A stretch of 64,000 bases of DNA, from positions 66,845,916-66,909,915 of the forward strand of contig CM049315.1 in NCBI GenBank assembly GCA_026874595.1, in the 5' to 3' direction. Every line of letters begins with the position of its first letter. Position 1 is the stretch's first letter. The notes beneath the pieces were generated by a model. The model did not search any database. It was not told the origin of the DNA and saw nothing but the letters and a program-made list of their open reading frames with translations. Made by a program: the position numbers and the translations under genes. Below, one piece after another: positions 1 to 64,000 of this stretch. This stretch comes from Sipunculus nudus. Taxonomy: Eukaryota; Annelida; Sipuncula; Golfingiida; Sipunculidae.

Positions 1-327
1 CTTCTGCTACTGACAATGTATGTATTTTTCCCTTTTTTTCTTTTAGCTTCCTTGCCTTAAAACACATTTAATTCATCTTTCATATCGATCTATCATATAT
101 ACGTCTAACAATAATTATATATGTAACCACAATATAAATGTAAAAACATATTTGTACATATCTTATTGAGACAGCATCCCACTGAAAATCAATATTTTAT
201 TTTAACTTTATGAATAAAAAAAATAGCCACATTCCTCATCTTTTTTCCTCATCTCTTTTTATTCCTCATCTGATACATACCCCCTAACCCCGATACAAAG
301 CCCGGTTACCGGGTTTATCAGCTAGTA

Positions 328-379
<52 letters not shown>

Positions 380-1973
380 CACACACACACCCCAATCGCA
401 AAACTCAGTTTCGCCCCTATTTATATGCTTCGTAACACATCGAACAAGCCAAGAAACAGGATCACCTATCCTTCAGTGAATCGATACATAATTATGTACA
501 TTCATTAGTATATAACATATTAGCTCTGGAACAGGTTTTTTTATATTCTGATATCGAGCAGGGACATGTTGATGGCAACGTAGGTCATAATATCATTAGT
601 TGGGCTGATTCTCGTTCCAAATCGAGAGACGCAAGTAAATTTGATATGATTGTCTATTTTTATATGTGTTTGTGGTGCGTCTCAAAAGTTGAGTTCCAAG
701 AAACCAATTTTTGTTGCTGTCAGTTAGAGGATCCCAAAAAGCCTGAGAGCAGAAACACAATCTTGAACTTACAAAAACGTGAGCCTTGATCTCGATTACT
801 GTAATAATCCTGAGGTCCAAGACATAATGAGCTATCATTTAGAAATTTAGCATGGGTTCCGACAGAGAGGTCTTATATCACCCGAAAAGAAAGAAACGGA
901 GACCTAGGCAAAATAGCCTTTTTTATTTCACTGAATACAAAATGTCTTACGCATAACTTACCTAATCTGGAGCTTAATTCAATGTACATCAACCGTTTTT
1001 ATTTAATATTTCAACTTCAGTTCCTGTTCTTTGGTTGACATTTTGATGTCTTCGGTGATTTATCAAGCTAAAATGCATTTAATATTATAAAATAGCAAGA
1101 GGACTGACAGCACAGTCGGTCGTGTCATTTCTTAAGGTTATCCCAAATAATGGTTGTATAAACTAGGGATATTTGCAACCACTGATGTATTTTAACCATA
1201 AATGTGCGAATAGTTGTGAAATTTCACAACTCAAGTTATAGTTCCAAGAACTTGTGATAACTTCTGAATTACGACAGTAATATCATATAGATGCACAGTA
1301 TTTCAGATTAGAAACGATACACCGTGACATGAATGTTTAACATGTAGTACCAATGAAGAAAATGGTGGCGCCAATGATTTTGCACAATAATGGACATTTA
1401 CTCAGACCAACGGACACGCCACATTTTAGGACAAGCCACAAGGTTTACTTAAGTTTTAGTACCTTAAATTGAATACTACATGTTGTCAATATTCATATTT
1501 TTTGATAATTTTGAAGAACTGGATTTGTCACTAAAATTTCTGAGAAATTACAGGATTCATGCTTAAATGAGGCTCGTTCCTTTGAACTTAAATAATTTAT
1601 TCGGCAACCTTGAAAACCTTTCTTCTTCTTGAATATTATAAGAATAGTATGGGTTTCCGTGACCTAATTGTACATTTCAGCACCTGTCTGATTATGAAAT
1701 TGATATTTATGATTTATGCCCTGCCGATGAGAGAGACATAATAACCAGACCTTCTATAACACTAGTTGCCTTTGAGTAACCTTTCTTGGCCTTTATCTCC
1801 AAACAGAAAACTTAACTAACATATAATATACCTATATCCCCATTCAGCTAACAGGAATGCCACCACAGGCTGTGGACATCTACTGTAAATACCATGATCG
1901 AGTAACACAAATATTCCAATGCTAGCTTGGTTCACAAGGTCGAATTCTTGCAGACAAAATACAACTAATTAAA
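1..1973. other. Gene-free AT-rich flank
   Basis: No exon, RNA gene or recognisable transposon was seen here. It holds a TA microsatellite near 332-376 and a perfect 20-bp palindrome at 1212-1231. The only open frames are short and have no protein-like composition. It lies downstream of the minus-strand BTB pseudogene. Confidence 0.5.
332..376. repeat. (TA)n microsatellite
   Basis: Uninterrupted TA dinucleotide run followed by a short CA run (near 380-390). Confidence 0.95.
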
Positions 1974-4027
1974 TCACATCAATGACCCAGAAAACAATGC
2001 CCTCAATAGTTCTGCTGCAAGTTCTCTTTTTTCTTCCTCTGGATCATCTTCTTCACTCTCCCACATCCTCTCATCCGCATCTTCCAGATTATCTCCTTCA
2101 GGCATTGTTTCAAGCGTCTCAGCTCTCCAGCGCCGTTTTACAGTCTTCAGGATATTACGGATCTCGCGTGGGGCTAACGGGCACTCGTTGGTCTTGTCTT
2201 CACAAGGTGCTTCGTCTAGAAGGTCCAGGAAGCGGGTTCTGACCAAGTGCACAGTGAACTGTTTTGGAGGTGTGCGAGTCGGCAATGGTGGAGCTTCCAT
2301 GAATTGATCCCTGAAAGGACTGTAAATACCAAAGTCAAAATAACTCACCCTTCTTTGTTTGTACAGAACATAAACATCCCCATCAGTTTTCCCGACGAGC
2401 TTTGCATAAAATTCCCCAGGAAATCGGAGAGGCTGAAGGTCAGGACATTTCCTGATTTCCCATGCATTCTTACGAATCTTGTACACTAGAGCGTCTTTGC
2501 CAATTTTGATCAGCAGCTCCGCAGATGTACCCAAAATGTCAAAACCGTCGTCAAGGTTGATGTTTTCCAGAAGTGATCTCAGAGGAATTTTGGCAGAAGG
2601 GCTTTTCAATTGTTCCAATTGACCGGACGACGGTGTCACATGCCAAATGAGAAGTTTTGCTTGTTCCCTCAACGATATAATATAAACAGTCCCGTCTTTT
2701 CTGTACGTGGATCGAAAATATAACGAGACGCCACCTGGATCAGCTTGGCTCTCGCAGACCGCTTTCCACTGACGAGTTTCCGTGTCGAAACGTTCGATAC
2801 AAAACGTCCACATCTTCTTACCAACTCCAACATCCACAGACCCGGATGCCCCTCCACTTTTTCTTCCTTTTCCAGATCTGGTTATATTATTATTTTCCAT
2901 GAACACTCGTTCTCGGAGGAAATACAGCTGACCATCGTTGAAACAAACAGGAGTATGTACATTTGTCCTGCTCCGCCTTCAAACCAGGATCCTGATCAAT
3001 GCGGGGAAGATCGATCACATTCTTGTTGATTATGTTCACCAGGACGAACTTGTGCCATCCAGTAGGAATACATATGTATTCCGCCGACGAACCCAGCCCA
3101 AATATATATATGATCGTTTCACTAACCCGAACTATAGCTTCTTTTGGGACTTTCACTTTTAGCCATATCTTTTTTTCAGGTCGGTAAATAAGATGGATTC
3201 CTTTCACTCCGTGTTCATAGTAAAACACTTCTTCTAAAGGTTCTTCATGAGAATCATCAGAGTCGTTCTTTGAGGCTCTGTCCATTGTTGGTTCAGCAAG
3301 GCTTGATGCAAATGTCGATGTTTTAGGATCCTCACAGGGTAGACCCGCTGCTTCCCTCAATCGTCCAAGGAACGGTTTTCTGCCTGGTTCGTCCATCTCG
3401 CACCAACGATGTAGGAACTTCTCAAGCTTTCCAGCTGAACAAAATTTTGTCATTCCTTGTTTGATGAAAAAACAGGAGGTCAAGTGGCTTAGTCTCAAGT
3501 GCTTCTTCGCTCTCATAAAGGGAGTCATGGAAACGGCTCTGGGCAAGGTCCTTGGATACATCTTCAAGTTCATTTATTGATAGGTCACGGCTGACCGACC
3601 ATGTCCAGAAAACTGTTCCCATACTCAGGTTATTCAAAATAAAATTGACGCAGCTTTCTTTTAAGTCAGTCATCTCGAATAATCTCGCTACTTGGAAAAC
3701 ACCCTGTACTTCATCTTTGGTGAAGGTGATCTCGCCATGATAGATGAACTCCAGCACAGCAGTCACTGACTTAATGGACTCAGTTTTGCCAGATAAGTTG
3801 ACTTCTTTTGGCCAGGACCTTACATTCTTTGGAAAGGTCCTTCTAATATAAGGACACATGGCGGCTAAGACACACGGATGGGCGAGCTTCCTCTCCTCCC
3901 CCACTTTGAGAGTAACATTGCAGTGCTCTGATCGGTCGTACTGCTGACGCAACAACTCCTTCAGATCCATTTGTTTTCTTGATCGGTTCACAGGTGGCGC
4001 TGACAATGCATTCTACCTTCTCCTAAT
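1974..4027 (-). pseudogene. Broken BTB-BACK/propeller gene copy (paralogue of the gene at 35892-37931)
   Basis: Three minus-strand segments in different frames together match the intact paralogue end to end. 4006-3422 holds the BTB domain and start of BACK, 3573-2890 the rest of BACK and first propeller part, and 2906-1974 the remaining propeller and acidic tail. Comparison with the paralogue shows three lesions. An in-frame TAG lies at 4015-4013, just inside the exon if the conserved TTTTAG acceptor (ending 4028) is used. A +1 shift occurs next to a six-T run (plus strand A-run near 3467-3472). A 2-base deletion lies near 2953-2956. An internal ATG at 3970 could start the BTB part alone. Family knowledge: BTB-BACK proteins are usually Cul3 ubiquitin-ligase adaptors. 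Inference: a recently inactivated duplicate, or an allele with sequencing indels. An N-terminal BTB-only product remains possible because that segment is open. Confidence 0.75.
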
Positions 4028-4030
4028 CTA

Positions 4031-4830
4031 AAATTGAGTAGATTTACGAGTAAATAAAAATTATATTTGTTGGTGTTACCCTGTTTAAAGAGTATATAAG
4101 TGGTAAGAACTATTTTTTCCCAGGATGTGAATACGTCTCTTTCACAGAGGAATAAGATATATCGTTTCATCGGCCACTCCTTTGTACCTGCGCTTAATTT
4201 CGCTATTGATTTATCAAATTCAATCAGTTTATGACATTAACATGATATCAATTTTATTCTTTGACTTTAAGTATATATTTTTCTGCTTCTTTTATTAAAC
4301 AGTTTTCAACCCTTCACCGATAATCATATTAGGTAAATTCACTGGCAAACATACTGTGCACGGATGTTTTATTCTGTAAACAAGCTAATCTGTCAAGTCG
4401 AGCTATTTACATGCTACCAAACTTATAATTCATAAACAAATAACTGTCATAAAAGACAGTAAACAAAAATTTTAAAAATTTACTATTTACTTGCGTAAAA
4501 CTAAAGAAATAATCTCTTTTTAATGCACAGAATGGGATCGAATATATTTTCTCTATCATTCTTATCTTTCATCAATATTCACCGGATCTCTTCCCAATGA
4601 AAAAGGCATTGACTATTCCAAAAATGCGTGTAAACCAACACCTAAGACCAAACATTTAAAGATTGAATCTTTTATTAAAAAATTTACAGAAGACAATTCT
4701 TAAAGAACACACTGCCCGGGCCCTGTTTTAAATGCCTTCACAAACATGAAAAGGTAGACGGCCTTAAACATCATCTTGTATGCCTTTATACCGCAAGAAA
4801 TGCGTATATTATAATGTATTGATATCAGAT
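4031..4830. other. Gene-free spacer
   Basis: AT-rich sequence upstream of the BTB pseudogene. No exon, RNA gene or clear repeat was recognised. Confidence 0.4.
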
Positions 4831-5540
4831 CATTCTATTAGTGTCTTTTAATACCTTTAATGTGACACATAATGGTGTTCTTGTTTTCAATGCTGCAACT
4901 CTTGCCACTGTTAGTATATTTCATATACTTTTTATTTTAATTTGAAATTAAATATGGCCATGAAGTAGATAACAAAAGCCACCAAGTATGAGTAAACTTA
5001 CTTTATTTTTTATGTACTATATACCATTAGGTAAATAAATATAATACAAACATACACCAAACAATAATGATAATAATAATAATGAATGAATGAACTAATT
5101 AATAACTAATAATAATTTAAATAATGTAAAAATTACTTTGACATTTTTCAAATAATTTTAACGTGTTGAGGTTAATTTATAATTACATTCTATTAGTGTC
5201 TTTTAATACCTTTAATGTGACACATAATGGTGTTCTTGTTTTCAATGCTGCAACTCTTGCCACTGTAAGTATATTTCATATACTTTTTATTTTAATTTGA
5301 AATTAAATATGGCCATGAAGTAGATAACAAAAGCCACCAAGTATTAGTAAACTGACTTTATTTTTTATGTACTATATACCATTAGGTAAATAAATATAAT
5401 ACAAACATACACCAAACAATAATGATAATAATAATAATGAATGAATGAACTAATTAATAACTAATAATAATTTAAATAATGTAAAAATTACTTTGACATT
5501 TTTCAAATAACTTTAACGTGTTGAGGTTAATTTATAATTA
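4831..5540. repeat. 355-bp tandem duplication (2 copies)
   Basis: Two adjacent 355-bp units, 4831-5185 and 5186-5540, differ at only a handful of positions, for example TGTTAG versus TGTAAG and GAGTAAACTTA versus TTAGTAAACTGA. The unit contains a (AATA)n-like stretch and no open frame. The near identity implies a recent duplication. Confidence 0.93.
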
Positions 5541-6179
5541 CATTTAATGTCTTACCCTATTTATTGCTTGAGCAAGCGGGAGCAGTACGTTTTTCTCTGA
5601 GACTTGTATTACTAAGGTCCTGGATAAATACAGTTGATTTTGTCAACCGCCTAGCCCTTCCACGTGAATGAACCCAAATTGTAAACAAGGCGGAAATCTA
5701 TTGGCTTCGTGCCAATTTTCCCAGAACTGATTTTCCTGGCCTGAACTAATAAGAGCAGTCACCCCACGTATGACCTTAACAAGTGAAGTAATGCGTACAG
5801 GATCATGCCAATATGTAATATTATCATAGCTATGTGATATTAAGAGCAATATTATACAGTAAAACAGCAGGCTACTCACTGCAAACTATTTATTATAGCT
5901 TATGAATCTGAATATCAATAAAACTTAAACTCGCGTGAAAAGGGACGAGCGACCTTAAATGCCACACATTTAAATGTACAGTAAACGTGGCTTATAAATT
6001 TTATATGGGTTTGTTCTCTGAGTGCAATAGCCTAGAGCGGACTTGTGACAGATAATGTCAAATAGGGAGCTCATATATTGAAAATATTTTCTAGGAGGTT
6101 CATTGACGGATCAATGATTTATCATGTTATCAGCAGCGTTCCACCCGGTCATTTTCATTTTAAATCTGATGGAAAAAAT

Positions 6180-6227
<48 letters not shown>

Positions 6228-6483
6228 GTCACTCTTGCTCTTAACCTCCACTTCGACTATAGACTAACACGGCTATGCCATTAATTATCATTCATCTTAT
6301 TTCCTGGTAAAAATAGTTTCCGTCCATCTCCAGGGGGACAGACACCACTCTCATTAATTTTGATGGTTCTGCGTGTAGGAGAACTTAACATCGAGCCGCA
6401 GCTGCCACCTGTAGTGATGACTGGAAATTACTTGTACTTACCAAAAGGGATAACGGAGCAGTCGGACAGATCTCGAGTCACAC
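5541..6483. other. Gene-free spacer with TA microsatellite
   Basis: No coding signal. A (TA)n run occupies 6182-6226. Short open frames here are non-conserved in appearance. Confidence 0.4.
6182..6226. repeat. (TA)n microsatellite
   Basis: Uninterrupted TA dinucleotide run. Confidence 0.95.
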
Positions 6484-6711
6484 GGGCTTGTCACAGAAGA
6501 CTGAAAAAAAAATCCCGGAACTTTGAGCCACAAAACCCCAAGAATAAGCGATGCAACCCATTGTGACATATACAGCTCCTTGTCTGTTTAATAACAACAC
6601 TAAAGTAGTCAAGAAGCTTCATATGTCTCACGGGTTGTATCGCTTATTCTTGGGGTTTTGTGACTCAAATTTCCGGGATAATTTTTTTTTTCAGTCTTCT
6701 GTGACAAGCCC
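6484..6711. repeat. Fold-back inverted repeat (about 78-bp arms)
   Basis: The arm 6484-6560, beginning GGGCTTGTCACAGAAGACTG, is the near-exact reverse complement of 6632-6711, ending CAGTCTTCTGTGACAAGCCC. The loop is about 70 bp. Arms differ by a few substitutions and in A/T-run length. The structure would give a strong hairpin and resembles a fold-back MITE. No protein is encoded. Confidence 0.85.
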
Positions 6712-7828
6712 CTGTGGACAGAGTCAACAGTGTCACAGCATTTAGAGATGGCTCGCTCTCGGCTGGGTTTACCACAGGTATTTGAATCTGACAAAGAACC
6801 TGTTCATGACTATTGACACGCCGCTACAGGGATTGTTTTTCGCTTCATGCGTAAAGCGGTTGCGACCTCTGGTAGAGATGCGAAGATTCTAACTCGGTAT
6901 GCGATGTCGCTGTAACGATCTCGAAATCCAAAATACATAGACAGAACCGTATGCGAAGTGGGTGTTATAATCGGAGTCGTGTTGCATTTACTTATATTAG
7001 ACATCAAGGCAAAGACTTTTTATCTGGTAAAACAGTCTTCAGGTAGCATACTGTTCTGCCATTTTATTAGCCATATGTGATATAAAATTCTAAACATGGT
7101 ATTGACAATTTTAAGGTATAACAAAAAAATGTAATGAAGAAAATATTGCTCTATATCCAAACTTTATAATATGTAGGGCCCTTAGCTCCTTCCAGGTAAA
7201 AAAAATAACAAATATTAAGAATAGATTTTTTATTTTTTTGTCCTATATGCTTTTCTGTTTTTATTATTATTGTTTATATTCCTGCTGTACGTCGTACGTC
7301 AAATACTAGAGAACAGTGCAGAAAGTACCATAAGTATTCCTTCCATCTTCTATTGTACTCTAAAATTTCCCCGCCTCAGCGGAGCGGGATAAATGTATTA
7401 AGTGGTCCCGACCATCTGTCGGGCCATGCGTCTCTCTGTACGTAAAAAAATATAATAAAATTATATTCGTCGCGATATCTCAAAAATGTTCACTCTTATC
7501 TACTTACAATGGTGTATTATGGCATAAATTTATCAAAATCTTTCAAATAGAAACGTTTACTTTTTTTGTTTCATTTGTAAATTAATTAAATAAATTTGTA
7601 ATAAATATTATTATTAAGTCTGACCGGCTTGTACAGCATGTTTAGACAAGGGGAGGGGGGGGGGGGGACAAAAATAATCCAGACACATTAGACTAGAACA
7701 TCGAGCGGCAATTCAACGAATGATTTACAAAATTTGCTTCATATGTAATGCAATATCTCATAAAAGGGTTTTAGGATCCAGCTTTAAGTAACAAGGTGGG
7801 TGTGTCTAAAGTGTCTCCTCACCTAATT
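6712..7828. other. Gene-free spacer
   Basis: No exon or RNA gene was seen. A G-rich homopolymer tract lies near 7648-7668. The sequence is otherwise AT-rich. Confidence 0.4.
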
Positions 7829-9158
7829 GTATCCGCCAAAGTTTTGCGGAAACTATGTTTTCAGCTCACCGCCGCCGCCGCCGCCGCCGCGTAGTTGTCC
7901 GGAGAACTCCTCCGTAACCGCTGGGCGGAATATTACGAAACCCGGCATTATGTTCGGGTCACATGTGAACTGCTGCGCCCCGATTTCGTTTAGACCTCTG
8001 ACCTTTCCTCTCTGCCCAGCGTCCATTTGTGCGTCTGTTTCCACACATAAACCCACATATCTCAGGAACCGTTTGACCGATCAGGAAATTTTTTTTTACA
8101 AATGTAGCCCTGGGATAGCTTTATAACATACACAAAAAATGGTGGCGCCAACTGCAACCATGTGTGCACAGTGTCCATCTGTTCGTCTGTCTTGGGTTAA
8201 AATCACTCATATCTCCGCAGTGGTTTGACTAATTCACCTGAAATATGGCATGCGTATGCATCCTGGGTAGCTTTCTTGATTTTTATGACAGGTGGCGCCA
8301 CCTACATTCACGTTCACGCTGCAGACATCCATGCTTATATCTCCGGACTGGTTTGACGTATCTTCCTGAAAATTTGCATGTGTATAGATCTCACATAGCT
8401 CTTTACCATACGCCACCTGCAACCATTTTTGCACAGCGTCCGTCTGTTTGTCTGCCATGGGATAAAATCACTCATATATTGGCAGTGGTTTGACTTATCT
8501 GCCTAAAATTTTGCGTGATTATACATCTTGGTTAGCTTTCTCGATTTTTTTTGGCAGGTGTCGCCACCTACATACACATTTCGGCTGCAGACATCCATGC
8601 TAATATGCAACACACCTCACTCTATTTCCCCTTGCCACTCAATCCATGCCTCTCATATCTGCATAAAATTTTGCAGTTTATACATCCTGAACAGCTTTCT
8701 TGATTTTATGACAGGTGGCGCCACCTACATTCTAGTTTACGCTGCAGACATCCAAGCTCATATCTCGGGAACCGTTTGACCGATTGGGCCAAAATTTTGC
8801 ATGTGTATAGATCTAACATAGCTCTTTATCATACATAAAACTGGAGGGGCCACCTGCAACCATTTTTGCACAGCGTCCGTCTGTTTGTCTGCCGTGGGAT
8901 AAAATCACTCATATCTCAGTTGTGATTTGACTTATCTGCCTAAAATTTTGCGTGTTTATTCATCTTGGTTAGCTTTCTCGATTTTTTTTTTTGGCAGGTG
9001 TCGCCACCTACATACACATTTCGGCTGCAGACATCCATGCTTATATGCAACACATCTCACTCTTTTTCCCCTTGCCACTCAATAGATTGCTTGGATCATC
9101 CGTTCCACTCTGATTTAGGGGGATACACGTAGTCGCTTGTCGACTACCCGTATTCTAG
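7829..9158 (+). mobile_element. Non-autonomous Helitron/pearl-like element with core tandem repeats, copy 1
   Basis: The left end carries TTGTATCCGCC followed by an inverted-repeat partner and a (CCG)n tract at 7869-7890. The body has tandem core repeats, each built around variants of the palindrome AGGTGGCGCCACCT (for example near 8291, 8560, 8713). The right end has a hairpin GTAGTCG-CTTGT-CGACTAC and then CCGTATTCTAG, followed by T. Hairpin plus CTRR|T is the known signature of Helitron 3' ends. A microsatellite and tandem core repeats are typical of bivalve 'pearl' elements. A second copy in the opposite orientation lies at 47801-49283. No transposase or Rep/helicase is encoded. The left boundary is uncertain by a few bases and does not show the usual TC start. 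Confidence 0.7.
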
Positions 9159-9410
9159 TTTCATTTGTGGACACTCTTGGTAAGTGTATGATTTTTATTT
9201 ATTCTGCATGAGGTTATGTTTTCAACCAAAGTACACATTTCTCACATTCCATGCGGCGAGAATTTGTGCCTCTAAAAATGTTCATGTTATATACATATTT
9301 TTAATTATTTTATCCTGCAGCAGTAAAACAGCTGATTGGCCTAGCAGTAGTTCAGATTTGTTTTATATATCAATGTGTGTGTTTTCCATTGCCATGGATC
9401 GTGCTGTCCT

Positions 9411-9484
9411 CCTCCACTTTGATAGGTGACATCGTTTTGCTCTGATTGGTCGTACTGCTGATGCAACAACTTTCTGTTTTCGTG
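9411..9484 (-). pseudogene. Fragment of a BTB domain N-terminus
   Basis: The minus-strand reading contains LLHQQYDQSEQNDVT, matching LLRQQYDRSEHCDVT at the start of the BTB domain in the two window paralogues. Nucleotide similarity to 3896-3975 runs for roughly 75 bases and then stops on both sides. No other BTB sequence is nearby. It is a small duplicated scrap of the same gene family, not a functional gene. Confidence 0.7.
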
Positions 9485-10729
9485 AACCCTCAACGTATGG
9501 TGCACATTCTGTATGCCCGTTCCTGAAAATAACAACAAACCTAATAGTGAAGAATGCAGGGATGGGACTCCTGGCAACTAGTCTGACATAGCCAGTGTAC
9601 CGGAGCTACATTGTTCTACATATAGGTCAAGCAAACGTATTCCAAATCTCATTATATTATCATATAACATAATTGCCTATGAAAAAAAAATATTAATATA
9701 GATTTTACATATAATGAGCCCAATTCCTGGAGGAAAATATTTTTCCTTTTTATTTTTCCACTGAAAACATGAGGTTGTGTGATTTGTTCAAAAACTATTG
9801 GCACATCTCTGAGCATCGACAACTCAGCAGTGACGTCACACACTAGGAAATCCCCTGCGACTAAAAATTCTAGAGCTCAGTAAAAGCACAGTATTTCTGC
9901 CTCTGTCAGTCCCAAATTTTCAGCAGAGAATAAAAACAACATGCATTACTAGATTTGAGTCGTTGATAAAATTCAGTCCATGATGTCACATGTGTACCAA
10001 GCAATCAAATCAGGGCAAAGTCTGGGATCTGTATGAAATATGTGCATTCATTTATACTATCCATTAAGTTTTGAACACTTGTTGTGCTGTCTTTTAAAGG
10101 TCTCAGGAGTCGGTGTACACGATGTTCAGTTATTTCTTAACATTACTTGAACTGTTTCTCTATGACCATAAGACATGTACATAAATTCGGAAAGGTAAAG
10201 TATTCTCTACAATGTGGTTCATGAAAAGTAAAGGTTTACTCAAACTGGTCGATTTTTTTTAACATTTTAAAATGTTTGCCAGGCTTTATTATATTTTAAC
10301 TTCGAAATTTCTCAGCCATTTTTGGTTCAAGATATTCCAGTTTCACCATCTGAAGTTGTAAACGTGTTCTATAAAAGTGTTTGATTTCGTGGGTTTTTTT
10401 GCCTTCCTTTAATGGGAAGAATTTTATAGGTTAATAAAATAGTTTTGTATCTTTAAAACTTGAACACACTTGAGTATATCTGAATAAGTTTGAGAGTAAA
10501 CACCCGAAAAAGAAAACACCAGGGGACTTTTTTCCTTTATCTTAACATGATAAATACAGAAATTTTTTAGCTGGTGCAGGTATACTGGAATAAATGGTTG
10601 AGTGTGTGTGATTTACCTCTAGTGTAAGTAGGGTGGAGATGTGAGTTTATTCTGTTAATGAACTAGAAATTTCTGGCAACGGAGATGCCGTAGTATCTCC
10701 AGATAATTAGGGCATACCACCTCTAAAAT
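9485..10729. other. Gene-free spacer
   Basis: AT-rich sequence between the BTB fragment and the next repeat. No exon or recognised element. Confidence 0.35.
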
Positions 10730-11640
10730 AGACCCCCTTCTTCTGAGGCATTTATTGACAATTTACAAGGCCAAGGCCACCAGGATCAAGTCCGACAAAA
10801 TTTGTAGAAAATATATGCAGGACTTCAAAAGTTATGAGGTTCACAAAATTCTGTTTTCGTAGATTTTACCTGGAAAATAGAAGTCAAGGTCTAGTCCGAG
10901 ATGTTACAGGAAACAATAAGTGTGTCAAATAACAGGAAGAAATATGCAGTTCTTCATAGGTTATGGACTCATAAAACTCCTATAGTATCACAAATTTGAC
11001 TCGAAGTCCCAGTTCAATGACACAAGTGTTTGAAACTGTCAGACAACATGATCGAAACTATTTGTAAATTATATACTGAAGGGAAAATAAGCAGTACTTT
11101 TAAAAGTTATGAGATACACACAATTCTTAACATCAGCAGATTTGACCTAGAAGGTTAAGGTGAAGAGTTTTCTAACTACATCATTTTGAACAACATCAAT
11201 CCACTTGGAAATTATATTGTTTTCGTTTGTCGCCAAATATGAAAATATTCATGGTCAGGGCCACGCTAAAGGTAAAGATCATGACCCCAGTTTGAACAGG
11301 CTTCATCCTTTAACCTATGTCTATGCATGTGCAATATATATTATATGTGCATTTATGTTTTACCTATAATGCTCACACTATTGACAAATGGCAAAGATGT
11401 GGTATGATAAGGAAATAGGCCTACAGGGAGAACAAGTGGCGCAAAGAGTCTCGCGTGCAACACAAAGCTATCCAATATCTGTGGTCAACCTGGTTTCTGG
11501 ACGAATCCATGCAACCTTTCTTGAGATATTTACGATTTTGTGTGATTTTCACCAACAGTGGAATTATTCAAGGTCAAGGTCACTCTTCTTCATCCTCTTC
11601 ATCGGGCCAATGTCTATACCACACGCTGAACTGCACATGT
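10730..11640. repeat. Degenerate dispersed/tandem repeat, about 150-bp period
   Basis: Diverged units recur with the pattern 'TTATGAG(GT/AT)...CACAAAATTCT...GATTTTACCTGGAA...AAGGTC' near 10835, 10960 and 11105. The segment near 10728 (CTTCTTCTGAGGCAT) and 11480-11560 (GGTCAACCTGG...TTTCTTGAGATATTT) resembles 59628-59960. This indicates an old, dispersed family also present near the esterase locus. Confidence 0.5.
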
Positions 11641-12635
11641 GAGATAAGTAGATTATTATTGATGTATTGTCATGTGATTTCAGACCCTCAGGTATCTCAC
11701 AACACAAGCGCATGTTATATGTTTGGTTAATGTCATATGGTTGGTGATTTGATGCTAGTTGTTAACTATTAGGACACACTTAATGGCCTTTCATAATTGT
11801 CATTGTATTGTGCATGCACTTATGGAACCATGGTGATGTGGCCTTATATTTATAATAACATTATTCATTCATGAAACACAAGTGCAAAAAAATCAAACCT
11901 AAGCAGAGTATGCCTTTTCAACACAGTTCATCCAGAACAACGATTAACAATAAAAAAAAATCATGCACGCGGATCCAGCGGGAGATTTAAGGAGGCGTGA
12001 CACCCCATTCTTAATTCCACTGTCGAACACAAATAATTTTTTTAATTGTAAACTATACCCAAAAAAAAATTTCCTGGGACATTACTTCCCTTAATCTGAT
12101 AATTTATTCATCAAATCTGGCAGAAGACCGCAGACCAGTTGCAGATTTACTTTTACATTTTTTTTACGATTGCCCCCTTCATTGCGTGGTCCCCTCCCAT
12201 TCTCTTGCTTGTCATTATTAAATGTTCACTTTTTTAAATCATAATATATAATCTTACGAGATATTAGTGGAGTTCAATCATGAGACAGGCATGGAATCTT
12301 TTGAAACTTTGAATAAGCATATGACGGACAGATTGATATTTCAAAATGCCAAAACCTTCACGTTTGGTTTGGGATCCTGTATAATTAATTTATTTTCTGA
12401 CAGTTAAATGCACAAACAACAATTTGTCCTAAAATTGTTCGACTTAATTATAACGCATTTTTCTTTAGGGGTGACTTATGTATATAAACTAGTTTTATTG
12501 TTATTTTTTCTGTCGTAGAAAATATAAATACATGTATCGCATGTGCCTGTATGTCAGGATCAGTTACTCTTCGCAGTTGACCATTTCCGTTTTGACAAGC
12601 ACTGGTTCCCGCTGATTTTCTTATGTAATATACAA
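11641..12635. other. Gene-free spacer
   Basis: No coding or RNA signal recognised. AT-rich, with short homopolymer runs. Confidence 0.35.
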
Positions 12636-12750
12636 GGATTATATAATTAGTTATTATAACTAATTCGAGGCATTTTCCATGGGTCAGATGGTCACGTCCG
12701 AAATAGTCTGTACTGGTGAAGGAAACTGAAGGACCCTGAGAAAATAATTA
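12636..12750 (+). repeat. Short dispersed repeat (SINE-like), copy 1
   Basis: The stretch with CCATGGGTCAGATGG, AGTCTGTACTGGTGAAGGAA and ACTGAAGGACCCTGAGAAAA matches 26190-26290 in order and spacing. That copy has CCATGGCTCAGGTGATAGC and TCTGTATAGGTGGAGGAA. The 'GGAGGAAACCGGAGAACC' motif suggests a widely dispersed family. No clear polymerase III boxes were confirmed, so the SINE label is tentative. Confidence 0.4.
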
Positions 12751-13711
12751 TTATGATTATTTAAACATATTGCAAATACATAAAACTGAATACAATATGA
12801 AATAGAATCTAATGCAGGCTCGGTACAGTCAATAAAACAAAGAGATAATATCATATACGATAGCGGTGGGTGGTAGGTGAGGAGATATCTACCGCAAAAA
12901 AAAAATTTCGAAACCGCTGGGTGTAATTTAAAACCTCGTCAAGGCCCGGCACGCCGAACGCAGCGCGCGGCGATGCAAATACTTGTATACAAAATATGAC
13001 CACCCGGCATTTTGGCGACTCTGCAAAGCGCAGGAAACCATTTTTAGCTTTGCTTTTCAACGCTGCACAGCACTCCGCAGCGCAGTATTTGGAGTGGACA
13101 TTGATAATAAAAAAATTACATAAATGTAATTCACATTTTTTTCACAGTGCAGTGTTCGGTGTGGCAGGGCCTTTGGTATTAGGTTTCAGGTATTTGGTTT
13201 CTCGCACATCAGAAGGATTGAGTCTTCCGATAGAGGAATTGGAATTTATGAAGACATTTGAGTTTTTAAAGGAGGAAACGATGGGTTCAGTATATGATCT
13301 TGGAAATAGATAGTATGTGTCTGAACTATACGGGCTCTTCAACCGTTATTGAAAGTTGTTAAGGAGTAAGAATCATATATCTGGCGTAAATCAGTACAGA
13401 AGAATAGAAAGATTTATTCCTCCTCAGCAAAATTTATTGGATCAATTCAAACAATTTTCAGAATAGTGTATATCATTCTACTTAAATGTGTGTGTGTGAC
13501 AAGAATAATTGCAATAGTGCCGTGTTTACAACAAAGGCTGACATCTTAAAGAACCCATAATCATTTTGGCCATCAGAGACGGAATCGCTATGGGAGCTAC
13601 CTGAAGTTTTTGCTATTCCAGTATGGACCCTAATGTGTACATATTAGCAAAGTTGTGAAAACAACGCCTTTTCCTCTTATTTAAAGGGCGAAGTATTACG
13701 AAGATTGCGAC
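12751..13711. other. Upstream region of the TIR-STING-STING gene
   Basis: No convincing coding exon. A locally GC-richer stretch lies at about 12910-13090 with several GCGC and CAGCGC words. The region immediately 5' of the ATG at 13712 has no obvious TATA box. A 5' untranslated exon could lie here but cannot be identified by eye. Confidence 0.35.
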
Positions 13712-14144
13712 ATGGCGGAAGGCATCCTTCCCAAACTGGGGGGAAAAGTTGACTATCACGTTTTTATCGCGCACAGTAAAGAAGTCAAGAAAAAGATCAA
13801 ACAGAAATTCAGCGACACTCTTCGAAAAGAAGGATACAAAATATATGAGAAAAAGGCTTCGTTGCTGTGTTGGGAAAAGGGAACAGACGAAATAGGTGAC
13901 GCGATAAGCCACAGTCGCCGTACTATACTCGTCATCACCAAAGACTACATGAAGACTGAAGAGTTTAAGAGTGTGATCAACGAGGCTATTAACTGGTCTT
14001 ATAAGACAGAAAAACGGGTTTTGCTTCCCATTCTTGATGACGTCAACTTAAAGGAAGTGCCACGTCAGCTCAGAGTGATGCATACGTCATTCTATCAGAT
14101 GAACGATGAAAATCTGCTACGCCGCTTGAAACAGGGGATTGCAG
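13712..14144 (+). CDS. Exon 1: TIR domain of the TIR-STING-STING gene
   Basis: Encodes residues 1-144. Box 1 is YHVFIAHS (residues 15-22). The BB-loop region is CWEKGTDEIGDAI, where the common x-P-G is replaced by E-K-G. The strand TILVIT follows, then KSVINEAINW. The glutamate E91 in this segment aligns with the catalytic glutamate of NAD-cleaving TIR domains such as SARM1 (in DWVHKE). Box-3-like SFYQM precedes the exon end. The donor is GCAG|GTTGGT after g14144, phase 1. The open frame continues into the intron as a poly-leucine (CTA/CTT) artefact. Confidence 0.88.
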
Positions 14145-16937
14145 GTTGGTTTAAATCAATACTAGTACTACCACTACTACTACTACTACTACTACAACTG
14201 TTATTATTATTATTGTTATTATTATTACAATTCAAATCCAAACATGTTTATTTTGTTTGTTATCCAAATCATGTACACATTATTTCGTATAACGACCCCT
14301 GAATGAGTCTAAATGCAGCGAATGTACTAAATGGTACCTTAACAGGGCGCCTGAAAATGCAGTTATGTCATGGATGGCGTAAAATCAACATGACAATTTT
14401 GTTCAGATATAATAAATAATATAAGCTAATATGATAGAGCGTTTGGTCTAACAATGCGATCTTATTATCCAATTGTAGATGAAGTGTCTTTGATCACGGT
14501 CATGCCAGCTGGGAATATGGCTTATGGTCTCGCGTGGTCTTATTTCTATGGTTACCTTGGGCACTTGCTTCCCAGTGAGTATATTTTGGGTAATGGTATG
14601 TAAGTGTGTTATGGAGAGGAGCGGGGGTAGTGGTTTGCACGTAGCTACGACATGTAAATATTGCCTGCAAAGAGGAGAAAGCGCTAGTACGTCTGCGATA
14701 GGTCTTCAGAGGGTTAAATGGTCCACTGTCACAAGGTTAAGGTTAGCATTAACCTATAGTTGTCCCGGCTGTCTTTGTTTACCAATATTTATACTAGACG
14801 TAAATGGTCACACAGTATTTTATATGTTTTCTGTCTCAAGATCACACATCTATTTTGGAAAACATAGCAGCATACACTCATTAACCCAGAGCTCAAGCCT
14901 ATACGTATTTATATAGACACAAATGTGAACATTCCTCTTTATATCTCAATGACAAATATTCCGGGAAGATACTAGCGCTCACTCACCCATACGATCTCTA
15001 AAGAATTATATATCATATATAGACCAGCCCAGTCGATGCAGTGGTTAAGACTTTATAATTGCTCCCGCTGACAGAGCCATCAAACTAGTACCGCAACGCT
15101 TAAAACAGGTACTTTCACCTCGCGGCAATTTACATAACTAGTTCACGGCTCTCTGAACGTCCAGTGGTTGTGGGGCGGTCAGGGCCACAAATCACCGCCT
15201 CGCTGAACAATGGTCTTTTCCAGTGACGTCCGAAGTTATTGCGGTCTTTCCCAGAAATCACTCCAAACCAATGTGGTTCCTTCAGTCATCGCTTTTTGCG
15301 CGCTTCCAGTTGGATATTAAGTAGTATAATATGTGTTTTTATGTCATTAGGTCAATAGGTCCTCCCATATGTTGAGTCCGATATTCATTCGTTGAGAGTT
15401 CTTCAACGCTCTTCAAAGTTGGCTTGTTTAAAAAAAATGTCACAAAACCCTTACTCAACCTGTCAGCGTAGTTCCCAGTGAGGTGTGTTCTCTCCTGGTC
15501 ACCGGTCAGCTTTAAAAATGTAATACATTTAGCCGCTGGCTGAAATAGGGCAGTAGCATGGTTCCCATCCATGGTATTAAATAGTAACTACTGCGTGCAT
15601 ATGCAGATTATACATATTTCTCTGTCGTTGATGTTTCAGAATTAAAACAAAGGATTAAATCGTCAAAGCTCTGCTCAGAAGAATCCAAATTCCTGCCAAA
15701 GTTTGTCATCATTATCCCAGTGGATTGCTACTGCCCTGATTCTCTGACAGAAACAGATGAGCGATTCATCTTCGAGGACCACATCAAATACAAGGCAATG
15801 AGAGCCGGGATTGAGCGTGATTATAAAAGCACAGTCTATAGCATCACTGACCTAACCAACGCAAAGGTACTGTTAAAACACACAATGGTTATTATACAAA
15901 GATATATTATTACAAACACAAATTTAATAAAAGATGCTAATTTTGAAATAAACAGCATAGTAAAGAAACGAAGGCAAGCAGTATACCTGTTTTGCTAAAA
16001 AAAATAATAATTTTTGCACATATACACACATAATTATGGAATCATTATAGCTAATCCTGAACAAATGGGATATGCAGTTAACAAAATTAATATCAACAAG
16101 ATCGAATTGGGATATACATCGCTATCCTGCACGAGAAAAATATTCATTATCTCGGCATTTTATGATAACATATATTAGCAGTGGGACAGAATCGATTTTA
16201 GTAATTTTACTATGGTATACTTTGCAGTACTATTTAACGTGTGAGTTTGCCACGCCTCTTTTGACGTTATATGAAATGGCGCGTATCGAGGGTGCAGCGC
16301 GGCTGACAGAGGAACATCAGCGACACCAAAAGGAATTGTTTGTTGAAGTCCTGCGGGAGATTCTAGAACATCCAGAAAATCTGGGATGCAACGGAAAATG
16401 TATCATACTCGAGTACAATGGGTCGCTTGGTAAGTTTACGGGTGTCATCGGCACAAGGTATTACTGGTCCCTTAAGACGCATAAGAAACAACCTTCCTCT
16501 AAAACCTTATAGAAATTGAACCAATGGCATATATTGTGGAAGTATATAAACTGCATAAATGCATCAGAATTTTGTACCTGCAACATTAACGATTCAGGCA
16601 ATATCAATAGATTTTCGATAGATGTATGTTAAGCTGTAAAAATAAAAATAATTCCTGGAAGTTTTTTTCGAAAAAGTAAATATGATCAGTTCTAAATAGA
16701 ATGTAAATGAGGTAAAATGAAGAAAAATGTGAAATATAAAATTGACAAGTGTTTTAAATTCACATTTCCTATTGTTTGCAATTAGCTTTTCTTACCGTAA
16801 AGATGAGATAACAGGCTCGGCTATTTTCCTGTGTCGGCGACATAAATAAGAAAATTTTAATATTGAATGCAAAGAGACGTGAAAGGATTCCCTAGTATAT
16901 AAATTTTTCAGAATGTCATATATTTTTATATTTACTG

Positions 16938-16982
<45 letters not shown>

Positions 16983-19900
16983 GATATATATATAATATAT
17001 ATTCAATAAATATATATATGTGCATGAACTTTAATTTAAGTCGGGACAGAAGAGAATCCTACAGGTAAGTTCAGATACGCTATCAAGCTACATTACATAT
17101 ATACAGGGGTTTCAAAGATAATCTAACACCTTATCCCCTCAAGAAGTTATGTTAATAAATACAAAATTATATGTCAATTTTCCATAATAATGACGCATAT
17201 TCTGTACTCCGGGAAAAGCACGCATGCATGATCTAAGGCTTGTGTAAAAATACAGCAAAAAGGCTGCTTTATCAATGGCTCGTGATCATCATGATTTCCT
17301 CAATATAAGTACTAGGTCCCTATTCCATTTACAGACGGTACGCAATCTTATCATTTATTCAAACTCTACACCCGTTTTAATTATAAAATATGCATGCAAA
17401 ATATGCATGCCAAAGTATAAAGTACTGAAAACTAGCTCGCAAAACTATTATTCCCTGTTTTTGCTGTGAATGGTTATTTCCTATAGTTTATTTGGCCTTT
17501 GCATGGTCGGTTCAATGTTATGATAACTTTGACGCTTGCCTATTCATTTTTATACCGTATCCATTCCCTGAACAATACATATACCCCTATATTTGGACAA
17601 GTGATATGATATATAACAACATTAATATTTATTTCATGCAGATATCAAGTGTAAACAACCTTATTAATTGTAAATAACTGTCTTTACAGACCAGGATTTT
17701 GTTGATTTTGTTTTGGAAAAAATTAAAGAAGAATTGAAGGAAGAACATGAAGGTAATATATCTGTAAAAATGTTAATGTTTCATACACGTCATACACAAT
17801 GGGCTATAGATTTAAACGCAAGTCTCACTGGGATATATAAAACCAACATGTTTCACATGTGCTTAGCAAAATAACACTGACACGTGTTTAGCTCAGCGTA
17901 CATGTTAAGAAATTTTGATACGATGCAATTTCGCAATTTCCTATCACACCGTGATGTCACGTAATGAAAATAAAAATAACTATATATTCTTAAATCCACT
18001 TGTACGTAACCTGTCCAAGGTATGAGGATGGGCGGGCCTGTAACAAGTTAAAACCTTTCAACAGACATTTGGGGTCGACCCATTTGAACCAATATAATCG
18101 AAAACGATTATTGGGTCTGACCCATCTCGCCTTTTCTGACCAACCTTAGCATCGGTTACTTGGTTTAACCCATCTTAAGATGAGCTACTTAATATCCAAT
18201 ATATGTAATTTGGTCACACCTATCTTAAGATGGGCCAGATCGGAGGATGGCGGGCAACTTATGTCAAACATATGTCTGTTTGTCCGTTTGTTGCTTGCCG
18301 GAATTCTTCGGTTTCGGCAAGCATGTTGGTCGGATGCGTATGTCTGTTTAGCTGTTTGTCTGTCTGTCTGCACTCTACTGGCCACAATGTTTCACCAATC
18401 TCTTCCAAACTCACAAAGTTGATTGACAATCAAAAGTCCTAGAAGCGTTTTGTTTTGGTTAATATAGGTCTAAGGTCAAGGTCTTCGAAAAACTACAATA
18501 TAGTTTTTAGTTCAGCTGACTGGAAGTCATCTGAGCTATAGCGATCACTCGTCGTCCGTCCGTCCGTAAACCAGGCACAAACCGTAATCGCTGGACCTGG
18601 AATCTTCTAACTTGACATGCAGGGAGGTCAATGAACAATCTCCGTGGAAACCTGAAATAAAGTCTCTGTTACCCATATCGTTCGATAATGAAAAATATAA
18701 AAATCTAGTGTCTGAACAACCAATGGATTGATCACATTTTTTTGCATGCATATTGATCATGAAGATTATCATCATTTCCTGCAGACTGGTGGCGCCACCT
18801 GGATATTTCCTCATTTTCAGGCATTATTTAAACTATTTTTGAGACCATAAAAGGTACGGTCGACCGATAACCAGGCACAAATAGTAACCGCCAGACCTGT
18901 AATCGTCTAACCTTATATGCAGGGGGATCCATGGAAAATCTCCGTGGAAACCTGAAATTAGGTCTCTGTTACTCATATCCGTCGAGCTGTGGGGCTCAGA
19001 AATAACCCCCCCCCCCCCCCGAAATAATTAAAAATTTATACAAAAGCTACAGTATCTGAACAACTAATGCATTGATTACCATGATTCTTTGCATGCATTT
19101 TGATCATGGGGTGTATCATCAGTTCCTGCAGACTGATTGCGCCACCTAGATTTTTTCCCTAATTTTAACTCATTTTTTACTATTTTTGAGACCTTCGAAG
19201 ATGCAGACGTCAGTTAACAGGGTGCAAAACATAACAATTATACCTAGAATCTTCTAACTTGACATCCAGGGAGGTCCATGAAAAATGAGGTCTCTGTTAC
19301 CCACATCCTCTGAGCTATGCTTAAGTTGAATTGGGATAACACGTATAAAATTTAGCATTCAGATGATAAAATTCCTTTTGTTTATGTCTTCCTAGTCTGC
19401 TGAGCGTCATGACCCCTGGGTCACTTGTTTCTTCATAGTTTCGTCAAAAATCCTCGTAGCCTCATAAACTGTAGCTCATTTTTATTCGTCATTCGAAGTA
19501 GCGTCATATTGACCCTCTGGCATTACGACCAGATTACTAGCGCCAGAGTGTCATGACATCTACGTCTGAGGATCGCATTATAAGGCCTTATGAAGATGCA
19601 AATATTTTCGTCATTTCTGACAACGCTTCATGGGCTACAGGTACACTGTTAATCAACATAAACCAGACCATTCGATAGCATTTTTTGTGTACTTTCTCAT
19701 AATACCAAATATGAGCGAGAAACGTTCCTGTTTAACCGAGCACATTGGTAAACCCCTCGGCATGTTTGTTGAATTTGTGACCGCATGAACACAAGCACGG
19801 CTCGCACGGGTTACAGTGTAATGTACTAAGGCCAGTCTATTACTACAATTCGCACTCTCTGTATTTCATCATTATTATATATTATGTAAGTTGCAGGTGT

Positions 19901-22900
19901 TTAAGTTAATTGGGACTTTGTGTATTCAAATGTCAGAGCTGGGTTGCCAGGTATTTACATAATGACTGTAATTGCTTAGCCTTGATTACATGGCAACTCT
20001 ATTCAGTCTAATTGCACTTTCATTCAGCTCCTGTGCACACCTTTCTTTAATTGCATCTGTGGTGACACGTCAGGGAAATCTCTGATTGGTTTACTAATGG
20101 TGTATGAATAATGCTGGGAGAGAAGCGAGGTGTTGGGAGGCAGTTACAAACTGGGGGCCAAGCCCTAAACAGGGGCTCGGCATACCCTCTCCTTTATAGT
20201 TAAAATAAAGAATCTTTTACATCAACTGAGAGACTTGTAAGTTTGTCACCAGTGCATCCTGGACCAGGTTATAATCTCTACAATAGGACGCAGGCAACTT
20301 GCAGGCGACACAGGAAATGATCCGTGTCCATGTAGACGGTGTTTCAGTTTGGGTTGCGAGCTCACACATATACTATTGTGTTTATTTACCATTCCAAGCA
20401 TAATATTGAGATTATGGGCCGTTTTCCAAAATATGAATGCAACCAGATGCATGATCACTGCGATAATTCCTCCATATTACTAGTATCACGACTCGAGTAG
20501 GCTTACCAGCCCAATTATCCGATTGCCTACTGAGTCGGGTTGTCACGGCTACATTCGAAGGCCCTTTTTTTTCTGATGTGCAACTATCCCAAATCTGGGG
20601 AAAAGTCATGATATTCGAAAATATTTGGTCTTATTTTTCTAACTAGTTTTATGCATCAGGTAGCATTTAATTAGACTAGTTATACGCATCAGGAAGCATT
20701 TAATAAGCCTTATATGTTTCTAGTTTAATTCTCCCAATATGTCGCACAATATCTCTTCAAACGAGATTTTGGGAGATTTCATTCATGATACCCTGGAGGC
20801 CACAAGTTTGCAGGAATCCTATTGAAACTGATCTACCTTATGTCCTACATTAATATCTCGAAATGTTTTTTTTTTTTTTTAATATGGCGGCTAGGGGCGC
20901 TGCACTTTAAACACTACATGCAACATATCATTTTTCGTCCACATCTCCAAAACTATAAACCTTAGCTACAAAAAACTTAGATCATTTTGTTCCACTATAC
21001 CTTTTCCAAGAGATTATTTAGTCTTCTGTTTCCTCAGATGTGTCAATGTGTCAGTATGTATGTCTATTCATCCGTAACTACAAATTCGCCTCAATACTTT
21101 TGTCTGATATTTGAGACTCTAGAAGCCAGAATTTTCGAGCAATCACTCTGAATGTTATCCAGTTAATGGAACACCTAACGTTCTTATACCAATGGTCTAT
21201 CAGCATAAATAGGTCAAATTATAAGGTCAAGGTCATCTGCAAACCATAACATATTTTTTTTTGGCTTTGAATTTTTATCAAGATTCCTCACGGCCTCATA
21301 AACTCTAGCTCATGTTATACGTCATTCAATTGCCTTTCTTCTGATATGTAGCTGTCTCAATCTGTTGTTACAGTGGTTACGCATTTTTGAGAAAAATATG
21401 TGATATTCGATAAGCCAGAGAGGTCTTGTGTTTTTCATCAGGTAGCATTTAATAAGCCTTCCATGATTTAATGTTAAGTTTTGCGAAAACTTGTACCATT
21501 TCTCCTCAAACCAGATTTAGCGATATTTTAGTATTCTCGTCCTACAAGCCACAATACTTCACCAATCGCTCTAAAAGTTATCAGTAAATGAAAACTACAG
21601 GAATCCTTTTGTTTTTGGTTGAATTAGGTCAAAGTTCAAATCATCAAAAAACCTCAAAGTTTCCTCATAACTTTGAAAAATATTTTCCTGTCTTCACAAA
21701 TTATAGCTCATTTTGCTCCTCTATGCATTCCTTGTAATCTGTTCAATCTAAGTGTCATCCAGATTGTGTCAGTCTGTCAGTATGTCCGTCTGTTCGTCTG
21801 TTGTTGTCAGCTTTCTCTGCTTGCATGTTCTTTTGTCTGATATATATATCATCCTACAGGCTACAACTCAGCAATCGCTTTAAAAGTCATACAATTGATA
21901 GAAAACAGACAATATGTTCTGTCTGTTCGTCTGTTTGTCATTTCTATTTCCGACAATCGTTCGACCTATGGTCGTCTAGTTTAATTGTCCGTCGATTTTT
22001 TCAAACTTTGTCAAAATGTTTTGCATGCCTTAGGAAAGAATGCTATTGTTTTCTATGTGGCCATGGTTACGAGGGGGCCTTACAGCTAGAAAATCATGAT
22101 ATACCATTTAAGCGCGATTTTTCAGTTACTGTAAATAATATCTCAACTTTAAAGGCTGCATCTGAAACAATGATCCTAAGGCTTTCTTTTTGCCGACACG
22201 CGGTAATTTGTGCAGTAACCATGGTCGCAAATTTTGGGGTTAATTTATGAAAATTAAAAAAAGCGAGCCTCATCTTTTCGGTCTCGGTCACTTTTGACGC
22301 TAAAACGGTATAGTTTGCTGCCTACGATAGCATATTCACATTTTCATTGACACGGTTGTAAGTCTCTTCAAATATCGTCACATGTAGCGTGAAACGAGAA
22401 TATTCGAGATTTAGCAAAGGCGGCCTTTTGTGCTACAGAGGTGTATCTTCTGTATTGGTTTGTATTTTACAAGCAGCTTCCAGTGAAACTATTGCAAGTG
22501 TTGCTTATTTCGTCATGTGTCGCATCAAATGAGAATATGCGTCATTTGGCAAAAACGACCATTACTCGATCACTTTTTAGGCTATATAGGTAAACGTATA
22601 TCTGCATAGGATAACATTTGACACGTTTTCATAGACACAGTAGTAAGTCTCGTCAAATCTCGTCAGGTTTTGCGTCAAATGAGATTATGCGAGATTTGGC
22701 AAAACGATTATAACTCGATAACTTTTATTGCCAGAAAGGTCTAGTTTTCTTCGTTCGATAGCATTTTACAGGCAAATAGTGAAACTATATATTGCAAGTG
22801 TCATCAAATCTCGTAACGTTTAACATCAAACGCAAATAAGTGTGATTTGGCAATAAAATTTTATAATTCATACCTTTTCTATACCATTGTTCTAATTTTC

Positions 22901-24932
22901 TGTTACTTTGACAAAATTTCAGTTACTCAACTACAAGTTGTTTCAAATCTCCTGACATCTGCTGTCAAACGAGAATAAGCGAGATTTTTCAAAATACTTA
23001 AACTCGGTCATTTTTCATGCTAGAGAGGTCATATTTTCTGCTTTTGGAATCATTTGATAAGCTTACAGTGACTCAATTGCAAGTTGCAAGTCTGCTGTCA
23101 AACGAGAATGTCACTGGAATGCCATTAACTCGGTCATTTTTTATCTAGACAGGTCTAGTTTAGACCCATTCCTTTTTCAGCATTTCACTTGCTGTCAGTG
23201 ACCGGACTACAAGTCTTGTCATATTTCGCTACATCAGCCGTCAAACTATAAAAAGCGATATTTAACCAACATGCTCATAACTTTTCTGCTTGCTGTGACA
23301 TTTTATAAGCTCTACCTAATCTAGTCTCGTAAAATCTTGCCTGTTGACCAGATATGTGAATGCTATTGTGTCATCTACAGCTGTCTGCTGGAAAAGGCTG
23401 GCGACTGTGTCAGGATTACAGGATTTTTGTGTAGTAAAGATACGCAAACATTTAGATGAAATTCATCAATATTTTAAAAGGTCAAGTTATATTGCGTATT
23501 ACATCGTAGTTTGGTACTTTATTTCCGGTGTGGTCGAAGGTTTACGGTTTCCGAGTGATTTTCATTTTGTATCACATTTTAACTTTCAGAGCGTCCAATG
23601 GCTGACCCACGTTCTCTGTATACATATAAAGTACCAATTGGGAACGTTGCTTACGGCCTGGCTCACACCTACTTTCTTGGCTATCTGAAGCTGGTTTTGC
23701 CAGGTATGAAATACAATACACTGAATTATAATCAGAAGAATTTCCAGTTGATATTATGATACAATGTGAAAAAGCATATGAATAAGCACTCATGGAAATG
23801 TCCAGTTGTTTGTATCTCGTTCATCAATATTTGATTCACAATATGACAACTTTCCTCGCTGTTATGTTGGCTGTAAGCCTAGGACCCTGATGTCCCTGGT
23901 TTAAAGTAACAAACTGCCTTCTGCTAAGTAAACAGCTTGACCATTTCCTAGTCATAATCTTAGCTGTGCTGTTAGTTTATATATTGTTAGAAAGCTGAAT
24001 TGAATGTGATTATGAATAATCATGTATTGTTTTTAGAAAATGATCTAATATTTGTAAATACAGTAATAGAGCCCTTAGTAAGGAGAGTCTAAAGAATTTA
24101 ATATTGATGAGGTCGTAATTTGACAGTTTCCTTTGCCTTGCTGATATACGATTAATTGTATATGTAAAGTCACTGTGTAAGATTTAAACAACTACATTAA
24201 CTATTGAGTAACGATTCGGTTTTTAATTTCAGATCTGCAAAAGAAGGTACAGGTGCTTCCCATCTATCAAGCAAATCGAGACATGTTCTGTAATAAGCTG
24301 TTGCTTGTCATAACCCCTGATGGGTTCTGCTCAAAATCCTTCACGGATGCTGAAGAAACTTTCCGAAAGGAAGGTGAAATTCCCATCCAAAAGACACGTG
24401 CCGGAAACAAGAAGAGAAGCTTTAACATAACAGTTCTGAGCGTCACAGTAGACGAACAGGTAGAGTTACTATGACCTATATTCTCTTTAACATTCTAATT
24501 TTTAGTGTCACAGCAGAATTAGAGGTAGAGTTTGTATTACCTATATTCTATTTAACATTGCAGTTTTTAGCGTCACAGCAGACCAAGTGGTAGAGTTACT
24601 AAGACCTATATTCTTTTTAACGTTCCAGTTTTTAGAGTTACCATGACGGTCAGACCTATGATTTCATTCAAATCTATCATGCAACCAGCAGTTGTATATA
24701 CGTCAACTCCTGTAACTGACAATTTTCAAAATTCGTGGGGATGACTGGTAGTGAAAGGCTCTAGGTATTTCTCCGGTTCAATCCCGCCAGTCATGACACA
24801 AATGAAGATCAGATATTGTCTAAAATTCCTCAGTAAGTTGCCGTCATTATTTCTTCGTTATTCTCAGTTGCGTATCCAGGATTTGAAGATAGAGGGGGAG
24901 GTTGAATGATGGGGAGGTTTCTGGCAATTTTG

Positions 24933-25004
<72 letters not shown>

Positions 25005-28000
25005 CATACCCCACCTAGATATATAAATTGCTATGTGATATAATAGGTAGTAGAGTCCATTTCCAAACGATTGAGATTAAACTAAAATACGTTTTTGGTT
25101 ATGCCTTAAAGGTGAGAATCTTAATTTTAAGATAGCCCCTAGCATCTATCGATTCTAGATTTAAATAAAGGTTAAGACAATAAAAAATTGAATAGCCAAA
25201 CTTTTTTTCTATTATTCTCATTGTTTCAATCAAACTGGCAAAACGTTTCACTTCTGATTGTCAATGTATCCAGACATCGTCTCTTAAGATAAAAGAATAT
25301 TAAATTAAAATTGTAAATGTGTATTTGACAATTAGGGGAGTGTGGCTTTGCCTAACAGCGTGGTGGGCCACTTCCGACAGCTAGATATGTAACTGGACTG
25401 AGCACTGGGGTCCACTACTAGGTCATATAATTATCTTATAGAATATTCTAGAAATGTCAAGCCACTGCAAATTTGGTAATTTATCCTATAACCAGTGATG
25501 TTTGTGGTCTCCACCTTTTCTGGGCTTCAAAGATCAGACCAGGCTATTCTCAGTCAAATGGGCAAATTTAATTGAGAGAACTGTTCAAATGGTGAAAACT
25601 CTGTTAAACAAGTGTAAACAGTCTGGAGATGACCAAAACTGCTGAGTTATCGCAACATCCGCTAGATGGCGTCGCAAACTAAGATGTAGACTTTCAGCAA
25701 AGACAGGGCTACTGGAACCAGAAGTGACCACCAAACAAGCAGAGCTGCAGCTTAAGTAGAGACAGAAAAACTCAGAAATGTTATAATGACAAACGAGCCA
25801 GCAGAGAGAAACGTGATAAGAATATCGGAGACACTGTAAGATTCCGTTCCCACAAGGAAGAATGGAAATAAGGTGAAGTTTAGCAGAGAGTTCCACATTT
25901 GCCGCGTTGTTATTGGATACACGCTACGGATGGTAAAACATTGTGTAGAAATAGAGGTCAAATTTTCGGTACAAAAGAGCGGGTAACTGTGAGACAGAGA
26001 CCAAGCTTCACTCATATACCTGTTCTTCCAGCGAGTGAGACTTGAGTGAATTTACTCCGTGTTGATAGAGAGCTGCCAGAGCACACAGTCACACAGCACT
26101 ACAGCAGCAGTGAGATTCCGTCAGAGTCGTCGTCTAGCTGTTATAGTGTTATAAATATAAACATATTTTACATTGATTGTACAAATAGTTATTATAACTT
26201 ATCGCGGCACTCTCCATGGCTCAGGTGATAGCGTTCGGTAGTCTGTATAGGTGGAGGAAACCGGAGAACCAGGAAAAAACACCGGCCTTGGACGGACAAC
26301 AACCCACCACTCTCATAACTACACCATTAATGGTAATGTTACACCACCTTAGATAACAGATTACAACCAGATGTGGGAGAGAACATAGTTAACCTGAATC
26401 TGATTTTTTTTTCAAAGACTCTAAACACTTTTATTTTTTCTGTATGCACCGTTTATTTATTTGAATGTATAGTCCGACCGTATTACTTATCAGTAACCTA
26501 GAACACAATCCCCAAGGAAAACTTTGTCATGGACACTGCTCATACAGTTAAATAATCACAACCCTGCCATTTTTAGCTCCTTCTGTGAACTTATGCCATG
26601 GCGCAGCGTCCACTGTCCACTGTAAACTGTCCACTGTCCACCTTCTGTTACCAAATATCTCAACAGCCACAGCAGCTGCCTTCATGAAACTTTGCAGAAT
26701 TACTGATCATGGGATGATCATGCAAAAATAAGCTTTTGGTGGCGCCACCTTTGCTGACCTACTTTCTGTGGACCGAAATGGTCTTCTCCACTTCTTCCTA
26801 GATAAGTAATAAAGTGTTAATATTTTTTGCCTCCATATCAAAGTCAACAGTTCCTTAGAGGAAGGGGAATAATTTGAGTATAAATTCAGTCAAGTCACTT
26901 TCAAGATGGCGTCTCTATGGAACATCAAATTTTGTCGATTGCAAAATCTGACAACTTAATGTGTTTCCATTCAAGATGTATTGTCTGTTACCAATATTTC
27001 AGGAACTACTGCAGCCTTTAGTTTAAAATTTCACAGGAATATTGTTCATGTGACTGCTAAATGATTTTGACCTGCAGGTGGCGCCACCCGTGTTGACCTA
27101 CTATCTGCAGGCTGTAATGGTCTTTTCTGCTTTTTCCAAGATATGTCATAAAGTATTAATATTTTGGCTTTCTTATCCATAAGTAAATTATTGCTTAAAG
27201 GAAGAAGACTAAAATGAGCGTAAATTCAGACAAATTATTTTCAAGATGGCGTCTCTGTGGAACTTCAAATTTGTCGATCGCAAAATTTGACAGCTTGATT
27301 TGTTTCCATACATGTAAAGTCTGTTACCATATATCTTAGGAACTGCTAAATGATGTTATCCTCCAGGTGACCCACCTGTATTGAACTACTTTTTGCAGGC
27401 TGTAATGGTCTTTTGTTGTTACAAAGATATATCATAAAGTATTAATATTTTGGCTTTCATATCAAAGTTGTTCCCTCACTTATGTAGTTGTGCATAACAA
27501 TTAAAGACGGGTGCGCCACCTTCAATCCTTTCTGTGCAGTGCGAACCTGGGTGTCTTTTAGATAACAGCCCAAATCTCAGGAGTGGTTCCACGTATTGAG
27601 CCTCAATATTGCATGTCCATCAATCGGGGATCTCTCCATCTTGTAATCGAGACTTGTTGCGCCATTTACAATACATTTTGCTAAACGTCCATTAAGACAA
27701 AATTTGCCATATTTTTGTCTTAGTGGTTATTCAGATTATTGGGTTGAAATTGTGCAGTTCCATATATCCTCGACACCTCCATCTCGTTAACAGCTGGTGG
27801 CGCTGGCTGCAATCGTTTTCGCATGGGGTACATCGGTACATTTGCTGTGGATGAAAACTGCACTTATTGCAGGAGTGCTTAAATATATTGGTCTGAAATT
27901 TGGCATGTCCATCCATCTTGGAAAGTTATCTCGTAAACCAGACAGGTGGCGCCACATACTTTCCCGTTTTTGTAGAATAAATGATTGACCTTTTCTGAGG

Positions 28001-29551
28001 AGTGATTTGCCGTATTGGGCTGGAATTGTATATATCCATAGTTCTTGTACTCCTTCATCTTGTACTCAGGACTGGTGGTGCACTCTGCAAATATTTTCCG
28101 GTGACATCCATCCGTACATTTGCTGTGGATGAAAATTGCTCATATCTCATGATTGAATCAAGGTATTGGTCTGACATTTGGCAAGTCCATCTATCTTGGA
28201 AAGTTTTCTCAAAACCAGACAGGTGGCGCCACCTCCGTTCCTGTTATCGTAGAATAAATTAATGCCATTATTTGAGGAGGGATTTGCCGTATTGGCTTGA
28301 AATTGTGCATATTCAAAGATCTTGGACTCCATCTAGTACTCAAAACTGGTGGCACCATCTACAGTTGTTTTCCTGTGGCATTCATCCGTAGTCCTACATT
28401 TGCTGTGGGTGGAAATTAATCATATCTCAGAAGTGATTCAATGTATTGGTATGAAATTTGGCATGTGCATCCATGTTGAAAGGTTTTCTTGTAACCCAGA
28501 CAGGTGGCGCCACCTTCAATACTTTTTGCGTAGTGTCCATCTTTGTATTTGCCATCTGTTCGTCTTAGTGGTTGTTCAGTGTTTTGGAATGAAGTTATGC
28601 ATGTCCATCAATCCTTATCACCTCCATCTCATAAACAAGACGGTGGCGCCATCTGCATTCATTTTCCCGTGGCATCATTCCGTACATTTGCTTTGGGTTA
28701 AAATTACTCATATCTCAGAAGTATTGATCTGAAATTTGGCATGTGCATCCATCTTGGAAGGTTTTCTCGTAAACCAGACAGGTGGTGCCACTTACCTTGT
28801 GCAATAGGCAAGTGTCCATTTGGAGAGGAATGAATGGTATTTTCACATTCACTTTTTCCTTTCTTAAACACCTGCCATCGTGCACAGTAATTCACAGAGT
28901 GAACATTAGACCCCTGGGTCTCTTGTTTATATTAATTTTGTCTTAAAGCTTAAATACTTGGGAAGGGAGGTTTAATGTACTGACCTTTGACTTTTGTACT
29001 GACTCAGTGATCACCTTTGGTATGATCAAGAGTTTATATGGTTACGTTGGGTACGATCTCATGTGTAGGCCCTCCAGGTCAGTGGCCAATCAGGAATCAT
29101 GATTAAAGGCACACTTCCGCTGTCTACATGTTTTGTGTGTAGCCACTACAATAATAATTAATTTAATGTTTGAAAAATGTCTATGAATAATCATGATGTG
29201 TACACAATAATCCACTTCCAGTTTGTATGGCCACATGCTATATTGACAATGTCTACTGATACTTTGAAGATGTATGGCTTTTACAGAAATACTTCTGCTT
29301 GTGTGAGATTCCACCGCCCCTGCAGTGTTTGTATGACATGGAACAAGGCCGCATCGCTGGGTTAGATGAGGAAGATAAACAACGCCAGATTAAACTCTTC
29401 CAGGACACACTGGCACAAATTCTGGACGAAAACAAAGAATGTAGAGGAAAATATGCGATCATCACCTACAAATCTTCCTTGAGTAAGCGCAATCATATCT
29501 CAATACACAAACATTTTTTTAAATATGTGTGTTTTTTCCGTTTTTAGACAT

Positions 29552-29589
<38 letters not shown>

Positions 29590-29593
29590 TATA

Positions 29594-29626
<33 letters not shown>

Positions 29627-29958
29627 ATCGCATGTCTGGCATATTCAGTATAAAAGAAATTACGTGAAAAAGCCTAACAAAAAATTATCAGATATAAAAC
29701 TTACATAAAGTATGAACAACTACGAATCTAAATGTTAAGAAAGAGTACGTGTGAGACAAATATATATTTTAAAAAAATTTTCATCTACTGCAAGACTTTA
29801 ATTAAATAATCAAAAGCTGTTATTTTATTATAGAAACTCCAGCTAAAAGTCGAGACGTTGCTTTATCTCAACTGGTGATCAAACAAATAAAAAGGGACCT
29901 AGAACTTGCTGCTCTCCTGCGTTCGGACTCTAAGCCTGAGACTGAACAAACGCCATAG
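13712..29958 (+). CDS. TIR-STING-STING fusion: innate immune cyclic-dinucleotide sensor with two STING domains
   Basis: Nine exons join in frame: 13712-14144, 14479-14574, 15640-15866, 16228-16429, 17690-17752, 23590-23703, 24233-24459, 29287-29482 and 29834-29958. They sum to 1683 nt, 560 residues plus TAG, with GT-AG at every junction. Residues about 14-144 form a TIR domain. About 150-319 and 351-519 are two successive STING cyclic-dinucleotide-binding domains. Residues 320-340 and 520-560 are helical/charged segments. Start: ATG at 13712 in good context (GCGACATGG). Family knowledge: STING binds cyclic dinucleotides such as 2'3'-cGAMP, and TIR-STING fusions occur in bacteria and in oyster. 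Seen: no transmembrane helices and no vertebrate-type C-terminal tail (pLxIS/TBK1 motif). Inference: a soluble sensor signalling through TIR. The second STING domain is the unusual part. Exon boundaries are by eye; a transcript would settle them. Confidence 0.9.
14479..16429 (+). CDS. Exons 2-4: first STING ligand-binding domain
   Basis: Exon 2 (14479-14574) encodes AYGLAWSYFYGYL, matching human AHGLAWSYYIGYL around S162-Y167. Exon 3 (15640-15866) encodes the core strands (FVIIIPVDC) and RAGIERDY, matching human RAGIKDRVY with R232, R238 and Y240 retained after a one-residue gap. Exon 4 (16228-16429) encodes CEFATPLLTLYEMAR, matching human LEYATPLQTLFAMSQ with E260 and T263 retained. Donors are CCCA|GTGAGT, AAAG|GTACTG and CTTG|GTAAGT. 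Acceptors are TTGTAG, TTTCAG and TTGCAG. All pocket positions checked are compatible with cyclic-dinucleotide binding. Confidence 0.9.
16941..16979. repeat. (AT)n microsatellite in intron 4
   Basis: Uninterrupted AT run, followed by a looser AT-rich stretch to about 17022. Confidence 0.95.
17690..17752 (+). CDS. Exon 5: helical linker between the two STING domains
   Basis: A 63-nt exon encoding DQDFVDFVLEKIKEELKEEH (residues 320-339), a strongly charged probable helix. Acceptor TTTACAG|AC, donor GAAG|GTAATA, both phase 1. Its sequence resembles the LSQLVIKQIKRDLE segment of exon 9. It therefore looks like the terminal helix of the first STING module turned into a linker by duplication. Confidence 0.82.
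18050..18245. repeat. Short degenerate repeats in intron 5
   Basis: Recurring variants of 'GGTCTGACCCATCT', 'GGTTTAACCCATCTTAAGATG' and 'GGTCACACCTATCTTAAGATG' at roughly 55-bp spacing. Confidence 0.5.
18540..19340. repeat. Tandem array, about 300-bp units, in intron 5
   Basis: Three diverged units start near 18570, 18865 and 19200. Each contains '(AA)CCAGGCACAAA', 'TCTTCTAACTTGACATGCAGGGAGG', 'CTCCGTGGAAACCTGAAAT' and 'TGAACAACCAATGGATTGATCA' equivalents. The first two also carry CCTGCAGACTG followed by a variant of GTGGCGCCACCT. A C-run interrupts near 19005. Confidence 0.75.
19485..20555. repeat. Dispersed repeat with internal insertion (relative of 38940-39530)
   Basis: Similarity to 38940-39260 covers 'GCGTCATATTGACCCTCTGG' through 'CACGGGTTACA'. 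Similarity to 39255-39530 resumes at 20285 ('GACGCAGGCAACTTGCAGG') and ends at GTTGTCACGGCTAC. About 460 bp in between are present only in this copy. The shared right end contains an imperfect hairpin, GACTCGAGTAGGC ... GCCTACTGAGTC. No coding capacity. Confidence 0.75.
22090..23300. repeat. Degenerate tandem array (about 170-190-bp units) in intron 5
   Basis: Units recur with variants of 'AAGTCTCGTCAAATCTCGTCA', 'GTCAAACGAGAATAAGCGAGATTT' and 'AACTCGGTCATTTTT...CTAGAGAGGTC' near 22255, 22380, 22530, 22660, 22815, 22960 and 23095. They are well diverged and have no open frame longer than expected by chance. Confidence 0.65.
23590..29482 (+). CDS. Exons 6-8: second STING ligand-binding domain
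   Basis: Exon 6 (23590-23703) encodes AYGLAHTYFLGYLKL, matching human AHGLAWSYYIGYLRL. S162 is T and W161 is H, while G166 and Y167 are kept. Exon 7 (24233-24459) encodes the core (LLLVITPDG) and RAGNKKRSF, aligned without gaps to human RAGIKDRVY. R232 and R238 are kept; Y240 is F. Exon 8 (29287-29482) encodes CEIPPPLQCLYDM; E260 is kept but T263 becomes P. Donors are CCAG|GTATGA, ACAG|GTAGAG and TTGA|GTAAGC. Acceptors are TTTCAG, TTTCAG and TTACAG. The fold is clearly STING, but the pocket differs from canonical cGAMP binding. The exon pattern mirrors exons 2-4, including a 227-nt middle exon in both. Confidence 0.88.
24421..24640 (+). repeat. 65-bp tandem repeat spanning the exon 7 splice donor
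   Basis: Units begin at 24421, 24486, 24551 and 24616, exactly 65 bp apart, each with TTTAAC...GTCACAG. The first unit includes the last 39 bases of exon 7 and its donor GT at 24460. The second and third carry the same GGTAGAG donor-like sequence at 24525 and 24590. The repeat therefore grew from coding sequence plus splice site. Confidence 0.9.
24934..25002. repeat. (AT)n microsatellite in intron 7
   Basis: TA-rich dinucleotide run interrupted by one AAA. Confidence 0.93.
26190..26300 (+). repeat. Short dispersed repeat (SINE-like), copy 2
   Basis: Carries CCATGGCTCAGGTGATAGC, GTCTGTATAGGTGGAGGAAA and CCGGAGAACCAGG, co-linear with 12655-12745. It lies inside intron 7 of the STING gene. Confidence 0.45.
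26580..28920. repeat. Degenerate tandem array with GGTGGCGCC core in intron 7
   Basis: Units repeat 'TTTGCTGTGG(AT/GT)...AAA...CATATCTCA...GGCATGTCCATC(C/T)ATCTTGGAA...CCAGACAGGTGGCGCCACC'. The palindromic core or a near variant appears near 26738, 27077, 27796, 27946, 28223, 28338, 28501, 28642 and 28781. It resembles the cores of the two Helitron/pearl-like elements but lacks their ends. It is probably an expanded or decayed relative. Confidence 0.75.
29555..29628. repeat. TA/GTAT microsatellite in intron 8
   Basis: TA run passing into ATGT tetranucleotides. Confidence 0.92.
29834..29958 (+). CDS. Exon 9: C-terminal helix and end of TIR-STING-STING
   Basis: Acceptor TTATAG|AA, phase 1. 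Encodes residues 520-560, with LSQLVIKQIKRDLELAALL as a probable helix and an acidic, proline-containing end (PETEQTP) before TAG at 29956-29958. No TBK1-binding (PLPLRTD) or pLxIS-type motif of vertebrate STING tails is visible. Confidence 0.82.
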
Positions 29959-31303
29959 AAATAGAAACCCGGTGTCAAGAGGGGACAGAGTTGAAAGTAG
30001 GAACCGCAGGGATCAGGTTATCTCCGATGAAAAAAAGTCCAAAGGTGCACTCCAACACTACAGGGTTTGAAACTGATTGAAAGTCAGTGCAGTTAATAGA
30101 CACTCAAGAAACTCTTAATGTGAGTCAAAGTCTATTAGAACATACATAGAGAAGCTGATGGCTGGAGTATGTGCGCTCGTCTTATATGAATAATTAGGCT
30201 TGGATTCAAGATGAGAGACTGAGTGAACGTTTATTGCAACTGATACTCCGGAACAATTTCTGAAGGCTTCTTGTTTTTAAGACACTTATGGAGATTATTG
30301 CTTGGTTATTTCGGTTCTTTTGGAGAGATGGAGGTGTGAGCAGTATTGTCTCAGAAAGAAGACTAAGTGCTAGACCAGGGATCACGGTAACAACTAAGCA
30401 ATCCCTTATGATTTTAGGTTTCTAGATTGGTCAACTTGGAATTAATGTCCCTCTCAAATGTGGGGCTACAATGACCGTTCCTTGATTGTGAAATTTCAGC
30501 CGTGGATGTTACAGCTGGTAACGTCAAATGCCCTTCTGCTTGCTACTTCATGTTCTCGCATTTATCCATGGATTACGTAAAGAAGTGTCATCCCACAGAC
30601 CACAGTCAATTAAATCCCTATTTGTGGGTGTGATTTTATCGAGAAATGGACGAAACTATATGCACTAGACAAGTATATGGTCTTGCCTTACGTAGTATTG
30701 CATGCCGAGAATTTGGACAACGCCGCCCCGGCTGATATCTCTCCCGCCTGAACATGAACTTCGGTTTTTCAGCATTAATCTTTAATTTTTCTTTGAAAAG
30801 CAATATGATATTCCGTACCACCCTTTTACTAACGTCTCATTTCACGGTATACAGAAATTACCCAACTTTAATTCGCATTGAGACCGTTTCCTGGGTTACC
30901 GGCACCATTGTTGACCTTGACCTTGTCCATCCTGGGCTGATTATTATAATTTATGGTTTAACTATTATTAAGGGTTATAAGTACAAATAATACTGTCTTC
31001 CACGATAAATGACAGTGAAAAATACGCGCAATTAATGTCCGGCTATAAAAACATGACCACTATTCAGACTGACTTTGATAAACAGATACACGTGTTTCAT
31101 CAATCAGCCGTTACACTTGAATGGACGATTGAAGTTCGTTTAATGAGCAGATGACGCCAATTTGAAGCATGGCTTTAGATCATACCAAAGTGGTCGCTTG
31201 GTAGGATACAGTGGTACAAAATTAAATGATTGAAATTGTCTTTTAATTGATTATTGATATTGTAAAATTGCATGAATGACCAAATGACTTGGAGTAGAAT
31301 AAA
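29959..31303 (+). other. Putative 3' untranslated region of TIR-STING-STING
   Basis: No further coding exon was seen after the stop. The first exact AATAAA on the plus strand that I found is at 31298-31303. An ATTAAA variant lies near 30608. The true cleavage site is unknown. Confidence 0.35.
31298..31303 (+). terminator. Candidate polyadenylation signal (AATAAA)
   Basis: AATAAA about 1.34 kb past the stop of the TIR-STING-STING gene. It is the first exact hexamer I noticed. Assignment is positional only. Confidence 0.3.
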
Positions 31304-32112
31304 AGGTAAGTTTTGTTATAATGTGTTTTGGAAAACAGTTATATTATTGTGTTGCCCGCCCCGACCATATACATTCTTTATTATTTGTTAAATGCGTACT
31401 CAGGTAACATGTATCATTAAAGATGTGCCCAAAACACGCATTTGCACTATGCTCTATCGCTTTCTTCCTATTTCCCCTAAAATGAGGATTCAAGCGACAG
31501 TGGTTAGACGGGTCGATTTTTTTCTATCCCATTTGAAAGGTTGCCAGAGAGACGGGTCCCAGTTAGACGGTGCCCATTCAGACGCTTTATTAATATCCTA
31601 AGGTTTACAGATATGACGAAGGATAATCAAAGCATAATATTTCATATATAGCATTTTGAATATAAATATGTTTATATATTTAACAATATGAAACTTCCAA
31701 AAGCATGCACGGTTGATTGACATATGTGCAAGCACTAACTTACCTTGCAATATGATGGGTGCTTTGTTGTCTGTTTGTCTTCATGTCATATTATTTTCAG
31801 TATATGACGTCGTTGTTAAATCTACACTGGTATTTGGTACGACAAGTAACGAGATGTCATCACTAATCAAGTCCACACTTTTCTTTGCAATGCGTACTGT
31901 ACTAAAATATGCGTTGCTTGTTTGTTGGTATCGTTCATATCGCCATATAATAATTGTTGTGTTCTTTATTCGAATGCCAAGTTACGTGTTCAGTCAATAA
32001 AATATGAGTTGTTAATTCAAAATTTTTCATATTATCCTTTAATAAATATTTTTGAGTTATAGAATTATAGGACTTTCACGGACGTGTATTATAGCTAGCC
32101 TTTTAATTTATT

Positions 32113-32164
<52 letters not shown>

Positions 32165-32184
32165 TATATGTATATATATTTACT

Positions 32185-32229
<45 letters not shown>

Positions 32230-33680
32230 TTAAGTACACATAGTGATTCCTCAACTCTTTAGATAAATATAGGTAAAAATCACTATGTTTATGGACCGTG
32301 TGCAATAACAATAATGAGAAACAACATCCCTTGTTATCGCGCTTCAATTTATAGCAAACCTAGTTTAATTATTGCGGCCTATTGTTAATTAACTGAATAC
32401 TGTAATAGGTTCCGTTCTGCACTGATTGTCTAAGCCACAGACGTAGTAACTGTAACTGTAATAATAACTTTTTCGATAGTCTTTGATAAATGTTAAAACT
32501 GGTTGATAAGAACCACCAAAAATGGGTGAGACCACACTCTCTTTCTACCGTCTATCGATCCTATCTCTTTTTCTCTCAGTATTTTATAGGTTACAGTATA
32601 CAAGCTTGTCCAAGTATAATACATAATACAATCGAGAGACATGGCTTACATCGTTGTTTATTTCAAATATCCCTGCAGTAAATTTGTACACATCATTATC
32701 CTTCATTAATTAGGATTGGAAGGTCAACTAGACACAAAACAATCTTATTTTACGCCCACTGGTAGCTATCAAACCGTTTGTCGGTCACCAAGACCAACAT
32801 CATGCCCGAAAAGCACTCATTACTTACCGACAGTTTGCTCTTTGTGTATTGTGAATGCCATTAGGAGAAGTAACATGGTTCATCAATTAATTCACAAACG
32901 TTACTTGTATTATATCGAACAATAAAAAAGGAACAGTCTTCACAGTTTGAAATACCTGGACCAGCTAGCGGCTAGTTACAAATCATAACGACCAGTGCTC
33001 CTTTCATGTAACTTATCAATGATTATCATTTAACACATCTTATCTCTTGATACTATTTTGTAAATAGTCAGTAATCAAAGAGCAATAAAACTACTTGTAA
33101 ATACAACAGTAGGATCACTGTAAACTTAATTGAATACAGCAGTCACCAAAATAATGAAGGGTTTTCCCGGAATAACCTGCTGGTCACGTATTAATTCCCC
33201 AAAATTTTGCCATGAACACATTCAGTCACAAGAAAAAATAACTGGGCCGATGATGGAGTTTGAACGGGCTTGTTTCAGAAAACAGCAAAACTAGTAAAAA
33301 GACAGCAAACGTTGCAAAGAAAACAAAATCGAGCACAACTCATGTTAATTTTTCACAAATCCTATCCGCTGTCTGGGCAAGTGAGTTGTCCGCATTACTA
33401 AGTTTATGCTAAAGATAAAAAGTAGGTGAATTTGAAAGGACTGTGATTTCATGTCCGCATTGGTGAGTTGTCCGTCTCATTGAGTTTACTGTGTTTTCCT
33501 ATTATTCTTTACTTACAAACAATATTTTTTTCAGACAGCCGTGGGACATGACTTGGCCCTTTGCCCTAAAGCCTTCGTCTCTTTTACCACGTCCTATTAT
33601 ATAGATACGGTGTCTCACGGTTCTGTGTAGGCAAGCCAGAACGTGAATGAACTTGATAAAATTATAGGCGGCGTTCTCGT
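31304..33680. other. Gene-free intergenic region
   Basis: AT-rich. Contains a long TA-type microsatellite at 32116-32226. No exon, RNA gene or transposon end was recognised. Confidence 0.4.
32116..32226. repeat. Interrupted (TA)n microsatellite
   Basis: TA runs separated by short TGTA and TTTACT interruptions. Confidence 0.93.
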
Positions 33681-34520
33681 GACGTTTATGGCACATTCTC
33701 CTCGCGGTATTTCACGTTCATCTACGGTACTGCTACGGCACTCTGACGATTATAACCACGTTCTCCTACGGTAAAACGTGGCTACCTGTAAAACGTAGAT
33801 AGGGCTTGTTCTCCCTGTACTTCGCCACGTCCTCGCTATGTACGCTCCCGAGGCAGCGGAAATCTTGCGCTTCTAAAGAAGCTACTGATTTTCCCGCTGC
33901 CTGCTTTGACCGTTTATGATGCACTTAAACACCAGGTGGTGCACATGGGCCTGTCTGCTTAAAAAAAACTGCTGATGTGACTGGCAGCCAACCAAATGCA
34001 AGTCAACAAACACTCGACAGGCATCAGGCTCCGCCAAGAAACCACGTGCGGGACAATTCTCTCTGAACATGTGGCCTGTTCAAACGGTCGCCGGGGCGAT
34101 GAACAGGTAGTTGGCCCATGGGTAAAGCGCTGTGTAAAGAGCGTATCGCTACGGTACAGCTACCGTTATCTACTTTCACCTACGACATTGTCACGGCAGC
34201 GGCACGGTTATCACCGTCGGCTACGTTTTCCTACGGTATCATACGGCAATGGACCACGCTCTTGGAAAGACAAGAGCATTTACCGTACGCCAACTCAAAC
34301 TAAGCCTCAAAAGGTCTGACACGCCAAATAATTTCCATCCAAGATGCCACGAGGTGTACATTTCTACGTCAGGAGCATCGTTCTGTCCCGTTCCTTCTGA
34401 TTTTTCCAAAGTGAAAGTGGACCCCGCACGACCATTCAAGTTCATTCATGTCCCCTAACGGTGTCCTACGGTAAAGGCCACGTCGAACCAAGTCCATCCA
34501 CTACCTTCATGAACGTGATG
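33680..34520. repeat. Low-order repeat rich in CTACGGTA / CCACGT words
   Basis: CTACGG, TACGGTA and CGTGG/CCACG words recur on one strand near 33725, 33737, 33767, 34147, 34222, 34232, 34242 and 34463. Spacing is irregular and local CpG content is high compared with the flanks. No open frame or known element was recognised. Confidence 0.5.
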
Positions 34521-35891
34521 AAACGTAGACAAAACGTGGTAAGTTAGACCCAGGCCTATCTAGCTCTAACAGCGCAAAGACGTCTAGTAATTAATCAAAA
34601 CGCAAGGTGGCGCTTATGGCAGACAGATAAATCTAATTTTTCATTCCACTGGCTTCTGCAGTTCAAGGATCGTACACATGGCTCAAAGCCGGGAGATCAT
34701 AAGTTCGAATCCCGTTCGGTCTCCACTCAAGGTGAACGCTCTGCAGGCTTAATAGGTAGGTTGTGCTCAAGGGTCGTGTTCCACCCACAAATAAGTGCGT
34801 CTTTCTGTGTTCCTCAGTATTACGGTCCCAAGGGTTGAATAAAGCAGGTAACAGAATGGGAAATGTTGTAACTAACATCATGAAGAGAAAAGGATACATA
34901 AAGTGTAATATGCCTTTGAAAACTTTAAAAGATATGTAAACCAGTAAAACGGAAAATACTTGAATTCTTAAGGTAATATATCTCTCGTTTATCTAACTTG
35001 TTGAGAACCTTTTCTGTTATTCATTTGTTGAATTCATGTTGTCATTTCTTCTCACGTTTTATAGTATAAATTATATATACTTTTGATAAAAGGTAGGTAC
35101 TACGTATTAATCAAATGACGAATGACTTTAACACAACCCAAAGGAAGTCAGATCATGTGATGCATACATATACATATTTCATCCAGTTATATGTATATAC
35201 ACACTAACACACACACACACACATATATATTCAAGAGTGTATTATGATATTGTGCAAGGTGACCAGAGGTCACATTTACTTTCATTATTGACCAGATAAA
35301 TTACGTTTCTACCAGCCATAAATTCTCAAGGTGGTCTGGAAAGCTCGCCCTATTAATTGTTTTTTTTTAATACAAGTATTTGTATAAATTGTTTGGCTCA
35401 ATTTGACACTTGCCGCAACTTTCAACAAAGAAACGTGTAAAATTCACCAAAACACTAAAAAGTAGCCTTTTTTTGGGTTGTCCAAATGTTTTTGAATATC
35501 TAAATATTTCACGTGACCGACACTGCAGTAGCCAGCCACAGCTTTCTCCTTTCAATGAACAAATTTAGTGGTAGTGAAAAAAACTTTTTTAGACGATCCG
35601 CTTTTGACGTTAGGGGTACCTCAGACGCCCATGGAACAACCATGTACCCTCAGAAGAATGGGATTTACGCAACAGTCCCGGAAGACACGAATTCTGTTAG
35701 AGAAATCGGGTTTTCCAAAAGGCCTCTGGGCACAGCATTTTCTTAACAAACTGCAGTCCTGAAGCCTTCTGGAGCTAGTCCTACATTGTGGAAAAGTCTT
35801 GGCCCCCACTGAAGAAATGGGAGTTTTTTTTAACCATGAACTAGTTAAGATACGGATCTTATTCCTAAAGGTAAAAAAGACATGGATTACT
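34521..35891. other. Gene-free spacer downstream of the BTB gene
   Basis: Contains a tRNA-like B-box sequence GTTCGAATCCCG near 34713 without a convincing tRNA fold, and short CA/TA runs near 35205-35230. A minus-strand ATTAAA near 35367 could serve the BTB gene as a variant polyadenylation signal. Confidence 0.35.
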
Positions 35892-37931
35892 TCAGAAAAA
35901 GGTGGGTGGTCTAAATGCCCTCTGCAGTAAAGACCTCATGAAAAGTTCCTTTAAAAATTCAGCGGCAGCGTCTACATCATCATCTTCCTCCGAGTCATCT
36001 TCATCACTGCTCCATTCAGATTCATCCAGTCTCTCGCCGTGGGACATGGCTTCCAAAGCCTCCTCTTTCCATTCCTTTTTGAATGCTCGTAGTAGCCTTT
36101 GGATCTGGTTTGGGCTGAACAAACATTCTCCCATGCTGTCCTCGCATGATGCTTCATCTAGAAGGTCCAGGAAGCGGGATCTTACCAACTGAATGACGGT
36201 CTGCACCGGCTGTACACGAGTTGGAAATGGCGGCACTTCTGTAAGCTCTTTCGTGAAAGGATTGTACACTCCCATATCCAAGAAACCAGCCTTCTTCTCT
36301 GCGTACGACAGATAAATATCCCCTTTCGTTTTCCCACACCGCTTTCCTGAACAGTCTCGTGCTGATCTGTTTGGCTGATCTTTGGGAAACTGTCTCAGCT
36401 CCCACGAATTTTCATTTATCTTATATACCAGGGCATTTTTTCTCAACTTTATCAACATTTCATCTGCAGTGCCTAAAATATCCAAATCGTCAAGATTCGC
36501 AAGAAGTGCTCGCAGAGGAATATTTTCAGGAGGACTTGCTAACTGTTTAAGGCGCCCAGATGATGGTGTCAAGTGCCAGATGAGTAGCTTTGCTTGGTCT
36601 CTGACAGAGAAAAAGTAGGCGGTCCCGTCCAGACGGTAAACAGCCCGGAAGTAATTGGAGACTCCCCCAGGTTCAGCTGCACTTTCACAGAAAGGCTTCC
36701 AGCGACGTTTTTCCATATCAAAAAGATCGATGCAGAATTTCCACATTTTCTTACCGCCCAGAGCGTTCGCAAACCACGCTTGTCTTCCCCGTTGATCCCC
36801 CTGTTTAGATCCTTTGGGCTGATTCTTTTGTAGGAACAAGTATTCACGTAGGAAATACAGTTGACCATCGGTGAAGCATATAGGAGTGTGAATACATCTC
36901 CTCTGCTCCTCACCAAAACCAGGCTCCTGGTAGATACGTGGAAGGTCGATGACTTCCTTGCTGAATATGTTCACCAAGATGTACTTGTGCCATGCAGTAG
37001 GAACACATATATACTCTGCTGAGGCACCCAGTCCAAAAATGTATATATCTATTTCAGGTACATGAGCTTTGACCTCTTCTGGGACCTTCACTTGCAGCCA
37101 CATCTTCTTTTCCGGTCGGTAGATAAGATACAGGCCCGTATGTTCATTTTCATAGTAGAATATTTCTTCCAAAGTCTCCCCCGTGGTTTCATCAAGACCT
37201 GAGGGTTTCTCGTCAGTCTTGGATCGAGAACTCGAGGCTTCGGCAATGTCATCGGGCAGACCTGCTACTTTTCTAAGTTTGCCAAGGAACGGTGTTCTGC
37301 TCGATTCATCCTTTTCGCACCACAGCTGAAAGAACTTTTCAAGTTTATCTTTTGTGCAAAACTTTCCCAACCCTTGATCAAGGAAATACAAGAGGTGTTT
37401 TGGTTTAACCTCAAGTGCCTGTTTGCTCATGATCAGGGTATCATGGAAACGACTTCGAGCAAGTTCCTTGGACACATGTTCAAGTGCCTCTATTGAGAGC
37501 TCATAGCTGACTGCCCAAATCCACAAAGCATTGCCAAGATTCATCTGCTTCAGCAAGAAGTACACGCAGCTTTCTTTTAAGTCAGTCATCTCGAAGAATC
37601 TGGCTACTTGAAAAATACCTTGTACTTCATCTTTGGTGATCTTGATCTCGCCATGATAGATGAACTCCAGCACAGCAGCCACTGACTTAATGGACTCAGT
37701 TTTGCCAGATAAGTCGACTTCTTTTGGCCAGGACCTGACATTCTTTGGAAAGGTCCTTCTAATATAAGGACACATGGCGGCTAGGACACACCGATGGGCG
37801 AGCTTCTTCTCCTCCCCCACTTTGAGAGTGACATCACAGTGCTCTGATCGGTCGTACTGCTGACGCAACACCTCCGTCAAATCTTTTCGTTTTCTGGATG
37901 GTGCTGATTCTTCGTGTTCTCTCCTGCGCTG
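35892..37931 (-). CDS. BTB-BACK protein with degenerate kelch-like propeller (5' exon missing)
   Basis: One open exon of 2040 nt encodes 679 residues to the stop. Residues about 18-125 form a BTB/POZ domain (EHCDVTLKVGE, AHRCVLAAMCPYI, VLEFIYHGEI). About 130-235 form a BACK-like helical region. About 280-590 contain repeated beta-strand segments (IYIFGLGASAEYI, KMWKFCIDLF, LLIWHLTPSSG, DIYLSYAEKKAG) that look like a kelch-type propeller without the usual double-glycine signature. An acidic tail (SSDEDDSEEDDDVDAAAE) precedes the end. A strong acceptor (TTCTTTCCTGTTGTTTTCCAG) sits just before 37931 and no ATG lies in frame upstream, so a 5' exon carrying the start is required; I could not identify it. 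Family knowledge: BTB-BACK-kelch proteins act as substrate adaptors for cullin-3 ligases. The substrate is unknown. Confidence 0.85.
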   Translation of the reverse strand, partial: QRRREHEESAPSRKRKDLTEVLRQQYDRSEHCDVTLKVGEEKKLAHRCVLAAMCPYIRRTFPKNVRSWPKEVDLSGKTESIKSVAAVLEFIYHGEIKITKDEVQGIFQVARFFEMTDLKESCVYFLLKQMNLGNALWIWAVSYELSIEALEHVSKELARSRFHDTLIMSKQALEVKPKHLLYFLDQGLGKFCTKDKLEKFFQLWCEKDESSRTPFLGKLRKVAGLPDDIAEASSSRSKTDEKPSGLDETTGETLEEIFYYENEHTGLYLIYRPEKKMWLQVKVPEEVKAHVPEIDIYIFGLGASAEYICVPTAWHKYILVNIFSKEVIDLPRIYQEPGFGEEQRRCIHTPICFTDGQLYFLREYLFLQKNQPKGSKQGDQRGRQAWFANALGGKKMWKFCIDLFDMEKRRWKPFCESAAEPGGVSNYFRAVYRLDGTAYFFSVRDQAKLLIWHLTPSSGRLKQLASPPENIPLRALLANLDDLDILGTADEMLIKLRKNALVYKINENSWELRQFPKDQPNRSARDCSGKRCGKTKGDIYLSYAEKKAGFLDMGVYNPFTKELTEVPPFPTRVQPVQTVIQLVRSRFLDLLDEASCEDSMGECLFSPNQIQRLLRAFKKEWKEEALEAMSHGERLDESEWSSDEDDSEEDDDVDAAAEFLKELFMRSLLQRAFRPPTFF

Positions 37932-38678
37932 CTGGAAAACAACAGGAAAGAAAAACAGAATATCAACAGAAGCTGACAAGTACGAAATATGTTCTCACAT
38001 GGATGTATGTCTGTACATATCTCTAGATCAAGTCATAAATTTAAACTACCGATGTAAGTATCTTTGCAAGTCTCGTAATAGAAGTGATATCGATCTACCC
38101 TCTGTAGGGGATTACCTGTTAAACAAGATGTCCTTAGCAACACGAGAGAGCACAAAAGACCCATTTTTTAAATTACCAAGGATATGTTGTACATTTTCCC
38201 TGAAATAATGAAGCACCCAAGTTTAATTCGATTTAGATATCCCGCCCACAAGGCAAAAGTTAAAAGCGACAAAATAAGATAAAAGGGCACCAATCTACTG
38301 GTGCAGAAATCAAAGATAATTAAAGCCAATTTTCAGATTATATTTCATAACGATATGTTGAGTGGTTCCTAGGAAAGATTGATTTTAATAAATAGCTCTG
38401 TACTTTAAAAAGTAGGTGAATGTAACCCATCTTCTAACATGACCGAGATTTTGTTGATATGCATCTGCCATAAACAATTCAGTATATGTGTTGAATTCTT
38501 TTTTAAATATCCCGCTCGCAAACATAAAAAACGATAAAAATCCAGATAGTGTAGGTGCCACCACCGACCTCCCGAAGCATTAACAGATCATCATGGCCAA
38601 TAATCGACACCCAGTGATTCCTGTGAAATTTCCGGATTGCTATAATTTACCTCAAAATTCACATTTGCTTGAAGTGGA

Positions 38679-38723
<45 letters not shown>

Positions 38724-38940
38724 CCATACGTCTTATATCAACAAACAACCTGAACGTGAACATGCAAAGAAAATTTCATAGCAATCCATGTATTAATAAT
38801 AGAAATATTGTTTGACAAAAACAGTCCGAATTCCATAGTATTCAAAGGCTAGTCGCAGTATGCGTCTCTATACAGAGACAGCGAGCACCGCATGCGTTCT
38901 AGTGGTGCCCTGTCTGATATTACTAAATGTCCCTCCTTTT
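37932..38940. other. Upstream region of the BTB gene
   Basis: Should contain or precede the missing 5' exon, but none can be chosen with confidence. A TA microsatellite lies at 38681-38723. Confidence 0.35.
38681..38723. repeat. (AT)n microsatellite
   Basis: AT run with one TTT interruption. Confidence 0.93.
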
Positions 38941-39530
38941 GTAGCGTCATATGTACCCTCTGGTATTACGACCAGATTACTGGCGCCAGAGTGTCTTTAA
39001 ATCTTTAATTTAGGCATTACAAGGCCCTATGAAGATGCAAATATTTTCATCATTCCTGACAACGTTTCAATGCCTACAGGTACAATGTCAATCAACATAA
39101 ACCAGACCAACCGTTAGCATTGTTTGTGTACTTTCTAATAATACCATACATGAGCGAGAAAAATTCTGTTTTTACCCAGCACATTGGTAAAACCCTCGGC
39201 TTGTTTGTTGAATTTATGACAGCATGAACAAAAGCATGGCTCGTACGGGTTACAGGACGCTAGCAGGTTGCAGGCAATACAGGAAATGACCCCTGTCCAT
39301 GGAGACGGTGTTTCAGTTTGGGTTGTGAGCTCACATGTATACTATTTAAGATTTGTCATTCTGAGCATAATATTGAGAATATGGGCCGTTTACCACAATA
39401 TGAATGCAGCCTGATGCAAGACCACTGCGATACATTCCTCGATATTAATTGTATCACGACTCGAGTAGGCTTACCAGCCCAATTATCCGATTGCCTACTG
39501 AGTCGGGTTGTCACGGCTACTCCTTTGGCC
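38940..39530. repeat. Dispersed repeat (relative of 19485-20555)
   Basis: Co-linear with the two halves of the intron 5 copy but lacking its internal ~460 bp. Ends with the same hairpin-containing segment and GTTGTCACGGCTAC at 39508-39521. No coding capacity. Confidence 0.75.
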
Positions 39531-40447
39531 ACACAACCAAACATAAACCAGCTAATGAACCCTTAACTAATTGTTTAATGCTCTAATAAAAAAAAATGAA
39601 ATATATGATATCCAGGGGCAAAGTTAGAAAGCGCTGCTGGCACGTTTCTAAAAGACATGACATGTTGCTTTAGGGTCAAGGTCACAGGGAGCAGCCAGTT
39701 TTCAAAGTCCTTCTTCTGACTGGCTGTTAGATTTCAGGCTCATTCGTCAGAGAAATCCAAGCATAAGATTTACTGCCCTAAAACAGTGCCATCTATTGAC
39801 TAAAATAGAAAAATAATGGCTCCAAGCAGAGCTTGTAGCTACCTGCACATTACAGTCTATAATTCTAATTATTGATATAATATGTGAGGCCCGTCAGCGC
39901 AAAGTTCTAGCCCAGGATAATAAAGGCCTAGGTACTGTGACCTAATTTGGGTTTCTGACGACAAGACGGACGGACGACAAAGCAGAAGGACGACGGACAA
40001 AAACCACTGTTACTGAGCATGAATGAAAGTCAGCAGACACCAGAGAGCTGTACTAAATATAAAACAAACGAAGGGCAGAAAGTGACCAATAAGGTTCATA
40101 ATGAATTCAAGTTAAATGTACTTAACGCTGAGATATAGGTTATTCTACAGGGGCGTCAATACAAAGGGGATGGTTAGTATATATACCCCCGGGGCCCCAC
40201 TTTTTAGCAAGGGGGATGGTCAATGTTTAATCCCCTTGATATTCAGAGATTAATATTTATATATTGGAAATGGAATATATTAATAATTAGAATTACAGAC
40301 CTCAGTTCCATTCGATATGAAATAACACGCTATATTTCTAAACTCGATTTCGAAATAATATATACTGTAAACAAAACACCTTATTTTTTTAAAACCTCAT
40401 ATACCTAATTGTAAAACATTTGAAATGTGTCACACAGACAATTAAAG

Positions 40448-40505
40448 GTGTATATAAATGTGTGTATATATATGTATATATATATATGTATGTATGTATG
40501 TACAT
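40448..40505. repeat. TA/TGTA microsatellite
   Basis: Mixed TA and ATGT tetranucleotide run. Confidence 0.85.
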
Positions 40506-40953
40506 GTGAGCGTGTGCCTATCTGGGTGTGCGAGTCATCCCCCTACCCTTGAAGACAAATTGACGCCACTGTTAATCATTCTTACAATAACCAAAGCGCT
40601 TTATTCTCCCCTTTACATCCTGGGTAAACCACACAGATAAGGTAAATGGTGTCCATATATTAAATGTTACATTTACAAAGGTGTCAAGCGATAAGAGGCG
40701 CTACTAGCTGAGTATGCAAGGTGTTATCGGGAGCTATATATTTGAACGTAATAACTGTGTCACTGCAATCGCCTAAGTAGAGGCAATGATCAGTGTTCAA
40801 GTACTTATAGGCCTACATGTATAAAGCTATCGGTTGTTCAACTGCATGCGTTGTTGATAAATCACCGTCTGTCATTTGTACCATGATTGAGAGAAATGAA
40901 GCAATGCGCACCGATCATTGCCTCTGCTAGGAGGGTATACTTTTATCCTGTTC

Positions 40954-40962
40954 GTGTGTGTT

Positions 40963-41016
<54 letters not shown>

Positions 41017-41029
41017 TGTGTGTGTGTGG
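40954..41029. repeat. Compound (GT)n(GA)n(GT)n microsatellite
   Basis: GT run, then GA run (about 40984-41014), then GT run. Confidence 0.95.
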
Positions 41030-42109
41030 TTGCGTCTTTATTCACAACATAACTCAGGCAGTCATGAACAGAATCCCAAGAAATTACCATTGCATTTCGG
41101 AAATGGGCTTATAAAGAATCGATTAGATTTTGTTATGGATCTGGCTCATTATCCGGATCCAGGAACGTCAACAAGGTATAGTGATTATCAGAGGCTTGTA
41201 TTCATTGGAATGCAGATTTATAGTTCAAAGATTTACTCATATAAACAATTTTGTGTGCTGAACCATGGGTCCCTTGACCCATTGGCCCCATACATGGCTG
41301 TGGGAAATGCGATACAGGTGTTATAAAACCTCGGTAAACGACGTTGTTAAATTAATAAATTTAACGTGTAACTAGGGTGGTTGTGTTTGACATATATCAA
41401 ATGCTGTGGTCGAACAAAGTGGTCGCCATGGCGGGTTGGTCGTTTTGCTGGGTTGACCGTCAAGCAGGGCTTCCCTGTCCAGAGCATGAATGAAAATTAA
41501 AAAAAAGCGCAACACTTAAACATACATTACACTAAAATTGTACTTCGGTAGTAAAAAAATGTCTGCCTACCTCACGTTGTAATCCCTGGTGAAAAAACGG
41601 GAACATGGTGTCAGATGAGGGATCCTTTACGCCTAAAAACAGCCTGTAAGCGCAAGCTGTACCCCTCCACCAGTGAGAGTTGTTCCTGATTCAAGTCAGG
41701 TCGAATAATGCGACTGTCCTAGTGACGTCTGTGACTGTTATTGTGTTTTTCACTTTGAAGATAATGACGTGGCGTTGTCATGCTCTTGGCAGGTCCCCAA
41801 CTTTCCCAGAGCGGCAGTATCAAAGGACACAGAACAAAAACCTAAAGTAGCGTAGAAGCTTCCTTATGGCAACACAGATTATGCTTAACAACAAACAACA
41901 CCAAAGGCCGACCATGGTTGGACAGTAAAATCTCACAGTATTAAAAACTATTAAACAGCTTTTTTCAGGATTTTTTGTATTCACTTATTTTGTCTGATTA
42001 TGCACTCGGCTTTACTGATAACTTCATAAACAATCAATACTGGTCACTGTGCTCAGCTGAAGTTGAACTTGAAGGTCACATGAATTTCTTCAGAATGATG
42101 TTCATGTGG

Positions 42110-42725
42110 CCTTAACCAATAACTTTGTGACAAAAAAAATCTGGGAACTTTTTACCCTTGAACTTGCAACATTTAGATTAGCGTAACACTAAAAATTATG
42201 GTGGGTCAATGACCTTGACCTCTGACCAGGTAACCTCAAAATTTCTTCCACTTTGGGCTCCTAGGGCCAGGTATGAAAGATGGAAAGTGTGGGACAAAAT
42301 GTTTGACTTACAGTGTATCCACAATCTTTTTACAGTTGTGGCTCCTGTGACCTTCACCTTTAACCTCTGGACCCTGAAAATAAAAATGTTTCTAACTTAA
42401 GTGGTGGGTCATAATCAAGTTTGAAGCCCATCTGTCTATCCAAACCAGAATTAATCATCCATAAACTAATTTGTGAATGGATGGGCCTATGACCTTGACT
42501 TTGACCCACAAAATCGTAGAGAATCTTCCCTTATTGGCAGATTACAATATTTGAAGATGGAAGGTTTGTGATGAAAATTTTGGCTTGAAATGTATACAAG
42601 TTCTTTTTAAAGAAACGGGTCCTGTGAGCTTGACCTTGACCTTTGAACCCAAAAATCGACAGGGTTATTGCAATATATTTTATTAAATGAATATTAATTG
42701 ATCTGATTCTCGTCTGCATAGGAAC
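42110..42725. repeat. Tandem dispersed repeat with TGACCTTGACCTTTGACC motif
   Basis: Units near 42120, 42290, 42430 and 42560 each end in a version of 'GTGACCTTGACCTTTGACC...AA'. The first unit (CTTGAACTTGCAACATTTAGATT...GGTAACCTC) is closely similar to 63889-64000. Further members lie at 44010-44170. Confidence 0.75.
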
Positions 42726-43619
42726 CTTGGATCAGAAAAGTATTATATGTATATTGCCGCATTTGCAAGACATTTTCAGAAGCGTGTAAATTCCCAGATA
42801 CAAGTTTCTTGTAACATCGTTTGTCCTCTGTACTACAGCGGAGGTCGTAACGTTGATCATTTAAAAAGTTTTCATGAGGTCACACCTATATGGAGTCACA
42901 CGTATGCCAGCACGATAACATATTTATAGTATATTATCGATTCGCATTACACCTAGCGTTTCGGGACCTCTGACATTAGAAAGTCTACGACCAGCGCGTA
43001 CTGGCTCCCAGTCCAAAGTCCAATACAAATGCCGAGTCGTGTTTGCACGGATTCATTACACCGTGAACACGCACATGGCCATCTGTGGTGACTGGAGTTT
43101 TCAGGCCGTTGAGTGACAAGTTGAAAAACAATAAGGGACACCTTGTGCATAATAGTTGAATATGCCAGAATTTACCCCCAAAAAATAATTTGTTAAGATT
43201 TTTAACTAAAAGAAAATATCTTCATCTTATAGTAATATCATATACAGAAGGCATGCGGAAGAATATATTTAAGGGATTTTAATACTTTTTTGTCATAATG
43301 TGCTTATCCTAGAATTTGATAAAATATATTGCGTAATGTAGAGGGAAGAATATTCTGATTCTGAGAGTACAATGGGCCCTGTTTTCGGGGAGATGCTGGT
43401 GGACATGTCGTGTCCCCAACACTTTTTTGAGGTTCGAGAAAATGTACTTTTTGACCCTATCACTTTTAGAAATAAAAAAATTCCATTTTATAATCCCTCC
43501 ATATTTTCCTAAAAAATATTTTTAAATTATCTCATATACTGAGAAAGGTTTAGATGTGGTATGCGCCAGTTGCCTTTTTGAATCGTCATAAATGTTAACC
43601 TGTCTACAATATATATAAT

Positions 43620-43826
43620 CAGGGGCGGATCCAGGATTTTGGAAAAGGGGGGGGGGTCAAACCCAGGAGGACTAATGAAAATCCGAAAAAAAAGGTCATC
43701 GGGTCCGGAAAAAGGGGGGTCCAGGCCACAAAATTTCGTCTAAACCCCTTTGAAAAAGGTTGCTTCGGGTGAAAAAGGGGGGTCCGGACCCCCTGGACCC
43801 CCCCCCCCCCCTTGGATCCGCTTCTG
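43620..43826. mobile_element. GGATCC-ended MITE, copy 1 (207 bp)
   Basis: Starts CAGGGGCGGATCCAGG and ends CTTGGATCCGCTTCTG, giving imperfect terminal inverted repeats of about 16 bp. It is flanked by the 5-bp direct repeat ATAAT (43615-43619 and 43827-43831), as expected for a target-site duplication. Non-coding with G- and C-runs. Confidence 0.82.
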
Positions 43827-44009
43827 ATAATATTGTGGAGTGTTTGTGAAAGGGATTTGCAAGCTGCAAAGCCTATCCGAGCTACCCCCAACCGTGCTTA
43901 CTTGCGCATAACCAGGGGGTGTTTGAAGACCAGGGGGTTGGGGGTTTGGGGCAGAGGGTTTTTGGAGGGGGCAGTGGGAGTTGTAATCCATCGACCAATT
44001 TGTGAATGG

Positions 44010-44230
44010 ATGGCCCCTGTGACCTTGACCTTTGACCTAGTGACCCCAAAATCAAAAGGAATTCTTAAATTCTTACATTAGAGGTAGGCCATATATAAGT
44101 CACGTTTGAAATCCATATGTCAATACAAACTGGAGTTATTATCAGGAATTTGATAATTTGATAGAAAGACGAACAGACGGAGAGACAGTGTGATTTATAT
44201 AGGGCCTCGCTCATTCAAGCGAGGCCCTTA
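44010..44230. repeat. TGACCTTGACCTTTGACC repeat, second locus
   Basis: Contains GTGACCTTGACCTTTGACC at about 44018 and the flanking 'CATATGTCAATACAAACTGGAGTTA' equivalent of 42428-42455. It ends near a GACGGA-rich piece. Confidence 0.6.
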
Positions 44231-44329
44231 AAAACACACAAGGTTTCTGGACACAGATGAAACCATAATTGCCAACCTGATAGTACAAATATAATTTTGC
44301 AGTCTCAAAATAAAGGAAAAAATGCATCA

Positions 44330-45040
44330 CAAATAGAAAAAATACAGGTGGTGCCAACAGTCTTCAGGAACTAAAGAAACCAATCATAATCAATAAACAC
44401 TGGATTTTAGGACACTGGATGACCCGAAGCTGAGAAACTGACATAATTTCTGTCATTTGACGGTCTCAAAAAGAAAAAAAAATCGTAAAAATTAGAAACA
44501 AGACCTACGGGCTTTATGCGAACCTGGGCAATGGTTTATACACCAGGTATAATGCTTCAATGCTGGACCATTACTTTTCAAGTACATGTTTAACGTGTTT
44601 ATGAACTGTGGAGGTACTACACATTTTGTACAAGAACCAATTACAAAAACATCACTGCTGAAATACTGGCATGGGTGCACACAACACGAAAATGATTAAG
44701 GGTGGTGCCATCAGTCTTGTATATGACAAAGCTATCAAAGATGTATACATATGCCGTCTTTCAGGCTAATATATCAAACCCCTCCTGAAAAATAAGCATG
44801 GACATAAACTGTGCAAAATTATTGCGTCACCAGTCTTGTATAGGTCAAAGCTGTCCAAAATGTATAAATCTGCGCAATTTCAGGCTGAAATATCAAATCC
44901 CTCTAGAGAAATAAGCAGGCACATTCACTCTTCAAAAGTCATTGTAGGTGGGGCTACCAGTCTTATGAATGAGAAAGCCATCAAAGATGCATGGACAGGT
45001 CAAAATATCAGGCCAATGTATCAAACTTCTCTTGAGTTAG
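44330..45040. repeat. Degenerate core-repeat array, inverse orientation
   Basis: Units of roughly 120-150 bp contain 'GGTGGTGCCA(A/T)CAGTCTT', 'AAGCTATCAAAGATGTATACAT' and 'CAGGCTAATATATCAAACC' near 44345, 44700, 44830 and 44950. They are the reverse-orientation relatives of the GGTGGCGCC core repeats elsewhere. No element ends were found. Confidence 0.55.
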
Positions 45041-45089
45041 GTGCACTGTGCTGACCAGGCTAATGTGAGGAAGGCAGCTGCCCGAATGA

Positions 45090-45225
45090 ACTGGAACAAA
45101 ATACTCTCTGCCACAACTGCAATGAGTGAACTCTTGACCTGCACCTGGCTGCACTGGGTGAACTCTTGATCTGTACCTGGCGGCACTGAATGAACTCTTG
45201 ACCGGTTGCATACTCTGATACAGTT
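45090..45225. repeat. Short tandem repeat, about 45 bp
   Basis: The phrase 'CTGGCTGCACTG(G/A)(G/A)TGAACTCTTGA' recurs about three times between 45115 and 45205. Confidence 0.6.
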
Positions 45226-45299
45226 GGCAGTGTGCCAAAGCTAAAACTAGATCCAGACTACCTTTGGCATGTTGCAAAATCTGAATTAGGGTGCAATTC

Positions 45300-45640
45300 C
45301 ATGTGCGCGGCAGAAACTGCCGCGCGTCAAACGCATGCGTTTGCCGCGCGGCCAGTCTTTTTCCATGTGAGCGTTTTGTATGCGTTTGTCGGGCGGCAAT
45401 CGCATGCCTTCCTGACACGGCTGAATGGACTTAAACAAACGAGTACGGGGAAATCCCACATGTGACGGTATTAAGGCGGAATTCCCATGCGTTTGTCGCG
45501 CGGCAAATGCAAAATCCAGCACTGCTGGATTCCAAAACTGACGCGTGCGTTTGCCGCGCGGCAATCGCATACATAGAAACAGCACATGACTTTTTTAACT
45601 GGTTGGATTTTCGCCGCGCGGCAAACGCTCGCAAAACGCG
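45300..45640. repeat. Cluster of GCCGCGCGGC palindromes
   Basis: The word GCCGCGCGGC, or CGCGCGGCAA with GCGTTTG on its left, occurs repeatedly near 45319, 45341, 45386, 45496, 45554 and 45612. It is often extended to GCGTTTGCCGCGCGGCAAACGC-like palindromes. This CpG-dense island stands out from AT-rich surroundings. Open frames here are by-products of the repeat. Confidence 0.75.
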
Positions 45641-45714
45641 TACATGGAAAAGCGCCCTTAGTTGGCAGTCTGCCGAGCTTTTTATAGATACCGACACATT
45701 ATAGAAATATTTGT

Positions 45715-45945
45715 TAAAGTTTGTAAAATTGTCTACGTTCAGGAGCTGTCATATGGTCAAAAGTAATCTACCACTACGAAACGCAAACTCGTACTGTGAG
45801 TTCAACAAGGACAAATGTGAACTCGATCTGTTAGTGGTCGTTATGCACCCACATACCAAAATTCAGGTCAATATCTGCAAGCACTGTGAAAAAAGTCCGT
45901 ACATGTGAATTTATCATGAAAAGTTCTATTTGCATGAAATTTTCT
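45715..45945. repeat. Single unit of the 50.1-50.6 kb tandem repeat
   Basis: Shares 'AGGAGCTGTCATATGGTCAA', 'CGAACTCGATCTGT', 'CACCCACA(T/C)ACCAAA' and 'CAATATCTGCAAGCA' in order with the units at 50131-50640. Confidence 0.75.
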
Positions 45946-46139
45946 GTTCTTCGGCCGTCATACGGGATAAAACGCGAACTCGATCTGTAACAGTGGCGGA
46001 TCCCCCCCCCCCCCCACCTGGAAACATTGTTTTCATTTTTTTATCAGAGAAGATTTTCTTTACATTATTTTCAGTTGCCGTCATACAAATATCACCCTTT
46101 CAACTGAAAAACAAAAGTTGAAAACCCAAGGAAACGTTA

Positions 46140-47800
46140 TGAGAGGCGCATGCATGTCTACACCAGGGTCAGGCATCTTTTTATTCCCCCGCCGTTAGTA
46201 GAGAACAACTAAAAGGGTCCGCGTCTGTCAGTCCCTCCGTCCTTACGTCCGTCTGTCCTTCAATCCGTTCGTCCGTCCCGCATCATCACTGATGCCACAC
46301 TTTTCTAGTTAAACATATGGCCGTAGACCATTGTGGCCCTAGGTCCTAGTTGTATTTTAAAATAATTGGTTGGGCATTTTCCAACATTGGTTATAGACGT
46401 TTAAAATGTCGATCTACATGATCTATCAACCGTGGTCCCCTCAAGCATTTTTCATGCAATGTTCCAGCTGTCATTGGGCTTAGACATCTTGCATGTGAAC
46501 ATGGTTAAGCGTTTAATTAAAACGTAAGCATTTTCACCTGTCTTTATCCAGAAATAAAAATCATTTATTTTTTTAAACAAAACGTCAATATATTATCGTT
46601 CAAATAAAAAAAATAAACTGTGTTTGAATATATATACACCATAGCATTTGAATTTTATGATAGGCAGTGGAAATTTACTGCCTCTTCATAAATAACATGT
46701 AAGGGGGACTGGGATTTGGGCTGTATATATAAGTTTGAATTCTAAATGAAAAATATGTTTTAAAATATTTGTCCTTGTCGCACTTCAAAAGAAAAAAAAA
46801 TTGTACAAAATGGTACAAGAACTTTAGTAAACTGACAGTGTTTAATACCTATAGCATCGTTTTATGGAAGATTTATAATCGATTACAAATGTATAAATTA
46901 CCAAATAAATATGTAAACAATAATGCATAAATATGCAAACGAAAGAAATGCATTTTATAATTCAGAAGTATATATGAAAGAAATATAAAGTTTGAACGTA
47001 AAAAAGCAATTTATAGACTAATGAAGCAACTGTACACATGGCAAAATAATTTAAGCTGTACCAGTTATTCAAAATTAACGCTGATGAGTAATATCTTAAA
47101 AAGTATAGTCAGAGAATATTAAATCGTGAGTTATTCGCTTGCCTTTTTCAAATATGTTTAATGCACTTAAATGTCCATATGTAGTTGTGTCTTTATTTTA
47201 TGACTGATCAGTTATTTGTGATTAAATAATGTATGAAATGTTTACATCTTTGGGCGCCTGTGCTCACATCTCTTGTTCATTTCTATACGATTACCTTAAA
47301 AAGACATAAATAATGTACCCAAGTCTTATTTTTATTTATTAATTGGGTGATAGAAAAATATGTCTACATCACTTATTCATTTGCTTTGTATTCCCCATTC
47401 TAACTGCTTGCTCCAGAGAAGTCTTTATTCGCTGTATTATTTATACCTCTGCGAAGCAAGGTTTAGAACGTAATTATCAAGGTTGGTTGTTTCGTCTGTT
47501 AGCAGCTGTACTCAACAGTTATAGACGGAGAGCCAGAAAAACAATCTAAAGTCATTTAAAGTTTACCTGGATCATAATAATATTTTTATTAAAAAGGTGC
47601 TTTACTGTTGTGAAAAAGGGGATAAAAAGACTCTTTATTTTTATGTTTCAGGGGAACCTTAATTTGAATATAGATTTCCGAAAGGGGCGAGCAGACCGGT
47701 TATGCAAAATCGAATTTGGTGAACTTGCCCAAAATTTCTCTTGAATTATTATAATCCTCGTGCAATAAACTGTAAATTCACAATATAAAAAATACATAAA
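46140..47800. other. Gene-free spacer
   Basis: Repeat-like GTCCGT words near 46215-46280, otherwise AT-rich with no coding or RNA signal recognised. Confidence 0.4.
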
Positions 47801-49283
47801 CTAGAATACGGGTAGTCGACAAGCGACTACGTGTATCCGCCAAAATCAGAGAAGGACGGGTGAAGTGAGGCATGGATTGAGTGGCAAGGGGATATAGAGT
47901 TACATATGTAAAATATTAGTATTGGATCTCTGCCACATAAACATGATTGTAGGTGGCGCCACCTGTTATTTGAACGAGAAACTATCCAAGATATATACAC
48001 ATGCAAAATTTCAAGTGGAAAAGTCAAACCACTGCAGAGATATGAGTGATTTTATCCCACAGCAGACAAACAGATGGACGCTGTGCAAACATGGTTGCAG
48101 GTGGCGCCACCTTTTGTTGTGTATGTTATAAAGCTATCCCAGGGCTACATTTGTGTAAAATTTTTTTCCGGATCGGTCAAATGGTTCCCGAGATATGAGC
48201 TTGGATGTCTGCAGCGTTAACATGAATGTAGGTGGCGCCACCTGTCATAAAATCAAGGAAGCTATCTAGGATGTATAAGCATGCCGAATTTTAGGTGAAT
48301 TAGTCAAACCATTGCAGAGATATGAGTGATTTTAACCCCAGGCAGATGAACAAATGGACACTGTGCAAACATGGTTGCAGGTGGCGCAATCTTTTGTTGT
48401 GTATGTTATAAAGCTATCCCAGGGCTACATTTGTGTAAAATTTTTTTCCGGATCGGTCAAACGGTTCCCGAGATATATGGGTTTATATGTGGAGCGTTAA
48501 CGTGAATGTAGGTGTCGCCACCTGTCATAAAATCAAGAAAGCTATCTAGGATGTATATGTATGCCGATTTTTAGGTGAATTAGTCAAACCACTGCAGAGA
48601 TATGAGTGATTTTAACCCCAGGCAGATGAACAAATGGACACCGTGCAAACATGGTTGCAGGTGGCGCCACCTTTTGTTGTGTATGTTATAAAGCTATCCC
48701 AGGGCTACATTTGTGTAAATTTTTTTTCCGGATCGGTCAAACGGTTCCCGAGATATATGGGTTTATGTGTGGAGCGTTAACGTGAATGTAGGTGGCGCCA
48801 CCTGTCATAAAATTGAGAAAGCTATCTAGGATGTATATGCATGCCAAATTTTAGGTGAATTAGTCAAACCTCTGCAGAGATATGAGTGATTTTAACCCCA
48901 GGCAGATGAACAGATGGACACTGTGCAAACATGGTTGCAGGTGGCGCCACCTTTTGTTGTGTATGTTATTAAGCTATCCCAGGGCTACATTTGTGTAAAA
49001 AAATTTTCCGGATCGGTCAAACGGTTCCCGAGATATATGGGTTTATGTGTGTAAACAGACGCACAAACGGACGCTGGGCAGAGACGAAAGGTCAGAGGTC
49101 AAGGTCACTTGGTTAGGCACCAGTTCACATGTGACCCGATAATTTGTGTAAGTTTCGGAAAAATCTGTCCAGTAGTCTCAGAGGAGTTCTCCGGAAACGA
49201 ACGCGGCGGCGGCGGCGGCGGCGGCGGCGGAACCCGGTCAAAAACATAGTATCCGCAAAACTTCGTTTTGGCGGATACAATAA
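47801..49283 (-). mobile_element. Non-autonomous Helitron/pearl-like element, copy 2
   Basis: Opposite orientation to 7829-9158. On the minus strand it begins near TTGTATCCGCCAAAACG and has a (CCG)n tract (49203-49230 on plus). It continues with CGGAGAACTCCTC and about four double units of roughly 280 bp. Each double unit carries two AGGTGGCGCCACCT-type palindromes (near 47951, 48101, 48231, 48660, 48790, 48940). It ends with the hairpin GTAGTCG-CTTGT-CGACTAC and CCGTATTCTAG immediately before T. The 3' junction CTAG|T is identical to copy 1. The double units are nearly identical, so internal expansion is recent. No transposition protein is encoded. Confidence 0.72.
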
Positions 49284-49721
49284 TTGTCTTTTTGTCTCAA
49301 CTTTTTTCATTAGTTTCCAGTTATGAACAATATCTCGGAAAAATATTTTAAGTTGCAAATCTGTACCCATTTACAACAATTTTACAATTTACAAACTGTC
49401 AGGTCATATATGAGGAGGAAAAATACAAAAGGTATATTTGATATCTATAAGCGTGGAGTCATGTTTTGTTAGTTTTCAGTCTGCAAATTATTTAATGTTA
49501 GATTGAAACGACGACTACATGTTTACAAGAGATTGAATGTGGTGCTGGCAATATAACGCCAATTTCTCTCATCCATCAATAACAGTTGATTTTTTTTTTA
49601 ATCTTGATTGTGGAGTTTAAGAATCGAAAAAGGGCAGTTTTTCGTTTTTAAAACGGAAAAGAATTCTGTTTTTTTATAGGTATAAAGTGACTTAAATTCA
49701 AATAACGTATCCAACGATTTA

Positions 49722-49723
<2 letters not shown>

Positions 49724-49789
<66 letters not shown>
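49724..49789. repeat. (TA)n microsatellite
   Basis: Uninterrupted TA run of about 66 bases. A shorter one follows at 49831-49848. Confidence 0.95.
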
Positions 49790-49791
<2 letters not shown>

Positions 49792-49847
49792 CATAGGCAC
49801 TTGCCATAGACATTTATCTTATTGTGTATACATATATATATATATAT

Positions 49848-49950
49848 AATTATACAAAATGAAGACGAGTCAAGTATTTTCAGACTATATTCAAGTAAAA
49901 TGTCTGAAAATACTTGACTTGTACTTGACTCGTCTTCATTTTGTATAATT
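49848..49950. repeat. Imperfect hairpin, about 40-bp arms
   Basis: AATTATACAAAATGAAGACG at the left is the reverse complement of CGTCTTCATTTTGTATAATT at the right. The inner part, GTCAAGTATTTTCAGAC, pairs with GTCTGAAAATACTTGAC. The right arm carries an extra ~11 bases (TGTACTTGACT). Confidence 0.85.
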
Positions 49951-50012
49951 ATAAAGCTCTGGTGAAATGCCATAGAGCACTCTAGTAGTTGTTGCTTGCA
50001 GTAAACCTGCAG

Positions 50013-50019
<7 letters not shown>

Positions 50020-50046
<27 letters not shown>
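50020..50046. repeat. (AT)n microsatellite
   Basis: Short uninterrupted AT run followed by ATGTGT. Confidence 0.9.
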
Positions 50047-50052
<6 letters not shown>

Positions 50053-50130
50053 CTCTGCTAGCCCCCCCCCCCAACACACACACGCAAAATCCTGGACCCG
50101 CCCCTGTGTAACTAGTCATGATCAAGCCAT

Positions 50131-50640
50131 CATATGGTCAAAAGTAGGTCAACCAGGACAAAACGTGAACTCGATCTGTAAGTGGTCATTATGCACCCAC
50201 ACACCAAACATTAGGCCAATATCTGCAAGCATTGGGAAAAAAAGGCCATACATGTGCATTTGTCTGGAAAATATCTATTTTTTTTTTTTTCATGAAATTT
50301 TCTAAGTTCAGGAGTTGTCATATGGTCAAAAGTAGGTCAACTGGGACAAAACGCGAACTCGATCTGTAAGTGGTCATTGTGCACCCACACACCAAACTTT
50401 AGGCCAATATCTGCAAGCATTGGGAAAAAAAGGCCATACATGTGCATTTGTCTGGAAAATATCAATTTTTTTTTTTCATGAAATTTTCTAAGTTCAGGAG
50501 CTGTCATATGGTCAAAAGTAGGTCAACTGGGACGAAATGTGACTCAATCTGTAACTGGTCATTATCTGCTCACACACCAAAAATCAGGCCAATATCTGCA
50601 GGCATTGTGAAAAAAAAGTCTGTATAACTGTTTGATTTGG
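50131..50640. repeat. Three tandem units, about 186-198 bp
   Basis: CATATGGTCAAAAGTAGGTC recurs at 50131, 50329 and 50515. Units share 'CGAACTCGATCTGTAA', 'AGGCCAATATCTGCAAGCAT' and a poly-T stretch whose length varies. The right end runs into 'GACGGAATGACGGACA'. A lone unit is at 45715-45945. Confidence 0.85.
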
Positions 50641-50699
50641 AAATGACTGAAGGACGGAATGACGGACATGGGTTAAACTATATGCCCCTGCCACTTTGT

Positions 50700-52753
50700 A
50701 TTGTGGTGGGGGCATAAAAACAAGTTGATGTAAGTGGCACCTCAAAAACTGCAGTTACAAATATGATTCATATGACCATCATTTGCACAAAACTTGGTGA
50801 TGTTACCTCCTGTTGATTCTGAGATTGTTATGTTTGTATGCTTTCTTGCCCAAATGAATAAGTTCAAATTCCTGAAGTCCACCAAAATTCATCAAACCAA
50901 AACCATTTGAACATATTAAGAGAGCTTATCTATGGGATCATTTCTGTGAAATATTGAACCATTTAGCTGAATGATTTCAGAGAAGAAACTTGGATAATCA
51001 GTTACAAGTATCTGGGGTTAGCGGTTAGGAGATGTGCCCTGATAAGGGGCATCCTGATGGAAGATAGACAAAGCGCTATGCCTATACCTCAGTTGACTTT
51101 CAGTCAGCTGAGCTGAAAACAGTTCACACGTCACCCGTTACCTTTCTCAGAATCAACTGCATGTTTACACTGTAATGCACATCCTGCTGTGTAACTTAGT
51201 TTTGCTCAACAGAAGAATGTACAACAACCACATAATCCTGCTTCTAGATCAAGACCTGGGTTGAACTTCTACATAACTAACTTAAATAAATACAACTCAT
51301 CTTCTAAAATCTGTCAGTCAGTCATAAAAGACCAAAGTAGTATTAATGTAAATAACAAAACACGATATTTTCATATAGTTTAATTTATTAAAAAATATAA
51401 ATCATACTCTATATCCATTCATACTGATTTTTATGTAAAGATGACTTTGTGTATGAGATACAGGTACCAACAAAACATCATGGAAAAGAGAGTTTGCTTT
51501 ATACAATTGTTTAAATAAATTAAATTACACATCATTATAAAATGAAATAATTAGCATGCAAAAACCAATAATCAATATAAAATACAAATACAATATTCTG
51601 CTCATATATAGATATATCAAGATATATTTTCTGCACTTATTGACTGCAGACAAACAAACAAGTTAAATGTTTTCTCAATGCCATGGCTATGATATTTATC
51701 AAATATAAAGAAAATACCATTTGAGGTGATTTTGTGACCTTTCACCTAGTTTGAACAAAATGAAGGCATGTTGAGGGATTATAAGAATTGTATAAGATTC
51801 AGACAGAACGCTGTAAAATAGTGGCTTATAGAGCGTGAACAACAGACACAGATATAGATTTTAACCCCAAATGAGTTACTGTGTAGTAGCAAAATGAAGC
51901 AAACATACCTCAGAAAAATGGCTGTAGAGAGACGATTGAAATGAGGTACAGTTTATATGTAGCTCTGATAATTGATTTATAAAGATAGGAAGGGAAAATC
52001 ATATTGAGCTTATTTGGTGACCTTTAACTTGACTTTTGACATAAAATCAAGACACATCATGATATTAGGAATCTGAAAGAGGATTTAAAAATGGTAAATT
52101 TTATGTTGATTTGACCATATTTGACCAAGTCATGAGGAAAATAAAGTTTATTAATGACCTTGACCTTTGACCAACTTGTACAAAAACAGGAGGCTTCAAG
52201 GACATTTGTTTTTCAATCAACAAAGAAAATTGCAAAGTGATTGCTGGAGAACTCGAAGATTTTCTGCAAGCAAAAATAATCCTGTGATTGAAATGAGCTT
52301 ACTAAGAAAGAAATAACATTATTGTGACATGTACAAAATTGCTCTGAACATAATCAAATTATATGTTTTGATGACATTACTAAGGTGGATGTCATATTAC
52401 TCTAATAAATGTGAGATTTTAACAGACATAATTTACTGTGATTAAAATGACATGATGATGATGATCTTGATTTCTCTGATTGGAGTAAAATTAACGTGAT
52501 GGAAGTCCTGATCTTCTGGTGGGGTTGACATTAATATGTAAGATGTGAATATATATAATGACAGGAGTGATATAACTATGATTGAGGTGATATTATCATA
52601 ATGGAAATGCTATGATGGAAGACCATTAATAATAATATATCATATTATTAAAGGTGGTGCTTTGTGTTCTCATACTATGATTCAATATTCGGTTACAAAA
52701 TCTTAATGTGTGTGTATTCTCTACCAATACCATAACCTAATGTAGGATAATTA
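50700..52753. other. Downstream flank of the esterase gene
   Basis: No exon was recognised. Contains TGACCTTGACCTTTGACC near 52156. A minus-strand AATAAA (plus 52147-52152) is about 600 bp past the esterase stop and is a candidate polyadenylation signal. Confidence 0.35.
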
Positions 52754-55700
52754 TCAGAGTTTGGCTGCAGAATTATCAGCATTCTTTACAGTTCTGTTCC
52801 AGAAAGCCATCTTGTCTGGCTGGAAGTTTTCCTGAGACTGCGGCTGGAATTGAAGCTTAAGGTATGCCTTCCTGTGACTGTCATGGCGGGGCCAGCGGGG
52901 TAGGTCCGTCCCATTAGGATCTCTGTTAAAAGAGGGAAAACATCGAGTATCAACAGGTAAACAATCCTTTACAGCCATCACACGCAAAAATTACAGGTAT
53001 CAACTTTAAAAAAACTACACAGACTGAAACATGAACAAACTTGTAAGATTGTATCATAAGTCAGTGACTTAACTACCAGTATTTATCTCCACAGGCCTAT
53101 CCATAGGTGGCGATATTTGTTTTTGACATTATTATTCTTATTATTCTGCCACTTTTCATTTGGTTTGATTGATATTCACTCAAGATATACCTTACAATGG
53201 TCAAATTAATTTTACCAAGTTTAAGTCATGCTGACCTATTCTTCAAGGTTACAGGGATAAAAACAATTGTGATTTTTTTAGATTTTCAATATTGATTTTC
53301 TTTTTATCTATAAGGGGTAGAGACAAATGGATAACAATGACAAAATCTGGTTCCTAACATTTCTATAGCAATTTTTTAATTCACTCATGTGGAACAATAT
53401 GAGATAGATGACTAAGCAATTTTCAGTTAGACTATGTATCAAGATAAAGCATTTGACCTAGAAAGTTGTCAGAAATAGTCAGAAATCCCATGCTTAAGAA
53501 TGATATCATATCTTTCCAGCTTAGTAATTTTATTAAAATTATATGACCTGATGATGGATTATACAATAAAGATCAAAATTAGTCCAATGCATTGCAGAAA
53601 TCACTACTTTCAGACCTCCATAAATATCATACCTAGACTTGTCAAATAAGATGATTTAGCCAGGCGAGTAACAAAGTGAGGCCAGAATGATATGTGGTGT
53701 ATATGATCAAGATGAAGGGTCTCCCCAGTGTTTGAACACTAAGTAAGTATATGCCCTTGATGACAACACTGGAGAGGTCCTGAAAATATTTGCCAGGTCA
53801 TCCCAATATGTCAGGGGCGGATCCAGGATTTAGGAAAAGGGGGGGTCCAACCCAAGAGGACAAATGAAAATCCTAAAAAAAAGGTCATCAGGTCTGGAAA
53901 AGGGGGGGGTCCAGGCCGCAAAATTACGTCTAAAACCCCTTAAAAAAGGTTGCTTCAGGTGAAAAAGGGGGGGTCCAGACCCCCTGGACCCCCCCTGGAT
54001 CCGCTTCTGTATGTATATAAACTAAAATGGTTTGGTTTTTGCAGATGAGTACAGATATATGTCTTCCCCTTCCCCTCAGTGGGCACTTCCCAAAATGAGG
54101 GGAAGAAATATATATGCACCATCTCATGATGTTTTGGAAAACATATAAATATTCACTGATTTGACCTTGAAAATCAAGGCCAAGGTCACAGCTTTTGAAC
54201 TCCACAGAGAACATGGCAGAAAGAACTGGCATGTCACATTTGAGGAAAAATCTTCAGCACTTCCAAAGTTATGGGCATCACATGTACAAGAATCCTACAT
54301 TTGCAGAGATTGGACCTTGAACATCAAGGTCAAGGTCACCTGATTTCAAACATCTCATAGAACTCTGATGGAACAACCTGTGACGTAACTGACAAGCTCC
54401 AAGTCTGGATAAAGCTCAGTATCCAGAGACTGTTGTCAGGTCATATGAATGTTAGAGAGTGCTCAAAAGTTCTCGAGTGAGTTTGAACATCAGACCCGCA
54501 CAGATTTTATTGCACTTTTCGAGAACAACTCCATGGATGCATGTCCCAGGTACCCAACAGGGATAGAATGGTCAGGGGCATCCACATATTTTGTGACAAG
54601 CTCTGATGAATTCCTGTTGTTTAAGAGTTAGGGTTAGTTCTCCCACCTCAGTGACGAGCAGTTATTTTTAGTGAGCACAAACTGTATGATCTCAAAGGGT
54701 GGATGCCAGAATCATGAAGGATTTCCCCATTCACTTTTTCCTGTTGTTTAATGGTTAAAATGTAGGTTTAAATGCTATGTGTTCATCTCTACAAACACAA
54801 CAGATTAATAACAAAATGAATACAAATATAGACATAGGGATAACAGTTACAACTCTGATAACACCCAGTTCATTGAGTTAAAACAAAGTTCAATTTCTTA
54901 CCCATTTATTGCAAAGTTGGTCCAGTAACCCATTATCTGACGGCTCAGAGTCCGCTGTTCATCTCTCCACACATCTGGAAACCTTGTCAAATATGGCTCA
55001 CCCATCACCATGGGGATTTCATCACCATGGTCAGCACGCACCCACTCAGGATCACGTCTCCTGGACAACCGCTGATCAAAATAGTACATATACGTGCGCC
55101 CTCTACCTGAAAATATATGAACAACAGGAGTTATCTTTGACAATGGATTAGACATGCTGGCAGACGGAAAGATGAACAGACCTTGCGTACGTCCTGTTAT
55201 AGACTGGCAGATAAATACTATCCTAAATCTATGTCTGCATCTTCAAAATTTAATCAAACTTTCTTAGCCAAAAAAAAAACATCTGTGGAGAACATTGACA
55301 ACCCCAGAAAATACTCACTGGAATGCATGTCAGCTACATCAACAGATGGTGCCACAAACAGCATCTCTCCATACATAGCGACGATACTCTCCATCAGATG
55401 TTCCGTGGGTGCACCCTGCACATAACGACCATGGATCAAGTCAATGATTTTCTGCTGGTTGTTGCTATGGCGATGGGTCATCTTTGTGACCACCATCTTG
55501 ACTGCCCATTCTGCTATGGCTCTGTCTGTAATCTCTTTTGACTGTAACATCCCAAACACAAACTGCGTCCCCTCAGTAGAGTTAAAGCCGACCATTAGAT
55601 CGGCTGGATGGAAGCTGCCAGTCTGGTAAAGGTCAAGAGGCATGCCCTTGAGGAAGTATCCATCCAACACTGGTGTAAAACCAACTCCTAATCCCTCCAC

Positions 55701-55765
55701 AAGTGCCTCCCCAGGTTGTGCTTGTAAAAACTTGACTAGATCCTCACTGCTGGTGGCTTCACAGC
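52754..55765 (-). CDS. Type-B carboxylesterase / cholinesterase-like, C-terminal three exons (5' partial)
   Basis: Exons on the minus strand: 55765-55319, 55106-54902 and 52922-52754. They join in phase with GT-AG junctions to about 273 residues ending in a stop. The first exon encodes FTPVLDGYFL and GFNSTEGTQFVFG, whose glutamate matches the acid of the catalytic triad. The second encodes RTYMYYFDQRL and RADHGDEIPMVMGEP, whose histidine (DHGDE) matches the catalytic histidine, then GYWTNFAING. The third begins DPNGTDLPRWP, the usual family continuation, and ends WNRTVKNADNSAAKL with no membrane anchor. The nucleophile-serine region (GESAG) must lie in upstream exons beyond 64000; none was found between 55765 and the window end. 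Family knowledge: these enzymes hydrolyse carboxylic esters, and some relatives are non-catalytic adhesion proteins. Substrate unknown. Confidence 0.88.
53812..54009. mobile_element. GGATCC-ended MITE, copy 2 (198 bp), in esterase intron
   Basis: Starts CAGGGGCGGATCCAGG and ends CCTGGATCCGCTTCTG. It is flanked by TATGT direct repeats (53807-53811 and 54010-54014). Very similar to 43620-43826. It lies in the intron between the last two exons of the esterase gene. Confidence 0.85.
54140..54345. repeat. Repeat with AAGGTCAAGGTCA motif in esterase intron
   Basis: Two diverged units with 'TTGACCTTGAA(A/C)ATCAAGG(C/T)CAAGGTCAC' near 54160 and 54312. They are related to the 10730-11640 family. Confidence 0.55.
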
Positions 55766-55990
55766 CTGGAAGACAAAACAGCCGTAGAATTAATTCAGAG
55801 TCATCTAAGATAGTGAACAAATTTTAAAAAATGGTATATTAAGCTATATATTTATTACTGCTGCAACCACAGCACCCTCTATGAACAACTTGTATAACTA
55901 CAGGAAGTTATCTGATCCACTATGTCTTGTCATCCTCTGATCTGCCTATGACTAAAATCACAGTAACCTGATGTCAATTCTACATAAAAC

Positions 55991-58900
55991 ACAATGATAA
56001 AGTGGTCACTGGCTGACAAACATAGCACAACAATAAAGTGGTCACTGGCTGACAAACATAACACAACAATAAAGTGGTCACTGGCTGACAAACATAACAC
56101 AACAATAAAGTGGTCACTGGCTGACAAACATAACACAACAATAAAGTGGTCACTGGCTGACAAACATAACACAACAATAAAGTGGTCACTGGCTGACAAA
56201 CATAACACAACAATAAAGTGGTCACTGGCTGACAAACATAACACAACAATAAAGTGGTCACTGGCTGACAAACATAACACAACAATAAAGTGGTCACTGG
56301 CTGACAAACATAACACAACAATAAAGTGGTCACTGGCTGACAAACATAACACAACAATAAAGTGGTCACTGGCTGACAAACATAACACAACAATAAAGTG
56401 GTCACTGGCTGACAAACATAACACAACAATAAAGTGGTCACTGGCTGACAAACATAACACAACAATAAAGTGGTCACTGGCTGACAAACATAACACAACA
56501 ATAAAGTGGTCACTGGCTGACAAACATAACACAACAATAAAGTGGTCACTGGCTGACAAACATAACACAACAATAAAGTGGTCACTGGCTGACAAACATA
56601 ACACAACAATAAAGTGGTCACTGGCTGACAAACATAACACAACAATAAAGTGGTCACTGGCTGACAAACATAACACAACAATAAAGTGGTCACTGGCTGA
56701 CAAACATAACACAACAATAAAGTGGTCACTGGCTGACAAACATAACACAACAATAAAGTGGTCACTGGCTGACAAACATAACACAACAATAAAGTGGTCA
56801 CTGGCTGACAAACATAACACAACAATAAAGTGGTCACTGGCTGACAAACATAACACAACAATAAAGTGGTCACTGGCTGACAAACATAACACAACAATAA
56901 AGTGGTCACTGGCTGACAAACATAACACAACAATAAAGTGGTCACTGGCTGACAAACATAACACAACAATAAAGTGGTCACTGGCTGACAAACATAACAC
57001 AACAATAAAGTGGTCACTGGCTGACAAACATAACACAACAATAAAGTGGTCACTGGCTGACAAACATAACACAACAATAAAGTGGTCACTGGCTGACAAA
57101 CATAACACAACAATAAAGTGGTCACTGGCTGACAAACATAACACAACAATAAAGTGGTCACTGGCTGACAAACATAACACAACAATAAAGTGGTCACTGG
57201 CTGACAAACATAACACAACAATAAAGTGGTCACTGGCTGACAAACATAACACAACAATAAAGTGGTCACTGGCTGACAAACATAACACAACAATAAAGTG
57301 GTCACTGGCTGACAAACATAACACAACAATAAAGTGGTCACTGGCTGACAAACATAACACAACAATAAAGTGGTCACTGGCTGACAAACATAACACAACA
57401 ATAAAGTGGTCACTGGCTGACAAACATAACACAACAATAAAGTGGTCACTGGCTGACAAACATAACACAACAATAAAGTGGTCACTGGCTGACAAACATA
57501 ACACAACAATAAAGTGGTCACTGGCTGACAAACATAACACAACAATAAAGTGGTCACTGGCTGACAAACATAACACAACAATAAAGTGGTCACTGGCTGA
57601 CAAACATAACACAACAATAAAGTGGTCACTGGCTGACAAACATAACACAACAATAAAGTGGTCACTGGCTGACAAACATAACACAACAATAAAGTGGTCA
57701 CTGGCTGACAAACATAACACAACAATAAAGTGGTCACTGGCTGACAAACATAACACAACAATAAAGTGGTCACTGGCTGACAAACATAACACAACAATAA
57801 AGTGGTCACTGGCTGACAAACATAACACAACAATAAAGTGGTCACTGGCTGACAAACATAACACAACAATAAAGTGGTCACTGGCTGACAAACATAACAC
57901 AACAATAAAGTGGTCACTGGCTGACAAACATAACACAACAATAAAGTGGTCACTGGCTGACAAACATAACACAACAATAAAGTGGTCACTGGCTGACAAA
58001 CATAACACAACAATAAAGTGGTCACTGGCTGACAAACATAACACAACAATAAAGTGGTCACTGGCTGACAAACATAACACAACAATAAAGTGGTCACTGG
58101 CTGACAAACATAACACAACAATAAAGTGGTCACTGGCTGACAAACATAACACAACAATAAAGTGGTCACTGGCTGACAAACATAACACAACAATAAAGTG
58201 GTCACTGGCTGACAAACATAACACAACAATAAAGTGGTCACTGGCTGACAAACATAACACAACAATAAAGTGGTCACTGGCTGACAAACATAACACAACA
58301 ATAAAGTGGTCACTGGCTGACAAACATAACACAACAATAAAGTGGTCACTGGCTGACAAACATAACACAACAATAAAGTGGTCACTGGCTGACAAACATA
58401 ACACAACAATAAAGTGGTCACTGGCTGACAAACATAACACAACAATAAAGTGGTCACTGGCTGACAAACATAACACAACAATAAAGTGGTCACTGGCTGA
58501 CAAACATAACACAACAATAAAGTGGTCACTGGCTGACAAACATAACACAACAATAAAGTGGTCACTGGCTGACAAACATAACACAACAATAAAGTGGTCA
58601 CTGGCTGACAAACATAACACAACAATAAAGTGGTCACTGGCTGACAAACATAACACAACAATAAAGTGGTCACTGGCTGACAAACATAACACAACAATAA
58701 AGTGGTCACTGGCTGACAAACATAACACAACAATAAAGTGGTCACTGGCTGACAAACATAACACAACAATAAAGTGGTCACTGGCTGACAAACATAACAC
58801 AACAATAAAGTGGTCACTGGCTGACAAACATAACACAACAATAAAGTGGTCACTGGCTGACAAACATAACACAACAATAAAGTGGTCACTGGCTGACAAA

Positions 58901-59157
58901 CATAACACAACAATAAAGTGGTCACTGGCTGACAAACATAACACAACAATAAAGTGGTCACTGGCTGACAAACATAACACAACAATAAAGTGGTCACTGG
59001 CTGACAAACATAACACAACAATAAAGTGGTCACTGGCTGACAAACATAACACAACAATAAAGTGGTCACTGGCTGACAAACATAACACAACAATAAAGTG
59101 GTCACTGGCTGACAAACATAACACAACAATAAAGTGGTCACTGGCTGACAAACATAG
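55991..59157. repeat. 36-bp minisatellite, 88 copies
   Basis: GTCACTGGCTGACAAACATA recurs every 36 bases from 56005 to 59137, which gives 88 units. Internal units look identical by eye. Only the first (AATGATAAAG and CATAGC) and last (CATAGCC) differ. Because 36 is divisible by three and the unit lacks stops in several frames, long repeat-derived open frames appear on both strands. It lies in the intron upstream of the first esterase exon in the window. Confidence 0.97.
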
Positions 59158-59230
59158 CCTTTTATTTGAGAGTGTGGTCCTTGAAGCAGGAGGTGCATTG
59201 TTCTGTCCCCTCCAGAGCCTCAAAAGTAAT

Positions 59231-59470
59231 ATACTGAAATCTCTGGTTATCACCTCAGATATACTGAAATCTCTGGTTATCACCTCAGATATACTGAAAT
59301 CTCTGGTTATCACCTCAGATATACTGAAATCTCTGGTTATCACCTCAGATATACTGAAATCTCTGGTTATCACCTCAGATATACTGAAATCTCTGGTTAT
59401 CACCTCAGATATACTGAAATCTCTGGTTATCACCTCAGATATACTGAAATCTCTGGTTATCACCTCAGAT
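59231..59470. repeat. 30-bp minisatellite, 8 copies
   Basis: ATACTGAAATCTCTGGTTAT followed by CACCTCAGAT repeats eight times without visible variation, starting 73 bp after the 36-bp array. Confidence 0.96.
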
Positions 59471-62400
59471 ATTCACTGAAATGTCTTCATTACAGGTCAT
59501 GACTTCGGGATTATAGCAAGCACTGTACATATAAAACCTGAACTAAGGATGAAAAAAATTGAATTTTTGGCATCAATAATATTTAGTATCCACATGTACA
59601 GACTGTAAATTCCCCCTTTAAAAGGCTCCCTTCTTCTGAAGCATATACATGTATTAACACTTTGCAGACTCAAGGTCACCAAGATCAAGGACATCACCCA
59701 GAATTCAATAGGTTTCATGATATACCAGGTACGTGGATGAGCACATATTAATAGGAATCTGTCCATTAATTTATGAATTATATTGTTCACACTATAGCCA
59801 AGTGGCAATGATTGGGGTTTTAAAAGTCACAAAAACAAAGAAAGGATTGACTAGTCTCCTATACACGACACAGATATCCAAGATCTTTGGTCAACCTGAA
59901 TTTTTTACCATAACTTTCTTGAGATATTTGGAGATTTTGTGTGATCTGATTCTTGGCTTTGTGCAAGAACCGGTGCAATCAGACCAATGAGAGTTGGTGT
60001 CACATTTTTAAAATTTGGAGCTGGATACACAAAATGATACCATGCTGATTATAACTGGTAGCTCTGTGCACACCCTGGTGGTGAGACCAAGAGATCCTTG
60101 CCCTTCACAGCAAGTGTTACATCCAGGGAGACTGCAGTGTATAGCTGCTGTGTGGGAAGCATAATGAACAATGTGAAAATTTGATCCAGTGAGCATAAAA
60201 ACTTGCAGTATTTTAAAATCTCCATTTTATAATCAATTTATGAATAAAAAGGTCTGGTTTATATACATTAAACTTGCTAAGAAATAGATATTAAATCATC
60301 TAATTTTAAACCAATTTCCCCCTCCCATACCTTCCTTTTAAGTGCTCTGGGGGTTTGACCACTGGTTTACCTTAATCTCACCTGTCTTTTAACTGAATGT
60401 TCAAAGTTTACCACCAAGCACTGATACATGTAAATCTGTTATAACTAAAGATGAAATATAGTCACGGTCCATGAGCCATCAGTAAATTAAATAATTTGCT
60501 GCAAGGTGGTGGTACACGTTCTAAGTGTTGCCATACAGAAAGAGCCAGTTTGAATTCTCTGTCAGAGATGGCAATTTATGTCTTATTCTTTTAATTGACT
60601 GGGCCAGTCTGTCCAAAATTCTGATATATATCTTTTAATGGCACATTCCTGACCCCCTTCCCGTTTCAGTGTCTTTTTCTTAGTGATAATACTTGATCAC
60701 TGATCTTTATCTCTTTAATGCTATAAGCTTCTGGTACCTTTATTAAGCATACTGAATAATCAAGACAGAGGATTATTGCAACAGCTAAGCAGGGTTAAGT
60801 CAGCTCAGCTGGAGGATGAGGCAGGGTGACCTTGTTTTGGGCAGGCTGATGTAAACAATGTACAGGATATGGTTTATATGATAATCCCCAATTTGATCAC
60901 AGGCATGGCAAGCAGCCAGTGGGATAACAGGGGCGGAAAATTATAACTGGCCCAAGTGACAAGAGAAGCAAATAAAATGATGTGTTATGAGCAAAGCAGT
61001 AGTATTTTAAATTTAGACAATCTTGTATCTGTTGTTTGAACTCATACTATATTTATCCTGCCCAGCTGAAGTGACAAAAAAAGTCCTTTATATCAGTTTA
61101 CATCATGGCATAACTGGACTATGTTCTTTAAAGTCAACATTTAATGAGTACTATAGTTATAATATTGTGAATTAAATAGCTTCCCTGAATCTGATTCACC
61201 CCTTCTGGCTGAATTCATATACAATGAAAAAGCATCCCTGTGACAGTTTTATTAGTCCTGGGTAAGAGGGCATGTATTGTTAGCGAGTACTGCTACCAAA
61301 AAAAATGTTCACCAACATGAAAGTATATCTAGTCTGTATATACAAATAAGTAAATTGCTAACACATGAGAGCTAGCTTCAAGAACATTCTCTGAAAACAC
61401 AGTATTTCATCTGGGCTTGAAATTGCCATCCACCATGTGATTAAAGGATAAGAACATCAGAGTAATGATGACATATCTCTCCTTATGGGATGATAACACT
61501 ACATTTGTTCAAGAACTCCTCCAATGCACTGGATCACAGCTTTCCTTATATAGCACTCTCTGTTGAATATAGCCAAGAGTGTTTCAACCAATGAGAGCTG
61601 GCATCTCAGATTTACCTGATCTGGAACTGGCACATTTGTTATAAAATATACATAACAATGCAAAACATGTAAAAAATATAAAAATGTGATAAAATATTCT
61701 GCTAGATTTGCTCATTACAGATCCACAACAAGACTGTTCCCTACCTCTTCAGAAATGTTCACGGAAATTAGTGTTACCATAACAGCAACAAACCAACAAA
61801 AAAATACCAGTGAATACATAACCTCCTAGGCTGTGGTAATTAACCTGACTGCATTAATATCGGGACTGGTCACTTTTAGTTTTACTGGTCACCTGGACTA
61901 GTGCTACTTTTGTGTTGACATCAAACCCTGTGATATTGATATGTACAGTCACAAGTAGGCAGATGGAGGATACAAGGGAAAATGTTAGCTGGAACTATTA
62001 TGATGAAATATTAAAGCCAGATGACAGCCCACGATATACTGAGTCATTAGCTACAGCAGTCCTAATATGCTATATCTTTGCATGGAGAGCATGTGTTTAA
62101 TATTCCAGTCTAATGACTGACTGTTAGAGAAGTTACTGCCAGTGGAGAAAATAAGACACTCTGATGAAGCCAGTAGACCCCGGAGAAAACTTTCAACACC
62201 TCAAGGTATGGCTATAATTGCCTAAAAGGGGGGGGGGGGGGGTGCAAGGGTAGTAGTTGGCCCCTTTATCAGTTGATAAGAGAATACAGTAACAATATAC
62301 ATTTAAATGACACTCCGCAGAGAGAATATTTACACCAAAGACAAACTAGCAGATTCTGTGTGATTCTGATAACAAATAAAGTTAACAAACCAATAATTTG

Positions 62401-64000
62401 CACCTATTGACCTATCCACCACAACCCTTATGCTCCACCCCTTTGACCTAAATATGCTAATGATCCCCCGAAAGCTCCTACACAGAAGGCTTTCCATGTC
62501 TATATGGTGCGAGAGCTGTTTATTAGACAATAGTGACGTCACAAATTCATTCTAGTATGATGTCACATTAGCTGACATCATCAGCTGGAACTGCTATATC
62601 TCTGTTCTCTGGTGATTATCATATAACAATCATTGTGAAGTGTTTTGCAATATTTTGGAATATCAAACAAATTCTCAAACGAATTCAGAGGAAGATAAGA
62701 CATTTTTATTCACTTGGCAGTCGGCAGAAAAGCCCCTGCAACCTTTTGCATAAAAAATATTTCAGGAAAATATGAGGACACCACAACTGGTACAGACAAC
62801 ATTTTTTCTGTTTGGGAGAGTCGCCCAACTTATGCAGATTTTGCTCTTGTCAGGTGATTGACTGTTTACACTGCCGACAGTAACTTAATATTGGCTGCTA
62901 GCAACTGCTTTGCTTACGATTACCTATTGAATGAATAGGTGATTAAGGTCACAGGAAGTTGTTCAATTGCTGAAAGGGGAAAATGCGCTACCTGCTTATG
63001 ATATAACTATTATTCACTTTATGGCATGGTTGACATGTCTCCTATATATCCATGGTTCATTGCATCCGTAACAAGTGACCATTGTTTATCATCCTTGGAT
63101 ATGGATATGAAGTAATGTGACATAACAGTGAAGTGCTTGCAGGAGAAGAACACAGTAAACACTTAGGGGTTGCCAGCTCTTGATTACTGGTCCTTGGAAT
63201 ATGGGTGCCTCTTTCGTGTATCAAATCTGTTGTGACAATATCACTGTTCCCTGCCATATGGATTTAACTGACTGGTGGCAATATTTCACTAGTTAATCAT
63301 AAAATGGTTTAAATTGTTCACAGGAAAATGACATAGGGCAGGCTATTTCCGTAAAAGTTATTACGCATTTTCCTCCTTCTGCCCTAGGGGCAAAAAATTT
63401 GGCGTTCTTTGACTAGCAATACTAGGGAAACAGGGGTCTCGATGCTCAGCTGAATTTGTCAATATTAGGATCTTTTGTAAGAAATTTTTCAGGATGACTT
63501 CCCTGTAATCGTGATATCATGATATGCTTATTTGTCCACAGTTTTGGAACACACACATGCTCTTTTTGGGTTAATACCAAAATTTTATGACATCACCAGG
63601 GTCTTACTGTATACAGAAAATCATATATTTTCAAGGATAACATCTATTTTAAAATGGGTATGTTCAAAATGACAGTGATGGACAAAATGACAGAATCACA
63701 TTCTCCGAAAGCTGGCAATTATCCCACTTATAAGGAGTCGGACATGGCAGATAGCACTGACATTTGTGATATGGCAACAAATGCTGGAGTACATTTACCA
63801 GATCCTTTTATTATGATAGCTTGATATATTGCGATTAATTCTATTTCATTATCATAATATAGAAAAGTGATATCACCCCAACCCTACTTGTGACCAAAAA
63901 TCTGAGAACTTATTATCCTTGAACTTGCAGCATTTAAATTATTGTAACAATCTTTAAAAAAAGTGGGTCCAGTGACCTTGACCTTTGACTAGGTAACCTC
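59471..64000. other. Probable large esterase intron, no exon seen
   Basis: No esterase exon or other gene was recognised. 59628-59960 resembles 10728-11560. A G-run lies near 62228-62242. The final 110 bases match the 42.1-kb repeat. If the esterase continues to the right, this is intron sequence. Confidence 0.4.
63889..64000 (+). repeat. TGACCTTGACCTTTGAC repeat, truncated by window end
   Basis: 'CTTGAACTTGCAGCATTTAAATTA...GTGACCTTGACCTTTGACTAGGTAACCTC' matches 42125-42240 closely. Confidence 0.8.

Follow-up and report, generated by a model that had tools for sequence, protein, structure and literature searches.

A candidate gene for a TIR-STING-STING protein with two unlike STING modules in Sipunculus nudus

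A single gene at 13712-29958 of the window (the whole 64,000-nucleotide stretch of Sipunculus nudus DNA analysed here) probably encodes a soluble, 560-residue protein in which a TIR domain is followed by two STING ligand-binding domains. With splicing as predicted, the gene would consist of a five-exon TIR-STING gene plus a second STING cassette. Provided that exon 5 is joined to exon 6, the best reading is that this tandem sensor with two unlike modules represents a new variant of animal TIR-STING. Animal TIR-STING proteins with a single STING domain are known and are called rare in passages of two papers (PMC10732462, PMC6723221), and the animal fusion is thought, in a passage of the first, to be independent of the bacterial one (PMC10732462). 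Phrase searches of the open-access literature, a scope outside which most subscription journals fall, did not find a tandem TIR-STING-STING protein. The wording "two STING domains" was considered as a possible precedent and set aside, as in the passages where it occurs it does not mean a tandem.

The nine canonically spliced exons and the 560-residue frame that an earlier note on this DNA had described were all present in the sequence. All eight introns have GT-AG borders, and the joined frame of 1,683 nt contains a lone stop, at its end. The exons lie on the plus strand. Exon 1 (13712-14144) contains the start codon and the complete TIR domain, as indicated by the frame and by Pfam matches to TIR_2 and TIR, with valine at the glutamate column of that domain. 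STING module 1 begins in exon 2 (14479-14574; splice sites, frame and STING_LBD match) and continues through exon 3 (15640-15866), which carries the equivalents of R238 and Y240, and exon 4 (16228-16429), which carries those of E260 and T263 (frame, Pfam and pocket alignment for both). Its last helix is encoded by exon 5 (17690-17752), identified by the frame and by comparison with a duplicate of the locus, with a phase 1 donor at its end. Intron 5 (17753-23589, plus strand), 5,837 bases long, separates the two STING cassettes. Module 2 begins in exon 6 (23590-23703; frame and Pfam), which has an in-frame ATG at 23598, and continues through exon 7 (24233-24459), where R238 is kept and Y240 is replaced by F, and exon 8 (29287-29482), where E260 is kept and T263 is replaced by P (again frame, Pfam and pocket alignment). 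Exon 9 (29834-29958; frame and paralogue comparison) encodes the last helix of module 2 and the stop. A 65-bp unit repeated 3.3 times (24421-24635) starts within exon 7, at its 3' end, extends into intron 7 and partly copies the exon 7 end and donor region inside that intron.

Pfam analysis of the 560-residue protein bore out the proposed domain content, with a single TIR and, behind it, two distinct STING ligand-binding domains. Both STING modules passed the curated cut-off individually (STING_LBD, E = 2.4e-39 for module 1 and 3.6e-36 for module 2), and the TIR domain was detected in the whole protein by TIR_2 (1.5e-10) and TIR (5.5e-7). The nearest solved chain for the TIR and module 1 together was the oyster (Crassostrea gigas) TIR-STING 6wt6/6wt7 (E = 6.3e-32, residues 13-340), and the best structural-chain matches for module 2 were 8ydn and 6wt6. 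The interval between the Pfam-defined STING modules was 25 residues (334-358). A simple hydropathy scan, as distinct from a dedicated predictor, found no transmembrane stretch in the 560-residue protein, the highest 19-residue mean being 1.17. AlphaFold gave a poor model for the exon 1 product by itself (mean pLDDT 46.6).

The genome (1.43 Gb in 153 contigs) was searched with module 1, the TIR, module 2, PF15009 and another animal STING, and the same places were recovered. Three further TIR-STING loci were detected, at 64.65-64.72 Mb of contig C10, to which the window belongs, and at 9.375-9.387 Mb and, on the opposite strand, 9.394-9.400 Mb of contig C16. All three have five exons, one for the TIR, three for STING and a terminal one that carries a stop, and exon-end phases of 1, 1, 0 and 1 when the exons are joined by coordinates. 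Pfam found one TIR and one STING_LBD in each, a broken copy having been scanned as two pieces. Exon order and phases are common to the window gene and all three loci, which places the window gene among the animal TIR-STING genes; unlike it, the three loci have one STING cassette, a stop in a terminal exon 5 and an intact TIR glutamate column. The C16 copy at 9.375 Mb (C16:9374843-9387460) looks broken: an in-frame stop interrupts its TIR exon, and exon 4 is followed by GG in place of GT. A copy that looks intact lies tail to tail with it, and their exon blocks are 83-87% identical. Two near-identical TIR-exon fragments with stops, at 72.886 and 73.591 Mb of C10 (about 705 kb apart), match window positions 13217-14030 and represent either a segmental duplication or an assembly duplicate.

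The window gene agrees with oyster TIR-STING, and with animal TIR-STING fusions in general, in having an N-terminal TIR and a STING ligand-binding domain toward the C-terminus. However, the oyster protein has a single STING, as animal TIR-STING proteins have exactly one per chain, whereas two are encoded here in one predicted open frame. Canonical transmembrane STING shares the ligand-binding domain with the window protein, which differs from it in having an N-terminal TIR and in lacking a transmembrane stretch. A separate transmembrane STING was not seen in the genome with either PF15009 (15 matches) or the 8ydn STING (14 matches) as query, all matches falling within the same five loci; this absence weighs little because the PF15009 search missed exon 7 of the window gene, and a gene with short exons could escape in the same way.

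Exons 1-8 of the window gene end in phases 1, 1, 0, 1, 1, 1, 0 and 1, in that order; because the series 1, 1, 0, 1 recurs at exons 5-8, the cassette of exons 2-5 is repeated as exons 6-9. Exon 3 and exon 7 have the same length, 227 nt. Exon 9 corresponds to the family terminal exon, with the stop at its end, and exon 5 matches the same helix but ends at a donor instead. This donor fits the consensus at seven of nine positions (the other donors at five to seven), the exon 6 acceptor has 12 pyrimidines in 17 positions, and the acceptor is in the same phase as the donor. The same arrangement would permit other products. Since the donors of exons 1, 4 and 5 are all in phase 1, as are the acceptors of exons 2 and 6, joins from any of the former to either of the latter are all in frame. 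Alternative use of the cassettes, with exon 1 joined to exon 2 or to exon 6 and the same TIR carrying either STING module or both, is accordingly a reading we regard as rather unlikely but the best of the competing ones. It agrees with the family terminal exon being exon 9, but exon 5 runs into a conserved donor, where it lacks a stop, so a product with module 1 only would need a read-through end.

Evidence on whether exon 5 is internal came from C10c, at 74.19 Mb of contig C10, an old duplicate of this locus that is no longer intact. Blocks of C10c match window positions 12292-19820 and 30492-32000 at 68-87% identity. Exons 3-5 are recognisable in it, exon 3 carrying stops, and no match to window exons 1, 2 or 6-9 was found in C10c. 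Within exon 5, 58 of 63 bases are identical between the two copies, as are all of the next ten, which form the donor; over the other 112 bases downstream, up to the first in-frame stop, identity drops to 76/112, comparable to nearby stretches of intron 4 (193/252 and 52/71). By Fisher's test, exon 5 differed from the following stretch (p = 0.00018) and the following stretch did not differ from intron 4 (p = 0.11), with segment borders taken from the exon model and the counting done after the raw alignment had been viewed. Other exons of this pair are less sharply bounded (174/217 for exon 3 and 165/202 for exon 4, vs. 67 to 80% in intron stretches). Because conservation stops at the donor and then falls to the level of introns, exon 5 looks like an internal exon that already ended at its donor before the C10c duplication.

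The internal character of exon 5 is evidence against the presence of two genes, namely a TIR-STING gene of exons 1-5 read through to a stop at 17872-17874 and a separate gene for a soluble, STING-only protein starting at the exon 6 ATG. Several features are compatible with such a pair: read-through of exon 5 would add 40 residues before the stop, an AATAAA motif lies at 17969, about 95 bases past that stop, and the ATG at 23598 precedes the region alignable to exon 2 by two codons and has the "MAD" context in which other members start. Transmembrane-less STING forms also occur in oyster, according to a passage of PMC5869526. However, intron 5 showed no excess of poly(A) signals (four AATAAA motifs vs. 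3.67 in shuffled sequence), and the acceptor of exon 6 is in phase with the exon 5 donor. We consider two genes unlikely. The proposal of one TIR-STING-STING gene is partly supported, by the open frame, the repeated phases and the conservation of exon 5 up to its donor; the join of exon 5 to exon 6 is beyond the reach of C10c, which is silent on the splice partner of exon 5 because it has no exon 6-9 region.

The two modules of this predicted single protein have diverged strongly. They are 36% identical to each other, and the single-STING paralogues are 48-51% identical to module 1 and 40-43% identical to module 2. An assembly artefact or haplotype duplication was rejected, since modules only 36% identical are not a recent assembly duplicate and module 2 reaches no more than 67% identity elsewhere over any exon. 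In trees, module 2 sits on a long branch. Constraining modules 1 and 2 to group together was rejected when C10c was in the set (p = 0.0002), as expected because C10c is module 1's own copy, and was not rejected when C10c and oyster were left out (p = 0.235). Module 2 may have arisen by internal duplication or by fusion of the gene with a neighbour.

The ligand pocket was compared by alignment, Y167, Y240 and T263 being taken by us as the human STING numbering of pocket positions. Module 1 has S162, Y167, R238, Y240 and T263, and keeps the ligand pocket; binding of a cyclic dinucleotide is predicted from these residues. Module 2 keeps Y167, R232, R238 and E260 and is changed at four positions (W161H, S162T, Y240F and T263P). 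S162 and R238 are listed among universal or specificity-setting STING positions in a passage of PMC9980059. Seven other STINGs agree at 23 columns, and module 2 departs from them at six, compared with zero to four departures for each of the seven (the count omits the C10c copy); module 2 may for that reason be degenerate. It is thus conceivable, though we doubt it, that module 2 is a decaying leftover, translated or skipped, that binds no ligand while module 1 alone works. The altered columns, which include W161 and Y240, and the change of T263 to proline fit such decay; against it stand the four retained pocket residues, the lack of S162 and T263 in oyster 6wt6 as well, and the length of the frame. 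The 219 codons of module 2 contain no stop or frame break, and a stop-free run of that length would arise with a probability of about 4e-6 if stops were as frequent as in the gene's own introns (802 of 14,548 triplets, homology not counted).

The TIR domain was aligned with those of the three paralogues, oyster 6wt6 and two bacterial TIRs. The window gene encodes valine where six of the six, the oyster protein included, have glutamate, in the column that we take to be the catalytic one of TIR, and glutamate where four of the six have tryptophan. Because the glutamate column reads valine, the TIR of the window gene is probably a scaffold and not an NAD-cleaving enzyme, as judged from sequence. 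The TIR glutamate column is absent from the same gene that has two sensors, which suggests a split between enzymatic and scaffold forms among TIR-STINGs. The bacterial CBASS TIR-STING (Cap12) resembles the window gene in its fusion of TIR to STING and in the working model of TIR clustering driven by ligand, but differs in that its TIR, according to passages of three papers, cleaves NAD by means of a catalytic glutamate (PMC13142454, PMC9402430, PMC12421889), a residue named for bacterial TIR-STING in the first of them (PMC13142454). As described in parts of the other two, ligand-bound bacterial STING dimers stack and gather the TIR domains (PMC9402430, PMC12421889). When a TIR-containing STING was knocked down in oyster, interferon-like signalling fell, as stated in a passage of PMC8218723. 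A second TIR exon in intron 5 was also considered and rejected, as tblastn and a profile search found none there or elsewhere in the window; the profile scan has little power on short exons, the genuine exon 5 reaching only E = 0.28 and a chance-level match at 62616-62750 reaching 0.11.

STING is treated as a homodimer that holds one ligand between two equal subunits. The ancestor of the window gene would have been a five-exon animal TIR-STING gene, with a TIR exon and a four-exon STING cassette bordered by phase 1 introns; internal duplication, or fusion with the gene next to it, would then have added another cassette of four exons behind the first. A cyclic dinucleotide made by one of many cGAS-like enzymes encoded in this genome would bind module 1. 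Module 2, on its linker of about 25 residues, would by our first choice pair with module 1 of the same chain and form an asymmetric pocket, which is feasible because a stretch of this length between the modules would allow it; at about even odds, it would instead pair with another chain and produce cross-linked dimers. Ligand binding would then cluster the TIR domains into a scaffold that recruits other TIR proteins. A covalent pseudo-dimer is possible, as is a filament. The fullest version, which we put forward tentatively, is a single-chain STING in which two unlike modules pair to form an asymmetric pocket for an asymmetric cyclic dinucleotide, the output is a non-catalytic TIR, and in-frame splicing could present either module alone.

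If true, a naturally occurring chain that combines two different STING modules would make it possible to learn how the halves of the ligand are matched to the halves of the pocket, and whether the receptors of asymmetric messengers are themselves asymmetric. At least 69 matches to Mab-21/cGAS-like domains were detected in the genome vs. STING at only five loci, and repetition of the sensor within a gene would be one way to widen the receptor set. A profile (A2) run on viral contigs and prokaryotic genome contigs gave 76 and 40 pattern matches, respectively, none of which was confirmed by tblastn, an outcome that has no bearing on other animals.

Reading frames with BTB/POZ domains flank the TIR-STING-STING gene on both sides (35895-37994 and 3425-4012, minus strand), and a carboxylesterase gene (PF00135) is represented by two exon-like stretches at 54901-55823 on the minus strand. 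A 36-bp minisatellite with 88 copies and 99% matches occupies 55988-59156 and adjoins an array of a 30-bp unit repeated 8.5 times (59229-59486); the minisatellite region is open in several frames and yields repeat open reading frames of more than 1,000 residues.
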